Shown here piece after piece: positions 1 to 64,000 of a DNA stretch of 64,000 bases (position 1 is its first letter; the number at the start of each line of letters is the position of its first letter). Source of the DNA: Ascidia mentula (lineage: Eukaryota > Chordata > Ascidiacea > Phlebobranchia > Ascidiidae). The stretch covers positions 23,090,266 through 23,154,265 of the forward strand of contig OX387197.1 in the NCBI GenBank assembly GCA_947561715.1, read 5' to 3'. The translations under genes and the position numbers were made by a program. The notes beneath the pieces were generated by a model, which did no database searches, had not been told where the DNA came from, and saw only the letters and a list, made by a program, of their open reading frames with translations.

Positions 1-187
1 TATTATCACAACATACACCGGCTTTCATACACATATACATGGTTTAAAAATAATTTACAACGCGTTGCAAAAATAGAAAACAAATTTTTAAGTTGCATAA
101 AACGATATTTTTGACAAAACTATTAATTGAGCATCTTTTTTCATGCGCAATCTCAGTTAAATATCAACTACTATATATGGAAACATA

Positions 188-3100
188 TCAAACAGCAACA
201 ACAGTCGCATAATCAACTGGTTTGTTAAGATCAAAAGCATGTGTCCAGACATCTGAGGTTGGATCGTAAACTTCAACTGATGTCATTCTTTAAAACAAAC
301 ATGATACAGTTTCATGAATCAGACACACAACAAACACAGGCAAGTTTTTCCACAACCTTTTTATCAAGAAATAATTTTATAAGTTAACAAAAACAAACCA
401 ACGTACACCCGCAGACCCCTTCAACACTAAACCAAACCACAAATACAACCTTGTATAAAGCAAAGTGTTTTAAGTTTAATTTTAACAAACGCTTTATGCA
501 AGTTGTTAATCAAGTATAACATCGTATATCCCACTTGTCCCAGTTACTCAACATTTACATTTTCACATAAAACGGGAAACAGTGGACTATAGTGACGTCA
601 TAATAGTAATTCTCACCTCCTTCCACCCACAACATAAATCCTCCCATCAATAACACAAGCAGAGTGAAAGGAACGAGGATTTAGGAGAGGAGAAACATAT
701 TTCCATTTGTTGACTCTAGGTTCGTATTCTTCAACTGTTTGCAGGAAGTCACGATTACCTGCACCTCCTGTCAGATTTAAAGTAAAACTTTTTGTTGTTT
801 TTAGGTTAATACTTTATAGTTATATCTACCAGTTTATATGTTTAGGATTCTTTTCAGGATACTCCATTATATTCATCACATGATACATTCACCGATGACG
901 AATATGAATTTGTATTTTATAAATTTTACACAACAACAAAACTTACTGTTAATTTTATTGCTTAACTTTTCATCACTAACCAATTGCATAGATCTTCCCT
1001 TCAATTTCTTCACATGCTAAACCCCATCTTGCTTCAATGAGAGAAGCCATTCTTGTGGAGGTTCCAACACGAATATCACGGAATTCACATGATTGTAAGA
1101 ATTGCCCGCCATCATGTCCGCCCACAGAAAACAAAACAACTGAAGAAATTTACAAATCGCGTGTTAATATTTATTGTGACGTCATATTACGATTATGTTG
1201 TAACGTTACGTAACAAGCCATGAGGTAAGCTCTGCGTTTCTTAACGTACAAATAAGCAATCAGCTTTAAATCGAGGTTTTAATTGAAAGTAATCAATATT
1301 ATGGTTGATATTCATGCAATAAAGAACTATCAAATAAAGATGGAATATTTCCTGCATTTCTGTTAAGTTTAAAGTCGGCGTTTCACAACATTTTTATGTC
1401 CAAGAGTGAATATTGTTGGGGTAAAAAGTTTAATTACTGAATACTGCCCTTCTGTCAAACTTTATTTTATTTACGTTTCTCAGCGTTTCGGCTGTTATGC
1501 AACAGCCTTCATGAGGATGTAAGAAATGTAAGTTTAACCAAGTGGACACATTTGAGGCACATAAACAAAAAAGGTTAAAAGAGCACCAAAGAGACGTGAA
1601 AAACCATGAAGATAAAACAGCTCTTTCTAAACATGCGGTGGAATTCACAACAGGTTTTTGAACGTCCGGCCGCTACCCTGCGTTCCTTAATATCGCACCC
1701 AAAAGACTGCATGCACGATAAGCTCGTCACGAGGGGTGTGGTTTATAGCATTCCCTATGGTGGTTGCAGCGGCATATACATTGGGGAAACTGGCAGTGCG
1801 CTGAGAACAAGGTTAAAAGAGCACCAAAGGGACGTAAACAACCAGGAGGGGAAATAGCTCTTTCTAAACAAGCGGCTGAAACAGGGCATGCGGTGGAATT
1901 CACAAGAACGATCATTTTGGAACGCGAGTCCGATAGGTACAAGAGGATGTTTTTGGAGTCAGTGAACATTAATACGCATGCGTCATCACTCAATGACAAC
2001 AAACAAACTCTATTTCCACCGGTGTACTGACACCTGCTAGAAAATTATGCCGATAGACATCCCGCACTCCAAAAACCGTTATAACCCGTGCGGTTTATGA
2101 TAAGCATACAGTGCAGGTGTGTTCGCCCTTTCTTATCGTTTTTTCACTTCTTCTTTCTTTCTTTCTTTCTTTCTTTTGTATCGTTTTTGTTTATGTGCAT
2201 CAAATGTGTCCACTTTGTTAAACTTACATTCTTACCTCCTGATGAAGGCTGTTGCATAACAGCCGAAACGTTTAGAAACGTAAATAAAATAAAGTTTGCC
2301 AGAAGGGCAGTATTCAGCAATAAAATATGCCTGGCAACATCAGTAACAATTTAAGTGGAAATAAAAATTATATGATTTTGGACTTGCTTAAAGCTGTACA
2401 ATTTATAAAAAGTTTAAATTTAAGAATTCAATGAAACTAGCAGAAGTTTCGAATTGAGTCAGCTGATTTATTAGTAAAAAATCGATTTCGCCTGAACTGG
2501 CATCCTCAGTTTCTGCAAATTCGAATTTGCAAATAAAACACAGAAAGCTATACGGTAAATAAATCCAAGAATAAAATTAATTAAAATAAAATATAATAAA
2601 ACTGCTAAAGTTAAAAAGCAAGAAACCCTGTACTGCTGCCTTCCCTATGCACTACACTGCAATGGAAGGCGTTCAGACTTCAGAGGCGCAAAGATAAGCC
2701 GAATGACGTGACACGCAACGCAACGCTACACCACCTGCAGCACGAACGTACGCCGTAAACACAACACATGAGGACAAGTTTAAATTTACTGATTACTTAA
2801 ATTTGTGGTTTCTGGGTATTTATGTCGTTGTTTTAGATGCATGTCAATTGTTTGGATCTTAATCCAGTAATGAGAATAATCTTCACAAAAATGAATCCAG
2901 ATACATTCTTACTGTCAATTAAAGCCATTCCATGTTCATATCTTGGTTGTAACATGTCGAAACCACTTCTCCATCTGTCTTCTTGTACAGAATAACACAA
3001 AGTTGATGAAAATGCTCCTTGGTTTCCAAGACCCCCCGTGAGATACAAGTCATCTAAATTTGTTTGTATTTTGTGGAAACAAGGTTTTCCATAAAAGTGA

Positions 3101-6100
3101 TAATTGTTGATAACAGAGGTATTCTTAATTATTTGTTGCATGTTTTTGAAAAGAATGTTGAAAATTTTGCTGTTTAAACCATTTGCAAATTAGTGTTAGT
3201 AATATATTAAAAAAGGTCAATTGTTTTTATCTAGTCAGGGCTGAATCCATAACATAATAAGAGTGATTTGGGTGCTAGTTAATAAGATAGTCATACACCA
3301 CACAAACGCACACTATTGGTGAACGAAAATCAATTTTTACAAAACACTTTTGTGTGTTGGCTATGAATTGTTGTGTGTGAGTTCACAAAACGTAATCCCC
3401 TGGTTTAATGATAAACAATTTCTGGAATAACAAGACCAACCTCCAACAGCAGCAGATGCAGCAGAACTTCTACCTTCCAACAAATCAGCAATTTTTACCC
3501 AGTTTTTACTTTCCTCCAAATTCAACATCTCACAACTTTGTGTTGGGCCATCTCCACCCATTACATAAACATTTTCACCAAATTTGGCTGAAGTTGAGTT
3601 CACTCTGTCTGTGATCATTTTCTAAACAAATTTGAATGATGATTAATAACACATTAAGACAAAGTGATTCACATATTTCACTAAATAACAGAAATATATA
3701 TCCTAAAACAATTAAAATACCCAGAAAAGATGAAAAACTCAAGGCTTTTGCTGGAACATATTTTGTTAAGACTGAGATGTTTACATGTTAACGCTTGCAT
3801 AGGGTATATTTGCATGAATTATTTTCCTGTGACAAAATTTAACCAAAAAACAAATCAGTGGCTTATACGGTAAAGATATTAGAACAGCAATGGTCTAAGT
3901 TGTGTTCATTTAGCTTGTGATATTTCCATTAAATTGTTAGAAATTTGTGACAAGTTTTGCACTAAATAATGGCTGTTACTTGTCATTTGCTGTTTTGCTA
4001 ACTTTACATCAAATTTTGTATTACTTGTACATACAAAGAGCATCAAGCAAAATACTTGATAGGAAAATAAGTTAAATGAGCAAAACCATATGACAGCAAG
4101 CAATGTACATACTGGGTAATGTTCATGTTGTTTTGTGGTAACATTCCATTTCACACAATCTCGTTTACAATTATTGCCACCAATGAGAAGAAATCCTGAC
4201 AAAAATATTTGCTTGCTATTGTTTTCGCTTGTGAAAAATATATTCTTATGGTATCAAAAGTTTTTTGATTCCGGCAAAGTTGTTACTTTGTAAATACCAA
4301 CATTGAATGTGGATGGTATTTGTGTTAAATTGACTACAGTTTAAGATTTAATTTAAAAAAATAACACATTTTGTGAATGTGGTTTTGCAGTGAAATCAGT
4401 TTTCAGAGCACATATTTCCAATATTAGTTGCCATTTGTAAATGTTAGGTGGGAAATGAAATGGGGCTTAAAGTTATGAAAGTACAAATGCTACAAGGGTG
4501 GTGTAAATATGGTGGATGTAACATATTGCTGTGAATGTGACATAAAATAAACAAATTTTGGTGTAAATATGATGAACGCAGTTAGTGTTCGAAACATTTA
4601 CTAATGAATAACAGCATTTTAGCTTTGGCTTTCATTTTCAAAGTTATAAACTCCAAATATTTTGCGCCCAAATAAACAAATCTTGCACCTTTTTTAACAG
4701 GAGTTGCTTTTCTACTTGTTCCTGTTTTTTTAAACTTCGTTGATAAAGCATCCATCACTGCATGACAACATTCAAAATTACTTCTCACAAGAGGCTGAAA
4801 AATAATAACATATTTCAGTTCATTGCTAGGGAATCAATTTAAACCAATTTACTTCATTTTTAACTGTGGTTGCAACAAACTGAGTGGAAATAGATGAAAG
4901 ATCAAGTTGTGAGAAAAGATTCACAAACAAATCCTCTCGGTGGGAAGGATTGAAATTGACCCATCGAACCATTCCAGTAAAAACAGCTTCTTCCATCTAA
5001 CAGTAAAAAATGTTTTAACCTCACAAAATTGAAACATGTCGAGCGACACTTCTTTGGCGTGGCACTAGTGAAACTTCAATGTCAATTTCAAATATTACTA
5101 CAACAACTTTGTGTTAACGCTTCTATTTTTGGAAAACATGTTTAACTTTATTAAGCATCATCAGTTATTATTCAAATAGAACTCATGATGCTTATGTACA
5201 CTATTTATTGTAAAGTTACAGTCTATGTTGTGTAAAATACATGTGGAATTATAACAACAATTATCACTGGAATACATTTCTAGCGCTGCAAGACTAAATA
5301 AGAACAAACAACATTTAGAACTGACGGCTGTGCATGGGGAAATGATGATGTGCTTACCCAACTTTTAAGCCCGACAACTTGCGTAGATAAACAAATAAAC
5401 TATATATATGTAAACAGGAAAAAAACATAAAGAAAATGAATCATAATTACCCCTTTGTCTTTCTGCTTGATGATTGCAGACACATCACCTACATCAAGTT
5501 GCATGAAATCATCATGTTGTACAACTGTTGCAATGTTATCAACAATCATTTGGTTTGTTTTCTTTTCCACATCAGTAAGATTGTATCGAGTAGCATAAGC
5601 TCTAAGCCTTAAACAGTTGTCGGTTGAAATCATTTCAAGGACGACTCGACAACAAAATGACTTCAACTCTGAAAGTGTGAATAAAACACAGTGTTGTCTG
5701 TCTCACTTCTTCATTAATTACAAATAATTTGTTTTGTCCCAGGTTTTTGGGTAAAAGTAGCACTCAGTACAAAGATATTAATATCCCTCTAGCATAGTGA
5801 CAATAGTTAAACACAAAAATATTTATTACACCTAATAATTGGGAAATTGTCGTGGTTGGCACAAATACAATGATATACATGTAGAATGTATATATTAGAA
5901 TAATCATTCTTAACACATTAACACCAGTGAAGATTAAAACTTGCAATGTTTACATACCTTCCATCTGTGTAAAATCAGCATCTTCCAACACTTCCAACAA
6001 ATTTTTCTCTGTTACTTCAATATCACCAGTGTAAATATAATCCAATACACTTTCAAGTCTTTTTGGTGGAATATTGTCAACCTTGATGAAATCGCTGTAT

Positions 6101-6954
6101 TTTTCACTCATCTAAAAGAAAACAAAGTTAACAAATCACAACAAACACAACACAATCTGATCTCAAGAACTACAGAAAAGTCACAACTTTATTGGTTCAG
6201 AAATATATACATCAGTGAAGTTTCTGCAAAGTCACAAGTATTCGTTGAGGGTTTACAATGGCTTCTCATTACTTCAGTGTTTTTTAGATAGTAACTCTTT
6301 TTCTGTTTTTTATAGAAAACGCATGTACGCATTTGCATGTACACATTTGCATGTACACATTGAATCTACACATGTATCTGTGCTCTCAAGTCGATGAATA
6401 TATACTTTATGATAGTACATGTTGTTTGAGATTCTTATAGCTGACTAGTTTTTGCCGCCAAGACAGTGAATATACTGTTAAACACAGGGACTGTTTAAGA
6501 TAAAAATACGGCACACTAACCAATAAATTTGAGTTACATAACAATATTGATATTATTGACAAAAAAACATCATTAATGTGACAATACAATACAAAATAAA
6601 TGTTACTGAAATGATTTGTTATTTGAAGATCATATCTTAACTATGTAATGACAGACAGGTGACAATTAAAAAAGGCAAAACTTAAGATTCATTAAATTTT
6701 TACATAACAAATACTTACCTCAACACCAAGTAAAGCATTAAAATAATCTGACATAGAACAAACAACAGCATCATGAATTGAATAGTTTTCTCCTTGGGAA
6801 CAAAGTGTTCTGTTGCAAAATCGTTTTGTTTCTTTTCTGTCACTAAAACATCAATAGTTTTACTTTAGTAAATCACCATAAATTAAACTTACTTGTTTAA
6901 AAAAGTCATCACTTTCTGATGATGCAAGTTTATTTCTTCTTGTGTTCGCTTCAT
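188..6954 (-). CDS. BTB-BACK-Kelch (kelch-like) protein, 12 exons, complete
   Basis: Twelve exons join in one frame to 540 codons plus stop: 6954-6893, 6842-6719, 6111-5958, 5668-5451, 4996-4853, 4794-4689, 4195-4113, 3621-3441, 3053-2913, 1139-981, 767-617, 287-188. The first three exons give a BTB domain (CSQGENYSIHDAVVCS, then LDYIYTGDIEV). Exons 4-6 give BACK (LEMISTDNCLRLRAYA). Exons 7-12 give six kelch blades, each with a GG pair (FLLIGGN, VYVMGGD, LYLTGGL, LFSVGGHDGG, IYAIGGAG, IYVVGGR). Family members usually act as substrate adaptors for Cullin-3 ubiquitin ligases, with BTB binding CUL3 and the propeller binding the substrate. That role is inferred here. The start is the first Met before the BTB fold; the N-terminus is short for the family. 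The intron between the third and fourth blades is enlarged to 1.8 kb by mobile elements. The substrate and exact orthologue are not recognised. Confidence 0.9.
1437..2317 (+). mobile_element. Penelope-like element fragment with GIY-YIG endonuclease end and inverted terminal arms
   Basis: An open frame around 1660-2028 encodes the C-terminal part of a Penelope-type protein. The GIY-YIG core is visible as YSIPYGGCSGIYIGETGSAL followed by RTRLKEHQRDV, then the usual trailing R..R....S.N..LN pattern. No reverse transcriptase is present, so the copy is truncated. The ends are inverted copies of one another (1437-1573 and 2182-2317, about 137 bp, diverged). Each contains GAAGGCTGTTGCATAACAGC and a hammerhead-like core. 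A second partial copy of the coding tail (about 1576-1655, matching 1810-1905) sits just inside the left arm, so the insertion is a composite. It lies antisense in a kelch intron. Confidence 0.75.
2239..2284 (+). ncRNA. Hammerhead-ribozyme-like motif in Penelope-like terminal arm
   Basis: The sequence holds a full hammerhead core: CTGATGA at 2239-2245, a strong stem II (GGCTGTT-GCAT-AACAGCC), GAAA at 2265-2268, then a short stem III (CGTTT/AAACG) followed by TA as a possible NUH cleavage site. Penelope-like elements are known to carry such ribozymes in their terminal repeats. The inverted left arm (1471-1516, minus sense) keeps stem II and GAAA but reads CTCATGA in the first box. Stem I is not clearly formed, so self-cleavage is uncertain. 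Confidence 0.6.
2465..2509 (-). ncRNA. Hammerhead-like short repeat (kelch intron copy)
   Basis: Read on the minus strand this gives AGAAACTGAGGATGCC, a loop, GGCGAAAT, a pairing A/T stretch, and an ATC at the expected cleavage position. It is one base off the CTGATGA box. It matches three other copies in the window (27401-27448, 27608-27653, 62513-62555). The 8-bp string AATTCGAA lies on both sides (about 2445 and 2520), which could be a target duplication of a roughly 65-bp insertion. Activity is unknown. Confidence 0.45.
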
Positions 6955-7220
6955 GATGGAGACAGAAAGGTTAACTGTCAGTGGATGAAATACCAATAAT
7001 TATTATAAGTTGTAGATATGTAATGTGTTTGCAAAACAAAATAGTTTAGTGTAATTGTTTGGTTTAATTCAGGAACAAACCTAATTTCCAGCGTTCAAGG
7101 TTTTAAATGTTAAAAATTACAGCAGTGCAACAAAACGTCGGCCATTCATTTGCAAACCTTTGGTTTGCAACTGCTTTCATTTTTTGCAGCATTTCTGTGA
7201 ACGAAACCAGAGACTACTAA

Positions 7221-8093
7221 GGGCCGTATTATAGAACAAGGCTTAAGTTTGGCTTGAGTCTTGCTTGTAAAATTGAGACTTAAGTGCGCTCGCTTATCAA
7301 CAGGCACACGGTAATATAAAAGGTTTCTTAAGTCTCACTGAAGTTTGCACTTTCAAGTCAGACTTGCGTGACGGTTTCGAATATTTTTTCGTATCGTCGA
7401 GTTATTACGTCATCGATAACTCAAATGCGCCACATAGCGTTGGCGTCGGCAGTTGTCTGCGCAACAAGGTCAAAGGTTTTGTTTACTGTTTTATTTTGCT
7501 AAATTGATGTAAATGTACACGCATAAGTAAATAACTTCTCGTATTTTGCCACAGTACAAACATGGATAGCAAAAAAATACTTGAAAATAAACACAACGAC
7601 TGCACTTCTTTAAACAAAAAAAGGAAGGCTTGGAAAAATTTGGCCACAGAGTGTAATAGTAACCCAAATGTCCAAAAGTTTGGTTGGAATCAACTTAAAA
7701 AGTGTTGGGCCAACTTAAAAGCCAGGTATGTAGGCTACTCCATTGATGCAAGGAAATATCTTGAGGTTTTCATATCTTTCACTTTTAGATCCAAAAAAGA
7801 CATTGCACATGAAAAAAGAGAGCGCAGGAAAACAGGGGGAGGTCCACCCCCAGCTGATACTCCGGAAATTTCCCAAAAAATTTATCAATTGATTCCTTCA
7901 CAATTTGACCCACTTGAAAATAATTTGCGCTTTGTTGCTACATCAGCTACGTCACAATGCTTTCCAACCGGGAAGCAGTAAACGCGCGGGAAAGTTTTCA
8001 AATTGGAAGTCACGTAACAAAAGGTTTACTTAGGAGCGAAAAGGTGTCACTCGGGTCAAACTCAAACTCAAGTCAGGTCTCCTAATACGGCCC
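7221..8093 (+). mobile_element. PIF/Harbinger-type DNA transposon encoding only a Myb-like protein
   Basis: The ends are terminal inverted repeats starting GGGCCGTATTA, perfect for 11 bp and then imperfect for about 30 more. They are flanked by the 3-bp target duplication TAA (7218-7220 and 8094-8096), the Harbinger hallmark. The 873-bp element contains one gene, a Myb/SANT-type DNA-binding protein, and no DDE transposase, so it would need a transposase supplied in trans. It lies about 270 bp upstream of the kelch start. Confidence 0.8.
7562..7981 (+). CDS. Myb/SANT-like DNA-binding protein of Harbinger element (2 exons)
   Basis: Exons 7562-7725 and 7789-7981 splice across a 63-bp GT-AG intron and give 118 residues. 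Reading through the intron also stays open, but splicing joins the conserved strings KCWANLKAR and SKKDIAHEKRERRKTGGGPP directly, as in the family. The tryptophan-spaced helices (KAWKNLA, FGWNQLKKCWANLK) and the TGGGP tail are typical of the Myb-like partner protein of Harbinger transposons and of the host MSANTD/NAIF1 group. In Harbinger systems this protein binds DNA and helps bring the transposase into the nucleus. It is inside the terminal repeats, so I read it as a transposon gene and not a host gene. Confidence 0.75.
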   Translation: MDSKKILENKHNDCTSLNKKRKAWKNLATECNSNPNVQKFGWNQLKKCWANLKARYVGYSIDARKYLEVFISFTFRSKKDIAHEKRERRKTGGGPPPADTPEISQKIYQLIPSQFDPLENNLRFVATSATSQCFPTGKQ

Positions 8094-8096
8094 TAA

Positions 8097-11000
8097 GTCT
8101 CTGACGAAACTAAATGATCTGAGATAGACACCAACTAAAGTTGCAATTGATGTTTCTCTACTGATATTGTCGAAAAAAAAAGATATTTTAAATCCGATTT
8201 ATGATACGTTGTGAAAGTTTAGAAAATTACAATACATTGGCCTACAACTCCACCAAGAAGAACCACCGGTACAAAAACGTAAATTGTGTTCGATCAACGT
8301 TTTGTCTATCACGAGGCCTTACTTCGACCAGGCACAGCAATTAAACCATGTACCACGCGATACATGGGAAATGCACATGAAAAGCGAGCTTATGCAACTG
8401 TGGAAGCAATAGGTGACGCTAAACTATACAGTCAGTCTCGGAGTCCGTAAACCCCACGTTGGCTAACATCGCTTGTAGCGAAACAAAGTAATGTTAAATG
8501 CGGGAAAATAAATACATGCTACTTGTCGTTGTTTGCCCTAAAAAGTGGCAGCAAAATGTTTCCGTAGGTGAATTTGTGTTGTGCAATTTCCCTTTCACGT
8601 TTAAAGTCTTTGCAACAAATCACATCCGTCTGTTTTGGCGACGCCGATGTACGAAACCCATATCACCAAACCCGGTTTGGAATCTCTTCAAACATTTCCA
8701 ACACAAAACGTTTGTATTGGCGACGACAAGTATCGAAGTTTTAGTAAGTGCTTTGTGGCGGACGCTGAATAGTTGGGAACCACGGACAATGACTTGTATC
8801 GTTGGTTAAAGTGTGTTATGCTATGATTAACAAGACATTTATCACGTTGAAAGTTTGGACCCAAATATTCAAACATTTTTACAGTTATTTTTTACAAATG
8901 CAACAAAGGGGGTTGTCGTGACATTCGCACAACCATCACAACAAACACCTGAGCAAAAATTTAATCAAGATAACGTGTGGAAACCAAACCCTTTCTTTGT
9001 GAAGTCGGTGAATATTTGTTGGTCAGGACTTTTGTTCTCTATGTCTACAATACGACAAAATGTAATTTATCTGGGCTTTATCACATTTTGCTCTGAAGTT
9101 GATCACGTGATATGCTTGCTCTTAGTTTTTGTTTTCATTGCGTTCCTTGTATTACCGAATAGTTCCTATTGATCGTAGATTTGTGCAAGAGGTAGGGCTA
9201 GGTAAAGTAAATATTTATTTAAATACTTCCTTGGAAACCTTTACGTATTACTTCGTCAGGTTTTGCAGAAAAGCCTTCATTTAGAACTACTTTTCCAAGT
9301 AAACGAAATAACAAACGCAATAACCCATGGCGTGCTTCAAAGGTATTTAATTCAAGCAATTGAAGCATTCGGTGAACAGACTTTTATTACCGATTATATT
9401 GTGTTTCTCACCTTTTTTGGTTACGTTCAAACGTACCAAACTTTGCGGCAATATATTCTCTCCACATTGTTCACTGCATTTGTGGTTTTGTTTTCGCATA
9501 ATAATTATTCAAATATGATAAAATATCCCACATTTTTGGAGGTGACATCAAAGATTGAAAATTGTCAAAAAAGTGACAGTAAGTCTGTCAGCCAGATGAT
9601 GGCCAATGTAAGTTGGAGGCAAAATATATATGAATCAATGAATGCAGCACCAAAATACCAACGTATACCAAACAATAATTAACCATAATAACTCTAACCT
9701 ATACAAACTCGCAATGTGTGCTGGGAACACGCACTTCGGTATACTGTTGCAGTCATATGCGGCCGCTCGTGACGACGGCATAATTGTCACGTACTACGAA
9801 CAAAATATAAACTTTTGCTGCCCAATGCGACTGACGGCAAATAAAGCCCGTGTCTTTTGTTTTGCACAGAACATGACGAAATCAATCGGTAACAAAGAGC
9901 TTCTGTTGTGTAGGGTAGCAAAAGTCGAGGAGGTGGTTATGTGTAACAATATACTTCTTTTGTTTCTGTCAGCTCGCGCCAGTCCCGTTCACAAAAGTTG
10001 GTCTTTCTTGTTATACCAGTCAGAGTTTCATGAAACTCGAAGTTAGATGCGAATCAGCACGTAGCGCGGTGGAGTGTCACAATTAGATTTGTAAAGTACA
10101 GAGAAGTAAAAACCTATCGTGTTTTTGTATGGGTGCACGTGTAATATCAAGGGTACGCAGAGTGATGGAAGCAGCCACTATTTTGTGGAATTATTTACAT
10201 CCCTTATTGCAATCCAGTTATGACTGTCATTGGTTAAATTAAAACGCTTATCACGTATAATGTTGCCAGGCAATATATAAATAAAAAGTTTCAATGAGAG
10301 CTGCAGACAGGTGTACACACTGTTTTGACCTGTAAGATCTTATCAGGGTGTCTATGTTGATTGATACCTAGTTTGGTACCCAACATATCGACGATTGACC
10401 GAAAGTTACTACAAAGTAAAATCTGCTAGCATGTGCCACAGTTACCAGCTGCACTCATAAGACCTTACAGGTCGAAACAGTGATGTGTACACCTGTATGC
10501 AGCTCTTATTGACTATTAAGGCTCTTTGGCGCATTTAAAAAAAAGTTTCAGTTGTGAAAAGTTTTGTTGACCAAACCGGGACTCGAACCCAGGCTAACCT
10601 TTGCTACGAATCCCGATCAGGTTGACTTCTTGTTTGGTTGGTGCGGGAAGACTTGACCGATGATGTTGGCAATCGTTGGTGTATGGGTTGAAGGCCATGA
10701 CCAATTAACCACCGCTATGATAAGTGTTTACAAAAAAACAATGACCTCTATCGAATCCAAACATGTCATATTATTGATGATAGCAAAGAAAAATCGTTTT
10801 TTTCGATAAGCTAATGGTGCCCACTTGCAATGCAGATATCACTTTTATTGCGTAAAGGATTTAGCAAAATCTTGGGTGATAAATTGTTTCTTCTGCTCAA
10901 ACGTGATGCCGCGGCCGCCCAAACGCCACAAAGAGGCGTGCTGCAGACAAACCCACCATGCCATGCCGCACAAATGGAATTCCATATTGTTAATGGTGTT

Positions 11001-11636
11001 TTTGCTGTTACCTTGCCAATATGAACAAAAGCGACCAACGTTCTCATGACAGAACAAAAGCATTAAGTTTCCATTCAATTATTTGAAGGACGTGTTGACC
11101 TGATCTGGTGCAGATGGAAACCACCCCAACCACGATAAGCTCATTGTCCACAACAATATGACTTTCGTAACTTTTGTGCCAAGAAAGGGATTTACCGCGT
11201 TGCACAAATATATACTTCGAATCGGCCGTTTGCTTTCAATAAGTTCGGATGTTTGGTCTTGTGGCATGTAACCTTTATAGCTCTTCACTGGAAAGAATCA
11301 GTACCTAGTTTTGATACTTTTAGCTGTTTTAACGATTATTGCCTTATGTCGGAATGTAGCCTCATAAAAGCCTAGGTTTAATTGATTTAAACACAAGGCA
11401 GATATTTCAAATTTTCAGAATAAACAAATACGAGCTGACTATTGGGAAAAGTGAGTTAGTTTCTTGGTATTATGAGTCCATGTAAATGTCTTTCTACCCA
11501 AAAGATACTAAGACACGAGCACCATTCGAATAAAATACTGAAAGCTATATTTGGTAAACCTTAAATTGTATTTAGCTGTCGTTTAGCTGAAACACGACGT
11601 TTAAAATTTGTAGGAATTTATTGTTGCACTTACGAA
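8097..11636. other. Intergenic region without a supported gene
   Basis: This 3.5-kb stretch separates the Harbinger copy from the first exon of the giant gene. It contains several open frames of 100-139 codons (for example 9263-9682 and 9642-10046) with no recognisable domain, signal or splice continuity. An inverted repeat lies at 10287-10513, a tRNA-like B box at 10570-10638 (minus sense), and a short GC-rich island near 10908-10975. The last few hundred bases presumably hold the promoter of the giant gene; no TATA-type signal was evident. Confidence 0.5.
10287..10513. repeat. Imperfect inverted repeat, possible MITE or SINE fragment
   Basis: The stretch at 10287-10350 reading GAGCTGCAGACAGGTGTACA and then CTGTTTTGACCTGTAAGATC returns inverted at 10449-10513 with a few differences; the arms are about 60 bp. 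The sequence beyond the right arm (TTGACTATTAAGGCTCTTTG, GCGCAT) resembles 36617-36662, so this is part of a dispersed repeat. No target duplication was identified. Confidence 0.5.
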
Positions 11637-14600
11637 ATGCTGGAGGGTTGTCATACAACTCTAGTGCGACACAATGCGGCGATTTGGTGCCGTGTCGTTT
11701 GTTGTTTACTTTTGTTTGGGAGTTTGGTTCACGGACAAGACGGTGAGTTACTATTTTTTTTATCGATAAACGACCGTTCTATGCAAGATCTAGCGCTAAC
11801 GAATCGCAAATCATAATTTTGTCAAGGTGAAGTGTTATTTTCTTTGCTATTCAACTAATTTTTAAGAATATTTTCGCAGTCGCGTCTGAAACAGATGTGA
11901 TCGTGCAGAGGCTCACATCCGCAGATTTGACAAGACACATTCCATATTTTCACCGCTACCTCTACGACGACCCGTCCACCCCCATGTATAGAATTCAGAG
12001 TGGGGGGAATGTCATGTACTATGGTGGCAACGAGGTTAGGTGATTTATATTTTTACGAACATCTTTGAAACGCAGATAATGTTCTATTTTACAACAAAAC
12101 ATACATGGATGTTTGCATGCAACAAATTTTATTAATGCAAGGCGATAAAAGCAGGCATAAAACTGCCCGTTAGACGAAATGTGGTGATACAATTTTGCGC
12201 TTTACCTTCCAATAATTTTTTACTCGACGTCGTCTGTTTTTGCGCAGGTGCATTATTCAGCAGAAGGGGGAACTAGCCTGGTCGCATATAACCAAACATA
12301 CAGGTAAATAAAAAAAATAACTAACGTAAGGTAGTATTTAAAAAGAATAACAGAACTGAAAAGTTGTATCTTTTGATAGTGGAACAAACTACACATTCAC
12401 CACGCTCGCTGTGCATCCTTTTCATGCCTTCTTCTACATAAATTCGTCTGATGAAGCATCATTTGCTATTCAGGTAACTCTACCATTATAATTTTAACAT
12501 ATATAGTTGGTCCAAAAAGAAAAAACCCACACCTTTTGACTACGACTCTCGTGTTATTTACGCAACCATAGGTAAGGTCATACCTTGCAACATACGGCGA
12601 AGTAACTTCAGACAGCTTTTCTGGCTCGGTATCAAGCGAAGATTACGTGTTGACGTTCGAAGGAAATCAAGTCCACGATGTATTTTCAGCAAGTGTGTGC
12701 GAAGTCTACTTTTACATTGCGAAGGTACGGATATACACACAACCTTTGCGTAAATACTACTTTAATACATTCCTTTGTAGGTGGTGCCTAAACTACCGCC
12801 ATTTTGCTTAAAATGCTTTCAGTACATGTTTTTGCGCACGATTATTCCAACGCCAACGTAACAAACATTTTTAAATTTTCCAAATTAATAATGACAAAAC
12901 TGCAAGCTCATCGAATAAATTTGGTAATACTTCTACCTTCAGAAAAACAACGACTTGTCGTTCAAGTTTTCTGCACCGTCGCAATCGTACTGGAACCGAC
13001 AAACTGGAGCTTCTCTCAGCGGAACACCCAATGACGTCATCTTCGGATTTGTTCTTCTTTCCGCGTAAGTCATTTTTTTAATTAATTTTCTCCTGCAATA
13101 GTGTCGAGAACCTCGTGTCTGCCAAAATTTGTTTCAGTCACGACTGCTCTTCGCGCAAAAACGAACGCACTTTATTTTTCGTAAACCACGCAACATTCAA
13201 AGGCACAAAAAGAAAAAAGGACATGCTAACACCGCTTGTGAAATCACGTGATGGGGTACAAAGCGCACATAGGGAGGCACTACAATTACAACAAGTTGTT
13301 GTATGGTGCCGGAAAATACACGCATCGTTGTTAATCATTAGCAAATCCGCTGTTTTCATGTATGGACCAAGAAAGAGCCGTTTGCCCAACGTTTTGGAGA
13401 AAGGGTTGGACAATGGCAAAGTACAGTAATTTATGCCAGAAGAGCATTCGTGTTAAACTTGTGGTATGCCTGGCAGCAAAAGTAGCACAAAATTTGTTTT
13501 GTAAGTGGGTGCCTATAGACAAACACCTTGATCAAATTTCTTTTCACTTTGGTTTTTACACAAGGTTTTAAATTAGCATGAATGCCGCCAGCAACGTCCA
13601 TTTCAATGATAAAAGCCTCAGTATTGCTTGTTTGTTGTGGTCATTTTTGTATGTACTGTTTTCGCAGCATGGTTATTTGCACTCCGTTTGTGGATGTTTT
13701 CGAATCACATACATGAACTTTTAACTTTCTCTGTTTTTTTTTTAAGTTTTGATCCAGGAAGTCAAATCACACAATCTCAGTTGGAAGCAACCATGCTCGA
13801 CATGCTGACTACTGTTACTACAGGCAGTGGTACAACTTTTGTCTTAGGCTACCCTGTTTTTCTGGCGTTACTTCAAAATTGTTTTTATTTATCATGGTTT
13901 TTCACAGACTGTAACAAGTGTTGTGTTTCTCACAAATATTAAATAGCGATTGTCTCGTGGTTTACATTAAAAAGTTTTAGACATTTTAACAATCATTATA
14001 TTCATTTGTCTGTAGGCACTGTCACCACTACGACACAACCTGTAACGACGGATGAAGGAAGTGAGTACTTCGAAGACTGTTTACGAAGTGGAATAAATAT
14101 CGTGAAACCGTTATCGTATTTCATTTGCAGTTACGAGGGAAACACAATTAATTTTGGATCGTCTCAAATCGTGGGATGTAACCTGTCACTTATCTGATTT
14201 CCAATATTACTTATACGATGACGTCACACCCCCTATCAACAAAATACATACCGGACATTACGTAAGATATTGGAAAGCTTATGCTGGAAAATTTGTACAA
14301 GTAACTATATTTTTTTGATAGATATCATTCTTAAACGACAACGAGGATATAGTTTTTGCCGACTACAACCAAACATACAAGTAATCGTAAATTCCCAACG
14401 AGTGACTTTGAGTATAATCGCACCATTTTGTCTCCGCAGTCGATCGGGATATTCCTTTTCAACGCTTGCAGTTCATCCGTTCAGTGCATTTTTCTACATC
14501 AACTCCACGGACGAAAAAGAAAGGAGTTACACTATAAAAGTAACATGAATTTTAAATTTTTTACCCTATAACTTACTTACTTGTGTAAGGAAAGGTTTCG

Positions 14601-17600
14601 ATTTTTGTGAAAAAGACCACGTATAAAAAAACCCATTTGGTTTGGAAACTCGATTTCTTTTTGTAGGTTTTTTCAAGCCAACTTTGGGGGTTATCTTGGC
14701 GGTCACGGTCATCGACATTTTCTGGATCGGTTTCAAGCGGAGATCACGTGTTGACTTTTCAAGGAATCCAATTGTTCGAAGGTTTCACACCGAGTGTGTG
14801 CGAAGTCTTTTACTTCGTAGCAAAGGTAAACAAGCGTTCCATCGCCTGTTTTCAAAAATAATCTTGCTTCGGTAACAGCAACAGCAGATTTAACGAGGGT
14901 TTTATTTTTTGCTAATTGCTTGCTTGACCTTTCAAGTGTAATTCTGCAGTTTTCCATGTTTACCGCGCATGATGCCATTTGTAAGGCACTGGACTTCCTT
15001 TCTTATATATTGTTTTATTCACACTAAATCACATGGTTACGAATATCACCACAACAAAAATTCGTATAAAAACGACAAGAAAATAGACCGAAATGTTTCA
15101 TGAAAAAGGGATAATCCTAGTTTCTGTCAAAAAATGATTTTGTATTTAAAACAGTAGTATTTTACAAAACGATATGATTGTCACGATATAATGTCAAAAC
15201 AATATGATTGTTACGATATGATTGTCCTCTTTTTACAGGAGGAAAGCGGTCTGGAGTTTGCTGTTAATGCTGTTCCAAACTATTGGACCGCTTTCCTCCT
15301 GTAAAAAGAGGACAATCATATCGTAACAATCATATTGTTTTGACATTATATCGTGACAATCATATCGTTTTGTAAAATACTACTGTTTTCAAGGAATCCA
15401 ATTGTTCGAAGGTTTCACACCGAGTGTGTGCGAAATCTTTTACTTCGTAGCAAAGGTAAACAACCGCTCCATCGCCTGTTTTCAAAAATAATCTTGCTTC
15501 GGTAACAGCAACAGCAGATTTAAAGGGGGGGATATTTTTGCTATTGGTTCTGCAGTTTTCCACGTTACTGCCCATGATGTCATTTGTAAGGCACTTATCT
15601 TTCCTTCTTTCTTATATTATTTTTATTCACACCAAATTATATGGTCACGAATATCATCACAAAAAAATTATGAAAAAACGACAACAAAATGGACCGAAAT
15701 GTTTCATAAAAATAGATAATCCTAGATCTGTCAAAAAATGGTTTTGTATTTAAAACAGTAGTATTTTACAAAACGATATGTTTTACTGTCCTCTTTCTAC
15801 AGGAGGAAAGCGGTCTAGTGTTTGCTGTTAATGCAGTTCCAAACTATTGGACCAGAAACAATGAAGCCTTTCTTTATGGAAACGCAAAAGATGCCATATT
15901 GGGTTACACGCTTTTGTCCACGTAAGGTTTCTCGAAAATTTCAAATCAGTGAAGGAAAAAAATAGTAATGTTTAGATTTTAAACTGAAATATTTGCTTTT
16001 AGTTGTTTATAACCATGTTATAATCATGTTTGAATTTTAGCCGGGAACCAGGTGGAGAAATCACGCAAAAAGAACTTGAAGAAATAATGCTGGGTATGCT
16101 CAATGTCATCACTACTGGAAAAGGTAGACAATTATGTCCTACTACAAGTTTTGTACATAAAGTATAATATAATTTTATGTTGTAGACACCGCCAATTGTA
16201 ACGGGGAACTGCAGCAGAATGTGACTGGTAAGCATTTAATGAGGAAATTTATCAAAAAATTTTCTAAAGAGTTCTGCCATTGCTATACGAATTTTTTATA
16301 TTTATAGCTTTGCCGGAAGTAGATGTTATTCTGCAGCGACTTGGCTCATCCGATTTGACACATGACATTTCGGATTTTTATTTCTATGATTATCACTACA
16401 ACGATTCAACTTCAATGTACAGAATCGAAAATGGCGGTGATAACATGTACGAAGCAGGAAACTACGTATGGGATATTTTCTTTAGTTTTGTCCAATTTTT
16501 GTGACGCACAATCTTTGTGACTCAGATATATTACATTGTCAACGAAAAGCGAGTCCAAGCTGAGTACAATAAAACATACAAGTAAGTGACTGAAACACGA
16601 ACTTGACGCAAACTTGTCAAATTACTTTGTAGCTGATCCATTTTGTTATGTATTTGATATTTATATCGCCTACTTATCGTTGCAGTGGTTCTCACTATTC
16701 GTTTATAACGTCCGCACGTCACCCATTCACCGCCCTTTACTACATTAACTCAACTGATGAATCGCAAGAAACTTTTGAAATTGAGGTAATGAATAATCTT
16801 GTTATGAAAATCATTCACCATTATTGATTAATCCCACTGTAGTTTGTTCGTTCTTTACTTTAACTGGGTCAACATACTGCAAAGATACGTGAAATGCATA
16901 CGTACCTCATCGACTAACATGTAAAAATTATCAAGGTGATTTCGCGAATTGGAAACGTTGAGCAAAACTGGAACGGAATCACAGAGAGTAGACTTTCTGG
17001 GAACGTATCGGACGACGAGTATGAATTGAATTTCCAAGGAATTCAAATATCTGAAGGATTTGCACCAAGCGTGGTTGAAGTTTTTTTTTACATTGCAAAG
17101 GTAAATACGAGCACACAGTCTCACACATCGTGTCCATTATAGTTTTTGTTTACTATGTTTTTATTAGTCTACAAGCGGACTGGATTTTACTTTTGTGGAT
17201 GGCCGGTTATGGAATTGGCAGGATAGGCGACATAGAGCAACACTTACAGGAAATCCTAAAAACGTATATTTTGGTTACATACTCCTTTCCACGTAAGTGC
17301 ACTTTACACGATATATGGGTAAAGATGGGCGAGTTTTCTCAACTGATGACATACGTTTTGTAGAATGTCACCTGGCCGAGAAATTACTCAGGCTCAGTTG
17401 GAAGCCACAATGTCAAATATGCTGAGTGTTCTAACAACAGGCGTTGGTAATTGAGTGTATTGTTTGCCCAACACTTTGAAAAAGTACTCGGATATTAGTT
17501 GCTAAAGACAAATAACTTTTTTGCGTAGGAACAACTTCAAGCAGTGCGCCACAACAAGATCCTGGTGGTAACACCTTTATGTTTTTATTCATATATTCAT

Positions 17601-20600
17601 TGATGGATCGATTAATGTTCGTTTTTGTGACTTTTGTGCACCGTGTTATATTTTAGGCATTTTTAATTGTCAGCAACCAATGTTATTTTGCATCAGTCAC
17701 TGAGCAAACTGCGGCGATTTTGATGCGACTACAATCTTCCAGTTTATTGAGACACATTTGTGATTTCCATAACTACACATATGATGACGTCACACCGCCG
17801 ATCAACAGTATTATAAGCGGAGGAGATGACATGTTTAACCGAGGAAATATAGTAAGATTTAACATTGGAACAAACGTTTGAAGTTATTCATGTTTTGCAA
17901 TGTGTCCAAGATTTATTTTGAAGCGGACGGGGAAACTAAACTTATCGAATATGATCGCACTTGCAAGTAAGTGTTTTGTCCGACATCTAATACAACTTAC
18001 TCGATTGCGAATCGTCTTGGCTAGTTATGTTCTAGCCACCTAGTGTATATGATTTTATTACCACTTGTCCATTAGTTTTTTTTTTGCTTTCAGCGGTTCC
18101 GATCACACATTTACTGCCCTCACTATTCATCCGTTCATTGCTATGTTCTACATCAATTCCACAAACCAGACGGAGAAGACATTCGCTATCCAGGTTTAGT
18201 TTAGTAATTAAACATGATGTGTTTACCTGCAATGAATAATGTATTTCCTCAATGTTTTAAAATACCTGCACACTCTGTCAACATAACAATCTTATGTATC
18301 TTAAGGTGTGGTCCCGAGTTTTTAACTGGAGGCAAAGAAACTCGCAACGTGGTTCTGTATCAAATGGTGACTACGTTCTGACCTTCGACGTTGTCCAAAT
18401 GTTTGAGGAATTTCAGCCTAGTGTAGTTGAAGTCTTTTTCGTTATTACTGAGGTAATTGGAAACCAATGACAAGTTTTTGTAGTGCAATGTATGGTTAAC
18501 TATCAATGCGTTACGACCAACAACTAAATACAATGCAACCTCACAAAGCGCAAAATATACTTTTATTTTCCGTGACAAGTCAATCCAACAAACTCTCCCA
18601 AAGCATGGGAGCTGAGTGTGTTAAAGAAGTTTAGTTTTTGAATTCGTGTGATGAGATTGTTCAAACGAATGAAAGTCTTTCTCTTCCCCAGAAAGATACC
18701 GTACAAACCATTTTTGTTTACTCACACATTTGTAGAAAAATCGAACCGAACCCATGTTGGTGGTTGATGACTGGAATCGAAACAATCAAATTCGAGCAAC
18801 ACTCACAGGCATTCCTCGAAACATCGTATTTGCATATATGCTGCTTTCAACGTTAGTCTTTTAACATTTGCTGGAATACTTGATGATTTGCGGTGATCAA
18901 CGCTAAAAATTTGAAGTGAAATATGAATTTTTATAAGATAAATTTTAAAACCTAATGTACTGGAACTGTAATCCAACCTAATGTATTTTAGTAAAAGCCC
19001 AGGAGAAGAAATCTTGTTATCACAACTGGAAGCAACCATGTTAGACGTATTGGTGACAATTACGGGAGGCAATGGTAAGTGAATATTGTACACATTTCTT
19101 GAAACCCAATTAAATTGGAATCCATGTCATATGCCTCAAACTCCAATAGCGGGAGGAAATTTGTTTTTTTCTAAAACAATTGTATTTTGTTTAGTTTTTG
19201 ATCTGATTATCAATGTGTTTTTAGTGTCACTTGCTGAACCAGAAGAACCAATCGATCAATCGGGTAAGTCTTTGTAATGACCTTGAGCGTCCACGCAGTT
19301 CCACATAATGGATAAAAGTCTTGACAAATTACGTTTGCTTCCGTCGCTGTTGCTGTTGTAACACAAACGTGTCATGCTGCAGTTGCCCAGGAAGCAGAGT
19401 TGATGAGACAACGACTGAAATCTGGAAATTTCACCCGACACCTTCAAGACTTTCACCACTACACGTATAATGATAACGACAGTTCATCCATGAACCACAT
19501 TAATAATGGAGGAGAAAACATGCTGCAAGAGGGGAATTATGTGAGTGGATTCACTTTCACATCAGATCTCGTTTGGTTTTAATTTTGATCTCGTTGGTTT
19601 TATATTTTCTTAATTTTCAGGTGTTTTTCATCGTCAATGAAAAAAGGGTTCTCGCCACATACAACGAAACATATCAGTAAGTTTAAGATTATACGAAGCT
19701 GTTACGATTTTGGAATGTCAGCGAGTATTCGCAACAATTCAAAGTATCTGCCAACTTGTTGTGGTAAATAATTTTTTCTCGGGCAACCGGTTTTAGTTCT
19801 TTTTTGGTGGAAATGTGATTGTACAGATGCAGATTAAACGAAGCTAGGAACTAAATATAAAGCTTGTTTTGTTTTACAGTGGTTCGAATTATTCGTTTAT
19901 AACTCTTGCTGGTCATCCATTTCTTGCCCTTTTCCACATAAACTCAACCCAGCAGACAACAAGAAGCTATTCAATCGAGGTGATGTATTTTGTTGTAGTC
20001 ATTGTAGAAAACCACAAGAGACCTGAATCATTCCTATTGAACAGGTTGTTTCAAGAGTGTCATCTAGCAGTTCGTCCACAAAACATGGTTTGGTTTCATA
20101 TGGAGATTATACTTTAACGTTTGAAGCTTACCAAATATTTTCCGGGTTTCGCGCCAGTTATTGTGAAGTATTCTTTCATGTTACAAAGGTAAGTGGTGTT
20201 TTTTCGACACGTGTTCAAAACCTTTGGACCAAAACAGGCCACTTGGTTTAAGGCGATATTTAAATCCTCTTATCTACGGCCCAGTTGATTTCAATGCTTC
20301 ACTTTGTTCTTCAGAACCAAAGTGGAATTCAAGTGTCCTTTTTCATACCTTGGAGCAATTGGGAAAGACGAAGCAAAGTTACTCTTACAGGGATTGCTTC
20401 AGCCGACATTCTGGGTTACGTGCTGCTATCTACGTATGAAACTCGATGTTAACAAATTACTGATACTTTATAATTTACTCTTATCAATTAATGTTTGACC
20501 TTATAACTCAGTTCATTGTTTGGTTTCTTACAACTGTAACATGCGAACACGTTTTGAAATCAATGTCATCGCAAGATGATGCGAAAAAAATCTTTAACAT

Positions 20601-23600
20601 ATGGTTACACACCAAATTTTATTTGTTTCAGTAAAACACCCGGCCGTGAAATCACTTTGCCTCAACTTGAAGCAATAATGCTTGATATGCTGTCAACCAT
20701 GATTAGCGGCCAAGGTTGTAGCCTATTGGGCGTATCTCAGTGTTTTTGAAATTAACCTTCCTTGGTTTTGTTACAGGGACGGATTCAGTCGAAGAAACAA
20801 CTGATCCAGAAGGTTAGTGCAGCTTTAATAAACTAGATGTAGCACAATGTTTGCGAAGTAGGGCTGGAGGACATGATAAACCCATTTGTTGGTCACCCAT
20901 CAAAATCATGACATTTAATTACAATTATTTATGTGACTGGTAATAAAACTCATTATAAATGTTAGTGGAAAGCTTTTGACTCGGGTGTAAATATTTTATT
21001 AGAATAAAGTGGAATCTGAAAGCCTGGGTAAAAATGTTTGATATCTACAGGTTTCGCAGATAATCAAAACAGTTTTTGCTCCACAGTTGCCCAGCAAACA
21101 GCACTTATTTCACAACGATTGGAATCTTGGGATATATCTGGACTATTTCCTGATTTTAACCGCTATCGTTATGACGACGTCACTCATCTTAACAACTTTA
21201 TGGTGAATGGAGGGTCCGGAGGAACGATTAATGGATTTGACCAAGCAAACTACGTAAGTCGGTTATTCAATTCTGCTTAAACAACTATGGCGTCAATATA
21301 AAAGCGAAAGACTTGATAAGTCTAAAAGTGATCGATTTCAAGCATTTTTCTAGAGTGAATATGCAAACTTCTCATATGAAGCTTTTTTACATGTGTTAGA
21401 TTATCTTTGACGTGAACGGACACAGTGGTTTGGCAGAGTACAACAAAACATATAGGTAAGTACAAGTGCATGAGAATTGGTTTTATAATCGTGGTAACAA
21501 GTATACATGCATTTTAGTGGTCCCCACAGCACGTTTACGACGCTGGCAGTTCATCCATTCCACGCGTTCCTCTACGTCAACTCAACAAATCAAACCGAAA
21601 GTAGCTACAGCATTGAGGTTATTTTGTCTGATCCAGATTTTAATACAACGTTCCAAAATAACATGTTGAGTTCCGTATTGCATTCATAAATTCCATGTCT
21701 ATGTGGAGTCAATGCAATCAAACTGGATTAAAGTCACTCCCAACCTGCTTTGGCATTCAAAAAAGTTTATGACTTCTGCTTACGTCATTGTTTTGTTTTC
21801 CTTTTTGCTATAGCTGCGTTACACATTTTGTGACATTATGTTATTGTTTCATTCTTTAACTGGTTATATTTCTATATTTATAGGTTTTGTCAAGGTACAT
21901 TTCTGTGTACCAACAAAACGAACTGAGTGGTGTTGTGTCAATCGGTGATTATATGTTATCCTATCAGGCAAGACAATCTTACGGGGGATTTCAATCAAGT
22001 TTTATTCAAGTATTTTACTACATTTCTAAGGTAAGCAGATTGCAATCTTGAAAATAAATTTTAAAAAATACCTAAAACATACTCAAGTCACTTAGCGTCA
22101 CGCCGAATGGAACATGCTGCTGAACAAAATACATAAAATGTAAAACAGAAAACATAATTACACCAAATTATTGTTCTTTAATTCTGGTTGTTTGTGTGTA
22201 TGCAAATGTGAATTTTTTTTCTTTTTAAAGAAAGTTTTTCCTGTGTCTTAGAACCAAACTGGTTTTGAAGTTAACTACCCATGGTACAATTGGCCAAGGC
22301 AAAACAAACAGACTCTTACTGGAAAGGTCCAAGATGTCATTCTTGGTTATACTTTACTATCAGCGTAAGTGGAAACCTAGCTTCGTCACCTTTGGTTTGT
22401 TTTGAATGGTACCTTCCGATTGTCAAAATATACAAAAGCCAGTGATTGGCAGTGAAACCAAATGAAAACCCACTTATGATGAAACGTTCCGCGCGTTTTT
22501 GAAGGTTTTCAGTAACAATAAACATGACCTGAAACACCTTTAATAATACTATCAGTCATCAACAAACGCCATCGCGTTATTTTTATAGGCAGGACCCAGG
22601 GCGTAACATCAGTCACGTACAACTCGATAGGATAATGGAGGATTTGTTGTCTATCGTGACTACAGGCAACAGTAAGACATGTGTTAATACTGTGTTTTTT
22701 TAATGAAAATCATTTTGTTAACGTCTTATACCCTAAACGGTGTTTATTTTTATTTTTGTGAGAGAAAGAATATGTTTTTAAACATTTCGAAATTAAAGCA
22801 GTTTGAACACTACCTGGGAAACGGAATATTAAAAGTTAACGAAAAAAGGTTTGATTTTTTTTTAACTTGGTAAACAGAAGTCGGATGTATTTCAGGTTCT
22901 CGTCAAAATGAGGAACAGTACAATCAAGAACGTAAGTAACACCTCATCGGTTTTGCATTCTTCGAAAACTTGACTCTAATTTCACCCAGCAAAATAACTT
23001 TTTTGTACTACTGTAATTGTCATTGAACCTTTCGCGTGTTTCCAGTTGCAGAAAAAAACGGGATTATAGCAGAGCGGCTTGAATCTTCTGATTTAACAAG
23101 ATGGTTGCCAGATTTTTATGAATATTTTTACGATGACGTTACCCAACCTATAAACCACATTGTGAGCGGCGGAGAAAACATGTTTACCGACGGAAACTAC
23201 GTAGGAACTGATTTTTATTTTATGAAAATTATACTGGTTTGATTTTCTTTTATTTTTCTTTTCTAGATACTTTTTGGTGCAAATGGAGAAACGATTTTAG
23301 CGGAATACAACAAAAGTTACAGGTAAATTTAACAGGGCAACTGTATTTAAAAAGGGCACAATCATCTCTGACCGGTTTAGCTCAGTCAAATTGCCGTCCC
23401 GGAAGCATCGCTGATGGCTTGTATGAGTCCTTTGCCTCGCACTATTACGCGTATTAAGATGATTAGTGAATGGCATTTAGGAAATTCCAGCTAAATTTGC
23501 CAAACTTTTGATGTGTTTTATGAAGCAGTTACCCACTTTTTTTATTTGATAGTGGCGCACATCACTCTTTAATAACCACGCCAAAAAAACACACTATAGA

Positions 23601-26600
23601 AGACACAAACGTTAACACTAGAGGCGTAAAGGAGCTGACGATATAATGCGTGTTCCATTTTGTTCCTAGTGTTTCTTTTGATGGTAGCAATATTGTCTTG
23701 AACTTTCAGCGCTTCAGATTACTCGTTTACAACGATGGCTGGTCACCCTTTCATTGCAATAATGAACATCAACTCATCAGCTCAAACGAATAGCAGTTAC
23801 TATATCCAGGTAATTCAAAACTCTTTAAAAATGTCTTCGAAACTTTTTGTCTTATTCCCATAAAAATCTTGTTTTTCATCAAGCCAAAAACATTAGAATT
23901 ACTGAAGGCAATTTTTAACGATCCTACAATTTATCCTTTTTATGCAATAGATGTCGTTGTACTTCGTTGTTAAATGCCCACTGTACATGCTAATTGTTTC
24001 TCACTTCGTGTGTCTTCAAGGTTTGGACTGAACAAATATCTTCATATGAAAGGAATGAATTTACAGGATCTGTGACCAGTAACGGTTACGTTTTGTCGTT
24101 TCACGGAGTTCAGTTTTTCTATGGATATACCCCAAGTGTTTGTGAAGTCTATTTCTACGTAACAAAGGTAATTGAACCATAAACACTACATGTTTGTCAA
24201 TGCAGAAAAAACTTAAAATTTACCCTATAACCAAAAAAACAAATATTTTTTCTTAAAATCCACAGACTACATTTAAAAATAAGCAAATTGTCTGATTCGA
24301 CCATTTTATTTTTAGGCCCAACTTCAACTTGACATATCACTTTCTTTGATATCCTATGGTACCTGGCAGAGACAAAGTGGAATTGCCTTAAACCAAAATG
24401 CCCAAGACGTTATCCTTGGATACACACTTCTTTCAACGTAAATACAAATACATCAGCCTTTCTTGTTTTCATACATCAATGTAATTTCGTGTTCCCAACC
24501 ACTTTTCTGCTACATTTCAGACAGAAAATAGGGCGTCAGATCACAACATCCCAAATGGAGAAAACGATGCTTGATTTACTGACGACTATAGTTGTTGGGA
24601 ATGGTGAGTCGCTTTTATCGTTCTAGATAAATTCTGTTTTACCGCATCACAATTTAGAATCTAGGGTAGACCTTTTACTTGCAAGAGAAAAAAAGTAAAC
24701 GCAATGTATGTGTTTTCCAGACGTATTTGAGTGAAATATTTTTCCTTGGTGGTTTTTTAATTTTCTCATTTTCTGTTCAAATATTACACGAAATAACTAA
24801 ATCATGCAATGTTTGTGCAGTGACGGCATTAGATCAACCGGACCCAACTCGTAAGTAAATCATTCACACATTCAGTTGTAAATGCTCAACAAACATTCAT
24901 CAATATTTCTTTACTTTCATGTTGGTAATGATGTCTAGTGGAAAGAAAAGCGGAAATTCTTTCAAGACGCCTTCAGGCTTTGGACTTAACGAAGCACATC
25001 GAAAGATTTTACAATTATCAATATGATGACGTAACCCCTCCCATTACCAACATCATGAGTGGTGGGAGATCAATGTATCATGAAGGAAACTTTGTAAGAC
25101 TGCTTCCGCCCAATTTGTATCCAAATTAGTAATAGATGTGATTCTTAGGTGTATTTGTGCGCCGACGACGATAAGTTTTTGGTGGAGTACAACAAAACGT
25201 ACAGGTATGTTGGTCTGTGCTTTGGTCAGTAATTGTTTAGGAATCAACTTTCTAAACATTATATATAGTGCGGCAAACCACGTGTTCACCACATTCGCTG
25301 GTCATCCATTTACTGCACTTTTGTACATCAACAACTCAACCGATCAAATCGAAAAAAGCTTCTGTATTGAAGTAAGCCCGAAATCGCCAATCGTTGTGAA
25401 ATTTCTTCGCATTATTTTGCTACTCTTCATGTTTTGACGGTTTTTAATGAAGGTGTTTTCGAATGTCCAAAGTCAATATTACTGGTATGGTAATGGCGAA
25501 CAATTCTCCCTTCCTTTCAACGGATCTGTGTCAAACGACGATCACCTTATGCATTATCAGGGAGTTCAGTATATTGGTCGATTTGATGCCAGTGTATGCG
25601 AAGTTTACTATTATATTTCGAAGGTAATCTACGTAGTTTTACTGGTCGGTTGTTTAGACTGTGTCTAATCCTGAATCGTAAATGAATACTTCAAATACTT
25701 TTGTTTGTTTTCAGAGCTCAGCTAACATTGATTTCACCTTTACGTATCCTCCATACTATTATGGACGAGAAGGAAACAAAGCTGTTGTCAGTGGAGATCT
25801 TCGCAATGTTATTATGGGTTATACACTATTTTCAACGTAAGTCACAAACCTTTGGCTTCATTGTAAACCGTTACAATATAGGTTACAGAAACTTTTATCG
25901 GTAAACTATTTGTTTGTTGGCAGCTGTAGGTGTTTTATACCCAATGATGAGCAGATTCTATCATTGTTCTCGCATTCTCGTTTGTAAACAATTCCACAGC
26001 AAACAATTTAATGCCAAAATAATTCTGCAGTAAATTATGCATGAATATTTGTTAGTTATTACTGCAAGTGTAAAATACCCAAAAAACTGTTGTTGGTCCG
26101 TTTTACAATTACACGACGTTATCTCTCTCAAAGATTTCTTCCACGCGAAATACCGAACGATGAATTGGAGGCAGCCATGCTTGAATTATTGGAAGTGCTT
26201 ACCTGTGAAGGTATAAAATATTCCGTGATTTTGCAGAAACCGATAATGGCTCAGTGGGAAAAACTAATTTTTCATTGTTTACGATAAACTAGCTGACTCC
26301 AATCCGACACACCTTGTTTCCAACTATTTAGTTCTTCGAAATTTATGTGTATGACCTTAAAGTTTTCAATGAAAGTATCACTGAAAACGCGAACATAAGT
26401 TTTTGTAATAATTACGATATGAATTTCATTCACAGTGGCATGTTTTGTTTTATTTTTAGAGTGCGATCCAAAAGAAGTGACAACTTCAGGTTTGAAAAGC
26501 AACTTATTTTAATCTAATAATAAATTGCATTTATAACAACGTCTCGTGCCATACAAATGCTACGGTCGTAGTGCTACAATTCGCAAAAAACTTATTTAAC

Positions 26601-29600
26601 AAGCTTGACCTTTTTTGCAGTGGATGGCTACCCAGGCACAAACGTGATCCTATTGGCTATAACCAAAAAGAATGAAACCACGGCAACGCGCACCTATTTC
26701 ATTCAAGTCACTGGCGGAACGGAAACAAAATCCCTCACGGCTTTTGACGTCGAAACATTCTTGATCACTGATCTAACGCCGGAAGTGACGTACACGGTTG
26801 TGGTGTCTGTTCTTAACGACGGTCTGCTTGACACCGCCTTAACTCTAACTGTTGTCACCAGTAAGTAAAGGATTCAATTAGCCGCAGACAAACGACATTC
26901 AAAAGCTTGTTGATAATACCAAATTTCTTTCTTTTATTGTCTCTCCCTTTTTTCACTTTCCAGGTTTATCTGTGCAGTGTGTCTGTGCAATGCAATGGCA
27001 TTCACAAATCAGTTCTAAATAATAAAGTGTGATTTTCAGTGAAAACATAAATCATAAACATTCACCCGTAGAATGTGTATGTAATTTTAACCTTCTCACA
27101 CCGTTCCAGCGAAAACCTGCACCTTGTCCTGTACAAACGCCAACTGCATCGCGTTCAACTCCACAAGGACAGAGTGTGTTTGCAAGGTTGGATACGAAAA
27201 ACACCCGAATCAGACCAACGTATGTTTGGATATCGACGAGTGCCAACTATCATCTTGTCCTGAAGATTCAACTTGTTCCAACAGTGATGGCTCATTTGCA
27301 TGTCGTTGTCCCACTGGTCTCCAGCTATTCGATGGCCAATGTGTGGGTGAGTATTGTTATAATTAACCACATATATGTTTCTTTTTGAATAAGACAGAAA
27401 CTGAAGATGATGCCATTAGGCGAAATTAATATTTCTTAAATAAAGATCTTATGCTGGTGTGATCGCCGGTTACTCCTTTCGGAGCCCTAGGAATTAACCA
27501 CATATATGTTACGAATTCGAACACTCACATATTGCTTGTAATAATGACCAATACATTTACTTATATGTTGAAATTAACAAACCGATCTGTAGAAAGCTCA
27601 GATGGTCGATATTTTTTAGAAAAATATATTTCGCCTAAAAAAGGCATCATCAGTTTCTCCAACTTATTTAAATAGAAGCTGAATTGATAAGTTGCGCGAT
27701 CGACAGGGGCCGTCAAATTGATCCATTTTTTTCATTCTGTAATCACACTATAAATTTTCTCATTGGATTTTTTTTTGTATGTTACAGAAGCCAATATCTG
27801 CAACCAGGAACCTTGTGAAAACGGGGGAACTTGCACGACGGGTAACAGTAGTTACTCCTGTAGCTGTCCCGAACATTTCTTCGGTCCACGGTGCGAGTAC
27901 TACACAACCCCATGTCTGAACGTACCTTGCCAAAACGAAGGAACCTGTGTTGATTTATCCGGAAGTTTCAGATGCGACTGTATTTCAAACTATACAGGTT
28001 ATAATTGAGAGCAAACTATATTTTCTTGACTGTGGAGAACTTCGCAGTTGCTTCGATAATGTTTACAAATGGGGAATCTATTAAAACGATATGCTTATGT
28101 GTGTTTTAACTCAATGTTACAAACAGGGTCGGTATGTGACGTAGATGTGGACGAGTGCAGTCAGGGTACGTTTAAATGCGATCCCAATTCTCAATGTCAG
28201 AACACAATTGGTGATTATAAGTGCAATTGCAACGATGGATACAGGTATGTTCTACCAATTCCGCTTATTGCGGATCCTTAGTTTTATGAAAGTCAAACCA
28301 TAATTAATTTTAGCGGCACCAAAATATAAAGAGTTCTGTGTCATCAGTTTCTCGGTTATATCATCGAAGTTATCTAGTTACTGATTAGCTAATCCATTTT
28401 ACAGAGGTGACGGAAGAGATAAATGTTACTTCATAAGACTAATTGCTTATGGAGAAAGTGTGAACGACGAAGTTTTGACGATTTCAGACGACGTTGCTTC
28501 TCCCGTACTCAAGTATATTCATCAGATTAAATTATTTTACCGCAAATGCAACAATTCTGATCATTACTGTTCAAAAAGTATGAATTGTAATAATTTCAAG
28601 ATGGCAAACACCAACAAGAAAGAACTGGGCTGTTTTCCCAGTTCTGTTCAATATAACGCACTTATGGGCCCAGGCATTAAGCACCTTTTTGTACCACAAT
28701 CGCATACAACCATACGAAGTACTACCACCATATGTCGCAACAACGTAGTGTGTAATGTCGCGAGTCTTTGCTGTGGATTCGGTGCAAACTTTGTGATCCA
28801 CTGGTTGAATTAATCGTTTCAGGGCGTCGTTTGATATTCCCTTTGGAACAAAGACCTTCAGCAACATGCGCGTGACATCAAACGGTCTTATAACACTTGG
28901 ACTTGGCTCCTGGTTCGTTCAGTATCTCAGCCGTCCCTGGTACAACGGATTCAGCTTCTTTGACATCGGGATGATTGCGCCGTTCTGGGACAACTTTCAT
29001 CCGAGTACAAATAACAATGGACGCGTTTATTATCAGGTACTGACATCATTATTACCTGTGATGCTTTCTCATGTCGCAGCTTTCTAAGTCTAAGTGTCCA
29101 GTTTGTTTATCCGTTCAGTATTATTTTACATGTTGTCTGTTCAATTCGTCTTGTTATGCTTTGTTGTTGTTTGGTTTACTTTTGCTGTTTATGTTGTATT
29201 TTCTGTTGCTGTTGTTGCTTAACAACTGACCTTCTGGCCTGCTATGCATCAAGGCTTCATCAGGTTTATTTGTGCCAAGTTCAATTTCTTGGACGCCACC
29301 CTGTGATTTAGGTCACGGTCATTTGCTTTAAACGTTGTCTTTTGTTTGAAGGTCTATAACAAAGGAGAGGCCACCTTGACGGAACAAAGTGAAGCTGTGG
29401 TCGGAGAAATTGCAACGAGAATCAACAATCGGTTCGATCGCCAAGATTTCAATCCACTGTTCGTGCTGAAAGCTACCTGGAATAAAGTTGTCATGCACGA
29501 CGAGTTCTATCATCGAGACTATGTAATATGAATAAAAGTTTGCATTGGCAGACGTACTCATGGCAAATGTTTCACAAGTACATCCTTATTGGCTTCACTG

Positions 29601-32600
29601 TCAAGAACACCACATTTCCAACTTGGTAACCTAAATATAAAAGCCATGTAAAATCAAGTGATATACCAACACTTCTAAACCGAAAATGTCGATAAGACTT
29701 TTTATAATTTATGTGCAAGCGAATACTAACATTGAAAATCAGAATTTCACGAGTTCCTGTTTTTATCTAAGTTATTTACGTAGCCAAGCACGTTTCAAGC
29801 CATCATAGCAAGCGACGGTGCCGACACCTACCTTATCTACAACTACAAGGAGGATGCGATGATGTGGGACACGCGCAGAAGATATCCGTGGGGAAACCGA
29901 GCTCTGATTGGATACAGTTTTGTTTTGGGTCAAAGTTTTGTTGAAGTTCAGGGAGATTACAGACCCGACCATAGAAATCAAACCGGAGGTGAAACTTTTT
30001 AAGTTTAGTTCGTATATTTTACGCGAAATGAAACAAGTTTCAGGATAAGTAATTTGTGCAAGTGTAAAGAAAGTGGGAAAAGTGCTAAAACATTTATCCC
30101 CTTCATGGCGGATTTAATAAGACATTTTGCGTCCTGTTATATAAATCAATACTAAAATCGGTTCGAACACAATAGAGTACCATTATACCTAGTAATATTT
30201 TTTTATACTATACGTTTTATCGTTTTGCAGGCGGCCCGACCGGTCAGTACTTTTACCACGTGGCGAAAAGAATCACGAACATACAACGGGCAGTAGCCAC
30301 TCTCGAATGCGTCTCGTGGTATGTGAGAGAATCAAGCAACCCTTGGTCACCCGATTATGAACCATGTCCCTGCACAAGTTTGCAAGCTAGAAGAGATCCA
30401 AGCTTCACGTGGTCAGTGGACGTGCAGCTGTACTGGAATGCAAGATTCAACAAGTACTACCCCGACTACTACCGAACTGCCAGTATTGAGGAGTGGGCTT
30501 ACGATGAAGGTACGTACATGCTGTCAATACTGCGTAACTCTTTGCTTACAATTACCGACCAAACATGTTCATTTTTACCTTCAACAACAAGGATTAAAGA
30601 TTTAATTTCACACCACTTACAGTTAGTTGAGTTTATGTTTAATCCAATTGTAAGTTGCAGGCGATAGATCACTCAATTTATTCTGTAATCTTATCTAGAT
30701 ACTTTAAAATGGTGAAACTATACAGTTGATTACCAAAATACCAATTTACACAATGAAACGTGTTATAAACCACATTTTGCAGTGGGACTCTACAACTGCT
30801 ACCAACCACGAGTAAACACTGGTCCAAGATGTTGTTACTCCCCACGATCCAACACCTTCTCACCGTTCTGGGGCTGGTGGAGTCAAAGCCCTCTCATATC
30901 TGGGCCTCTGTCGAGTCGCTACGAGCGGAGTCAAATCCCTATCTTTGAAAGAACTTCGTGGTGGTCCTGGGTTTCCTTTAGAGATGAGGAACTATTTAGC
31001 GCGCAATTCAACTCATCCATGCGTAAGATTTGTGGGATTTTTTTATGTATGACTGTTTTGTGAGCTTGCTTTTTTCGCCTGGTTTGAACTATGATCCACA
31101 AAATAAAAAGCGAAATTTTATTAAAGTTTATTTCGATAGAAAACGATCTCATTCCAAGACGCCAATGCTGTGTGGAAAGCCAAAGCCAAACTTTATGTGA
31201 CTTATATAAAGCTCTGCGCCCACCGGCGAATTGTACGGGATACGTTCCACGGAGAATATGTGAGTTTTGAAGGTTAATATTATGTTTTTATCGCAACAAG
31301 TTTTACTATTTTATTCACCCTAATTACGTTTAAAATGTATTAAATTGTTTCCAATCAGATTTTTTGAAGACAAATTGTTTTGAACACAGTAGATGAAAAG
31401 CTTTAGTTTCTAAAAGTGGCAATTACACTTTTTATTTCAGCGTTCTTCTGGGGTGACCCTCATATTACGACCATCGACGGCGTGACGTACAGTTTCAACG
31501 GTTTGGGGGAACATCACATGGTTTACGCACCAGGAGTTTTCTCCTTGCAAGCCCGCACCAAAAAGGCAAAGAAGGAAGACATGACGGACTCGGACGCAAC
31601 TGTGTTCGTGGCATTCGCTGCAAAGGATCTTGCATCAGAAAACTCCGGCACGGTAAACGGCATTTTGAATTCTTATACCTCATATCCTACGACTTGTTTA
31701 TGCAACCGTTGTAACCGTTTCATTGGAAATCGCATTTAAAGAAAAACTGTTGTCTGAAAATCCTATAAAATCCGAAAGTATTTTAATTGAAGTATTTTAA
31801 TTGAATAAAAAAATACATGATTGGTTTGTTGCATTTAAAGCTTCAATTTGAAGTTGACTTTGACAACGAGAATGGCGACGGTGTGATTGTCAAAGTGGAT
31901 GGAAGCGTTGTGAACAATATTACGGACAGTAAGTAACGAACCCCAATTTTGATGTATAAAATACTACTTGATTGCGACGTAAGTTACATGTTAAATGTTT
32001 CAAATTTCTACCCGTACAAAGACAGCTTTCCCAATCTATTTGTGCATAGGTAAATACCTTTAATAATGCCGTATTTTTGACAGTATACCCAACGTATCAA
32101 ATTAAAACACAATTGTTTATTTCCGGTGGAACAAACTACTCTTGCTATACGAAATACTTTGTTATCCAAAAGGCTTGTAGGTTAGCGGGCAATGCTTTTA
32201 TAAACAATACCCATGCTAAAGGGGACTGTATGCAAAAAATCCCTAACCTTTAACTCACTTGCTTTATAATGATCATTACTCGAAACTTACATATTTAATA
32301 ATCGTTGTTGTGAAGGTGAAACCATTGTTAGTGAATTGAGTTTAACCCAAGAAAACGGAACGTACACAGCTGTTTTTCCATCCTCCCAATCCCTCACCAT
32401 CACAGCGAGCAACTACCTTCTTGCCATGCAGTTTACCGGCGACACAAAGTCCATGCAAAGCATCTCGAAGGGCCTTTTGGGTGAGAAAAAAGTATTTTCT
32501 TTCAGCAAAGACAAAATACTGCACGACATGTCAATTGCAAACTTGTTTTTTTTTAGTTTGTTACGGTAAATTGTAGTTTTTTTTAAAAAAAAGCTTTTTC

Positions 32601-35600
32601 GGTGATGTTCTGATGTCCAAGTTTAACTTTGACTCTTTAAAGGATACTGGGACGGTGATAAACAAAACGACTTTGAGATGAGGAATGGAACGACCATGAA
32701 TTGGGAATCCCTACAACCTACAGAAAACCTGGACATATTGAATGGAACCCTGTCAGAGAGGTTACTGTATCCATTTGGATTATCATGTGAGAAAAAAGTT
32801 CCAAACTTTTACTTTTATCAAAACGCTATTGCATTGACAAACAATCGGGACCTTAATCAAACTAGTAGTGTTCACATAAAAGTGAAAATGCTAGAATGGC
32901 CCTGATTTTCTGAAAATTGTGATTTGACAAACCTGAACATGCTAACAAACAAAAAGGCCCATTTAGGCAAGGTGTAAAACAAAGTTTTTTATGGGTCTAC
33001 TTTTTTGTCAGGGAAATTGCACAACGCAAGTGAAAGCTTCTTCAGCTACAGCGGTGATTCAATGGACACATTTGTAAATCACAATCCAGTTAATGGGGAT
33101 GCGCCTCCTTTCCTTGAGGATCTCGTTAAAGATCAAAGAAATTCGAGTCACTTTGCGCAAGTTCTGTCAAACTGCACGACCAACGGCGTTGTTTCAACCA
33201 CTTGTCTCTATGATGTTTTGACAACAAACAGAAGCGACATCGGAGAAAACACGAAGTCCGAGGCGGAAAGCACAGAACAAATATCGAGGGCAAACGGTGA
33301 GATTCTAGCAGATTTCATAGCGTTCGGGTGAAAGAATTTGTCCTGGTAAAATCGCTTGAAGCATATGCTATAATAGTAGGATAAGCCTATAGTTTTAACG
33401 CGCCCAATGTCCATCGTCAATTTCTGTAATGCAAAAGCAACATATAACAATCAAATAGAAAAATATAAGCAAACGTTTACAAGAAATTAAAATCTGCCAC
33501 AGCTGCACATTTGCCTAAATTACTACTAATCACTGTACTTTGATACGCGTAACACAAATAAGTCAAAAAGTTGTGTTTACTCTAATATGTATTCATTGCA
33601 GCCAACTCCTTGCCCGTTCTGGCCGTATTGGCGTCCACGAACATACAGATGATGAACGGTAGATACACCCTGATGGCCCAGATTAACGAGATTACAACTT
33701 TCGCTGTGACAGCTGATGATGCAGACGGGCACGACGTCACGTTCGCTTTACAACCGGAGGATTCGATTGAGGGAGTTTCTATAAACACCAGTGAGTCACA
33801 TAGTGGCACGCCTAGAACTTACGTTAGTGCAGAAAGTGGTGATAGGAAAAGCAACAAGAGAAAGGTCATGTGATGTAATACCCAAAGTTAAATGGTCCCT
33901 ATAAGCCCTGTAAATTATTTTTCACTGCGTCAACATAGAAACTGGCAATATCATGAAAATGATAAACTGCTCGATAAGGTCTTGGAGTTGAAGTTACATG
34001 TCGTATAAGTCACCAATATAATTTTATCGGTTTTCTTTCAGCCAGTGGAGTGGTTACTTGGACACCCACGACCGACCATCGGATTACGAGCACGACAAAT
34101 CGTACACTGACGGTGATAGGCACTGACAGCTTGGACGGTGAAACTATCCTGCCGATCAATGTGAAACTTTGCGTTTGTCAGAACGGAGGGACTTGTCTCT
34201 TCAGCGACCCAGTGTTGGGCAGCGAAAATTATCAGGTTTCAAAATGTTATGTGGTAGTAGAATAATTGTCCCGTAGAGTTCCAAACACACAGAGATTTTG
34301 TGACTATTTTAGCACCGAATCCTATCTTAATATCAATTGGTTTATCAAGACCCTGTGTTACGAAGCGAAAATTATTAGGTTTCAAAATGCATGTAGTTAG
34401 ATCAGAGTTATAGAGTTAATATCTTCATGACCATTGTGAACACGCTCCAAAGCCGCGAGATTAACGTATCTTGCATTGGTTAATGTTGTTACGTCTCTAA
34501 ATAAGGTCAATAGATTCATTCATTTTAGGGGAAAAGGGCAATTTTTGGTAAACTAATCGGTAAAAAATTATCGGTGTAAATTTATTATCGTTGAAAGATT
34601 GTCGACTGCGAATGCACTGACGCCTGGACTGGCGCAGACTGTACAGAAGATAGAGATGGTTGCCGTTTGTCACCTTGCTTCAGTAATGTTACATGTGAAG
34701 ATGTGCCAGCTCCAGGAGTCGGAGAAGCGTGCGGGGATTGCCCTGAAGGAACAACAGGTAAATTTCTTTTGGACAGAAAGTTATTGTGGTTTGTGTCAAA
34801 TCCGATTTGAGGAGTTTTGGTTTTACTATAGTCGATGTATAGTGTAGTGGTGTAGTTGCTATCAATATCGAAAAGTTTATGCTAAAATGTATTCTAAATA
34901 TTGCCAAATTTGGTATCTCTCTTACAAGCTAGGACACAAGTTATGAGGAAAATAAAAGGACAAAAGCTAGCAATTAACAAAACATTATTATATTTCGCCA
35001 ATTCAGGTGATGGGAGAAATTGTACGAACATTGACATGTGCAGCTCGAATCCGTGTGAACATAATTGTGAACCACTCTACAACGCCTTCACATGTTCTTG
35101 TAACGAGGGATACGTTTTGGTGAACACAACACAGTGCCAAGATGTGGATGAATGCAGTTTGGGAAACCCTTGCAGCGCTGTACACCACACGTACTGCGTT
35201 AACACGCCTGGAGATTTTAAGTAAGGTTTTTTAAAGTCTATGCCGATTAAATCAATAGTTTCTGAATCATTTTTTCCTGTGGATCAACGCAAGGCAAGTA
35301 ACAAAATTAGAAAAACAATTCAGAATAAGAGCAAAACTTTTAATTAACATGATTAACATCAACAAAATATTTTCTTTTATATTTTAGTTGTCTTTGCAAT
35401 CCCGGGTTTGACGACAGTTCAGGAAGTTGCATGAACGTAGACGAATGTTCAACAGGAACCCACAATTGTTCTTTAGCTACAACCAGCTGTCAGGACATTC
35501 CAGGATCCTTCGCTTGTCCCTGTTTGCCAAACTACGCAAGGTGGTTCATGTCATTTAATACTGATATACAAAACGGTCCAAAAATGTTGATTTAAAACAA

Positions 35601-38600
35601 ATTGTGATTTTTGTTATATTCTGTCCATAGAAAACTCTAATTTTGGAAATTCATTAAAAAACAAAACATAATGAAATGAATCATTTTGTTGGGGAAAACC
35701 TTTGCCTGCGACCATCGAATCTTCGTGATAATTTTCAGTTATTTTTTTTAGTTAATAAAGTTTTTGCGGGTAATGCTGTAATGGAGGACAATAAGGTTTT
35801 TATTTTCAGCCAGCATCACTGGCTAAAGTACCATAACGTACTGAAAATAAAATACCATAACCATACAGTTAAATTCGTACAAAACTCTAGGCCTTACTTT
35901 TAGGAATGCCTCGGAAAGTGACGAGACCTCCTGTGTGGATTTAGACGAATGCACTGCAAACTTGCACACTTGCGATCGACAAACCGAAGATTGTATAAAC
36001 GAGAGCCCTTTGTTCAAATGCATTTGCAGGTATGGGAGTAAATGCATCTCAGCATCCAACCTTAACACAAATACGTATTGCAATCAGTTTTAAATGTCCA
36101 TCGGTATACCTCAGGTCTGGTTTCGAAACGGTTAATGGAACTTGCCTGGATATCAAGGAATGTTCCAATCCGACTTTGAATACATGCAACGGCAACGGAT
36201 CACTCTGTGTCGAAGAGGAAGGGAGTTTCCACTGCGAATGCTTGGCTGGTTACAACATGAGTGAAGACGGGGTAAGTGTTGATTTTCGTTTTAATTAACG
36301 ACATACAAATTTATCATAAAATTTGTATTTTTTTAAACCTGCCACCCTTTCAAATTCATACCTCTATTCAGAATCATATGACACGAATCTGCTAAATTTT
36401 ACAACACAAACACCTCTAGAATGTCCCAAAGCAATTTACATTCAAACGTATTAAAAAATTATTAATGTTTATTGGAGAATTGTTAATGTAACAAATGAAA
36501 GTATTAATCGAAACAAATTAGGGTGTTCCTTATATTTTATAACCGCTTACTTGTCAAAAAAAATCAATGTGGTTACAAACACAACACAAAAAATACAAAA
36601 TAAAATTTATTAATGACAGCTGCAGACAGGGTGTATTGATTATTATGGCTCTTTTGCGCATATAAAATTTATTAAATTTTGTGAAAATTAATCAATATTC
36701 AAAGAAAACAAACTTAACGTTTGTCTAGACTTGCAACGACGTCGACGAGTGCGCGGATGCTAACATCTGCTCAACAGGAATGATTTGCTCTAATTTCCAT
36801 GGAGGTTATGAATGTTTGTGCTCTGCCGGTTTCTCAATAAATGCAGCGGGGGTAAGCAAAATCATGTTAGAAATATACGTAGAAATTGTGCATACAGTTT
36901 GAGAATTAATATACCAATTTATTGTGTTTACTTAGACGTGTTCCGACAACGACGAATGTACGGATCAAAGTATTTGTCCTCAAGGCTCGTCGTGCTTTAA
37001 TCTTGATGGCGGATACGAATGCAGATGCCAAGTTGGTGTCGAATGCACCAGTGAGTTAAAAAGTCACAAACCAATTCAATTTTTCTGTAAAATAGGCTTG
37101 TGCGACAATTACTTTGAACTAGTCTCAAATTGAAATACCAACACTTACGTTACCGATAATTTAAATCTAAGTACGTTTAAATTACCATTGAACATTTCCC
37201 AAGCATTTTCAGTTCTAAACCTAGAAACATCCATAAAGAATAGAGTAAATTGACCCTTACATTTTTGTGCAGTTAACCCGCAGTTGGACCAGGCAACTTT
37301 GTTACAAGTTACAACTGATTCGATCACAGTGACTGTGGACGCACTTGACTTATACGATCAATACGAGGTGACTATGTTACATTTGTCTGGTGCAAAAGAT
37401 GTTTTGCTTTCTGAAACAAAATTAATGTAGTCTACCAACTTAATACCGCTAATAATTGTAGTAAAAAAGTGACTTCTTATCAAAAAGGTTTCATGTTATT
37501 ACTGTTCAATTAAATCTTTAATTTATTGTTTAATTGTGTCGTTTGTCGACCACAACTCATTGATTGGTATTTCAACATCTTTGTATTATAAGTCAACAGT
37601 TTACTTTATCGAATATTTTTATGGTTAGTTGCAAGCTGTGGATTCCGATGGAACGGTGACCACCAATACGTCAACTGGAACATTTGCTTCAATCACTGGC
37701 CTGAAGCCAAATACAAACTACACGATACGCGCAAGAGTTCTAAAACTGAAAACTTCCGACCACATTTATGAGGAATCGAATTTCAGCGAACCTCTAATCG
37801 CCACCACTAGTAAGCTAAACTTCGCGCCTGCAGTTATTGAAAACCTGAAAATTAGTTCATTTGATGGTTCAAAAAACTTGTCTGTGGGCGTTGTGGTTTT
37901 ATTAACGTTTCAGATTACAAACCTAATATTGGTGATTACAACAAAGACAATCGCTGTTCATTTTGACTTTGACGACACAGGTCACAATACCTGCAATACA
38001 AAACACTAAAAATGCGCATGAAGTTTTTTGATCACCAAAATCATCAAAAATCACATACAAATGTGTCACCCAATTACAGAACAGGTGGACATATAGTAAT
38101 TATTGCACTGTTAATTTCAGATGCAATTGATTTGGCGCTGGTTGTGACGTTGGTCGGTGAAGTTTACAGTCAAGATCTAACCGACATCTCCTCGACTCAA
38201 TCTCAATCATTGCGCAACGTTTACGAAAACGCGTTGAGGGAGCAACTCAAGTCGGTTGTGGGTGGCGTAACACTGCGATTCAAAGCAATTACTTTCATTG
38301 CCTTCAGGTGGGACATAAACTTAAAACACTCAATGCAAAAGAAGTAGAAACGTGCGGTGCAAAACTATCGATATATCGTTGTGTTTTCGGTAATACAAAA
38401 ATCATGCGTGACTGAGAAATGTTTGCACATTGCTTTTTGGTAATATTATTCGTTGCAACGACATGTAGAAGCGGAAGTGTGGTCGCATCAGCTGTTGGAG
38501 CTCTGGACACCAATGATCCCAGTCACCGAACAGCTGTTGCTGACGGAACCGACCTTGATGCGGCAACATTCCGAGACTTTTCACCCAGTAAGGATATACT

Positions 38601-41600
38601 AAAAACTTCACAACTTGAAGAACAACTTTACATTTTGAAATATGTTCATAGTTAGAACCATTCCTTCGTCTCCATCAAACTTGCAAGTTACCGACGCTAC
38701 AACCAGGTCACTGACGTTCGGATTCGAACAAGTTTCTAATTCGATTAGCTATGAAGTCAAACGTAAGTTTAAACGCGTACGCTAAAACATACAACCCCCA
38801 TCTGCGTGTTGCGAATTACAAATAGCGCATCAGATTCCTAAATTTCCTGGTTTAGTAACTTTTCCTGGTTTAGTAACCTCAGCATAATTTTTGAGCCAAC
38901 CTGTTTCAAATTAGTTGCTTTTCGGTTTTAGTAACTTGTCCCTCACAATCCTTCACCGAAACGGTTTCCACCCTCCAAGCTACTCTCACTGGTTTGACGC
39001 CTGACACAATTTGTTCCGGAGAAGTGAGGGCACTGGTTGATGTTGGATCAAACGCGGTCGCTTTTACTCCGTACAGCAATCCGGTTGTCACATCCACAAG
39101 TAATACAAAAACATAGACCACTAGAACATGTTCTGAAATAGTTTATATTTTTCGGGAAAAGTCAGATATACAAACTAAAGTGTACAAATTTTCGCGTTGC
39201 GTTCAACGGGAATACCAGGCTATATTTATTGCTTACCTATTTTTAACCTTAGCACCCGAAATCGCTCAAATCGTCGTATCTTCTATCACTGAAACTTCAC
39301 TCTCCATCTCGTTTGCTGCTGTATCCCGCGCTGTCACTTATCGTGTGAGCGTCGCCGGGGTTACTCTGGTTCAAGTGTCAGCGTCCACCAGCACCAGCGG
39401 CAGTGTTGTCAACATCCCGGTAACTGGTCTTGAACAAGGCACTGAATACGTGTTCACAATAACGGCTGTGACTACTGATGCTGCCGGGATGCAGAGAAAC
39501 GCAATCGCTGAAGTTACTGCCACAACCAACGGTGGGTGTTTGATAATGATGTCAGTACATTATATAACGTAGTTGTATTTACATGTAGATGCCAAGTGGT
39601 CAAAATAAATTAATATTGTTGAAAAACAGATCATTGAGAAAACTATAATTTATTGTTTACAAATTTGCAGTCTTTCGTTCTTGTCGATAATATTGGTTGG
39701 AATTTACAAAAGCAATAATTTGCGGGGAGTTTTTGCCTATTAATAACACCCCAAACCGAGCAAAATCTGTCTACTCCCATAATGGAATATTTGTTTTAAG
39801 ATCTCAACGAGTGTCTAACAGTCGTGTGCCAGCCTCACGCAACGTGCAACAACACAGTTGGAAGCTACAGTTGTGTTTGTAACAGCGGTTTCGTCTCCGA
39901 CTCTGCAGGAAGTTCTTGTCTTGGTGGGTATACAATCCATTAATTTGCATCCCCGGACTAGTTTCTATTCAATCCTACTATAAATGAATTGCACATAAAT
40001 ATACGCGCAAGTGTCCTTTGGTAATTTGTACAATGACAATCCTGTGCGTTTTTAAATTTTTAGTGGCTGTAAATGTGCTTTCATGTGGCTGATATAAATT
40101 ACATATAAACAGGTTTCTTGCAAATAAACCAGGGCCAATTTAAAATGATTTCTCAATGAACCCAACTGACAAAATATAATGTGTCTAGCTGCGCGCCACA
40201 CTCAGTTGTCATGTTTTTACTGGAATCCCAAAGAAAATCTATAGGATGCACATGTAAATAATGTCTGTAGAACCTCAGCCTGCAGTTTGGTGGAACAATT
40301 TAGTTGCAAACAAGAATACAAGTCAATACGAATGAAATACGAAAAATAATTATAAAAATTATATTATAGATATCGACGAATGTTCAGCCAGCCACATTTG
40401 TCCATCACTCTCAACTTGCATGAACACACCTGGAAGTTATCTGTGCGATTGTAACAGCGGTTACGCACTTGACTTGGCTGGGGAGTCTTGCGAAGGTATA
40501 GTTTGATTTGAAAACGAGTTTTCTTGTAAATACAATAATCTAGAATCGTAACTACTTTTCCGCAGTAATGAATTAAGATAAATGTCGAGGACCGTAAAAG
40601 TGTGATGTCATCAAATTTGTTTTTGATTAATTTGAATCTTGGCGTTTTTTTCTTTAAGAGTTTTACAGCATGGTTGCCAAAAAATGTTTACTTATCTTTG
40701 TCAATGTTGTCACATGTTCAGACATAGACGAATGTGCCCTCGCAACGACAACGAGCGTGTGTCCGAATCATTCAACCTGCTCGAACGCGGTTGGCAGTTT
40801 TACCTGCACTTGCGTAAACGGCTACACCTACGATTCTGCCACAAGTACCTGCCTAGGTAAAAGTGAATTTCCGCTCGTATTTTCTCCCTTTCTCGCTTTG
40901 GTAAAACAGGATACGAATGTTTGTAAATTCTTTTCCGATTTAAAGTGGACTGCTCATTTGTGCAAACCCTGTTTGATTTATTTTAGAATTGAACATCGTA
41001 AATGTGCATGCGGGTAATGCAACTTTGTCGGCATGACATATGTGATTTATTTTCACACCAATCAGGAGCTAACTTATATCAATATTTTGTGACAGGTCCT
41101 TGCGAAGTACAAACAAGTTATTGTGCAAATGGGGCAACGTGCAGAAACCAGGAAGGCGGTGGAAACCCGGTTTGTCTGTAAGTTATCGGCGAAACGTTTA
41201 CTAAACAAACTAGTTGTAAAACCCCCTTATTTCACCCCGGTCAGTTGACTATTTTTTACGTTGTTTTGTTTTCGAAAATATACTGTATACCCGCGATTAG
41301 ACTGGATTGACTCGCCACACTGTTACTTGAACTTCAATCATTTAAGCGCTATGTGTTTTTGCAGTTGTGCAGCTGGTTACGTGGGTGATCGGTGCGAAGG
41401 GACAGGTTTGTAGTTTCTAACACTATTTCCACCACAACTGTATAAATACCTGATACAGAAAACAAGCTAAGTTTGTTTGCACGAAACGTTTTTTCTTTTT
41501 TTTCTGCTAAGCAATATATCGAAACTAGGTGGCGTAGGACATAAGTGGTAAGACACGTTACATCTTTACAGACGGATCAAACGACGTTTGGAAGATCGTG

Positions 41601-41699
41601 GTCGGGGTTTGCGGTGGAATTATCTTCCTGGTTGTTGCCGTTGTTGTCGTTTACAAGATGTGTGGAAGCGGTAGAAGTAGTGTGTACGCTGACATTTAA
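11637..41699 (+). CDS. Giant modular transmembrane protein: 8 novel modules + FN3/EGF/NIDO/AMOP/VWD/SEA, ~95 exons
   Basis: About 95 GT-AG exons join in one frame (11,976 nt, 3991 residues). Exon 1 (11637-11742) gives a Met, a short basic stretch and a hydrophobic signal (CRVVCCLLLFGSLVHGQD). Eight tandem modules follow (11880-26489), then FN3, four EGF units, one EGF-CA, NIDO, AMOP, VWD, an Ig/E-set-like segment, eight or more EGF-CA units, FN3, SEA, two FN3, four EGF, one transmembrane helix (IVVGVCGGIIFLVVAVVVVY) and a 14-residue tail. NIDO-AMOP-VWD is the core of MUC4 and of Drosophila Mesh, so a type I apical or adhesion glycoprotein is likely. The N-terminal array is not part of those families as I know them. 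An independent check on the model is that exon phases stay consistent throughout and the total length is divisible by three. Single exon borders may be off. I do not recognise a specific orthologue. Confidence 0.85.
11880..14060 (+). repeat. Novel module copy 1 (exons A-G)
   Basis: Exons: A 11880-12034, B 12248-12303, C 12380-12473, D 12572-12724, E 12943-13064, F 13747-13829, G 14016-14060. The fixed order is A (LTSADLTRHIPYFHRYLYDD then SGGNVMYYGGN), B (YNQTY), C (HPFHAFFYINSSD), D (FSGSVSSEDYVLTFEG, SVCEVYFYIAK), E (YWNRQ, GFVLLSA), F (ITQSQLEATMLDMLTTVTTG) and G, a Thr-rich linker. The E-F intron is enlarged (about 680 bp). Confidence 0.85.
14756..15815 (+). repeat. Tandem duplication of the exon D tail, intron and exon E head in module 2
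   Basis: The block starting at 14756 (TTTTCAAGGAATCCAATTG) recurs from 15386 to about 15815 with scattered substitutions (for example GCGTTCC versus CCGCTCC just after the donor). Each copy holds the last part of exon D with its splice donor, the intron and the start of exon E. In the first copy exon E is cut at the inverted repeat; in the second the exon D part has no acceptor. A single D-E reading is therefore still possible by skipping. Confidence 0.85.
15148..15389. repeat. Perfect inverted repeat, 104-bp arms, 34-bp spacer
   Basis: Arms 15148-15251 and 15286-15389 are exact reverse complements as far as I can read, around a 34-bp centre that is the middle of a truncated exon E. The outer ends of the arms coincide with the junctions of the tandem duplication. 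Transcribed, it would form a 104-bp hairpin inside an intron. It could be a recent fold-back repair product or an assembly or cloning artefact. Confidence 0.85.
16308..17567 (+). repeat. Novel module copy 3 (exons A-G)
   Basis: Exons: A 16308-16465, B 16526-16581, C 16686-16785, D 16936-17100, E 17168-17292, F 17364-17446, G 17529-17567. Landmarks are SSDLTHDISDFYFYDYHYND, NGGDNMYEAGNY, YNKTY, HPFTALYYINSTD, PSVVEVFFYIAK (the usual Cys is Val here), GYILLST and SPGREITQAQLEATM. Confidence 0.85.
17697..19263 (+). repeat. Novel module copy 4 (exons A-G)
   Basis: Exons: A 17697-17851, B 17911-17966, C 18094-18193, D 18306-18452, E 18736-18851, F 18992-19074, G 19225-19263. Landmarks are YDDVTPPINSIISGGDDM, YDRTC (the YNxTY sequon is lost), HPFIAMFYINSTN, PSVVEVFFVITE, YMLLST and SPGEEILLSQLEATML. 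Confidence 0.85.
19383..20812 (+). repeat. Novel module copy 5 (exons A-G)
   Basis: Exons: A 19383-19540, B 19621-19676, C 19880-19979, D 20045-20188, E 20315-20433, F 20632-20714, G 20777-20812. Landmarks are NFTRHLQDFHHYTYND, NGGENMLQEGNY, YNETY, HPFLALFHINST, SYCEVFFHVTK, GYVLLST and TPGREITLPQLEAIML. Confidence 0.85.
21087..22931 (+). repeat. Novel module copy 6 (exons A-G)
   Basis: Exons: A 21087-21253, B 21400-21455, C 21518-21617, D 21884-22030, E 22252-22364, F 22589-22671, G 22896-22931. Exon A has a Gly-rich insertion (NGGSGGTINGFDQANY). Other landmarks are YNKTY, HPFHAFLYVNSTN, SSFIQVFYYISK (the most divergent exon D end), GYTLLSA and DPGRNISHVQLDRIM. Confidence 0.85.
23046..24850 (+). 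repeat. Novel module copy 7 (exons A-G)
   Basis: Exons: A 23046-23200, B 23267-23322, C 23710-23809, D 24021-24167, E 24316-24437, F 24521-24603, G 24821-24850. Landmarks are SSDLTRWLPDFYEYFYDDVT, SGGENMFTDGNY, YNKSY, HPFIAIMNINSS, PSVCEVYFYVTK, GYTLLST and IGRQITTSQMEKTMLDLL. Confidence 0.85.
24939..26489 (+). repeat. Novel module copy 8 (exons A-G)
   Basis: Exons: A 24939-25093, B 25149-25204, C 25269-25371, D 25453-25623, E 25715-25836, F 26134-26210, G 26460-26489. Landmarks are LDLTKHIERFYNYQYDDVTP, SGGRSMYHEGNF, YNKTY, HPFTALLYINNST, ASVCEVYYYISK, GYTLFST and LEAAMLELLEVLT. Exon F is 6 nt shorter than in the other copies. The next exon leaves the array and encodes FN3. Confidence 0.8.
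27380..27491 (+). mobile_element. 112-bp hammerhead-bearing insertion with 19-bp target duplication
   Basis: The 19-bp string AATTAACCACATATATGTT is duplicated exactly at 27361-27379 and 27492-27510. Between the copies lie 112 bp that align over their whole length with the insertion at 62491-62601. The core (27401-27448) is CTGA+AGA+TGATGCC-ATTA-GGCGAAA, an A/T stem, then GATC with ATC at the hammerhead cleavage position. The first box carries a 3-nt insertion. It has no coding capacity. The long target duplication points to insertion by copying of RNA. Confidence 0.75.
27608..27653 (-). ncRNA. Hammerhead-like core with intact boxes (intron of giant gene)
   Basis: On the minus strand: CTGATGA (27653-27647), stem II TGCC-TTTTTTA-GGC, GAAA, a stem III of about nine A/T pairs with one mismatch, and ATC at 27610-27608, a preferred NUH cleavage triplet. 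This is the only copy of this short family in the window with all conserved boxes intact. It sits about 100 bp from, and inverted to, the copy at 27401. Stem I pairing is not obvious. Confidence 0.55.
28405..29988 (+). other. NIDO domain exons
   Basis: Exons: 28405-28512, 28823-29036, 29352-29522, 29784-29988. The reading FIRLIAYGESVNDEVL, VTSNGLITLG, IAPFWDNFHPSTNNNGRVYY, LFVLKATWNKV, TFQAIIASDGADTYLIYNY and GNRALIGYSF follows the nidogen/MUC4/Mesh NIDO pattern from end to end. Such domains are extracellular; their binding partners vary. Confidence 0.9.
30231..31259 (+). other. AMOP domain exons
   Basis: Exons: 30231-30509, 30783-31022, 31140-31259. ECVSWYVRES, EPCPCTSLQARRDP, NCYQPRVNTGPRCCYS, RRQCCVESQSQTLCDLY and RPPANCTGYVPRR show the AMOP cysteine pattern (adhesion-associated domain of MUC4, SUSD2 and Mesh). 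It directly precedes VWD, as in those proteins. Confidence 0.9.
31441..33296 (+). other. VWD domain exons
   Basis: Exons: 31441-31652, 31841-31928, 32316-32480, 32643-32786, 33012-33296. The opening FFWGDPHITTIDGVTYSFNG is the canonical VWD start. GYWDGDKQNDFEMRNGT is the late conserved turn, and SESFFSYSGDSMDTF matches the C-terminal part seen in Mesh and MUC4 proteins. Several NxS/T sites are present. Confidence 0.9.
33602..34235 (+). other. Ig/E-set-like segment of the giant gene
   Basis: Exons 33602-33790 and 34042-34235 encode a beta-rich stretch (INEITTFAVTADDADGHDVT, SGVVTWTPT, LTVIGTDSLDGETI) that resembles the Ig-like or cadherin-like piece following VWD in MUC4/Mesh relatives. It runs into an EGF start (CVCQNGGTC). 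Confidence 0.7.
34349..34403 (+). repeat. Decayed duplicate of an exon 3' end and its donor
   Basis: The end of exon 34042-34235 with the start of its intron (34206-34262: GACCCAGTGTTGGGCAGCGA and on) recurs 143 bp downstream as GACCCTGTGTTACGAAGCGA and on, with about 80% identity and the donor GT retained. It has no acceptor and is probably a small tandem duplication scar. Confidence 0.7.
34598..37050 (+). other. EGF and EGF-CA repeat block
   Basis: Exons: 34598-34757, 35007-35220, 35388-35540, 35904-36029, 36115-36271, 36729-36851, 36936-37050. Calcium-binding openings recur (DVDEC, NVDEC, DLDEC, DIKEC, DVDEC, DNDEC), with six-Cys spacing. Such arrays form stiff calcium-stabilised rods in extracellular proteins. 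Several EGF units are split between exons at phase 2. Confidence 0.85.
36600..36665 (+). repeat. Dispersed repeat shared with 10299-10560
   Basis: The intron sequence AGCTGCAGACAGGGTGTA followed by TTGATTATTATGGCTCTTTT and GCGCAT is also found, in pieces and in mixed orientation, at 10299-10350 and 10500-10535. It is probably a short interspersed or MITE-like family; the boundaries are unclear. Confidence 0.5.
37273..37809 (+). other. FN3 domain exons
   Basis: Exons 37273-37367 and 37629-37809 give a fibronectin type III-like fold: VTTDSITVTVDALD, then FASITGLKPNTNYTIRARVL and EPLIATTS. The pattern I.GL.P.T.Y.I.. is typical of FN3. Confidence 0.8.
38121..38587 (+). other. SEA domain exons with GSVV-type cleavage motif
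   Basis: Exons 38121-38307 and 38469-38587 encode LALVVTLVGEVYSQDLTDIS, a helix, LRFKAITFIAFR, then across the splice RSGSVVASAVGA. SEA domains of membrane mucins self-cleave at G-SVVV during folding, giving a non-covalent two-chain protein. The GSVV string sits at the expected turn. Cleavage is inferred. Confidence 0.8.
38652..39531 (+). other. Two FN3 domains
   Basis: Exons 38652-38762 with 38932-39099 form one FN3 (PSSPSNLQVTDATTRSLTFG, TLTGLTPDTICSGEVRALV). The single exon 39253-39531 forms the next (TETSLSISFAAVSRAVTY, VTGLEQGTEYVFTITAVT). For exon 38652 the acceptor CATAG was chosen because it keeps the frame PSSPSNL. Confidence 0.8.
39801..41405 (+). other. Membrane-proximal EGF block
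   Basis: Exons: 39801-39923 (DLNEC), 40370-40495 (DIDEC), 40722-40856 (DIDEC), 41096-41177 and 41365-41405 (a split EGF ending CAAGYVGDRCEG). The final EGF directly precedes the transmembrane exon, as in MUC4-type proteins. Confidence 0.85.
41572..41699 (+). other. Transmembrane helix, short tail and stop of the giant gene
   Basis: The last coding exon encodes DGSNDVWK, a 20-residue hydrophobic helix (IVVGVCGGIIFLVVAVVVVY), a basic stop-transfer KMCGSGRSS and the end VYADI before TAA at 41697-41699. The cytoplasmic tail has about 14 residues and one Tyr. The protein is therefore type I with nearly everything outside the cell. Confidence 0.85.
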
Positions 41700-42486
41700 T
41701 CCACGGTCGTGTTTTCCATTAAAATTTCTGCTTAGCAGGTTTAGTTTATGTGTTCCATATTAGTTGTTTATGTGTGATGTGTCGTCTTGTTCGCCGGGAT
41801 CAATTTCAGCCTCTTTTAACTCAGCACACCAACTGCACTTCGTTTTTATTTTATTAAATTCATTTCACAACTGCATGAGAATTTTATTAATTACATGCAC
41901 TTGTAATATCGAATCCTTGTAAATATTTGGAGATCAATGTTGCCTTTGCCTCGTTTCCCGTTTGTGATGTAGAATATGTTATAGTCTATGTTTCGTTCTT
42001 TAGTATTTTCCGGAAGTCACTTTCTTGTTGTTTCTTTATTACGCCCCATAAGGTGATTGCGAATATGTGATAAAAAACACTTGAACTTAAAACAAATGTA
42101 CATATTTTGCACTTGTTATGAAAACACAAATTACTGAATCGTGCATTTTCTAACGTAGTTTAAAATAAAATTTTTGTGTGAAAGCATTGGTTTATTTACA
42201 CTACCTACACTAATATACTTAAAATTGTTTGGAAGAACAGATGACCTAAGGCTGCACCCTAAAAAAAACTGTTCATTATTACAAAAAATGAACACAGAGA
42301 ATGGAAATGTATCAATTTGTTTATTTATATATTGGTTGCGCTACATACATTCGCAATCTTGGAAACCGTTAGTTGTTGATGCCGAGATTGGATAATTCAC
42401 GTGTTTTAAAATGGAAGAACACATAATAACACCGAAAAGAAAAAAAATAAATTTGCACTCGTTTGTTTCATCAAACTTAAAGACCA
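41700..42486. other. 3' flanks between convergent genes
   Basis: This 0.8-kb stretch lies between the stop of the giant gene (+) and the stop of the lectin-like gene (-). It holds AATAAA-type strings (for example 42164-42169 on the plus strand) that could end the giant transcript. Nothing else was recognised. Confidence 0.5.
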
Positions 42487-43629
42487 TCACAAACTAGTCC
42501 TTGCTGGTCCAACACTCCCCTCATAGAAGCTGGAGTTTGCTGGTCCAACACTCCCCTCATAGAAGCTGGAGTTTGCTGGTCCAACACTCCCCTCATAGAA
42601 GCTGGAGTTTGCTGGTCTAACACTCCCCTCATAGAAGCTGGAGTTTGCTGGTCCAACACTCCCCTCATAGAAGCTGGAGTTTGCTGGTCCAACACTCCCC
42701 TCATAGCAACTGGTGTTTGCTGGTCTAACACTCCCCTCATAGAAGCTGGAGTTTGCTGGTCCAACACTCCCCTCATAGCAACTGGTGTTTGCTGGTCCAA
42801 CACTCCCCTCATAGAAACTGGTGTTTGCTGGTCCAACACTTTCTTCATACAATCCTGGATGTGAGCCACGTGATTCTAAATGCAAGTGATTGTAGTTGTC
42901 ACGTGACGACGGCGTTTCGTTTATGTCATCGATGCAGTGATAAACGTGGTGGTGATTTTCGTCAACTACATTTTCTCGTTGAACTTCCTTGACATGACTA
43001 GCGCCAACGTGAGACCTTCGCCACCTTTTGCAAGCGATGACGTATATTAACGCCAACGCAACAAGTAGAAAAAGTGAAGAAATTACTCCGATTGCTATGG
43101 TCAAACCGCTAATGTGAGAAGATGATGTGCCAATAGCTGTCGTACCAGAAGCTGTCGTGTTACTTTGTGACCTCATAACATTGGTCGAAGTAGTTGTGGT
43201 CGGTAATGATGTACTTGTGGGGGCGGTCCAAGGGGTGCCACTTTGCTTAAAGCAAATATATCGTGTGGGAACATTGGCTTTGTTAAATGTGATAACACCA
43301 GGTCTGGACTTTGTTACTGAACCATATGACACAGTGTTGCTGGTTAAGGGATTGCTGATGGTCCACCCGTTCAGGTTAGCTGTTGTTCCGTCCAGCCAGG
43401 TGCACCTGCCACTAATTGACTTTAATCCGATGGTGTACGTGCTGGACGACATGCATGTGCCTTTGTAGTTGCGCAACAGTGCGTCGAGCATGCCTGGTTG
43501 ACTGAGAATAGCCAAACGGCCTCTGTTCTTCTTTCTGCACTGCCGATCTGCTTCCAATGCTGTTCGCTGTTTGTTGCTAAATCGAAATGTTCCTGCGGGA
43601 AAACTTTCGCTGCACGAATTCTGGGACAT
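42487..43629 (-). CDS. C-type-lectin-like single-pass membrane protein with repetitive Tyr-rich tail
   Basis: This is an open frame of 380 residues. Residues about 6-130 look like a divergent C-type lectin-like domain (CSESFPAGTFRF, RGRLAILSQ, CTWLDGTTANLNGW, RYICF). The classic EPN/WND calcium residues are not evident, so sugar binding is doubtful. A Thr/Ser-rich stalk follows, then a transmembrane helix (LTIAIGVISSLFLLVALALI), a basic anchor KRWRR and a roughly 150-residue tail. The tail ends in about ten 12-residue repeats of the form GPANSSFYEGSV, each with one Tyr in an acidic setting. No signal peptide is encoded. A stop lies five codons upstream, just before a possible acceptor (TAACAG), so a 5' exon with the signal is probably missing from this model. 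I do not recognise an orthologue. Confidence 0.7.
   Translation of the reverse strand: MSQNSCSESFPAGTFRFSNKQRTALEADRQCRKKNRGRLAILSQPGMLDALLRNYKGTCMSSSTYTIGLKSISGRCTWLDGTTANLNGWTISNPLTSNTVSYGSVTKSRPGVITFNKANVPTRYICFKQSGTPWTAPTSTSLPTTTTSTNVMRSQSNTTASGTTAIGTSSSHISGLTIAIGVISSLFLLVALALIYVIACKRWRRSHVGASHVKEVQRENVVDENHHHVYHCIDDINETPSSRDNYNHLHLESRGSHPGLYEESVGPANTSFYEGSVGPANTSCYEGSVGPANSSFYEGSVRPANTSCYEGSVGPANSSFYEGSVGPANSSFYEGSVRPANSSFYEGSVGPANSSFYEGSVGPANSSFYEGSVGPARTSL
42499..42850 (-). repeat. 36-bp coding minisatellite (about 10 copies)
   Basis: The 36-bp unit TTGCTGGTCCAACACTCCCC plus TCATAGAAGCTGGAGT (plus strand) is repeated with few changes. It encodes the 12-residue tail repeat of the lectin-like gene. 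Near-identical units suggest recent expansion, and length variation between individuals is likely. The antisense frame is also open across the array, as expected of a 36-bp repeat without stops. Confidence 0.9.
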
Positions 43630-44548
43630 TTTCCTGCGCTGTTACGAACTTGCAAAAGTTTAAAACAGAGCATGCAGCGTTTGTTCAAAACCAACACTAG
43701 CTCTTCAGTGGAACTTGACTAAACGTAAAACAAAACGTATTCCACGTTATCAGTAACAACAGTTTGTAAACTATTTGTTGAACTTTCGTAACACAAAACA
43801 ATGATATTACTAGCTAGAGGTTTAGCTCTTAATCGTGCAAAAATCTTCTCATTATCCTTTCTAAACTTACATACTATTACAGAGCATAAAGTCTGGTAGG
43901 TGTTATGAAAGCCCGCAAGTGATGGCACCTTTTTTGCATCACGTATGAACACTCCGGAAGGAAGAGGGTCGCATCGAGTCACGTTGTTTTTCGTGGGGGA
44001 ATTTTGTAAGCAAACGCGGATACGCAGTTGATTGAAAGCAAACTATACAGTGCAATACGTGACTGGAGACTGACTTCCCTGTCGCATCATTAATCATAAA
44101 CCAAGAAGTGTTCGATTAGTAGGCTATACTATTCGCATGTCAATCGTATATACATTTTAAAATATCCTGCAGTGGGTCGTATCAGTCTCTGGTTTATATA
44201 CTCTTATAGTTTTTAGTGCAATTTTTATGACAGTGTAATTTTTAATTGCACGAGCAACTGCGCGTATTCTCGGGTGCCACAAACCGCCAATCTTTTGAAG
44301 TCCTTTAATTAATATTTAACATGCTATTTTACGTTGGATGAACACTTCCTAATAAACAAACGTTTCTTGAAATAAATTAGGCAAACAAATTATCATATAC
44401 TGTGTCAAAGTGGATAAATTGCTTTTTTCGGCGTTTCTCTCGTTGGTCGGTTATTTTTTTCTTGTGTTTTTATTGGGATTATGAACACACCAAAGACTAT
44501 TTTGCCCTGATTTATTTCTGCATCACGTAAACAACCTATTTTATTCAG
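43630..44548. other. Unassigned 5' flank of the lectin-like gene
   Basis: The 0.9 kb upstream of the lectin-like frame must hold its promoter and probably a signal-peptide exon. No exon could be supported by sequence alone. Confidence 0.4.
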
Positions 44549-44985
44549 TTTACGAACATTGACGGACACTCGTTTGAGGTTGACGCAGGAAAAGTATTTA
44601 CAACCGAACCGCAGGTTTTACTCATTAGCGACGATTCCAAAGACTATCAGGGATTTCAACTAGCCTACAACGCCTTTGGTAAAAGTACAACCATAAAATT
44701 GAAATATGTTTTAGAATACATCGTACAGATATATCCAAACACATGATATATATTGAATAAAATAATGAAAATGTTGCTAAGGAAAAGAAGATCTGAAAGC
44801 AGCAGCATTGGTTTGCTGTCCCATACAAAATAAGATTTCGAATTATTGATGTGTTGGTATGTGTAGATGACAAGAATTGCGGTGAAGGTGATCTTGAAGC
44901 TTTGCCACGCATTGATTCTTTTTTCACTTCGCCAAACTTTCCTGAACCTTATCCTCCGGACTGTTTTTGTATCTTGAAGAATATT
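44549..44985 (+). pseudogene. CUB gene remnants
   Basis: 44549-44678 is a good CUB second-half exon (FTNIDGHSFEV, LISDDSKDYQGFQLAYNAF) with acceptor and donor and the same phase as in the intact gene. At 44867 a CUB first-half exon begins (CGEGDLEALPRIDSFF, SPNFPEPYPPDCFCILK). It breaks off at about 44985, before the core W-x-I-x-x-P stretch, and runs into unrelated sequence. No signal exon lies upstream and no partner exon follows. I read these as relics of the CUB array that begins at 51234. Confidence 0.6.
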
Positions 44986-45161
44986 TTTATTCGATTTTTG
45001 ATTCCCATTGTTTTGCATGCTGTTTTCTGACAAATCAACATAGATCAGAGCTCGAACTGCCTGCACGGGTAAACAAACGCCTGAATCACAAGTATCGCGT
45101 GCTGTAATTGTTTCCTGTTTTCCGCCCTTTGAAATCGTTGTCTGTTTTTAAACAATCAGCT

Positions 45162-45293
45162 TGTGGCGATGTTTATTCAGGCGCCAACAAATCAGAATGA
45201 CGGGCACTTCAACGAGCAACATAAAACGAGACACATTTAGAAAAAGGCAATCGACGCATGTCACGGTTCGATAAATACGCAGTAGTCGCTACA
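45162..45293 (-). repeat. LTR (downstream copy) of the Ty3-type element
   Basis: 132 bp, TG...CA ends in plus-strand reading, matching 49026-49157 without a visible difference. A purine tract lies just inside it on the element's sense strand. Confidence 0.9.
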
Positions 45294-45350
45294 CCACCCC
45301 CTTTCAGAAACGTACAATGCGCAAAATAAGGAGACAATTACACAACAAGA

Positions 45351-48300
45351 TCATCTAAGCACAGTATGTCTAGGCGGCCTGCCTCTACGCGGTGGGCGCG
45401 CAACTGCGACCGGTTCCGTCAGGTCAACTTCTGCGGGTTTAAGCCGATCAACAGAAATTGTTGCATGTCGGCCGCCAAAATCCAAAACAAACGTTTTGTG
45501 AGAAGTCTCAACAACCTTGTAGGGACCCTCGTAAGGGGCTGTTAATGGGGGTCGATGAGTATCCTTCCGTACGAATACGTACTTCGCAGTTAACAGCTTC
45601 CTCGGAAGTGCGCTTCTTTTAGCACCGTGGCGAGACATTAATATCGGAATCTGGCTTCTCACTGACTGTCGGAGTTGTGAAAGCAAATTTGCAACATTTG
45701 GTGTTGCAGCAATGTTGGGTGTGATGTCTCCCGGCACTGCGAGCGGTCCACCGTAAACCAGTTCGGCCGACGAAGTTTGTAAGTCTTCTTTGGGAGTTGT
45801 CCTGATGCCCAGAAGTACCCACGGTAAATTGTCAACCCAGTTAGCTGTTGACGTTGCGCGCGCCATAAGAGCGCTTTTCAAATGCCTGTGGAATCGTTCC
45901 ACAAGGCCATTGGCCTGGGGATGAAAAGCAGTTGTTAGATGCAGTTTAATACCGAGGAGCTTGTTAACAGCTGACCAGAGTTCGGAGGTAAACTGAGGTC
46001 CTCGATCCGACGTTAAATGTGTAGGAATGCCAAAGCGGGCAAGCCAAACGTTGATGAAAACTTTGGCGCATGTCAAAGCTGTTGCATCCGGCATGGGTAT
46101 GGCTTCTGGCCATCGTGTGACGCGGTCCATGACAGTGAAAAGATATGCGAAACCTTGGCACTGTGGCAGGGGACCCACTATGTCAACGTTTAAGTGAGTG
46201 AAACGTGCCTGAACAAAAGGGTAGTCTTCAATCGGAGCTCGTACATGGCGTTGTACTTTGGAGCGTTGGCAAGAAAGACACTGCCGTGCCCAATTTCCTA
46301 CATCTTTCTGCATTCCATGCCACACGTAACGTTGTGTAATGAGCTTTTTAGTCCTCCTCACCGAGGGATGAGAAATGTCATGCAGTGCATGGAAAACGTG
46401 TTTGCGCCATGCTGTCGGCACTACAGGTCGCGGTACACCAGTGGAGATGTCGCAAAGAATGTCGCAACCATCCTTTGCGAAATTAAGCACTTTAAAGTGG
46501 AGATTGGTAATCGACGATCGATAATCTGCCATTTCTTGCTCATTTGCTCGTTGTGCTGCAGAAAGAGATTTGGGATCAAACTGTGGTGCAGAAAGTTGGA
46601 CCTCCGCTACTAAAGATCGGGAAAGAGCGTCAGCGACATGATTATGCTTGCCGGCGACATGCCGTACATCTGTGGTAAATTCTGATATGTAAGAAAGATG
46701 TCGTTGTTGACGACTCGACCAAGGATCGGAACATTTTGTGAAAGCAAATGTGAGCGGTTTGTGATCAGTGAAAACCGTAAACGTACGACCTTCAAGGAAA
46801 TATCTGAAATGACGTACCGCCAAATACAAAGCCAGCAACTCTCGATCGAATGCACTGTACTTTGTTTCCGCTGGGCGAAGCTGTTTGCTGAAAAATGCCA
46901 AAGGTTTCCATTCGTCTTGAATAAATTGCTCAAGTACAGCCCCAACAGCTGTTTGCGACGCATCCACTGACAAAGCAGTGTCAGCCATTGCCTGAGGGTG
47001 GCTGAGAAGCGTGGCGGTTGCAAGCGCCTGTTTAGCTTGGAGAAACGCACGGTTGAGTTCATCAGTCCATATTACTTCTTTTTTCTTTGTCGCTATCGCT
47101 TTGTAAATGGGTGACATAATTCGTGCCGCAGATGGTATAAAGCGATGGTAAAAGTTTATCATCCCATTGAACTGTTGGAGGCCCGCTAGGGTCGTGGGTC
47201 GTAAAAATGCTTGAATGGCCTGTACTTTTGATTGCAAAGGCTTAGCTCCATTTTTGTCGACTCGGTGTCCGAGAAAGTCTATTTCCTTTAGACCGAAAGA
47301 GCACTTCGAAATGTTAATAATAAGTCCATGGTCGTTAAGCCTCTGAAATATTTGCCGAACATGCGTTACATGTAGGACTGCCGAGGAACTGGCGATTAAA
47401 ATGTCATCCAAGTATACAAATGCAAATGGCAAATCCTGACACACAGAATCCATTAGACGTTGGAAAGTTTGCGCAGCGTTTTTTAAACCAAACGGCATGC
47501 GCAGAAACTCGAACAAACCAAACGGCGTTATCACTGCCGTTTTAGGAATGTCGGCGTCAGTTACAGGAACTTGATGGTACCCGCGAACTAAATCAATTTT
47601 AGAAAATACGCATGCACCTGATAGCTGAGCTGAGAAGTCCTGTATGTGTGGAATGGCGTACCGATCAGCTTGTGTCACCGCGTTTAAACGCCTGTAGTCT
47701 CCACAGGGTCTCCAGCCACCGGACGCCTTAGGCACCATGTGCAAAGGTGAGGACCAGGGGCTTGATGAGCGACGGATTATTCCCATGGATAGCATCCGCT
47801 GGAATTCCTGTTTAGCAATCATCAACTTTTCCGGCGGCAGGCGTCGTGCTCGTGCATGCACTGGCGGGACCGATGTGGAAATGTGGTGTTGTACTCCATG
47901 CTTTGGCCTCGTGGAAGAAAACTGTTCGTTGGTTAAACCAGAAAACTCATCAATGAGGTCGCGATACGTTGAGTCAACTCCTGAAACGCAGGGTTTCAAT
48001 GCACTATGTTCAGCCGTGCCAGTGCACAAACGGCGTCTTTTAAAATCCACACACATTCCCTTCGCTTTTAAAAAATCTGCTCCAAGCAGGGGTTTGGATA
48101 CATCGGCAACAGTGAAACTCCACGCAAATTTTCCACACGGCAGGTGCAGGAAAAGCTTTTTTGAACCGAACATGCGTATGTTGGTTCCATTGGCTGCTTT
48201 GAGTGCCGAGGATTGGCTCTGGAAATGTCGTCTTTCATAGACCGTTGGCGGAATTACGCTGACTTCTGCACCGCTGTCTACTAAAAATCGGATTTTTGAG

Positions 48301-48404
48301 TTTCGGTCAGAGACGAAAATGAGATTGCTTTGTCCGCCGGCCGTCGAAAATATTGAGGACGGCCGGCTTGGTCGTTTCCCTGATAGGCACATGGCTTGCG
48401 GCAT
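45351..48404 (-). CDS. Pol polyprotein of the Ty3-type element
   Basis: An open frame of 1017 codons. From the N-terminus it holds an aspartic protease (near [14 protein letters not shown]), a reverse transcriptase (with YLDDIL), RNase H (TDHKPL region), a zinc-binding integrase head and an integrase core. It overlaps the end of the gag-like frame by about 120 bp in another frame, an arrangement for which the family is known to use read-through shifting. It looks whole. Confidence 0.9.
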
Positions 48405-48988
48405 GCTTTCGCCTTTGCACCAAAGCGTTGGTGGTAGTAGCAGAAATTGTCATTTGTTTGGCGTAGTGTTGGCCGTAATTTGGCAACTGCAAAGTTGCAG
48501 CTGTCTTCCCTGGCATGCCATAACAAATCTGCCTTCTTTGCTAGAGACCGAAGATCTACAAAATCCTCTTTTGCCAGATTAATACGAATTTCTTCTGGCA
48601 TTTGTTGGATAAACAAATATTCAAAAAGAAAGCAAGGTTTATGTTGACCCAGCATTGCTAGCATTTCATCCATAATAACAGTAGGTTTACGATCCTCAGA
48701 ACGGGGCATGTTTAGCAACTTAGACGCTCGTTCGTACCTTGACAGACCTAATGTATGAAGCAGTTCTTCCTTGAGCGATGCGTACTTGTCTTCTGCTGGT
48801 GGAGAATCAAGAAAATCAATGAAACGTTGGGCGGTATCCTGATCCAAAGCCGCCACCACGTAGAAGTACTTGGTTTGGTCATCTGAAATTCTTCGCAGTG
48901 CGAACTGTGCTTCAGCTTGCTTGAACCACACGCGGGGTTGTTTCACCCAAAATTGCGGTAACTTCAGAGCAACAGCGTGTTCTTCCAT
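48281..48988 (-). CDS. Gag-like protein of the Ty3-type element
   Basis: An open frame of 235 codons beginning just inside the upstream LTR and leader. It resembles the short Gag-like proteins of invertebrate Ty3 elements ([51 protein letters not shown]). A basic tail with CYYHQRFG...C could be a reduced nucleic-acid-binding region. Confidence 0.85.
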
Positions 48989-49025
48989 TTTATCAGCAGT
49001 CGTGCTTGATACTCGGGGTCACCAA

Positions 49026-49157
49026 TGTGGCGATGTTTATTCAGGCGCCAACAAATCAGAATGACGGGCACTTCAACGAGCAACATAAAACGAGACACAT
49101 TTAGAAAAAGGCAATCGACGCATGTCACGGTTCGATAAATACGCAGTAGTCGCTACA
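49026..49157 (-). repeat. LTR (upstream copy) of the Ty3-type element
   Basis: 132 bp, the 5' LTR in the element's own orientation. Next to it on the element's sense strand is TTGGTGACCCCGAG, the likely primer-binding site (TGG followed by the complement of a tRNA 3' end). Confidence 0.85.
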
Positions 49158-49161
49158 AGCT

Positions 49162-50138
49162 ATTAATTTGACTCCGTATGCAGAGCTGCAGAAAGACCCG
49201 TTATCAGACTAGTGTTAATGTGTCTGGGTAGGCTGGTAACCGAGAGAGCCAAAAACTAGAGTACTAACTGTTAAAGACGTATTACAAAGCATTTATACAA
49301 TAAAAGGTAGATAGATCTGTCTTCTATTAAAAAGCCAAGTTATAGGCTGTTGGAGTTCTGCAAGAATGACTGAATTTTTTGGGGTAAAAAAGATTATGTG
49401 GAAAATTAAAGAATATCAGATTGTGTTAGAATTAATCAGGAAACATGCGTACGTATCCCTCTTTACCTCCTCCGTGTTAATATGATTTTTTGCTGTATAT
49501 GATATGGTATGTGTTCGTGTTTCCTTCCTCTTGTGGTTCGAAATTTAACCGTTGTTATCGTTTTGTCCTGGTCGTACCAGGATTTGCCGGGAAATTATTC
49601 TGTTTACCGTTTGTTAAATGCTCCAACAAAAGAAAATATACACTAAAGTAAGCGTCAAACCCGTTAAAATCAGATGGCTCTTGTGCATGCCCGAAAGGGC
49701 TTGCTTCGCAACAGCAATATGTGCAAGGCTATTTTTGGAAATAATGCCAAGTTTAGGCACGTCACACTTCATGCTTCTTAACTGGAGATGATCTTGTTAA
49801 AAAGGGAAGAGTTAGGCAACCGCTTAACAATTTGCGTAACAAGAAAATGTCAATAAAAGATTGGGCGAGGACAAGTTTATGACATTAGTAGCAAAAGATA
49901 TATAAGTTCCATGTAACGAATAATGGTCAAAATTAAAATTACTCGTGAATTTTATAAGCATTTTTCTTCCAAAAACACCCAAGCTAAAGGAAGTTTTCCT
50001 TAAAGGAACAAAAAAGAATGTAAATCTCAGTGATGATGCTGGTACGATAGACGATCAACTTTCCACCAACAATCAACGTCAAGCAGTTATGTCCAAAAAA
50101 TTATTAAAATTTCGGTTACCGTTATTTTAAACTGAATG
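49162..50138. other. Unassigned spacer
   Basis: 1 kb between the LTR element and the hAT-type MITE. I see no exon, domain or repeat I can name. Confidence 0.4.
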
Positions 50139-50146
50139 ACCTAAGC

Positions 50147-50730
50147 CAGTGGTTCCCAAAGTGGGCGCCAGCGCCCTCCTGGGGGCTTTTGCAATCTTGC
50201 GGGGGGCGCTGGAGACCAAATGGGCGATTGGGGGCGCTAGGAAATAAATGACCGAATGGGGGGCGCTTGGTCATAGGGCAAATTTTCTCTTATAGCGTAA
50301 GTCAGTGTTTCCCAACCGGTGGTACGTTTTACCACTAGTTGTACGCAACCTCCTTCCAGGTGGTACGTGAGCACCTTTCCGTAATTTGCGGGTATAGTTA
50401 GAATTTAAAAAACTAATTTCCAAATTTTCGATAATTCACACTCAATGCTACTTTGTAACACTCAGTTAGGTGGTACACGACGAAATTGTTTTACCTCCAA
50501 GTGGTACGCAACCACAAAAAGGTTGGGAATCACTGGGCCAAATGATTTAGTCCAATCTTTGTATAATTTATGCTACTTCAAAAGAGCCTTTTCTCGCATG
50601 CTGAACTAAAAGATATTGATTCTGACGTCATAACGAATTTTTTATGTATGTCACAATATGTTATCAATCAACGCTAAATAACCGCTATTCGAAAATGAGG
50701 ATTTTCGGTGGTATGGTTTGGGAAACACTG
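50147..50730. mobile_element. hAT-type MITE with 8-bp target duplication
   Basis: The ends CAGTGGTTCCCAAA and TTTGGGAAACACTG are inverted repeats typical of hAT elements. The flanks carry a perfect 8-bp duplication, ACCTAAGC (50139-50146 and 50731-50738). There is no transposase. A GC-rich stretch with repeated GGGCGC strings fills 50160-50275. Confidence 0.85.
50303..50535. mobile_element. Second hAT-like MITE nested inside the first
   Basis: It starts CAGTGTTTCCCAACC and ends GGTTGGGAATCACTG, with internal GTGGTACG strings repeated at both ends. The 8-bp flanks GCGTAAGT and GGCCAAAT match only partly. It may be an old nested insertion, or subterminal repeat structure of one composite element. 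Confidence 0.65.
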
Positions 50731-51233
50731 ACCTAAGCGACGAAAATATAAGATAAATAGACATAATGACATAACCGAAGGTGACAGGCGTTTATACTTG
50801 ACTTTGCAATATATTTTAATGACAAACCATGATTTGCAGCAGTTCGACCTTAAACCTAGTGCCTTATTGCGTTAAGATTTACATCCAAACGGTTACGGTA
50901 ACGGGGTAAAACTGTCGATTATTATGTCAACATCATTTACTTACTTCGGGCATGACAATGGAGCGACTACAATGCAGACTCATCAATCGTTACTCAAAGT
51001 TCTGTCATGAGAATGATTCAGACATAAAAAAGCAAAATTTCTGGGTGGTGACCACATTTTCTGATCGTCATGTGCCAAAATCCCATGTGTTTTGTTACCA
51101 GGAATTCTGTTTGTAGAATAATCACAAAACTTTACAGTGAACAGTCTACAAATCCTGTCGCTTTCGAACTTATCTAACAGAAACATCGCCAACTGCTGTG
51201 GACTTGTTTTCTACAAACGTAGTTGCCCTACCA

Positions 51234-54200
51234 ATGAATTTTCGTTGTTATTATTTTCTCCAACGGAAGAAAGACTGGAAAGTTGTACATAAAATGTACA
51301 TCTTGGTTGTTTGGTTGTTGTTATTGAATCTTCAAGCACTACGCGCTTTTGGACAAAGTAAGATATATATATTTCGATAAGGCAAACCGGACAAATAAGT
51401 ATTACAGGCGCGCTGTTCAAAAAAATATTTAGAAACAAAATCCAAAACATATCGGCAGTCATTCAAGGATATACAGCAAAAATGGTTTTGTGAATCCAAA
51501 AATTTGTCTGTCTGTGTGCCGGCTCGTATTAATCCTTGTATCTTTTAAACTTAAAGGTATTTGTGATCATCCAATCCTACTTGCGGCTTCGGAAGTCAAA
51601 CAAACACTTTCTTTATCAAAGCTTATCCTCAACTATCCTCCTAAGGATGGGTGTTACTGGAGGATTAGACCTCCTAGAGACTTGAATGTTCTGTTTAGAT
51701 TAGAGGTTAATGATTTCGAAGATCAACACGGCAAATTAACGGCAAGTTTATGCAGGCCTATACGGCGTTTTGCAATTTCCTTTCTAGACATTTGTGTTGC
51801 GAAAATATTTTTTTATACATTAGGAGTAGGTAGCGCTTTGTATCTTTGGAACGAGAGGTAATTTTCGTCGGAAACAGGGGGTAAAACGGGCCGGGAAAAT
51901 TTGCCATAAAATCTCGTGTTTTCATATCTTGTGAGTTATAAAAAGGTCCAATTTTGGTGTGCGCGATTTGGATGTAAGTTGGAACGGAAAGTTATTACTA
52001 TTTTGATATAATTTGTAAACTTAGATGCTACGTTCTTTATATCAACGACTCCTATACTTTACAGTAATCTTAGAAATATGTTTTAGTTTTATGACCGGGA
52101 TCACGACGAATATTTTGCGGTTGAAAATAAAAGAACATACATCCTTAGATACAAGGCATTTGTGTACTTCCACTCTAATGAAATTCCGGAAAATAAGGAT
52201 CTTAAGCTGGTCTACTGGGCAAAAAGTATGACAATTTTAAATATACTCCCATATACCTTTAAAAATATAAAGCTATACATTTCTAAACAGCAGATTTAAT
52301 TTGTTTTCTCAGTATTATCACTTAAACTAGGCGTATTATGTTACACTACTTGGTTACATTAAACGTAAGGTTTTGTTCGCCATGCAGAAAATTGTCAGAA
52401 ATCGTCTACACATATATAAACATGCGAAAACCAAAACCTGCACATCGCAAATGTATTATGTGTTAAGTTGTATGTCGTTGTATGTATAAATCTGTTTATA
52501 TTTGAGGTGTTTGCGGTGAAAAGAATGTTGATGCTGACGAAAGAGATTCATTTTTACCTTCACCAGACTATCCCCATGATTACCATTCAAATTGTGATAG
52601 TACCAGAGTGTTAACCGCACCCCCTGGAATGAACGTTCAAATCCAGTTGAAACAGAATTCAAGTTCCGATTACAATTTTCGCGCGTTGAAGGCAAGTTAG
52701 TTGAGATTTATATATGGCGATTTGCAATTTGGATATCTTTTATCCAAAATCTTGCTACCACTTATTGCGCGGCCAAGAAAAAAAGTATTTTCATTATTAC
52801 GTAAAACATGATTTTTCTAAATTATTTCAGATTATGGATCCTGTTAACAATGTACTTGTTGATGTTGATGAAAACAAATTTTACACCAGTATTGGACGGA
52901 AGCTAAAAGTGCTATTCACTAAATCCATACGGTCAAAGGGATTTCGTCTGTTATACGCCGCACCTGGTGCATATATGAAATACTATACGATATTCTTCCG
53001 TGCAGATGTTTGCGGAAACGTAACTTTTTACGCCTTAAAAAGTATTTACTTCAATTTCGTTTTCCTGAAAAGGTGCGTGCGGAAGTAACAATCTTGATGC
53101 TTTGCCGGGTGTTGATTCGGTACTTAATTCACCACGGTTTCCAAATTTTTACCCTTCCGACAACAACTGTACCTGGGTGATTGCGGCTCCTACCGACAAA
53201 CAAATCATGTTTAGGATGATTTATGATATCGAAACCAAACGCAATGGGTTAGTGGTAAGTTAATGTACTTTTGCAACCCAAACTTGTCAAAATATATGAT
53301 TTTGGGGTTCAAAAATGGGTTTTTAAAGAAGCACAACCATGTACAACATAGCTACACAAAAGAATTGTTTTTCTTGTATTATAGCGAATCATATTTTACA
53401 CCTTATGGTTTTAGATTATAGACCTCGCGAACAACGCACCATTTAATGTTGTTGAAGGCCTGAACTACACCAGTGTTGGAAACAAGATTATGGTTCATTA
53501 CGTTGGTCATGATTATAACCGTCTGATTTTGGGGTTTAAAATGATCTTCCGCACAGCAGGTACAGCATGACGACCTAACTTATAGTCGTGAATAGAATTG
53601 TCGTGTCAGAAATACTTTTATGAATGTTGCGACTTATATGCTAATTATGAGCCTCAATCCGGGTCTAACAATATTATTTATGATCGATGGGAAATCCTAT
53701 TTGATTAACGCATTTGACATAAGATCGCACGTGAGTTCTAATTGTTGTGTTTTCCTAACCTGACTTTAATTGAAACTTGATGCAAACATTCCAACAATAT
53801 TTATTTAAAATGAACAATTTTGGGTACGAAATTAACATGCGCAATTATACCAACGCCAAACTGAGTGAATTTACGCCAAAACGCACAGACAAAATTGAAC
53901 AGAACCAAATCACAAAACCGATGAACTGAGATGAACACAGTACAGCTGCGCTGCCCTGCCTCGGCCCTCAGCTAAACGCACACGGAAAGTTACATTATTT
54001 AAACCGGAGAGAAACAAAGCGAACGAAGTGTTGTGAAAAGAAAGACGATGAAAGAAAGCTAAGGTTTGCGGACATGGAAGAAAGGTGGATTACTGAAAGT
54101 CGATAAAGGACAGTCACATGGGAAAACTTAAAGTCTGTAAACGACCAAGTCACTTGAGATTAATATGACGTCAATACAGCAGTTAAACCATATAACATAA

Positions 54201-57200
54201 AGGACAAAAAAAAACAAATTACATGAATAGTCAGCTGTTGCTATCGCTACATTTAGAAATGAAACTCGCTTGCCAAGATGATCTAAAAATACCAATTACC
54301 CGTAACCCAGTGGAGAGAGACGCCAAAATGACAACTGGCCATGCAACCTTAAGTCCATTAATGCAACCGTTGACATGTAACGTAAAATCACGTTACAATG
54401 AAATGAAAGTGTCTATTAAAATATTTGAATGGTGGTAATTCGACAGTTAATTTTATTTACACTGAAAATTTATACGCTGAGGGTTCGTTGATGAGTAATA
54501 AATGCCTGCAAGAATTTAAATGATTTACCCAGCAAAAAGTTATATTTGCACGTTGGAAATACGTCAAATATGAGGAAAGTGTTTGAATACAGTAAACAAC
54601 ATACAGTCGCCAATTTGTTAAAATAGTTCATATCTAAGAATCCCCCGGTACAAGGATCGATCCTCTATCGTATTCTTTTCCTTTCATTGACTGCAGCTCT
54701 TGTTTAGTAGATTCAAATTGAGTTGATGACGAAATTTTTCTTGGCGTTGAAAAACAAACCTACGTGGGTTCGCCGAATTACCCAGGATGCCGAATTGAAA
54801 TATTGTTAAATGAGCACAACCTTTGCATGCGATATCCTCGCTCAATATTTATAAGTTTTTATTAATTTTCAGTTCCCGCGGAAAACGAACAACCCAAAAT
54901 TTCGAAAAACAACAGCACAGGTGCGTGTTTCCTACTTCCTGTTTTGTGTTGATTATTGCATGTATTCTTTACTTTGGAGAAATTTGCGGCGAAAAAGAAC
55001 GTTTTGCTTACGTCGATGATTCCTTTCTTAACTCTCCAAACTTTCCCGATCCATATCCTCTTAACTGTGAATGTATTTGGAAAATTACTGCGCCCATTGG
55101 CACGAAAGTTGAGATTGAGACATTGTTTTGGGAGATTGAAAGTGAATCCGACAAACTGGAGGCAAGTGTATTGGGATGTGTTTACGGCGTTTCACAAATT
55201 ATGCGTATTGTGTTCTTACAATTCACAATATTATCACTGCAAAATAATAACCAAGGGCAGGTATCATTTGTTTAACAATAAACCAGAATATTTATACCTT
55301 GTTTCAGATTATAGACCTTGCCAACAACGAATCACTTGTTGTTGGTAATGGCACGTCATATACCAGTATTGGAAACATGTTGATGGTTCATTTCTTCAGT
55401 GATGAGTCAATAAGGTTCAAAGGATTTAAATTGATTTACCGCGCAAAAGGTACAATGTGATGATGCTAAGTTATATTTACACGTTGGAAATGCGTCAAAT
55501 GTGAAGAAAGTGTTTAAATACAGTGTCTCACAGTCTTCAAATTGGTAAAATAGTTCTTATCTAAGAATCCCCTGTACAAAGGATCGAACCGTTGTCATAT
55601 TCTCGTTCGTTTCGTTGACTGCAGCTGTTGTTTAGAAGATTCAACTTGCGGTAATGCCGAAATTTTACTCGACGTTGGAAAACAAAGTTTCTTGAACTCA
55701 CCGAATTACCCAGGAGATGTTCCTCCAAATATTACATGTGTGTACAAGGTAACGGCCTCACAAAAGACCCAAATCCGGATGATGATTCTAGATTTAACTA
55801 AGTCATATGTTCTAGAACATTTGAAGGTAAGTTGTGGTTTTGTATATATCACTCTGTTCTTTCAAATTAGTTGTTAATCTTGTTCATATATCCAGATCCA
55901 TGACACTTTGACAGATGACGAAATCATTCCGTACAAATATTTGACCAAAAAGCAGTACATATTTTTCAAGTCCAACAAGCTTACTCTTACATTTAGTAGC
56001 AATAATGCAGTACCTATTGCAAGGTTCATGTTGTTATTTGCAAGTGGTAAGTTTCCGTTCAAAAGCAGCAATATAGGTTTATACTAAAAAGGACTTTTAA
56101 CTAAAAGATGTTTTTGTGCTACGGTATCAGATTTGGTTGATTTGGTTTGTATTTATTTTGTTTTTGATTTTTGCATCACTTTAGTTTCGATTGATGAAAG
56201 CTCGGACGAAGTAACGCCCAGAAAAAAGATGGAAAACGGTTATGGTTTGTTTTAGTTTTGCAAGCCATAGCAAGTAGCGTGTTAGTGTGAAAGTACATGT
56301 AAGCACTGTTCTTTGTAGGTTCTTGCGGTAAAAGGGATTTTGAGATTTTTCCATATGATGATCAAACTCTCACTTCTCCAAACTTTCCCGGTAACTATCC
56401 TCCAAACAGTAAATGTGAATGGAAAATTACGGCACCTGTTGGCATGATTGTAGTTACCATGTTGCTTACATGTGATATCGACGAATTACATGGCTAATTG
56501 GAGGTGAGTATTGCTTCATCATTTTCTGGCTGTACGAAATGCATTTATCGGTAGTGAGGAAAGTCAATAGTCTTTCCCATATAAACAGCATTACTCACAT
56601 GGATTTAAAGCATGCTGTTTTCATCAACATTATTAAAGGTGTGTTGTTTCAGTTATTTGACCCAGCCACCAGAATATATGATGTCGTAAGACCTTTCTAC
56701 ACAAGTAATGAACACAAACTGACCCTTCGTTTTGCCAGTGATGCAACAGTCGGACGAGAAGGTTTTCGATTGGTCTACGCTGCTGCTGGTAAAATGCTCA
56801 GTAGTGATTACTCGAAACGTGGTTGTTAACAAATATATATTAGCGTTTAAGCTTTTGATGTGAAGGCAATAGCAACTGCACGTGCTGTTCACGAAAGCCT
56901 CACAGATGATCGATATTCATGTTCCATATCCAGATATTTTGGCGACAGAGTTTACACAATAACATTACGCAAAATTGTGGACTCTAATTAGCAACAAAAT
57001 CTTGTTTCACATACAGAAAGGTGCGGCAAAGGAACACACATCGCTCGTCTTGGTTTTCTGGGGTCACTATCTTTGCCACGTCGTCGTGGTAAAGACCCGT
57101 TTGTATCGTGCGTGTGGACAATTGAGGCTCCAACTGGCCAGAGGATTTTGATCGAATGCGCAAAATCTACAATGGAAGAATATGGTGATTCATTTCAGGT

Positions 57201-57806
57201 AAGTTGCTGAAATATTGGATTTTGATCTAAAGTGAATATTGTTTGGAATGTTCGTTGCATGTTAATTTTTGCCACAAAAGTTCTTTTCTTTTCTAAATAC
57301 TGCAGTACTTTTACAAAAATGGACGAATACTGAAGAAAATACACCAGGTCTCCATCCCATACGTTAGTGAAACAAACGAGCTGATCATACGTTTTCAACT
57401 CATCGCCCCGGAAAAATTTCGAAGGAATGGATTTAAAATGACATACACTGCCGTTGGTAGGGTTTGCTAATTCTTTGTTATCGGTTTTTGTGTTACTCCA
57501 TTTAATAATGCCAAAAATTGACTGCTTTACTAATAAATATAACCTTAATATGATAAGTTTTTACCAAATGCAAACTGTGGACTAAATAAAATGCGGTCCT
57601 GATTTTGTTTGGAAGCGCTTACTTTCCTAATGACTCGTTGCACCAGATCGGCCTATCACAAGTAGAAAGTGGCGTCCTCATTTTGTTGTTTAAATCGGAT
57701 CAGTTTGAATACAAAATTTAATTTTACAATGCTTTTGAAACTCTATCTTTGATTGTTTGCAGTGGGATCTGACGATGCAACTACAAGACGAGTTCCAATT
57801 CAATAA
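51234..57806 (+). CDS. Secreted protein with seven CUB domains, 18 exons; stop codon in sixth CUB
   Basis: Exons: 51234-51357, 51557-51741, 52087-52225, 52507-52691, 52831-52966, 53073-53254, 53415-53559, 54873-54920, 54980-55161, 55308-55449, 55636-55826, 55896-56046, 56185-56244, 56319-56503, 56653-56788, 57017-57198, 57306-57456, 57763-57806. Exon 1 gives a signal peptide (MYILVVWLLLLNLQALRAFG; an upstream in-frame ATG at 51234 also exists). Seven CUBs follow, each split at the same place into a first-half exon (SPNFP.PYP..C.W.I.AP) and a second-half exon (G-F-x-L-x-Y at its end). Short linker exons lie before CUBs 4 and 6. There is no transmembrane segment. The total length is a multiple of three, but TAA at 56495-56497 interrupts CUB 6, so this allele would give about 682 residues unless it is a sequence error. 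Three first-half exons use GC donors. The function is not recognised; CUB arrays usually bind proteins outside the cell. Confidence 0.8.
54537..54800 (+). pseudogene. Relic CUB first-half exon and upstream intron in intron 7
   Basis: The block matches 55470-55740 (intron tail, acceptor and the start of the CUB 5 exon) with many changes: GATGACGAAATTTTTCTTGG versus GGTAATGCCGAAATTTTACT, then the shared CCGAATTACCCAGGA. The frame is broken (TTGAGTTGA near the start) and the Cys codon is lost, so it is a dead duplicated exon. Confidence 0.7.
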
Positions 57807-60800
57807 CCTTGAAAACCTCGGTAATAACTAAAAACATTTGCAAAATATCTGTACTCATGTTTTCAAACAGAGAGGTTATGTTCGTATTTGATAAAGATGC
57901 ATAAAGACGCAAGGCTTGCTAATAAGATTACAATCCTTACATTTTGGTTTGCTGGGCATATAATTGCAAGAAAAAGACCATACAAATTGTGATTTCAAAT
58001 TGAGTAAATCCAGCACAAACGTTGCAAAGGGCACAGCATTTGTGATTGAGACATTTGTCAAAGATTTATACCATCACCATAACCTCTATATTGGTGTTTA
58101 CATAAGAGTTAATCACTTTAGATTTAAACTTGTACTAACTATCAATTTTGTATTTCTAGAAAAGAAGTGTAGTGGTTATAAAAACTCATGAAATGGCTGG
58201 CTGGAAATATACAATTGTCTTCTACGATAAAATGTATAATCGTCATCTGTCCGGAGTCATATCTGGACGCCTGACGACTGTAATAAATGTACATGTATTT
58301 GGAGAGAATCTCTGCTGCAAAAGATATTTTTTACATTATCGTAGTAATTAGGTTTCGTATAGGGAGAGGGGGGGGGGGGGGGGGTAAGGGTTGGGTAAGG
58401 GTAAGGATAAGGGTATGGCTAATACTCTGTGAATACGGCAAGGAGTCTGTTTATTTGAAGGTTGAAGTTTGGTTTTATTCCATAGCAGGTTGTGTAAGAG
58501 CAAGAGCGTTGTAAGTAGGTATTAATATCTCGCCGCTATTTGGTGAGACAGCCTAGTTTCCCACGTTCAGGGTTTTGTTAACTGGCAATTATTTTGTCCA
58601 CTAGGACCCTTATACGTGTTGATATTCACTTGTATGTTATATTTTAAAAAACGGTTTACAAAATCAACTATATTTCTCTACCTCCACAACATTTTTAATT
58701 AATGTCTAAGTATCTGAAGAAGAAAATACGTTCAATTACTCAAACTAGGATTTTTACTTGGTGGATTTTTGCATATTTCTATTCACCTTCTACATTGCAA
58801 CTTCTAAAATATTTGAATTTTTGAACCAACATGTTTAGAAAGAACAAGTTAGCATAAAATTACTTGCAGTTGGGGAAAACTCTGTTAATGCATTGCCACC
58901 GACCTTAAAATTTGTTTTAGTATTATGCTACGATAAAAGTGTATTGTGTTACAAGTTGGTAAGAAACGCATTTCCAGATAAAAATAATAAAACGGCTTTT
59001 AAACTCCGTATAAAATCGTTTTTTCCTTAACATACGGAAATGTCACAAAAACCACTATATTTTTATTTACATTTTTATTTTTTAATAGTGTTTTTAAACG
59101 GTTCGTCATACGCACAATAATGAGTGTCCCATATTATTTGAATGTAGAAAATCACATTCAACGTCTGTTTCCTACATTTTTCATTAGTTTTTTTACAACA
59201 CGTCAACCACATAATTGTCCTCACTTCTCTCCTTACACATTTTGCGTCACAAACCATATTGATGCTTGATTGATCAACGCAGGTTGGCAACACCAACTTG
59301 CAACACAGCTCTTCGAATTTCTTACAAGTCGGCCTGTCTGCTTTAGCGATTTAACAAATATGGTTCAGTAGAAAATCTGTACTTTCCAAAATTCCCATTT
59401 ACAGCAAGTAGATAACACACAATATGCCTTCCTTTTTCACAATTATAATTGAAAAAATTCTTTCCTACAGGGCAAGTCCATATATGCTAAATAACCTACG
59501 CAAGCACTTGTATGAAAAAAATTCCAATTTTTTTATGTTTTGTTTTGTCAGTTTACCGGTTGTCGTGGTATGTCCCTGCTGAGCTACCGTGGGGTACGAC
59601 TGCGTCTCGGCCTCGCACCCCAAGGAATCCGACTGAGTCTCGATGGCAACTTGGCCTCGTAGGCAACTTGCCTTCTCTATCTCAAGGTTTACTGTTGGAG
59701 TTAAAGAACTCTTTTACACAAGTCTGTGCGTCTTCTAAATAGTCTAACTCCTGACTAAACACATACATCCACCAAGCTTCAAGCCAGTCCAAAGTTGTTC
59801 ATAAATCCATTTATTGATAAACCAACGAATAAATCCAAGTACAGTACAGTACAATTGGGGCTCCTATACAGTGTACTAAAGCAGAACCAACAGCCTAGAC
59901 CCTTACACAGCAACAGTTAAAACACACTGATTTTGCAGGCGCTAGTCGCTCTGCTTATATAGTCTGCGGTTGGCCACACGTATTGATACCTTATTTGGAG
60001 TTGTTGCGCAACTTGAATGCAACCTGAAGTTGACCGATTTGGTCGATTACGTCAGTTATTTATATAGCTTAATTAACTAAGTGCCCTAATAGGTTATTTA
60101 TGTATAGGTAGACTTTGTTTTCAGAATAACTAAAAGTAGTTGTGTTTATTTTAGCTTTATTTATCATTTGCGAAAGAAGTACTAGTGTTTAAATTAACCT
60201 TATTTATTATTTGCCAAAGAAATGCCTGTAATTATTTTAACTTGATTTACATAGTTAGTTTGGTTGCCTAAGTTACCTATATGACTTCATTGCCCAAATT
60301 ACATGGTTTATAACACATCTATAATGTGGCTGCTTCTACCGGCTACAATTTTTTTCACCTGCCACCAGCTCGGCAGGTTTTTTCTATTAAATTGTCCGGT
60401 CAGGAATTGACCTAAACCGGAAATGAGTTCTTCTTTTTTCCCATGTTGTTTTATTGGACATCACAACTTGGACATGCGTTGAACGCGTGATTACAATGAC
60501 TTTGGTTTTAACTCTTAGTCATAATATAGTTATACGCTTTGGGCCTTTTATAGTATATACATGTGTTGTGTGGCGACAGTTTGAACTCGGCCTTTCAAAA
60601 CCGCGTTGTATTTTTTGACATTTTTACCCAGACTTCCGGACGCCTTTGCATCCTGTCCTTCAACATGCGCTGCTTCTTCTTTTTCTTCTTTGTCGCGTAA
60701 TCGCAGCAATTTTTTTTGTGTCTGCCTCGACTTTCATGTCTCCTTTATTTTTAGACTCCGATTTTGGAATAAACTACACTCAAAAATAGAAACCAGCAAC

Positions 60801-61934
60801 AGAGTTTTTCTGCGCTTTGTGTTTTAATGAAATTTACCATCAACTCGCTCCATCGTACCAATATGTTTTATCGCCCAAGGTTGTCAGCGTATCTGACAAT
60901 TTTAAACTACAGATTTGTTGACATCGAGTAAATACGGTATGGCAGCCCTTGAAAAACATTGAAACTTGTGCGATTGTGGCTTCACAAAACTGTGACAACC
61001 AAATTGTGATGTCACTGTAAAAACATAACAATTACCTACACAACAATGTGCGTGCTGAGCGGTATTTTACAAACTATTAGCGCTGAAGGTAGAGTTTTTC
61101 AACCAGTAAGCAGTGGTCCACTATAAGTCTGCCAACTTTATCAATGAGGTTGAAAAACACTGACTTCAGGCTTTCAGTTGTAATACTTGTCTTTGCGCCT
61201 TTTTGTAGTCGCATTTCAGTGAACTTTATCTGGCGAATAAAGTAAAAGCAAGTTAACGCAAAAACTAGGGAAGTTTTTTTGCCTTTGAATTGATGTGTTT
61301 TTAGGATAAACACGCGCGTACATCAAAAAAAGGGAGCAACAGAAGCAAGCAAAGAAGGAAGTGGTTTGTCAACTCTTTCAGTAATTGTATGGTTATTGTT
61401 GCACTGAACATGGTGGCCACTCTAGGAAAATGGCGAACTACGTATTCTGAAAGAAACTAAATCTCCGACAGATGCCAATTACAATAATTTTAACAAAATA
61501 CTTCTGCTTAACCTGTCAACTAATGTAATAATTCGTAATCAGTTTGAACCACAAAACAAATATTGCTAAAAGTGTATTTTATTTAAGTTCAAACTTGAAT
61601 CCTTTCAAAATTCTGAGAAAAGTAGCACCGGAAATACAAATTAATTAACAAATCAACAATGGAGAAACTTCAGTGAATTAATATGTTTGTTGTTTTGTAA
61701 AGCTGTTGCATTTATGAAAAATACCACAATCACTGGTCTCATGTTTATGAAACAGTTTTTGAAATTGCTAAAAAAATTTACACCTAACAAACAAATCTTG
61801 GTTACATGGCCTGGATTGTATGCAGCAACTGTCCCATCTGTCATACAATAAAAATGGTTTATCATCATAACAGATGATTTTATCCCAGCCAAAAATATGG
61901 GCATAGATGGTTTTTCAGTTAAAGACCAAATGTT
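57807..61934. other. Large intergenic region, mostly unassigned
   Basis: 4.1 kb between the CUB gene and RBM8A. It holds a G-rich tract (58365-58425), a possible solo LTR (about 59740-60347) and, on the minus strand around 60548-60760, a short Lys/Glu-rich open stretch without a start codon that may be an element remnant. The right end includes the 3' UTR of RBM8A. No host exon could be supported. Confidence 0.45.
59740..60347 (-). mobile_element. Possible solo LTR or LTR-element fragment
   Basis: On the minus strand the sequence starts TGTAGCCGGTAGAAGCAGCC, has a TATA-like box (ACTATATAAGCAGAG) near 59960 and an AATAAA-type string about 120 bp beyond it, an LTR-like order. The right-hand limit in plus coordinates is fairly clear (GGCTACA at 60341-60347), the other is a guess. 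No target duplication or second LTR was found. The family is unknown; it looks old and broken. Confidence 0.3.
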
Positions 61935-62429
61935 TCAACGCCTGCGGCGATCACGTCTTCCATGTCGTTGTTTTCGGGCTGCTGCCTTCACAAAGGCCCA
62001 GTCCACTGAGAGCTTTTCCCCATACAAATCAACTCCATTCATTCCTTCCAACGCAGCTTGGGCTTCCTTGTATGTTTCATATTCAACCAAGGCATAACCT
62101 TTGATAAAACCAGTTCTCCTGTCAAGATTCAAGTGCAGATTTTTCAGCTCACCATACTCCCCGAAAGCATCATACACATCTTCCTCTTTGGCCTCATCAT
62201 GTATTCCTGTCACAAACAAAATCCATCCTTCAACAGATCTTTGTGGCCCGATCTCATCTCCATCAATGTCCATAGACTCATAAGAGATCTCAGCTCGATT
62301 TTGGTTGTCAGCTAACCCTCTGCCCTTTCTCCTTTTGGCTTTATCCTTTAATTTTTCTACACCAACATCACCTTCTTCATCAGCTTCAAACTCCTCTCCG
62401 CCTTCATGTAGCTCTAACACATCAGCCAT
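61935..62429 (-). CDS. RBM8A: RNA-binding protein 8A (Y14), exon junction complex core
   Basis: A single open exon of 164 residues. The acidic head [20 protein letters not shown] and the linker RRKGRGL lead into one RRM ([20 protein letters not shown], then [19 protein letters not shown]), the helix [20 protein letters not shown] and an Arg-rich tail (RRDRRRR). This matches animal Y14 from end to end; human RBM8A has 174 residues. Y14 pairs with MAGOH in the exon junction complex on spliced mRNAs and acts in mRNA localisation and nonsense-mediated decay. The frame is open 17 codons upstream with another ATG (62480), but conservation starts at MADVLELHE. The absence of introns is notable; it is still intact and therefore presumably the working gene. 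Confidence 0.95.
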
Positions 62430-63398
62430 TTTTTGCTTTTTTAATTGCACAAAAGAGTGATATTCTGCCAATACATACAATAGTTGTAAATTTTATTTAG
62501 ACAAGACAGAAACTGATGATGCCAACAGGTAAAATTTATGTTTCAATTAAAGATCACATGAACTGGCGTTGATCGTTTTGTTACTCTTTTTGAATTCCCG
62601 GAATAGTTGTAAAGTTGGCTTATTTAACAGAATACATATCATAACACAAAACTTAGGCACGTTTTGTAACTTTTTTTGGGCATCGAAATCACAGGGCAGC
62701 ATTCGATTATTTTTACCCCGTGAAACACGATAATAGGCTATTTTCGCCCGGCCTAAATTTATCTCAAGGCAAACTTCGTTTATTTATCATTAGTATAATA
62801 AACAATTATTTATTTTGCGACAGTAAACGCAAAAAAACACAAAGCCGCTTGTTCAAACTGCGACTTTCTTCTCTCTCCACGCAATATAAAATAGTAACTT
62901 TGGATGAGAGAAAGCAAAATAAATTTATAAAAATAATTATTTATGTTTTCAAAATCATGCGGTACAGCAAGTGAATAATACACTAATTTTTTTAAACATT
63001 TTTAAATAATTATTATAACTGATACAAACATTGTGGAAAAAATTTAAAATCATTTTATTTTTTGTCATCCAATTTTGGGACACTTCCCAAATCGCTAGAA
63101 CGAGAAACAACCACGAAGCGAACGATTTTTGTTTTTTTTTGTTCTGTCTTTTCTTCGGGTGCTTGATCCTTTCATTTGCAACGAGCATGTAAACGTCTTG
63201 TGCACTGCCCCATGTGTTGCTTTAATAATTTGTGTTTTTACCAATCAGTTTTGCATGTTTGTAAATCGTGCACTTACCTGATTGCTGACTTAAACGCTTC
63301 AAATAAACTGAAGTTCATTGCTTTTACAATTGTTTCAAAGGTTTATGAGAATTTAAGGTTTAAAGCCTGGCTTAAGGATATGTTGCCGTGCGGCAGCA
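62430..63398. promoter_or_regulatory. Divergent 5' region shared by RBM8A and CNOT1
   Basis: RBM8A (-) and CNOT1 (+) are transcribed away from each other from this roughly 970-bp region, so it presumably holds both promoters. It is AT-rich with no evident TATA box. A 111-bp hammerhead-like insertion lies 60-170 bp upstream of the RBM8A start codon. Trans-splicing, common in ascidians, may remove some of the 5' leader. Confidence 0.5.
62491..62601 (+). mobile_element. 111-bp hammerhead-like insertion with 12-bp target duplication
   Basis: AATAGTTGTAAA is duplicated exactly at 62479-62490 and 62602-62613. The 111 bp between align from end to end with the insertion at 27380-27491 (shared AAGACAGAAACTG, TGATGCCA, TAAAGATC, CTGG, GTTACTC). 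It has an intact CTGATGA box (62513-62519), but the second box reads GGTAAA in place of GGCGAAA, so this copy is probably inactive. ATC is kept at the expected cleavage position. Confidence 0.75.
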
Positions 63399-64000
63399 AT
63401 GAATCTTGATTCACTCTCGTTGGCCTTGTCTCAAATAAGCTACCTTGTGGCTAATTTGACCAAGAAGAACTACAAGCAAACTTCATCAGAGCTTAGCAAT
63501 GTATGCTATGTGCCTAGTAGAACGATGTTCATTTCATGCTAAATTGTTTAATCGGTGGTAAATTTTTTATTATTATGCTGCTTGCTGTAATGTTGATTTA
63601 TATTACGTTTTTTGTAAGTTTTAAATGGTTTTGGGAAAAGTTTACCATCATGATTATTTTAATGATTTTCTGAGGTTGACATTTAAAGGTATGCATGTAA
63701 ATATACATTAGCTTTAACTTGTTTTCTTTACAGTTGGTTGATAGAAACGGAACTGAAGCAGAGCGGCATCTTGTTCGTTGTCTCTTCTCTTCAATCTACT
63801 TTGGGGGTGATGGTAAATCAACTAACAAGGATCATTATCAGGTATAGTTGACTAGCCTGAAACCTTATGCCTAGAATTTCTTCAAAAATATACTATTCAT
63901 TATCAAATCAACAAAAATACTTTTTGGAGTTAGCCAATCACTCAGCAGGACTGTTGAATTTTGTAGATTCAACTACTTGTCCAAGAATTATCTTCTCTGA
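63399..64000 (+). CDS. CNOT1: CCR4-NOT complex subunit 1 scaffold, N-terminal exons (partial)
   Basis: Exons 63399-63500, 63734-63841 and 63967-64000 (running off the window) give [32 protein letters not shown], then [20 protein letters not shown] and [11 protein letters not shown]. This is nearly the animal CNOT1 N-terminus, including the start Met. CNOT1 is the large scaffold of the CCR4-NOT deadenylase, holding CNOT7/8, CNOT6, CNOT9 and CNOT2/3 and shortening mRNA poly(A) tails. All introns here are phase 0. The rest of the protein (about 2300 residues in animals) lies beyond the window. Confidence 0.96.

Follow-up and report, generated by a model that had tools for sequence, protein, structure and literature searches.

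Eight tandem modules of an apparently unnamed domain family form the predicted outer part of a MUC4-like protein in the ascidian Ascidia mentula

The window analyzed here, 64,000 nucleotides of the Ascidia mentula genome (contig OX387197.1, positions 23,090,266 to 23,154,265, assembly GCA_947561715.1), carries an array that the original prediction had described as eight tandem copies of an extracellular module without a known name, each encoded by the same seven-exon cassette. This raises the question of what the module is, which kind of protein carries it, and what it could do there. All 56 cassette exons (8 x A to G) were located with AG/GT boundaries in the expected order, spanning 11880-26489 (+) as predicted, and the symmetric cassette was reproduced, with phase 1 at both ends, inner phases 0, 2, 0, 0, 2, 1, and a length divisible by 3 with no stop in 8/8 copies. 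The exons would be spliced in this order, judging from the sequence. The near-fixed exon lengths held for most copies: exon B had 56 nt in seven of eight (59 nt in copy 2), exon C 100 nt in six (94 and 103 nt in the other two), and exon F 83 nt in seven (77 nt in copy 8). Likewise, not every signature said to recur in every copy did so. The HPF signature and the sequon within YINST were found in 8/8 modules, while the YNxT sequon was present in 7/8; copy 2 had no GG..M...GN head, and copy 6 a changed one. Sequons were in surplus across the modules. Mean column identity among the eight was 54%, and modules 2 to 8 were only 39 to 46% identical to module 1.

Table 1. Features of the window gene (positions within the window; exons of each cassette listed in the order A to F, then the linker exon)
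Feature	Position	Strand	Exons	Basis or remark
First coding exon, signal peptide, ends in phase 1	11637..11742	+		ORF, kept in sister copy; signal peptide by eye
Module cassette 1	11880..14060	+	11880-12034, 12248-12303, 12380-12473, 12572-12724, 12943-13064, 13747-13829, linker 14016-14060	kept in sister copy
Module cassette 2	14131..16227	+	14131-14261, 14322-14380, 14440-14539, 14667-14825, 15803-15921, 16041-16123, linker 16186-16227	exon A without GG..M head; kept in sister copy
Module cassette 3	16308..17567	+	16308-16465, 16526-16581, 16686-16785, 16936-17100, 17168-17292, 17364-17446, linker 17529-17567	kept in sister copy
Module cassette 4	17697..19263	+	17697-17851, 17911-17966, 18094-18193, 18306-18452, 18736-18851, 18992-19074, linker 19225-19263	kept in sister copy
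Module cassette 5	19383..20812	+	19383-19540, 19621-19676, 19880-19979, 20045-20188, 20315-20433, 20632-20714, linker 20777-20812	kept in sister copy
Module cassette 6	21087..22931	+	21087-21253, 21400-21455, 21518-21617, 21884-22030, 22252-22364, 22589-22671, linker 22896-22931	kept in sister copy
Module cassette 7	23046..24850	+	23046-23200, 23267-23322, 23710-23809, 24021-24167, 24316-24437, 24521-24603, linker 24821-24850	kept in sister copy
Module cassette 8	24939..26489	+	24939-25093, 25149-25204, 25269-25371, 25453-25623, 25715-25836, 26134-26210, linker 26460-26489	kept in sister copy
FN3-like exon, phase 1-1	26621..26860	+		FN3 by eye; no Pfam report at E 0.01
EGF and Ca-EGF domains	27110..28244	+		Pfam
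NIDO domain	28823..29988	+		PF06119, E 5.2e-24; Pfam stretch extends into the following exon by a few residues
Cys/Trp-rich region at AMOP position	30231..31259	+		AMOP by eye only; Pfam none at E 0.01
VWD domain, GDPH tetrapeptide at its start	31441..32786	+		PF00094, E 1.2e-8
MUC4-type C8-3 domain (33137-33286) and following region	33012..34235	+		PF23263, E 2.4e-6, above cut-off
EGF / Ca-EGF array	34598..37050	+		Pfam
FN3 domains and SEA-like region (38121-38587) with GSVV stretch	37273..39531	+		fn3 above cut-off; SEA PF01390, E 0.0068, 17 bits, below cut-off of 26.4
Membrane-proximal EGF domains	39801..41405	+		Pfam
Transmembrane segment, short tail ending in YADI, stop	41572..41699	+		transmembrane segment by eye

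The array opens the protein of a gene with 95 coding exons and 3991 residues (11637-41699), in which a signal peptide and the eight modules are followed by FN3-like, EGF, NIDO, VWD, MUC4-type C8-3, and EGF/FN3 domains, a SEA-like region, and a transmembrane segment (Table 1). NIDO and VWD scored above the Pfam cut-off, and the product is predicted to be a single-pass MUC4-like membrane protein. The position of the array behind the signal peptide agrees with the claim that the module is extracellular; the MUC4-like protein that follows the array had gone unnoticed in the original prediction. MUC4 and the cnidarian mucin4-like proteins share NIDO, VWD, MUC4-type C8-3, EGF, and a transmembrane segment with the window protein, as well as GDPH at the VWD; for sea-anemone mucin4-like proteins, a SEA-like region and FN3 have also been reported (PMC9080433, PMC8660890), and the window protein has both. 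Compared with MUC4 as described there, the window protein carries eight globular modules at the position of the tandem-repeat domain. A mucin (PTS) tandem-repeat domain was absent from it, the stretch before NIDO consisting of the module array, the FN3-like exon, and EGF. As for AMOP, a Cys/Trp-rich region in the expected place may correspond to it by eye, and Pfam reported no AMOP there at E 0.01.

A sister gene lies about 68 kb upstream (C1:23.03-23.06 Mb) and is approximately 95% identical to the window gene. It retained 95/95 coding exons with unchanged lengths and an intact frame, and its internal splice sites were AG at 94/94 acceptors and GT at 94/94 donors. Since the exon lengths were unchanged while the introns showed 104 gap events (divergence 5.1%), the gene anatomy goes beyond chance. 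For this one pair, the dN/dS of the array was 0.25 and the per-module omega 0.14 to 0.38, with none above 1, so that all eight modules show purifying selection in the comparison of the two genes. The suggestion that the number of modules in the array might vary was not borne out in this pair (8 versus 8, position by position). In the module tree, each window module grouped with the sister module at the same place, far from its array neighbors and with no sign of homogenization, ruling out recent growth of the array by slippage.

Searches for a named domain agreed with the view that the module has none. Pfam matched 0/8 window modules above the cut-off (best E 0.072), nor did it match three canonical paralogs and four relatives; NCBIfam matched 0/3 (one window module, two relatives) and PHROGs 0/3 viral relatives. 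Weak Pfam rows (DUF3696, Phage_spike_P1, ADPrib_exo_Tox, Tir_receptor_C, CRIC_ras_sig, and DUF3104; E 0.013 to 0.11), all below the cut-off, were set aside as chance. A literature search with motif strings of the family returned no published mention, and among the titles listed on ascidians, NIDO/AMOP/VWD, MUC4, and Ciona mucins none showed this array. On these scans and this search, the family is apparently unnamed.

Profile comparison linked the modules to a family marked by the motif DGGxDM[F/Y]DxGN, with members in this genome, in viral contigs, and across many bacterial groups. After trimming of the sequence up to the motif, hhalign gave values of 99.9% for window modules versus canonical paralogs, 97.1% for canonical paralogs versus bacteria, and 76.4% for window modules versus bacteria. 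The window module belongs to an old, widespread family, with profile similarity reaching beyond the motif and over most of the length. The faint likeness of its GG..M..GN part to motifs in other proteins, pointed out in the original prediction, proved a good lead, this part being a worn form of the family motif. That this family membership existed was not part of the earlier account. The motif scans yielded at least 118 bacterial stretches and 94 viral ones, 80 of each being listed. Among the matches listed, 222 frames bore the motif, of which 203 had sufficient length (120 bacterial, 83 viral). The hhalign comparison drew on every one of these bacterial frames and on 48 non-redundant viral ones, the latter split 27/21 by head motif; the bacterial alignment held 88 of 100 non-redundant bacterial references, and the family tree 33/88 bacterial rows, 14/27 and 21/21 from the first and second viral groups, and eight tunicate modules. 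The viral relatives were found by the motif pattern from the paralogs; a viral scan with the window-module profile gave 48 pattern-matching stretches, 0 of them confirmed. While tblastn of phage records with two family members gave no match, two BFVD models from uncultured phages matched the family (E 2.4e-17 and 1.3e-13).

Relative to this family, the window modules are split over seven exons, stand in tandem, and lack most of the motif aspartates. D40 was found in 0/8, D44 in 1/8, and D47 in 1/8, with S or N replacing the first aspartate and mostly N the second, whereas GG, G49, and N50 were each kept in 7/8. The relatives were chosen by the motif, so its constancy among them is partly by construction; two further aspartates lie in stretches that played no part in selection, D108 (GADGxG; 87/88 bacterial and 27/27 viral relatives) and D139 (DPS; 85/88 and 27/27). 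GADGxG and exact DPS were found in 0/8 window modules and in 0/5 modules of another cluster described below, copy 8 having DAS. Both aspartates were present in 3/3 canonical tunicate modules, one with ADS for ADG and one with DAS for DPS. The window modules have kept the core and lost most family aspartates, and because D40, D44, and D47 are nearly all gone we class them, from their sequence, as derived relatives, not canonical members.

For the bacterial and viral relatives, a helix-capped beta-sandwich was predicted with high confidence, in the order N-terminal helix, motif, strands, C-terminal helix. Alignment with these models suggests that exon A of the window modules encodes the N-terminal helix and the motif, exons B to E the beta strands, and exon F the C-terminal helix. 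PDB profile searches found no solved relative with either the window modules (best E 0.12) or the bacterial relatives (best E 0.012, a kinetochore protein matched over 45 residues and rejected as unrelated). The best, moderate structural matches of the relatives' models were domains of carbohydrate enzymes (the sandwich domains of GH65, GH116, GH94, GH92, GH63, and PL17 lyase), a kind of domain called "supersandwich" (galactose-mutarotase-like); the relatives differ from them in having extra capping helices, a sequence identity of only 3 to 13%, and no attached catalytic domain seen here.

Across the genome, MUC4-type C8-3 occurred at 11 places, seven of them with module hits upstream, these seven all on one contig and in two clusters. 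Five paralogous genes had at least 4, 5, 7, 8, and 6 module heads, counts that are lower bounds, as the same procedure recovered only 6/8 heads in the window gene and 5/8 in its sister. On 12 locus pieces from another cluster, an exon-chain search that imposed the phases gave seven chains, representing five different modules with six exons A to F as in the window (exon E short in 2/5), and no chain in 5/12 pieces. The exact family motif occurred at 61 places in the genome, and canonical modules are found, for instance, at C2:5.165-5.207 Mb. The pattern HPF..A served as no more than a lead, being mostly noise across the genome (420/425 matches versus 347/350 in the control).

We consider it moderately probable that the array consists of eight domains of the apparently unnamed family, placed outermost on a tunicate MUC4-like protein. 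They would form an N-glycosylated, multivalent rod whose most likely ligands are glycans or glycoproteins. The same position would also suit a structural spacer, a stiff N-glycosylated rod that replaces the mucin repeat, only lengthens and shields the protein, and has no ligand. Such a spacer, which we hold to be rather unlikely, fits the lost aspartates, the surplus of sequons, and the constancy of order and number in both copies; it is harder to reconcile with the low identity of modules 2 to 8 to module 1, the lack of homogenization, and purifying selection on each module. Together, module divergence and per-module selection fit individual functions better than a repeat serving length only. 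A multigene family diversified for self/non-self or gamete recognition, which we regard as improbable, could account for the seven C8-3 places with upstream modules and for one duplication at about 95% identity, but the low dN/dS (one pair, whole modules) and the equal module number in that pair (head counts in the paralogs being lower bounds) speak against it. Catalytic activity of a mutarotase or glycoside-hydrolase-associated sandwich seems very improbable given the low sequence identity, the loss of most family aspartates, and the matched PDB rows, most of which are presumably non-catalytic domains.

The sister copy itself could be the other haplotype, left in the assembly by mistake, and no gene duplicate, in which case its support would be allelic. 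The intron divergence of 5.1% falls within the range that haplotypes of very polymorphic ascidians can reach. We nevertheless think this rather unlikely, as a repeat lies in pieces before the window gene (window 1-7207) but its counterpart follows the sister gene, which misfits a simple doubled haplotype, and modules 4 and 5 were more divergent than the others (dS 0.16 and 0.14). The gene model stands in either case.

Returning to the glycan- or glycoprotein-binding rod, each cassette would encode one whole domain of the ancient helix-capped beta-sandwich family plus a short linker exon, and the eight domains in tandem would take the place of the mucin repeat region in MUC4. On this MUC4-like anchor the rod may serve adhesion or glycan recognition at the cell surface, and the GDPH-bearing NIDO-VWD-EGF stalk could make it possible to cut off the outer part; glycosylation, cleavage, ligand binding, and tissue role are what we infer for the protein. 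A broader scenario, speculative and in our view quite unlikely, is that an ancient bacterial or viral recognition domain was acquired or retained by tunicates and amplified there to dozens of copies or perhaps a hundred. The worn exon-cassette arrays on MUC4-like membrane proteins would then be a lineage-specific family of multivalent surface receptors that recognize microbes, glycans of the tunic, or other individuals. What had been an odd local repeat is now tied to a testable domain family, unnamed in the scanned libraries, with members in many bacterial groups and viral contigs and dozens of copies in an animal genome. With the alignments and the predicted fold at hand, others could annotate it, and with canonical, intermediate, and worn-down copies within one genome, the loss of a conserved site is directly testable.

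A splice-aware reading of the plus strand recovered the eight cassettes at 11880-26489, each of seven exons (A-G; splicing predicted), that had been called in the original prediction, and in all of them the length was divisible by three and the frame open. Exon lengths, phases and signatures were generally as claimed, with small exceptions in exon B (59 nt in copy 2), exon C (94 nt in copy 1 and 103 nt in copy 8), exon F (77 nt in copy 8) and the GG..M head, which was absent from copy 2 and altered in copy 6. Mean column identity among the eight modules was 54%. The D-E intron of copy 2 measured 977 nt compared to 348 in the sister, the second copy of the gene in this genome, and contained a 107-nt inverted repeat (99%) and direct repeats spaced 604-630 nt; inspection by eye also showed incomplete, dead duplicates of exons D and E in it.

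The cassettes form the N-terminal part of a longer predicted gene, completed by a signal-peptide exon and 38 downstream exons to a chain of 95 exons encoding 3991 residues, with a single stop at 41699. In a Pfam scan of the window protein, NIDO, VWD, C8-3_MUC4, many EGF_CA and fn3 exceeded their cut-offs, SEA fell short of its own and AMOP was not reported. By eye, we found GDPH at the VWD and GSVV within the SEA-like region, as well as a transmembrane segment with a short tail behind it. GDPH is reported as the putative cleavage site of MUC4 (PMC8660890), and sea-anemone mucin4-like proteins carry NIDO, AMOP and VWD, some also with a C-terminal SEA and an N-terminal FN3, CUB or ZP (PMC9080433). 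Given this domain content, the scaffold is of a known kind and the difference lies in the array in front.

Scans against Pfam, NCBIfam and PHROGs gave no fitting model for the proteins scanned, in agreement with the claim that no named domain matches the module. Canonical paralogs, bearing the aspartates of the family motif, were found in the same genome at C1:18.50 Mb (L054) and C70:7.557 Mb; they carry DGGxDM[F/Y]D.GN, GADGGG, GADGSG or GADSGG, D[P/A]S[I/V]CE and GYTLLSK, and were readable with the exon phases of the window cassettes. A DNA pattern for the motif matched 94 stretches in viral contigs and at least 118 in prokaryote genomes (among the matches listed, Bacteroidetes, Verrucomicrobia, Planctomycetota, Acidobacteria, Zixiibacteriota, Neomarinimicrobiota, Latescibacterota and others, presumably including cyanobacteria and Chloroflexi, placed from genus or class names), and 203 of 222 motif-bearing frames were long enough for the whole domain. 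In profile-profile comparisons, the window modules matched bacteria at 96.0% (E 4.1e-9, 192 columns), two viral groups at 96.4% and 75.5%, and the paralogs at 100%, and the paralogs matched bacteria at 99.4%; all 11 reversed controls stayed at or below 2.6%. Since the sequences had been picked by motif, the comparison was repeated after removing the profile part through the motif. The window modules then reached 77.8% and 29.3% with the viral groups and 76.4% with bacteria (E 2.2e-5, 95 columns), and the paralogs reached 97.1% with bacteria (E 7.7e-11), with all 6 reversed controls at or below 0.2%; the link from window modules to bacteria therefore runs mainly through a chain via the paralogs.

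Two GH6 matches above the cut-off occurred in this genome, compared to none in 14 control genomes; as GH6 genes are reported from tunicates (PMC7464555, PMC10334666), a tunicate is its most likely source. The exact motif had 61 matches in the genome and the reversed pattern none. A 6-kb piece of the 18-motif cluster was readable with the same exon scheme (phases imposed), and this cluster probably represents another, longer tandem array built from the canonical module. C8-3_MUC4 occurred at 11 places, of which seven had upstream module matches among the matches listed, namely those of the window gene and its sister plus five within C1:19.77-19.96 Mb; among the same matches, none belonged to the two further places nearby (19.819 and 20.005 Mb) or to the two on C69. 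Hand counts among the matches listed gave at least 4, 5, 7, 8 and 6 module heads in the five C1 genes, lower bounds because the same matches include only 6/8 window and 5/8 sister heads, and the differing counts are therefore no proof of variation in module number.

Features in the window (positions without contig) and elsewhere in the genome
Feature	Position	Strand	Remark
Signal-peptide exon	11637-11742	+	in front of cassettes; signal peptide by eye
Copy 2 D-E intron	14826-15802
Inverted repeat in that intron	15145-15251 / 15286-15392
Modules 4 and 5	17697-20812
Window stretch with sister partner	8113-43099
Sister partner	C1:23029865-23064411		same genome
C-type-lectin-like open frame	42487-43641	-	just under Pfam cut-off
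36-nt tandem repeat	42501-42840		9.4 copies
LTR-retrotransposon-like frames	45351-49018	-
RRM protein	61935-62492	-
18 exact canonical motifs	C2:5.165-5.207 Mb (C2:5165536-5206993)	one strand	~2-kb spacing
26 exact motifs	C2:11.97-12.35 Mb
11 exact motifs	C1:19.755-19.94 Mb
6 exact motifs	elsewhere in genome

By eye, the C-type-lectin-like frame has a transmembrane-like segment; the tandem repeat in its tail codes for GPANSSFYEGSV-type units, and the surroundings of the frame are also duplicated next to the sister gene. The retrotransposon-like frames comprise protease-like, reverse transcriptase, RNase H and integrase parts, with DUF7041 in a frame upstream. The RRM protein resembles RBM8A/Y14.

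Constancy of the motif positions (aspartates D40, D44 and D47 among them) in the relatives is partly by construction, as these were picked by motif, yet D40, which lies outside the viral search pattern, was D in 27/27 viral relatives. D108 and D139, in the GADGxG and DPS stretches, were not used for picking and were present in 87/88 and 85/88 bacterial relatives, respectively, and in 27/27 viral ones each. All five aspartates occurred in 3/3 canonical tunicate modules. Modules of the 19.8-Mb cluster (n=5) were intermediate (D40 4/5, D44 1/5, D47 2/5, D108 0/5, D139 0/5), and the window modules had D40 in 0/8, D44 in 1/8, D47 in 1/8, D108 in 0/8 and D139 in 1/8, with GADGxG in 0/8, while retaining GG (7/8), M (6/8), G49 (7/8) and N50 (7/8). 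From these graded counts, the window modules look like a late stage in a stepwise loss of conserved acidic positions with the scaffold kept. The acidic positions themselves may form a metal or ligand site.

In the family tree, the tunicate modules formed one clade (98/94), which joined first a single viral sequence on a long branch (97/82), then 18 viral rows (100/100). The 33 bacterial rows lay outside this group, as did the remaining 16 viral rows. Transfer is a mere possibility on this tree, which was sampled by motif and in which this genome's tunicate modules represent the animals.

Window and sister were 91-97% identical over the main gene pieces. The sister had 95/95 exons of identical length, 94/94 AG acceptors and 94/94 GT donors, and its single stop falls at the position of the stop in the window gene. 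Introns differed at 5.1% of 17,255 aligned bases with 104 gap events, and exons had none; dN/dS was 0.25 in the array (modules 0.14-0.38) and 0.15 in the rest of the gene. Both genes look functional. The sister may be a true duplicate or, somewhat less probably, a haplotype kept in the assembly. In the module tree, each window module paired with the sister module of the same number, and the modules of any one array lay far apart, which indicates that the array is older than the window/sister duplication and has not been homogenised. Modules 4 and 5 had a dS of 0.16 and 0.14 between the copies, at least three times that of the remaining modules (0.012-0.046 in those six), which could reflect a separate history of this part of the array.

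The eight modules held 38 N-glycosylation sequons compared to 21.6 by shuffling, and bacterial relatives adjoined lectin, LamG, HYR, Ig-like or protease domains (four proteins scanned). The main rival to a binding role is that the array is a rod without ligand. A fast-evolving self/non-self receptor is improbable, as the array- and module-level dN/dS values point to purifying selection between window gene and sister, a single pair. Eight sequon-rich domains borne on a MUC4-like stalk suggest that the window protein would act at the surface as a multivalent adhesin or a molecule for recognition.
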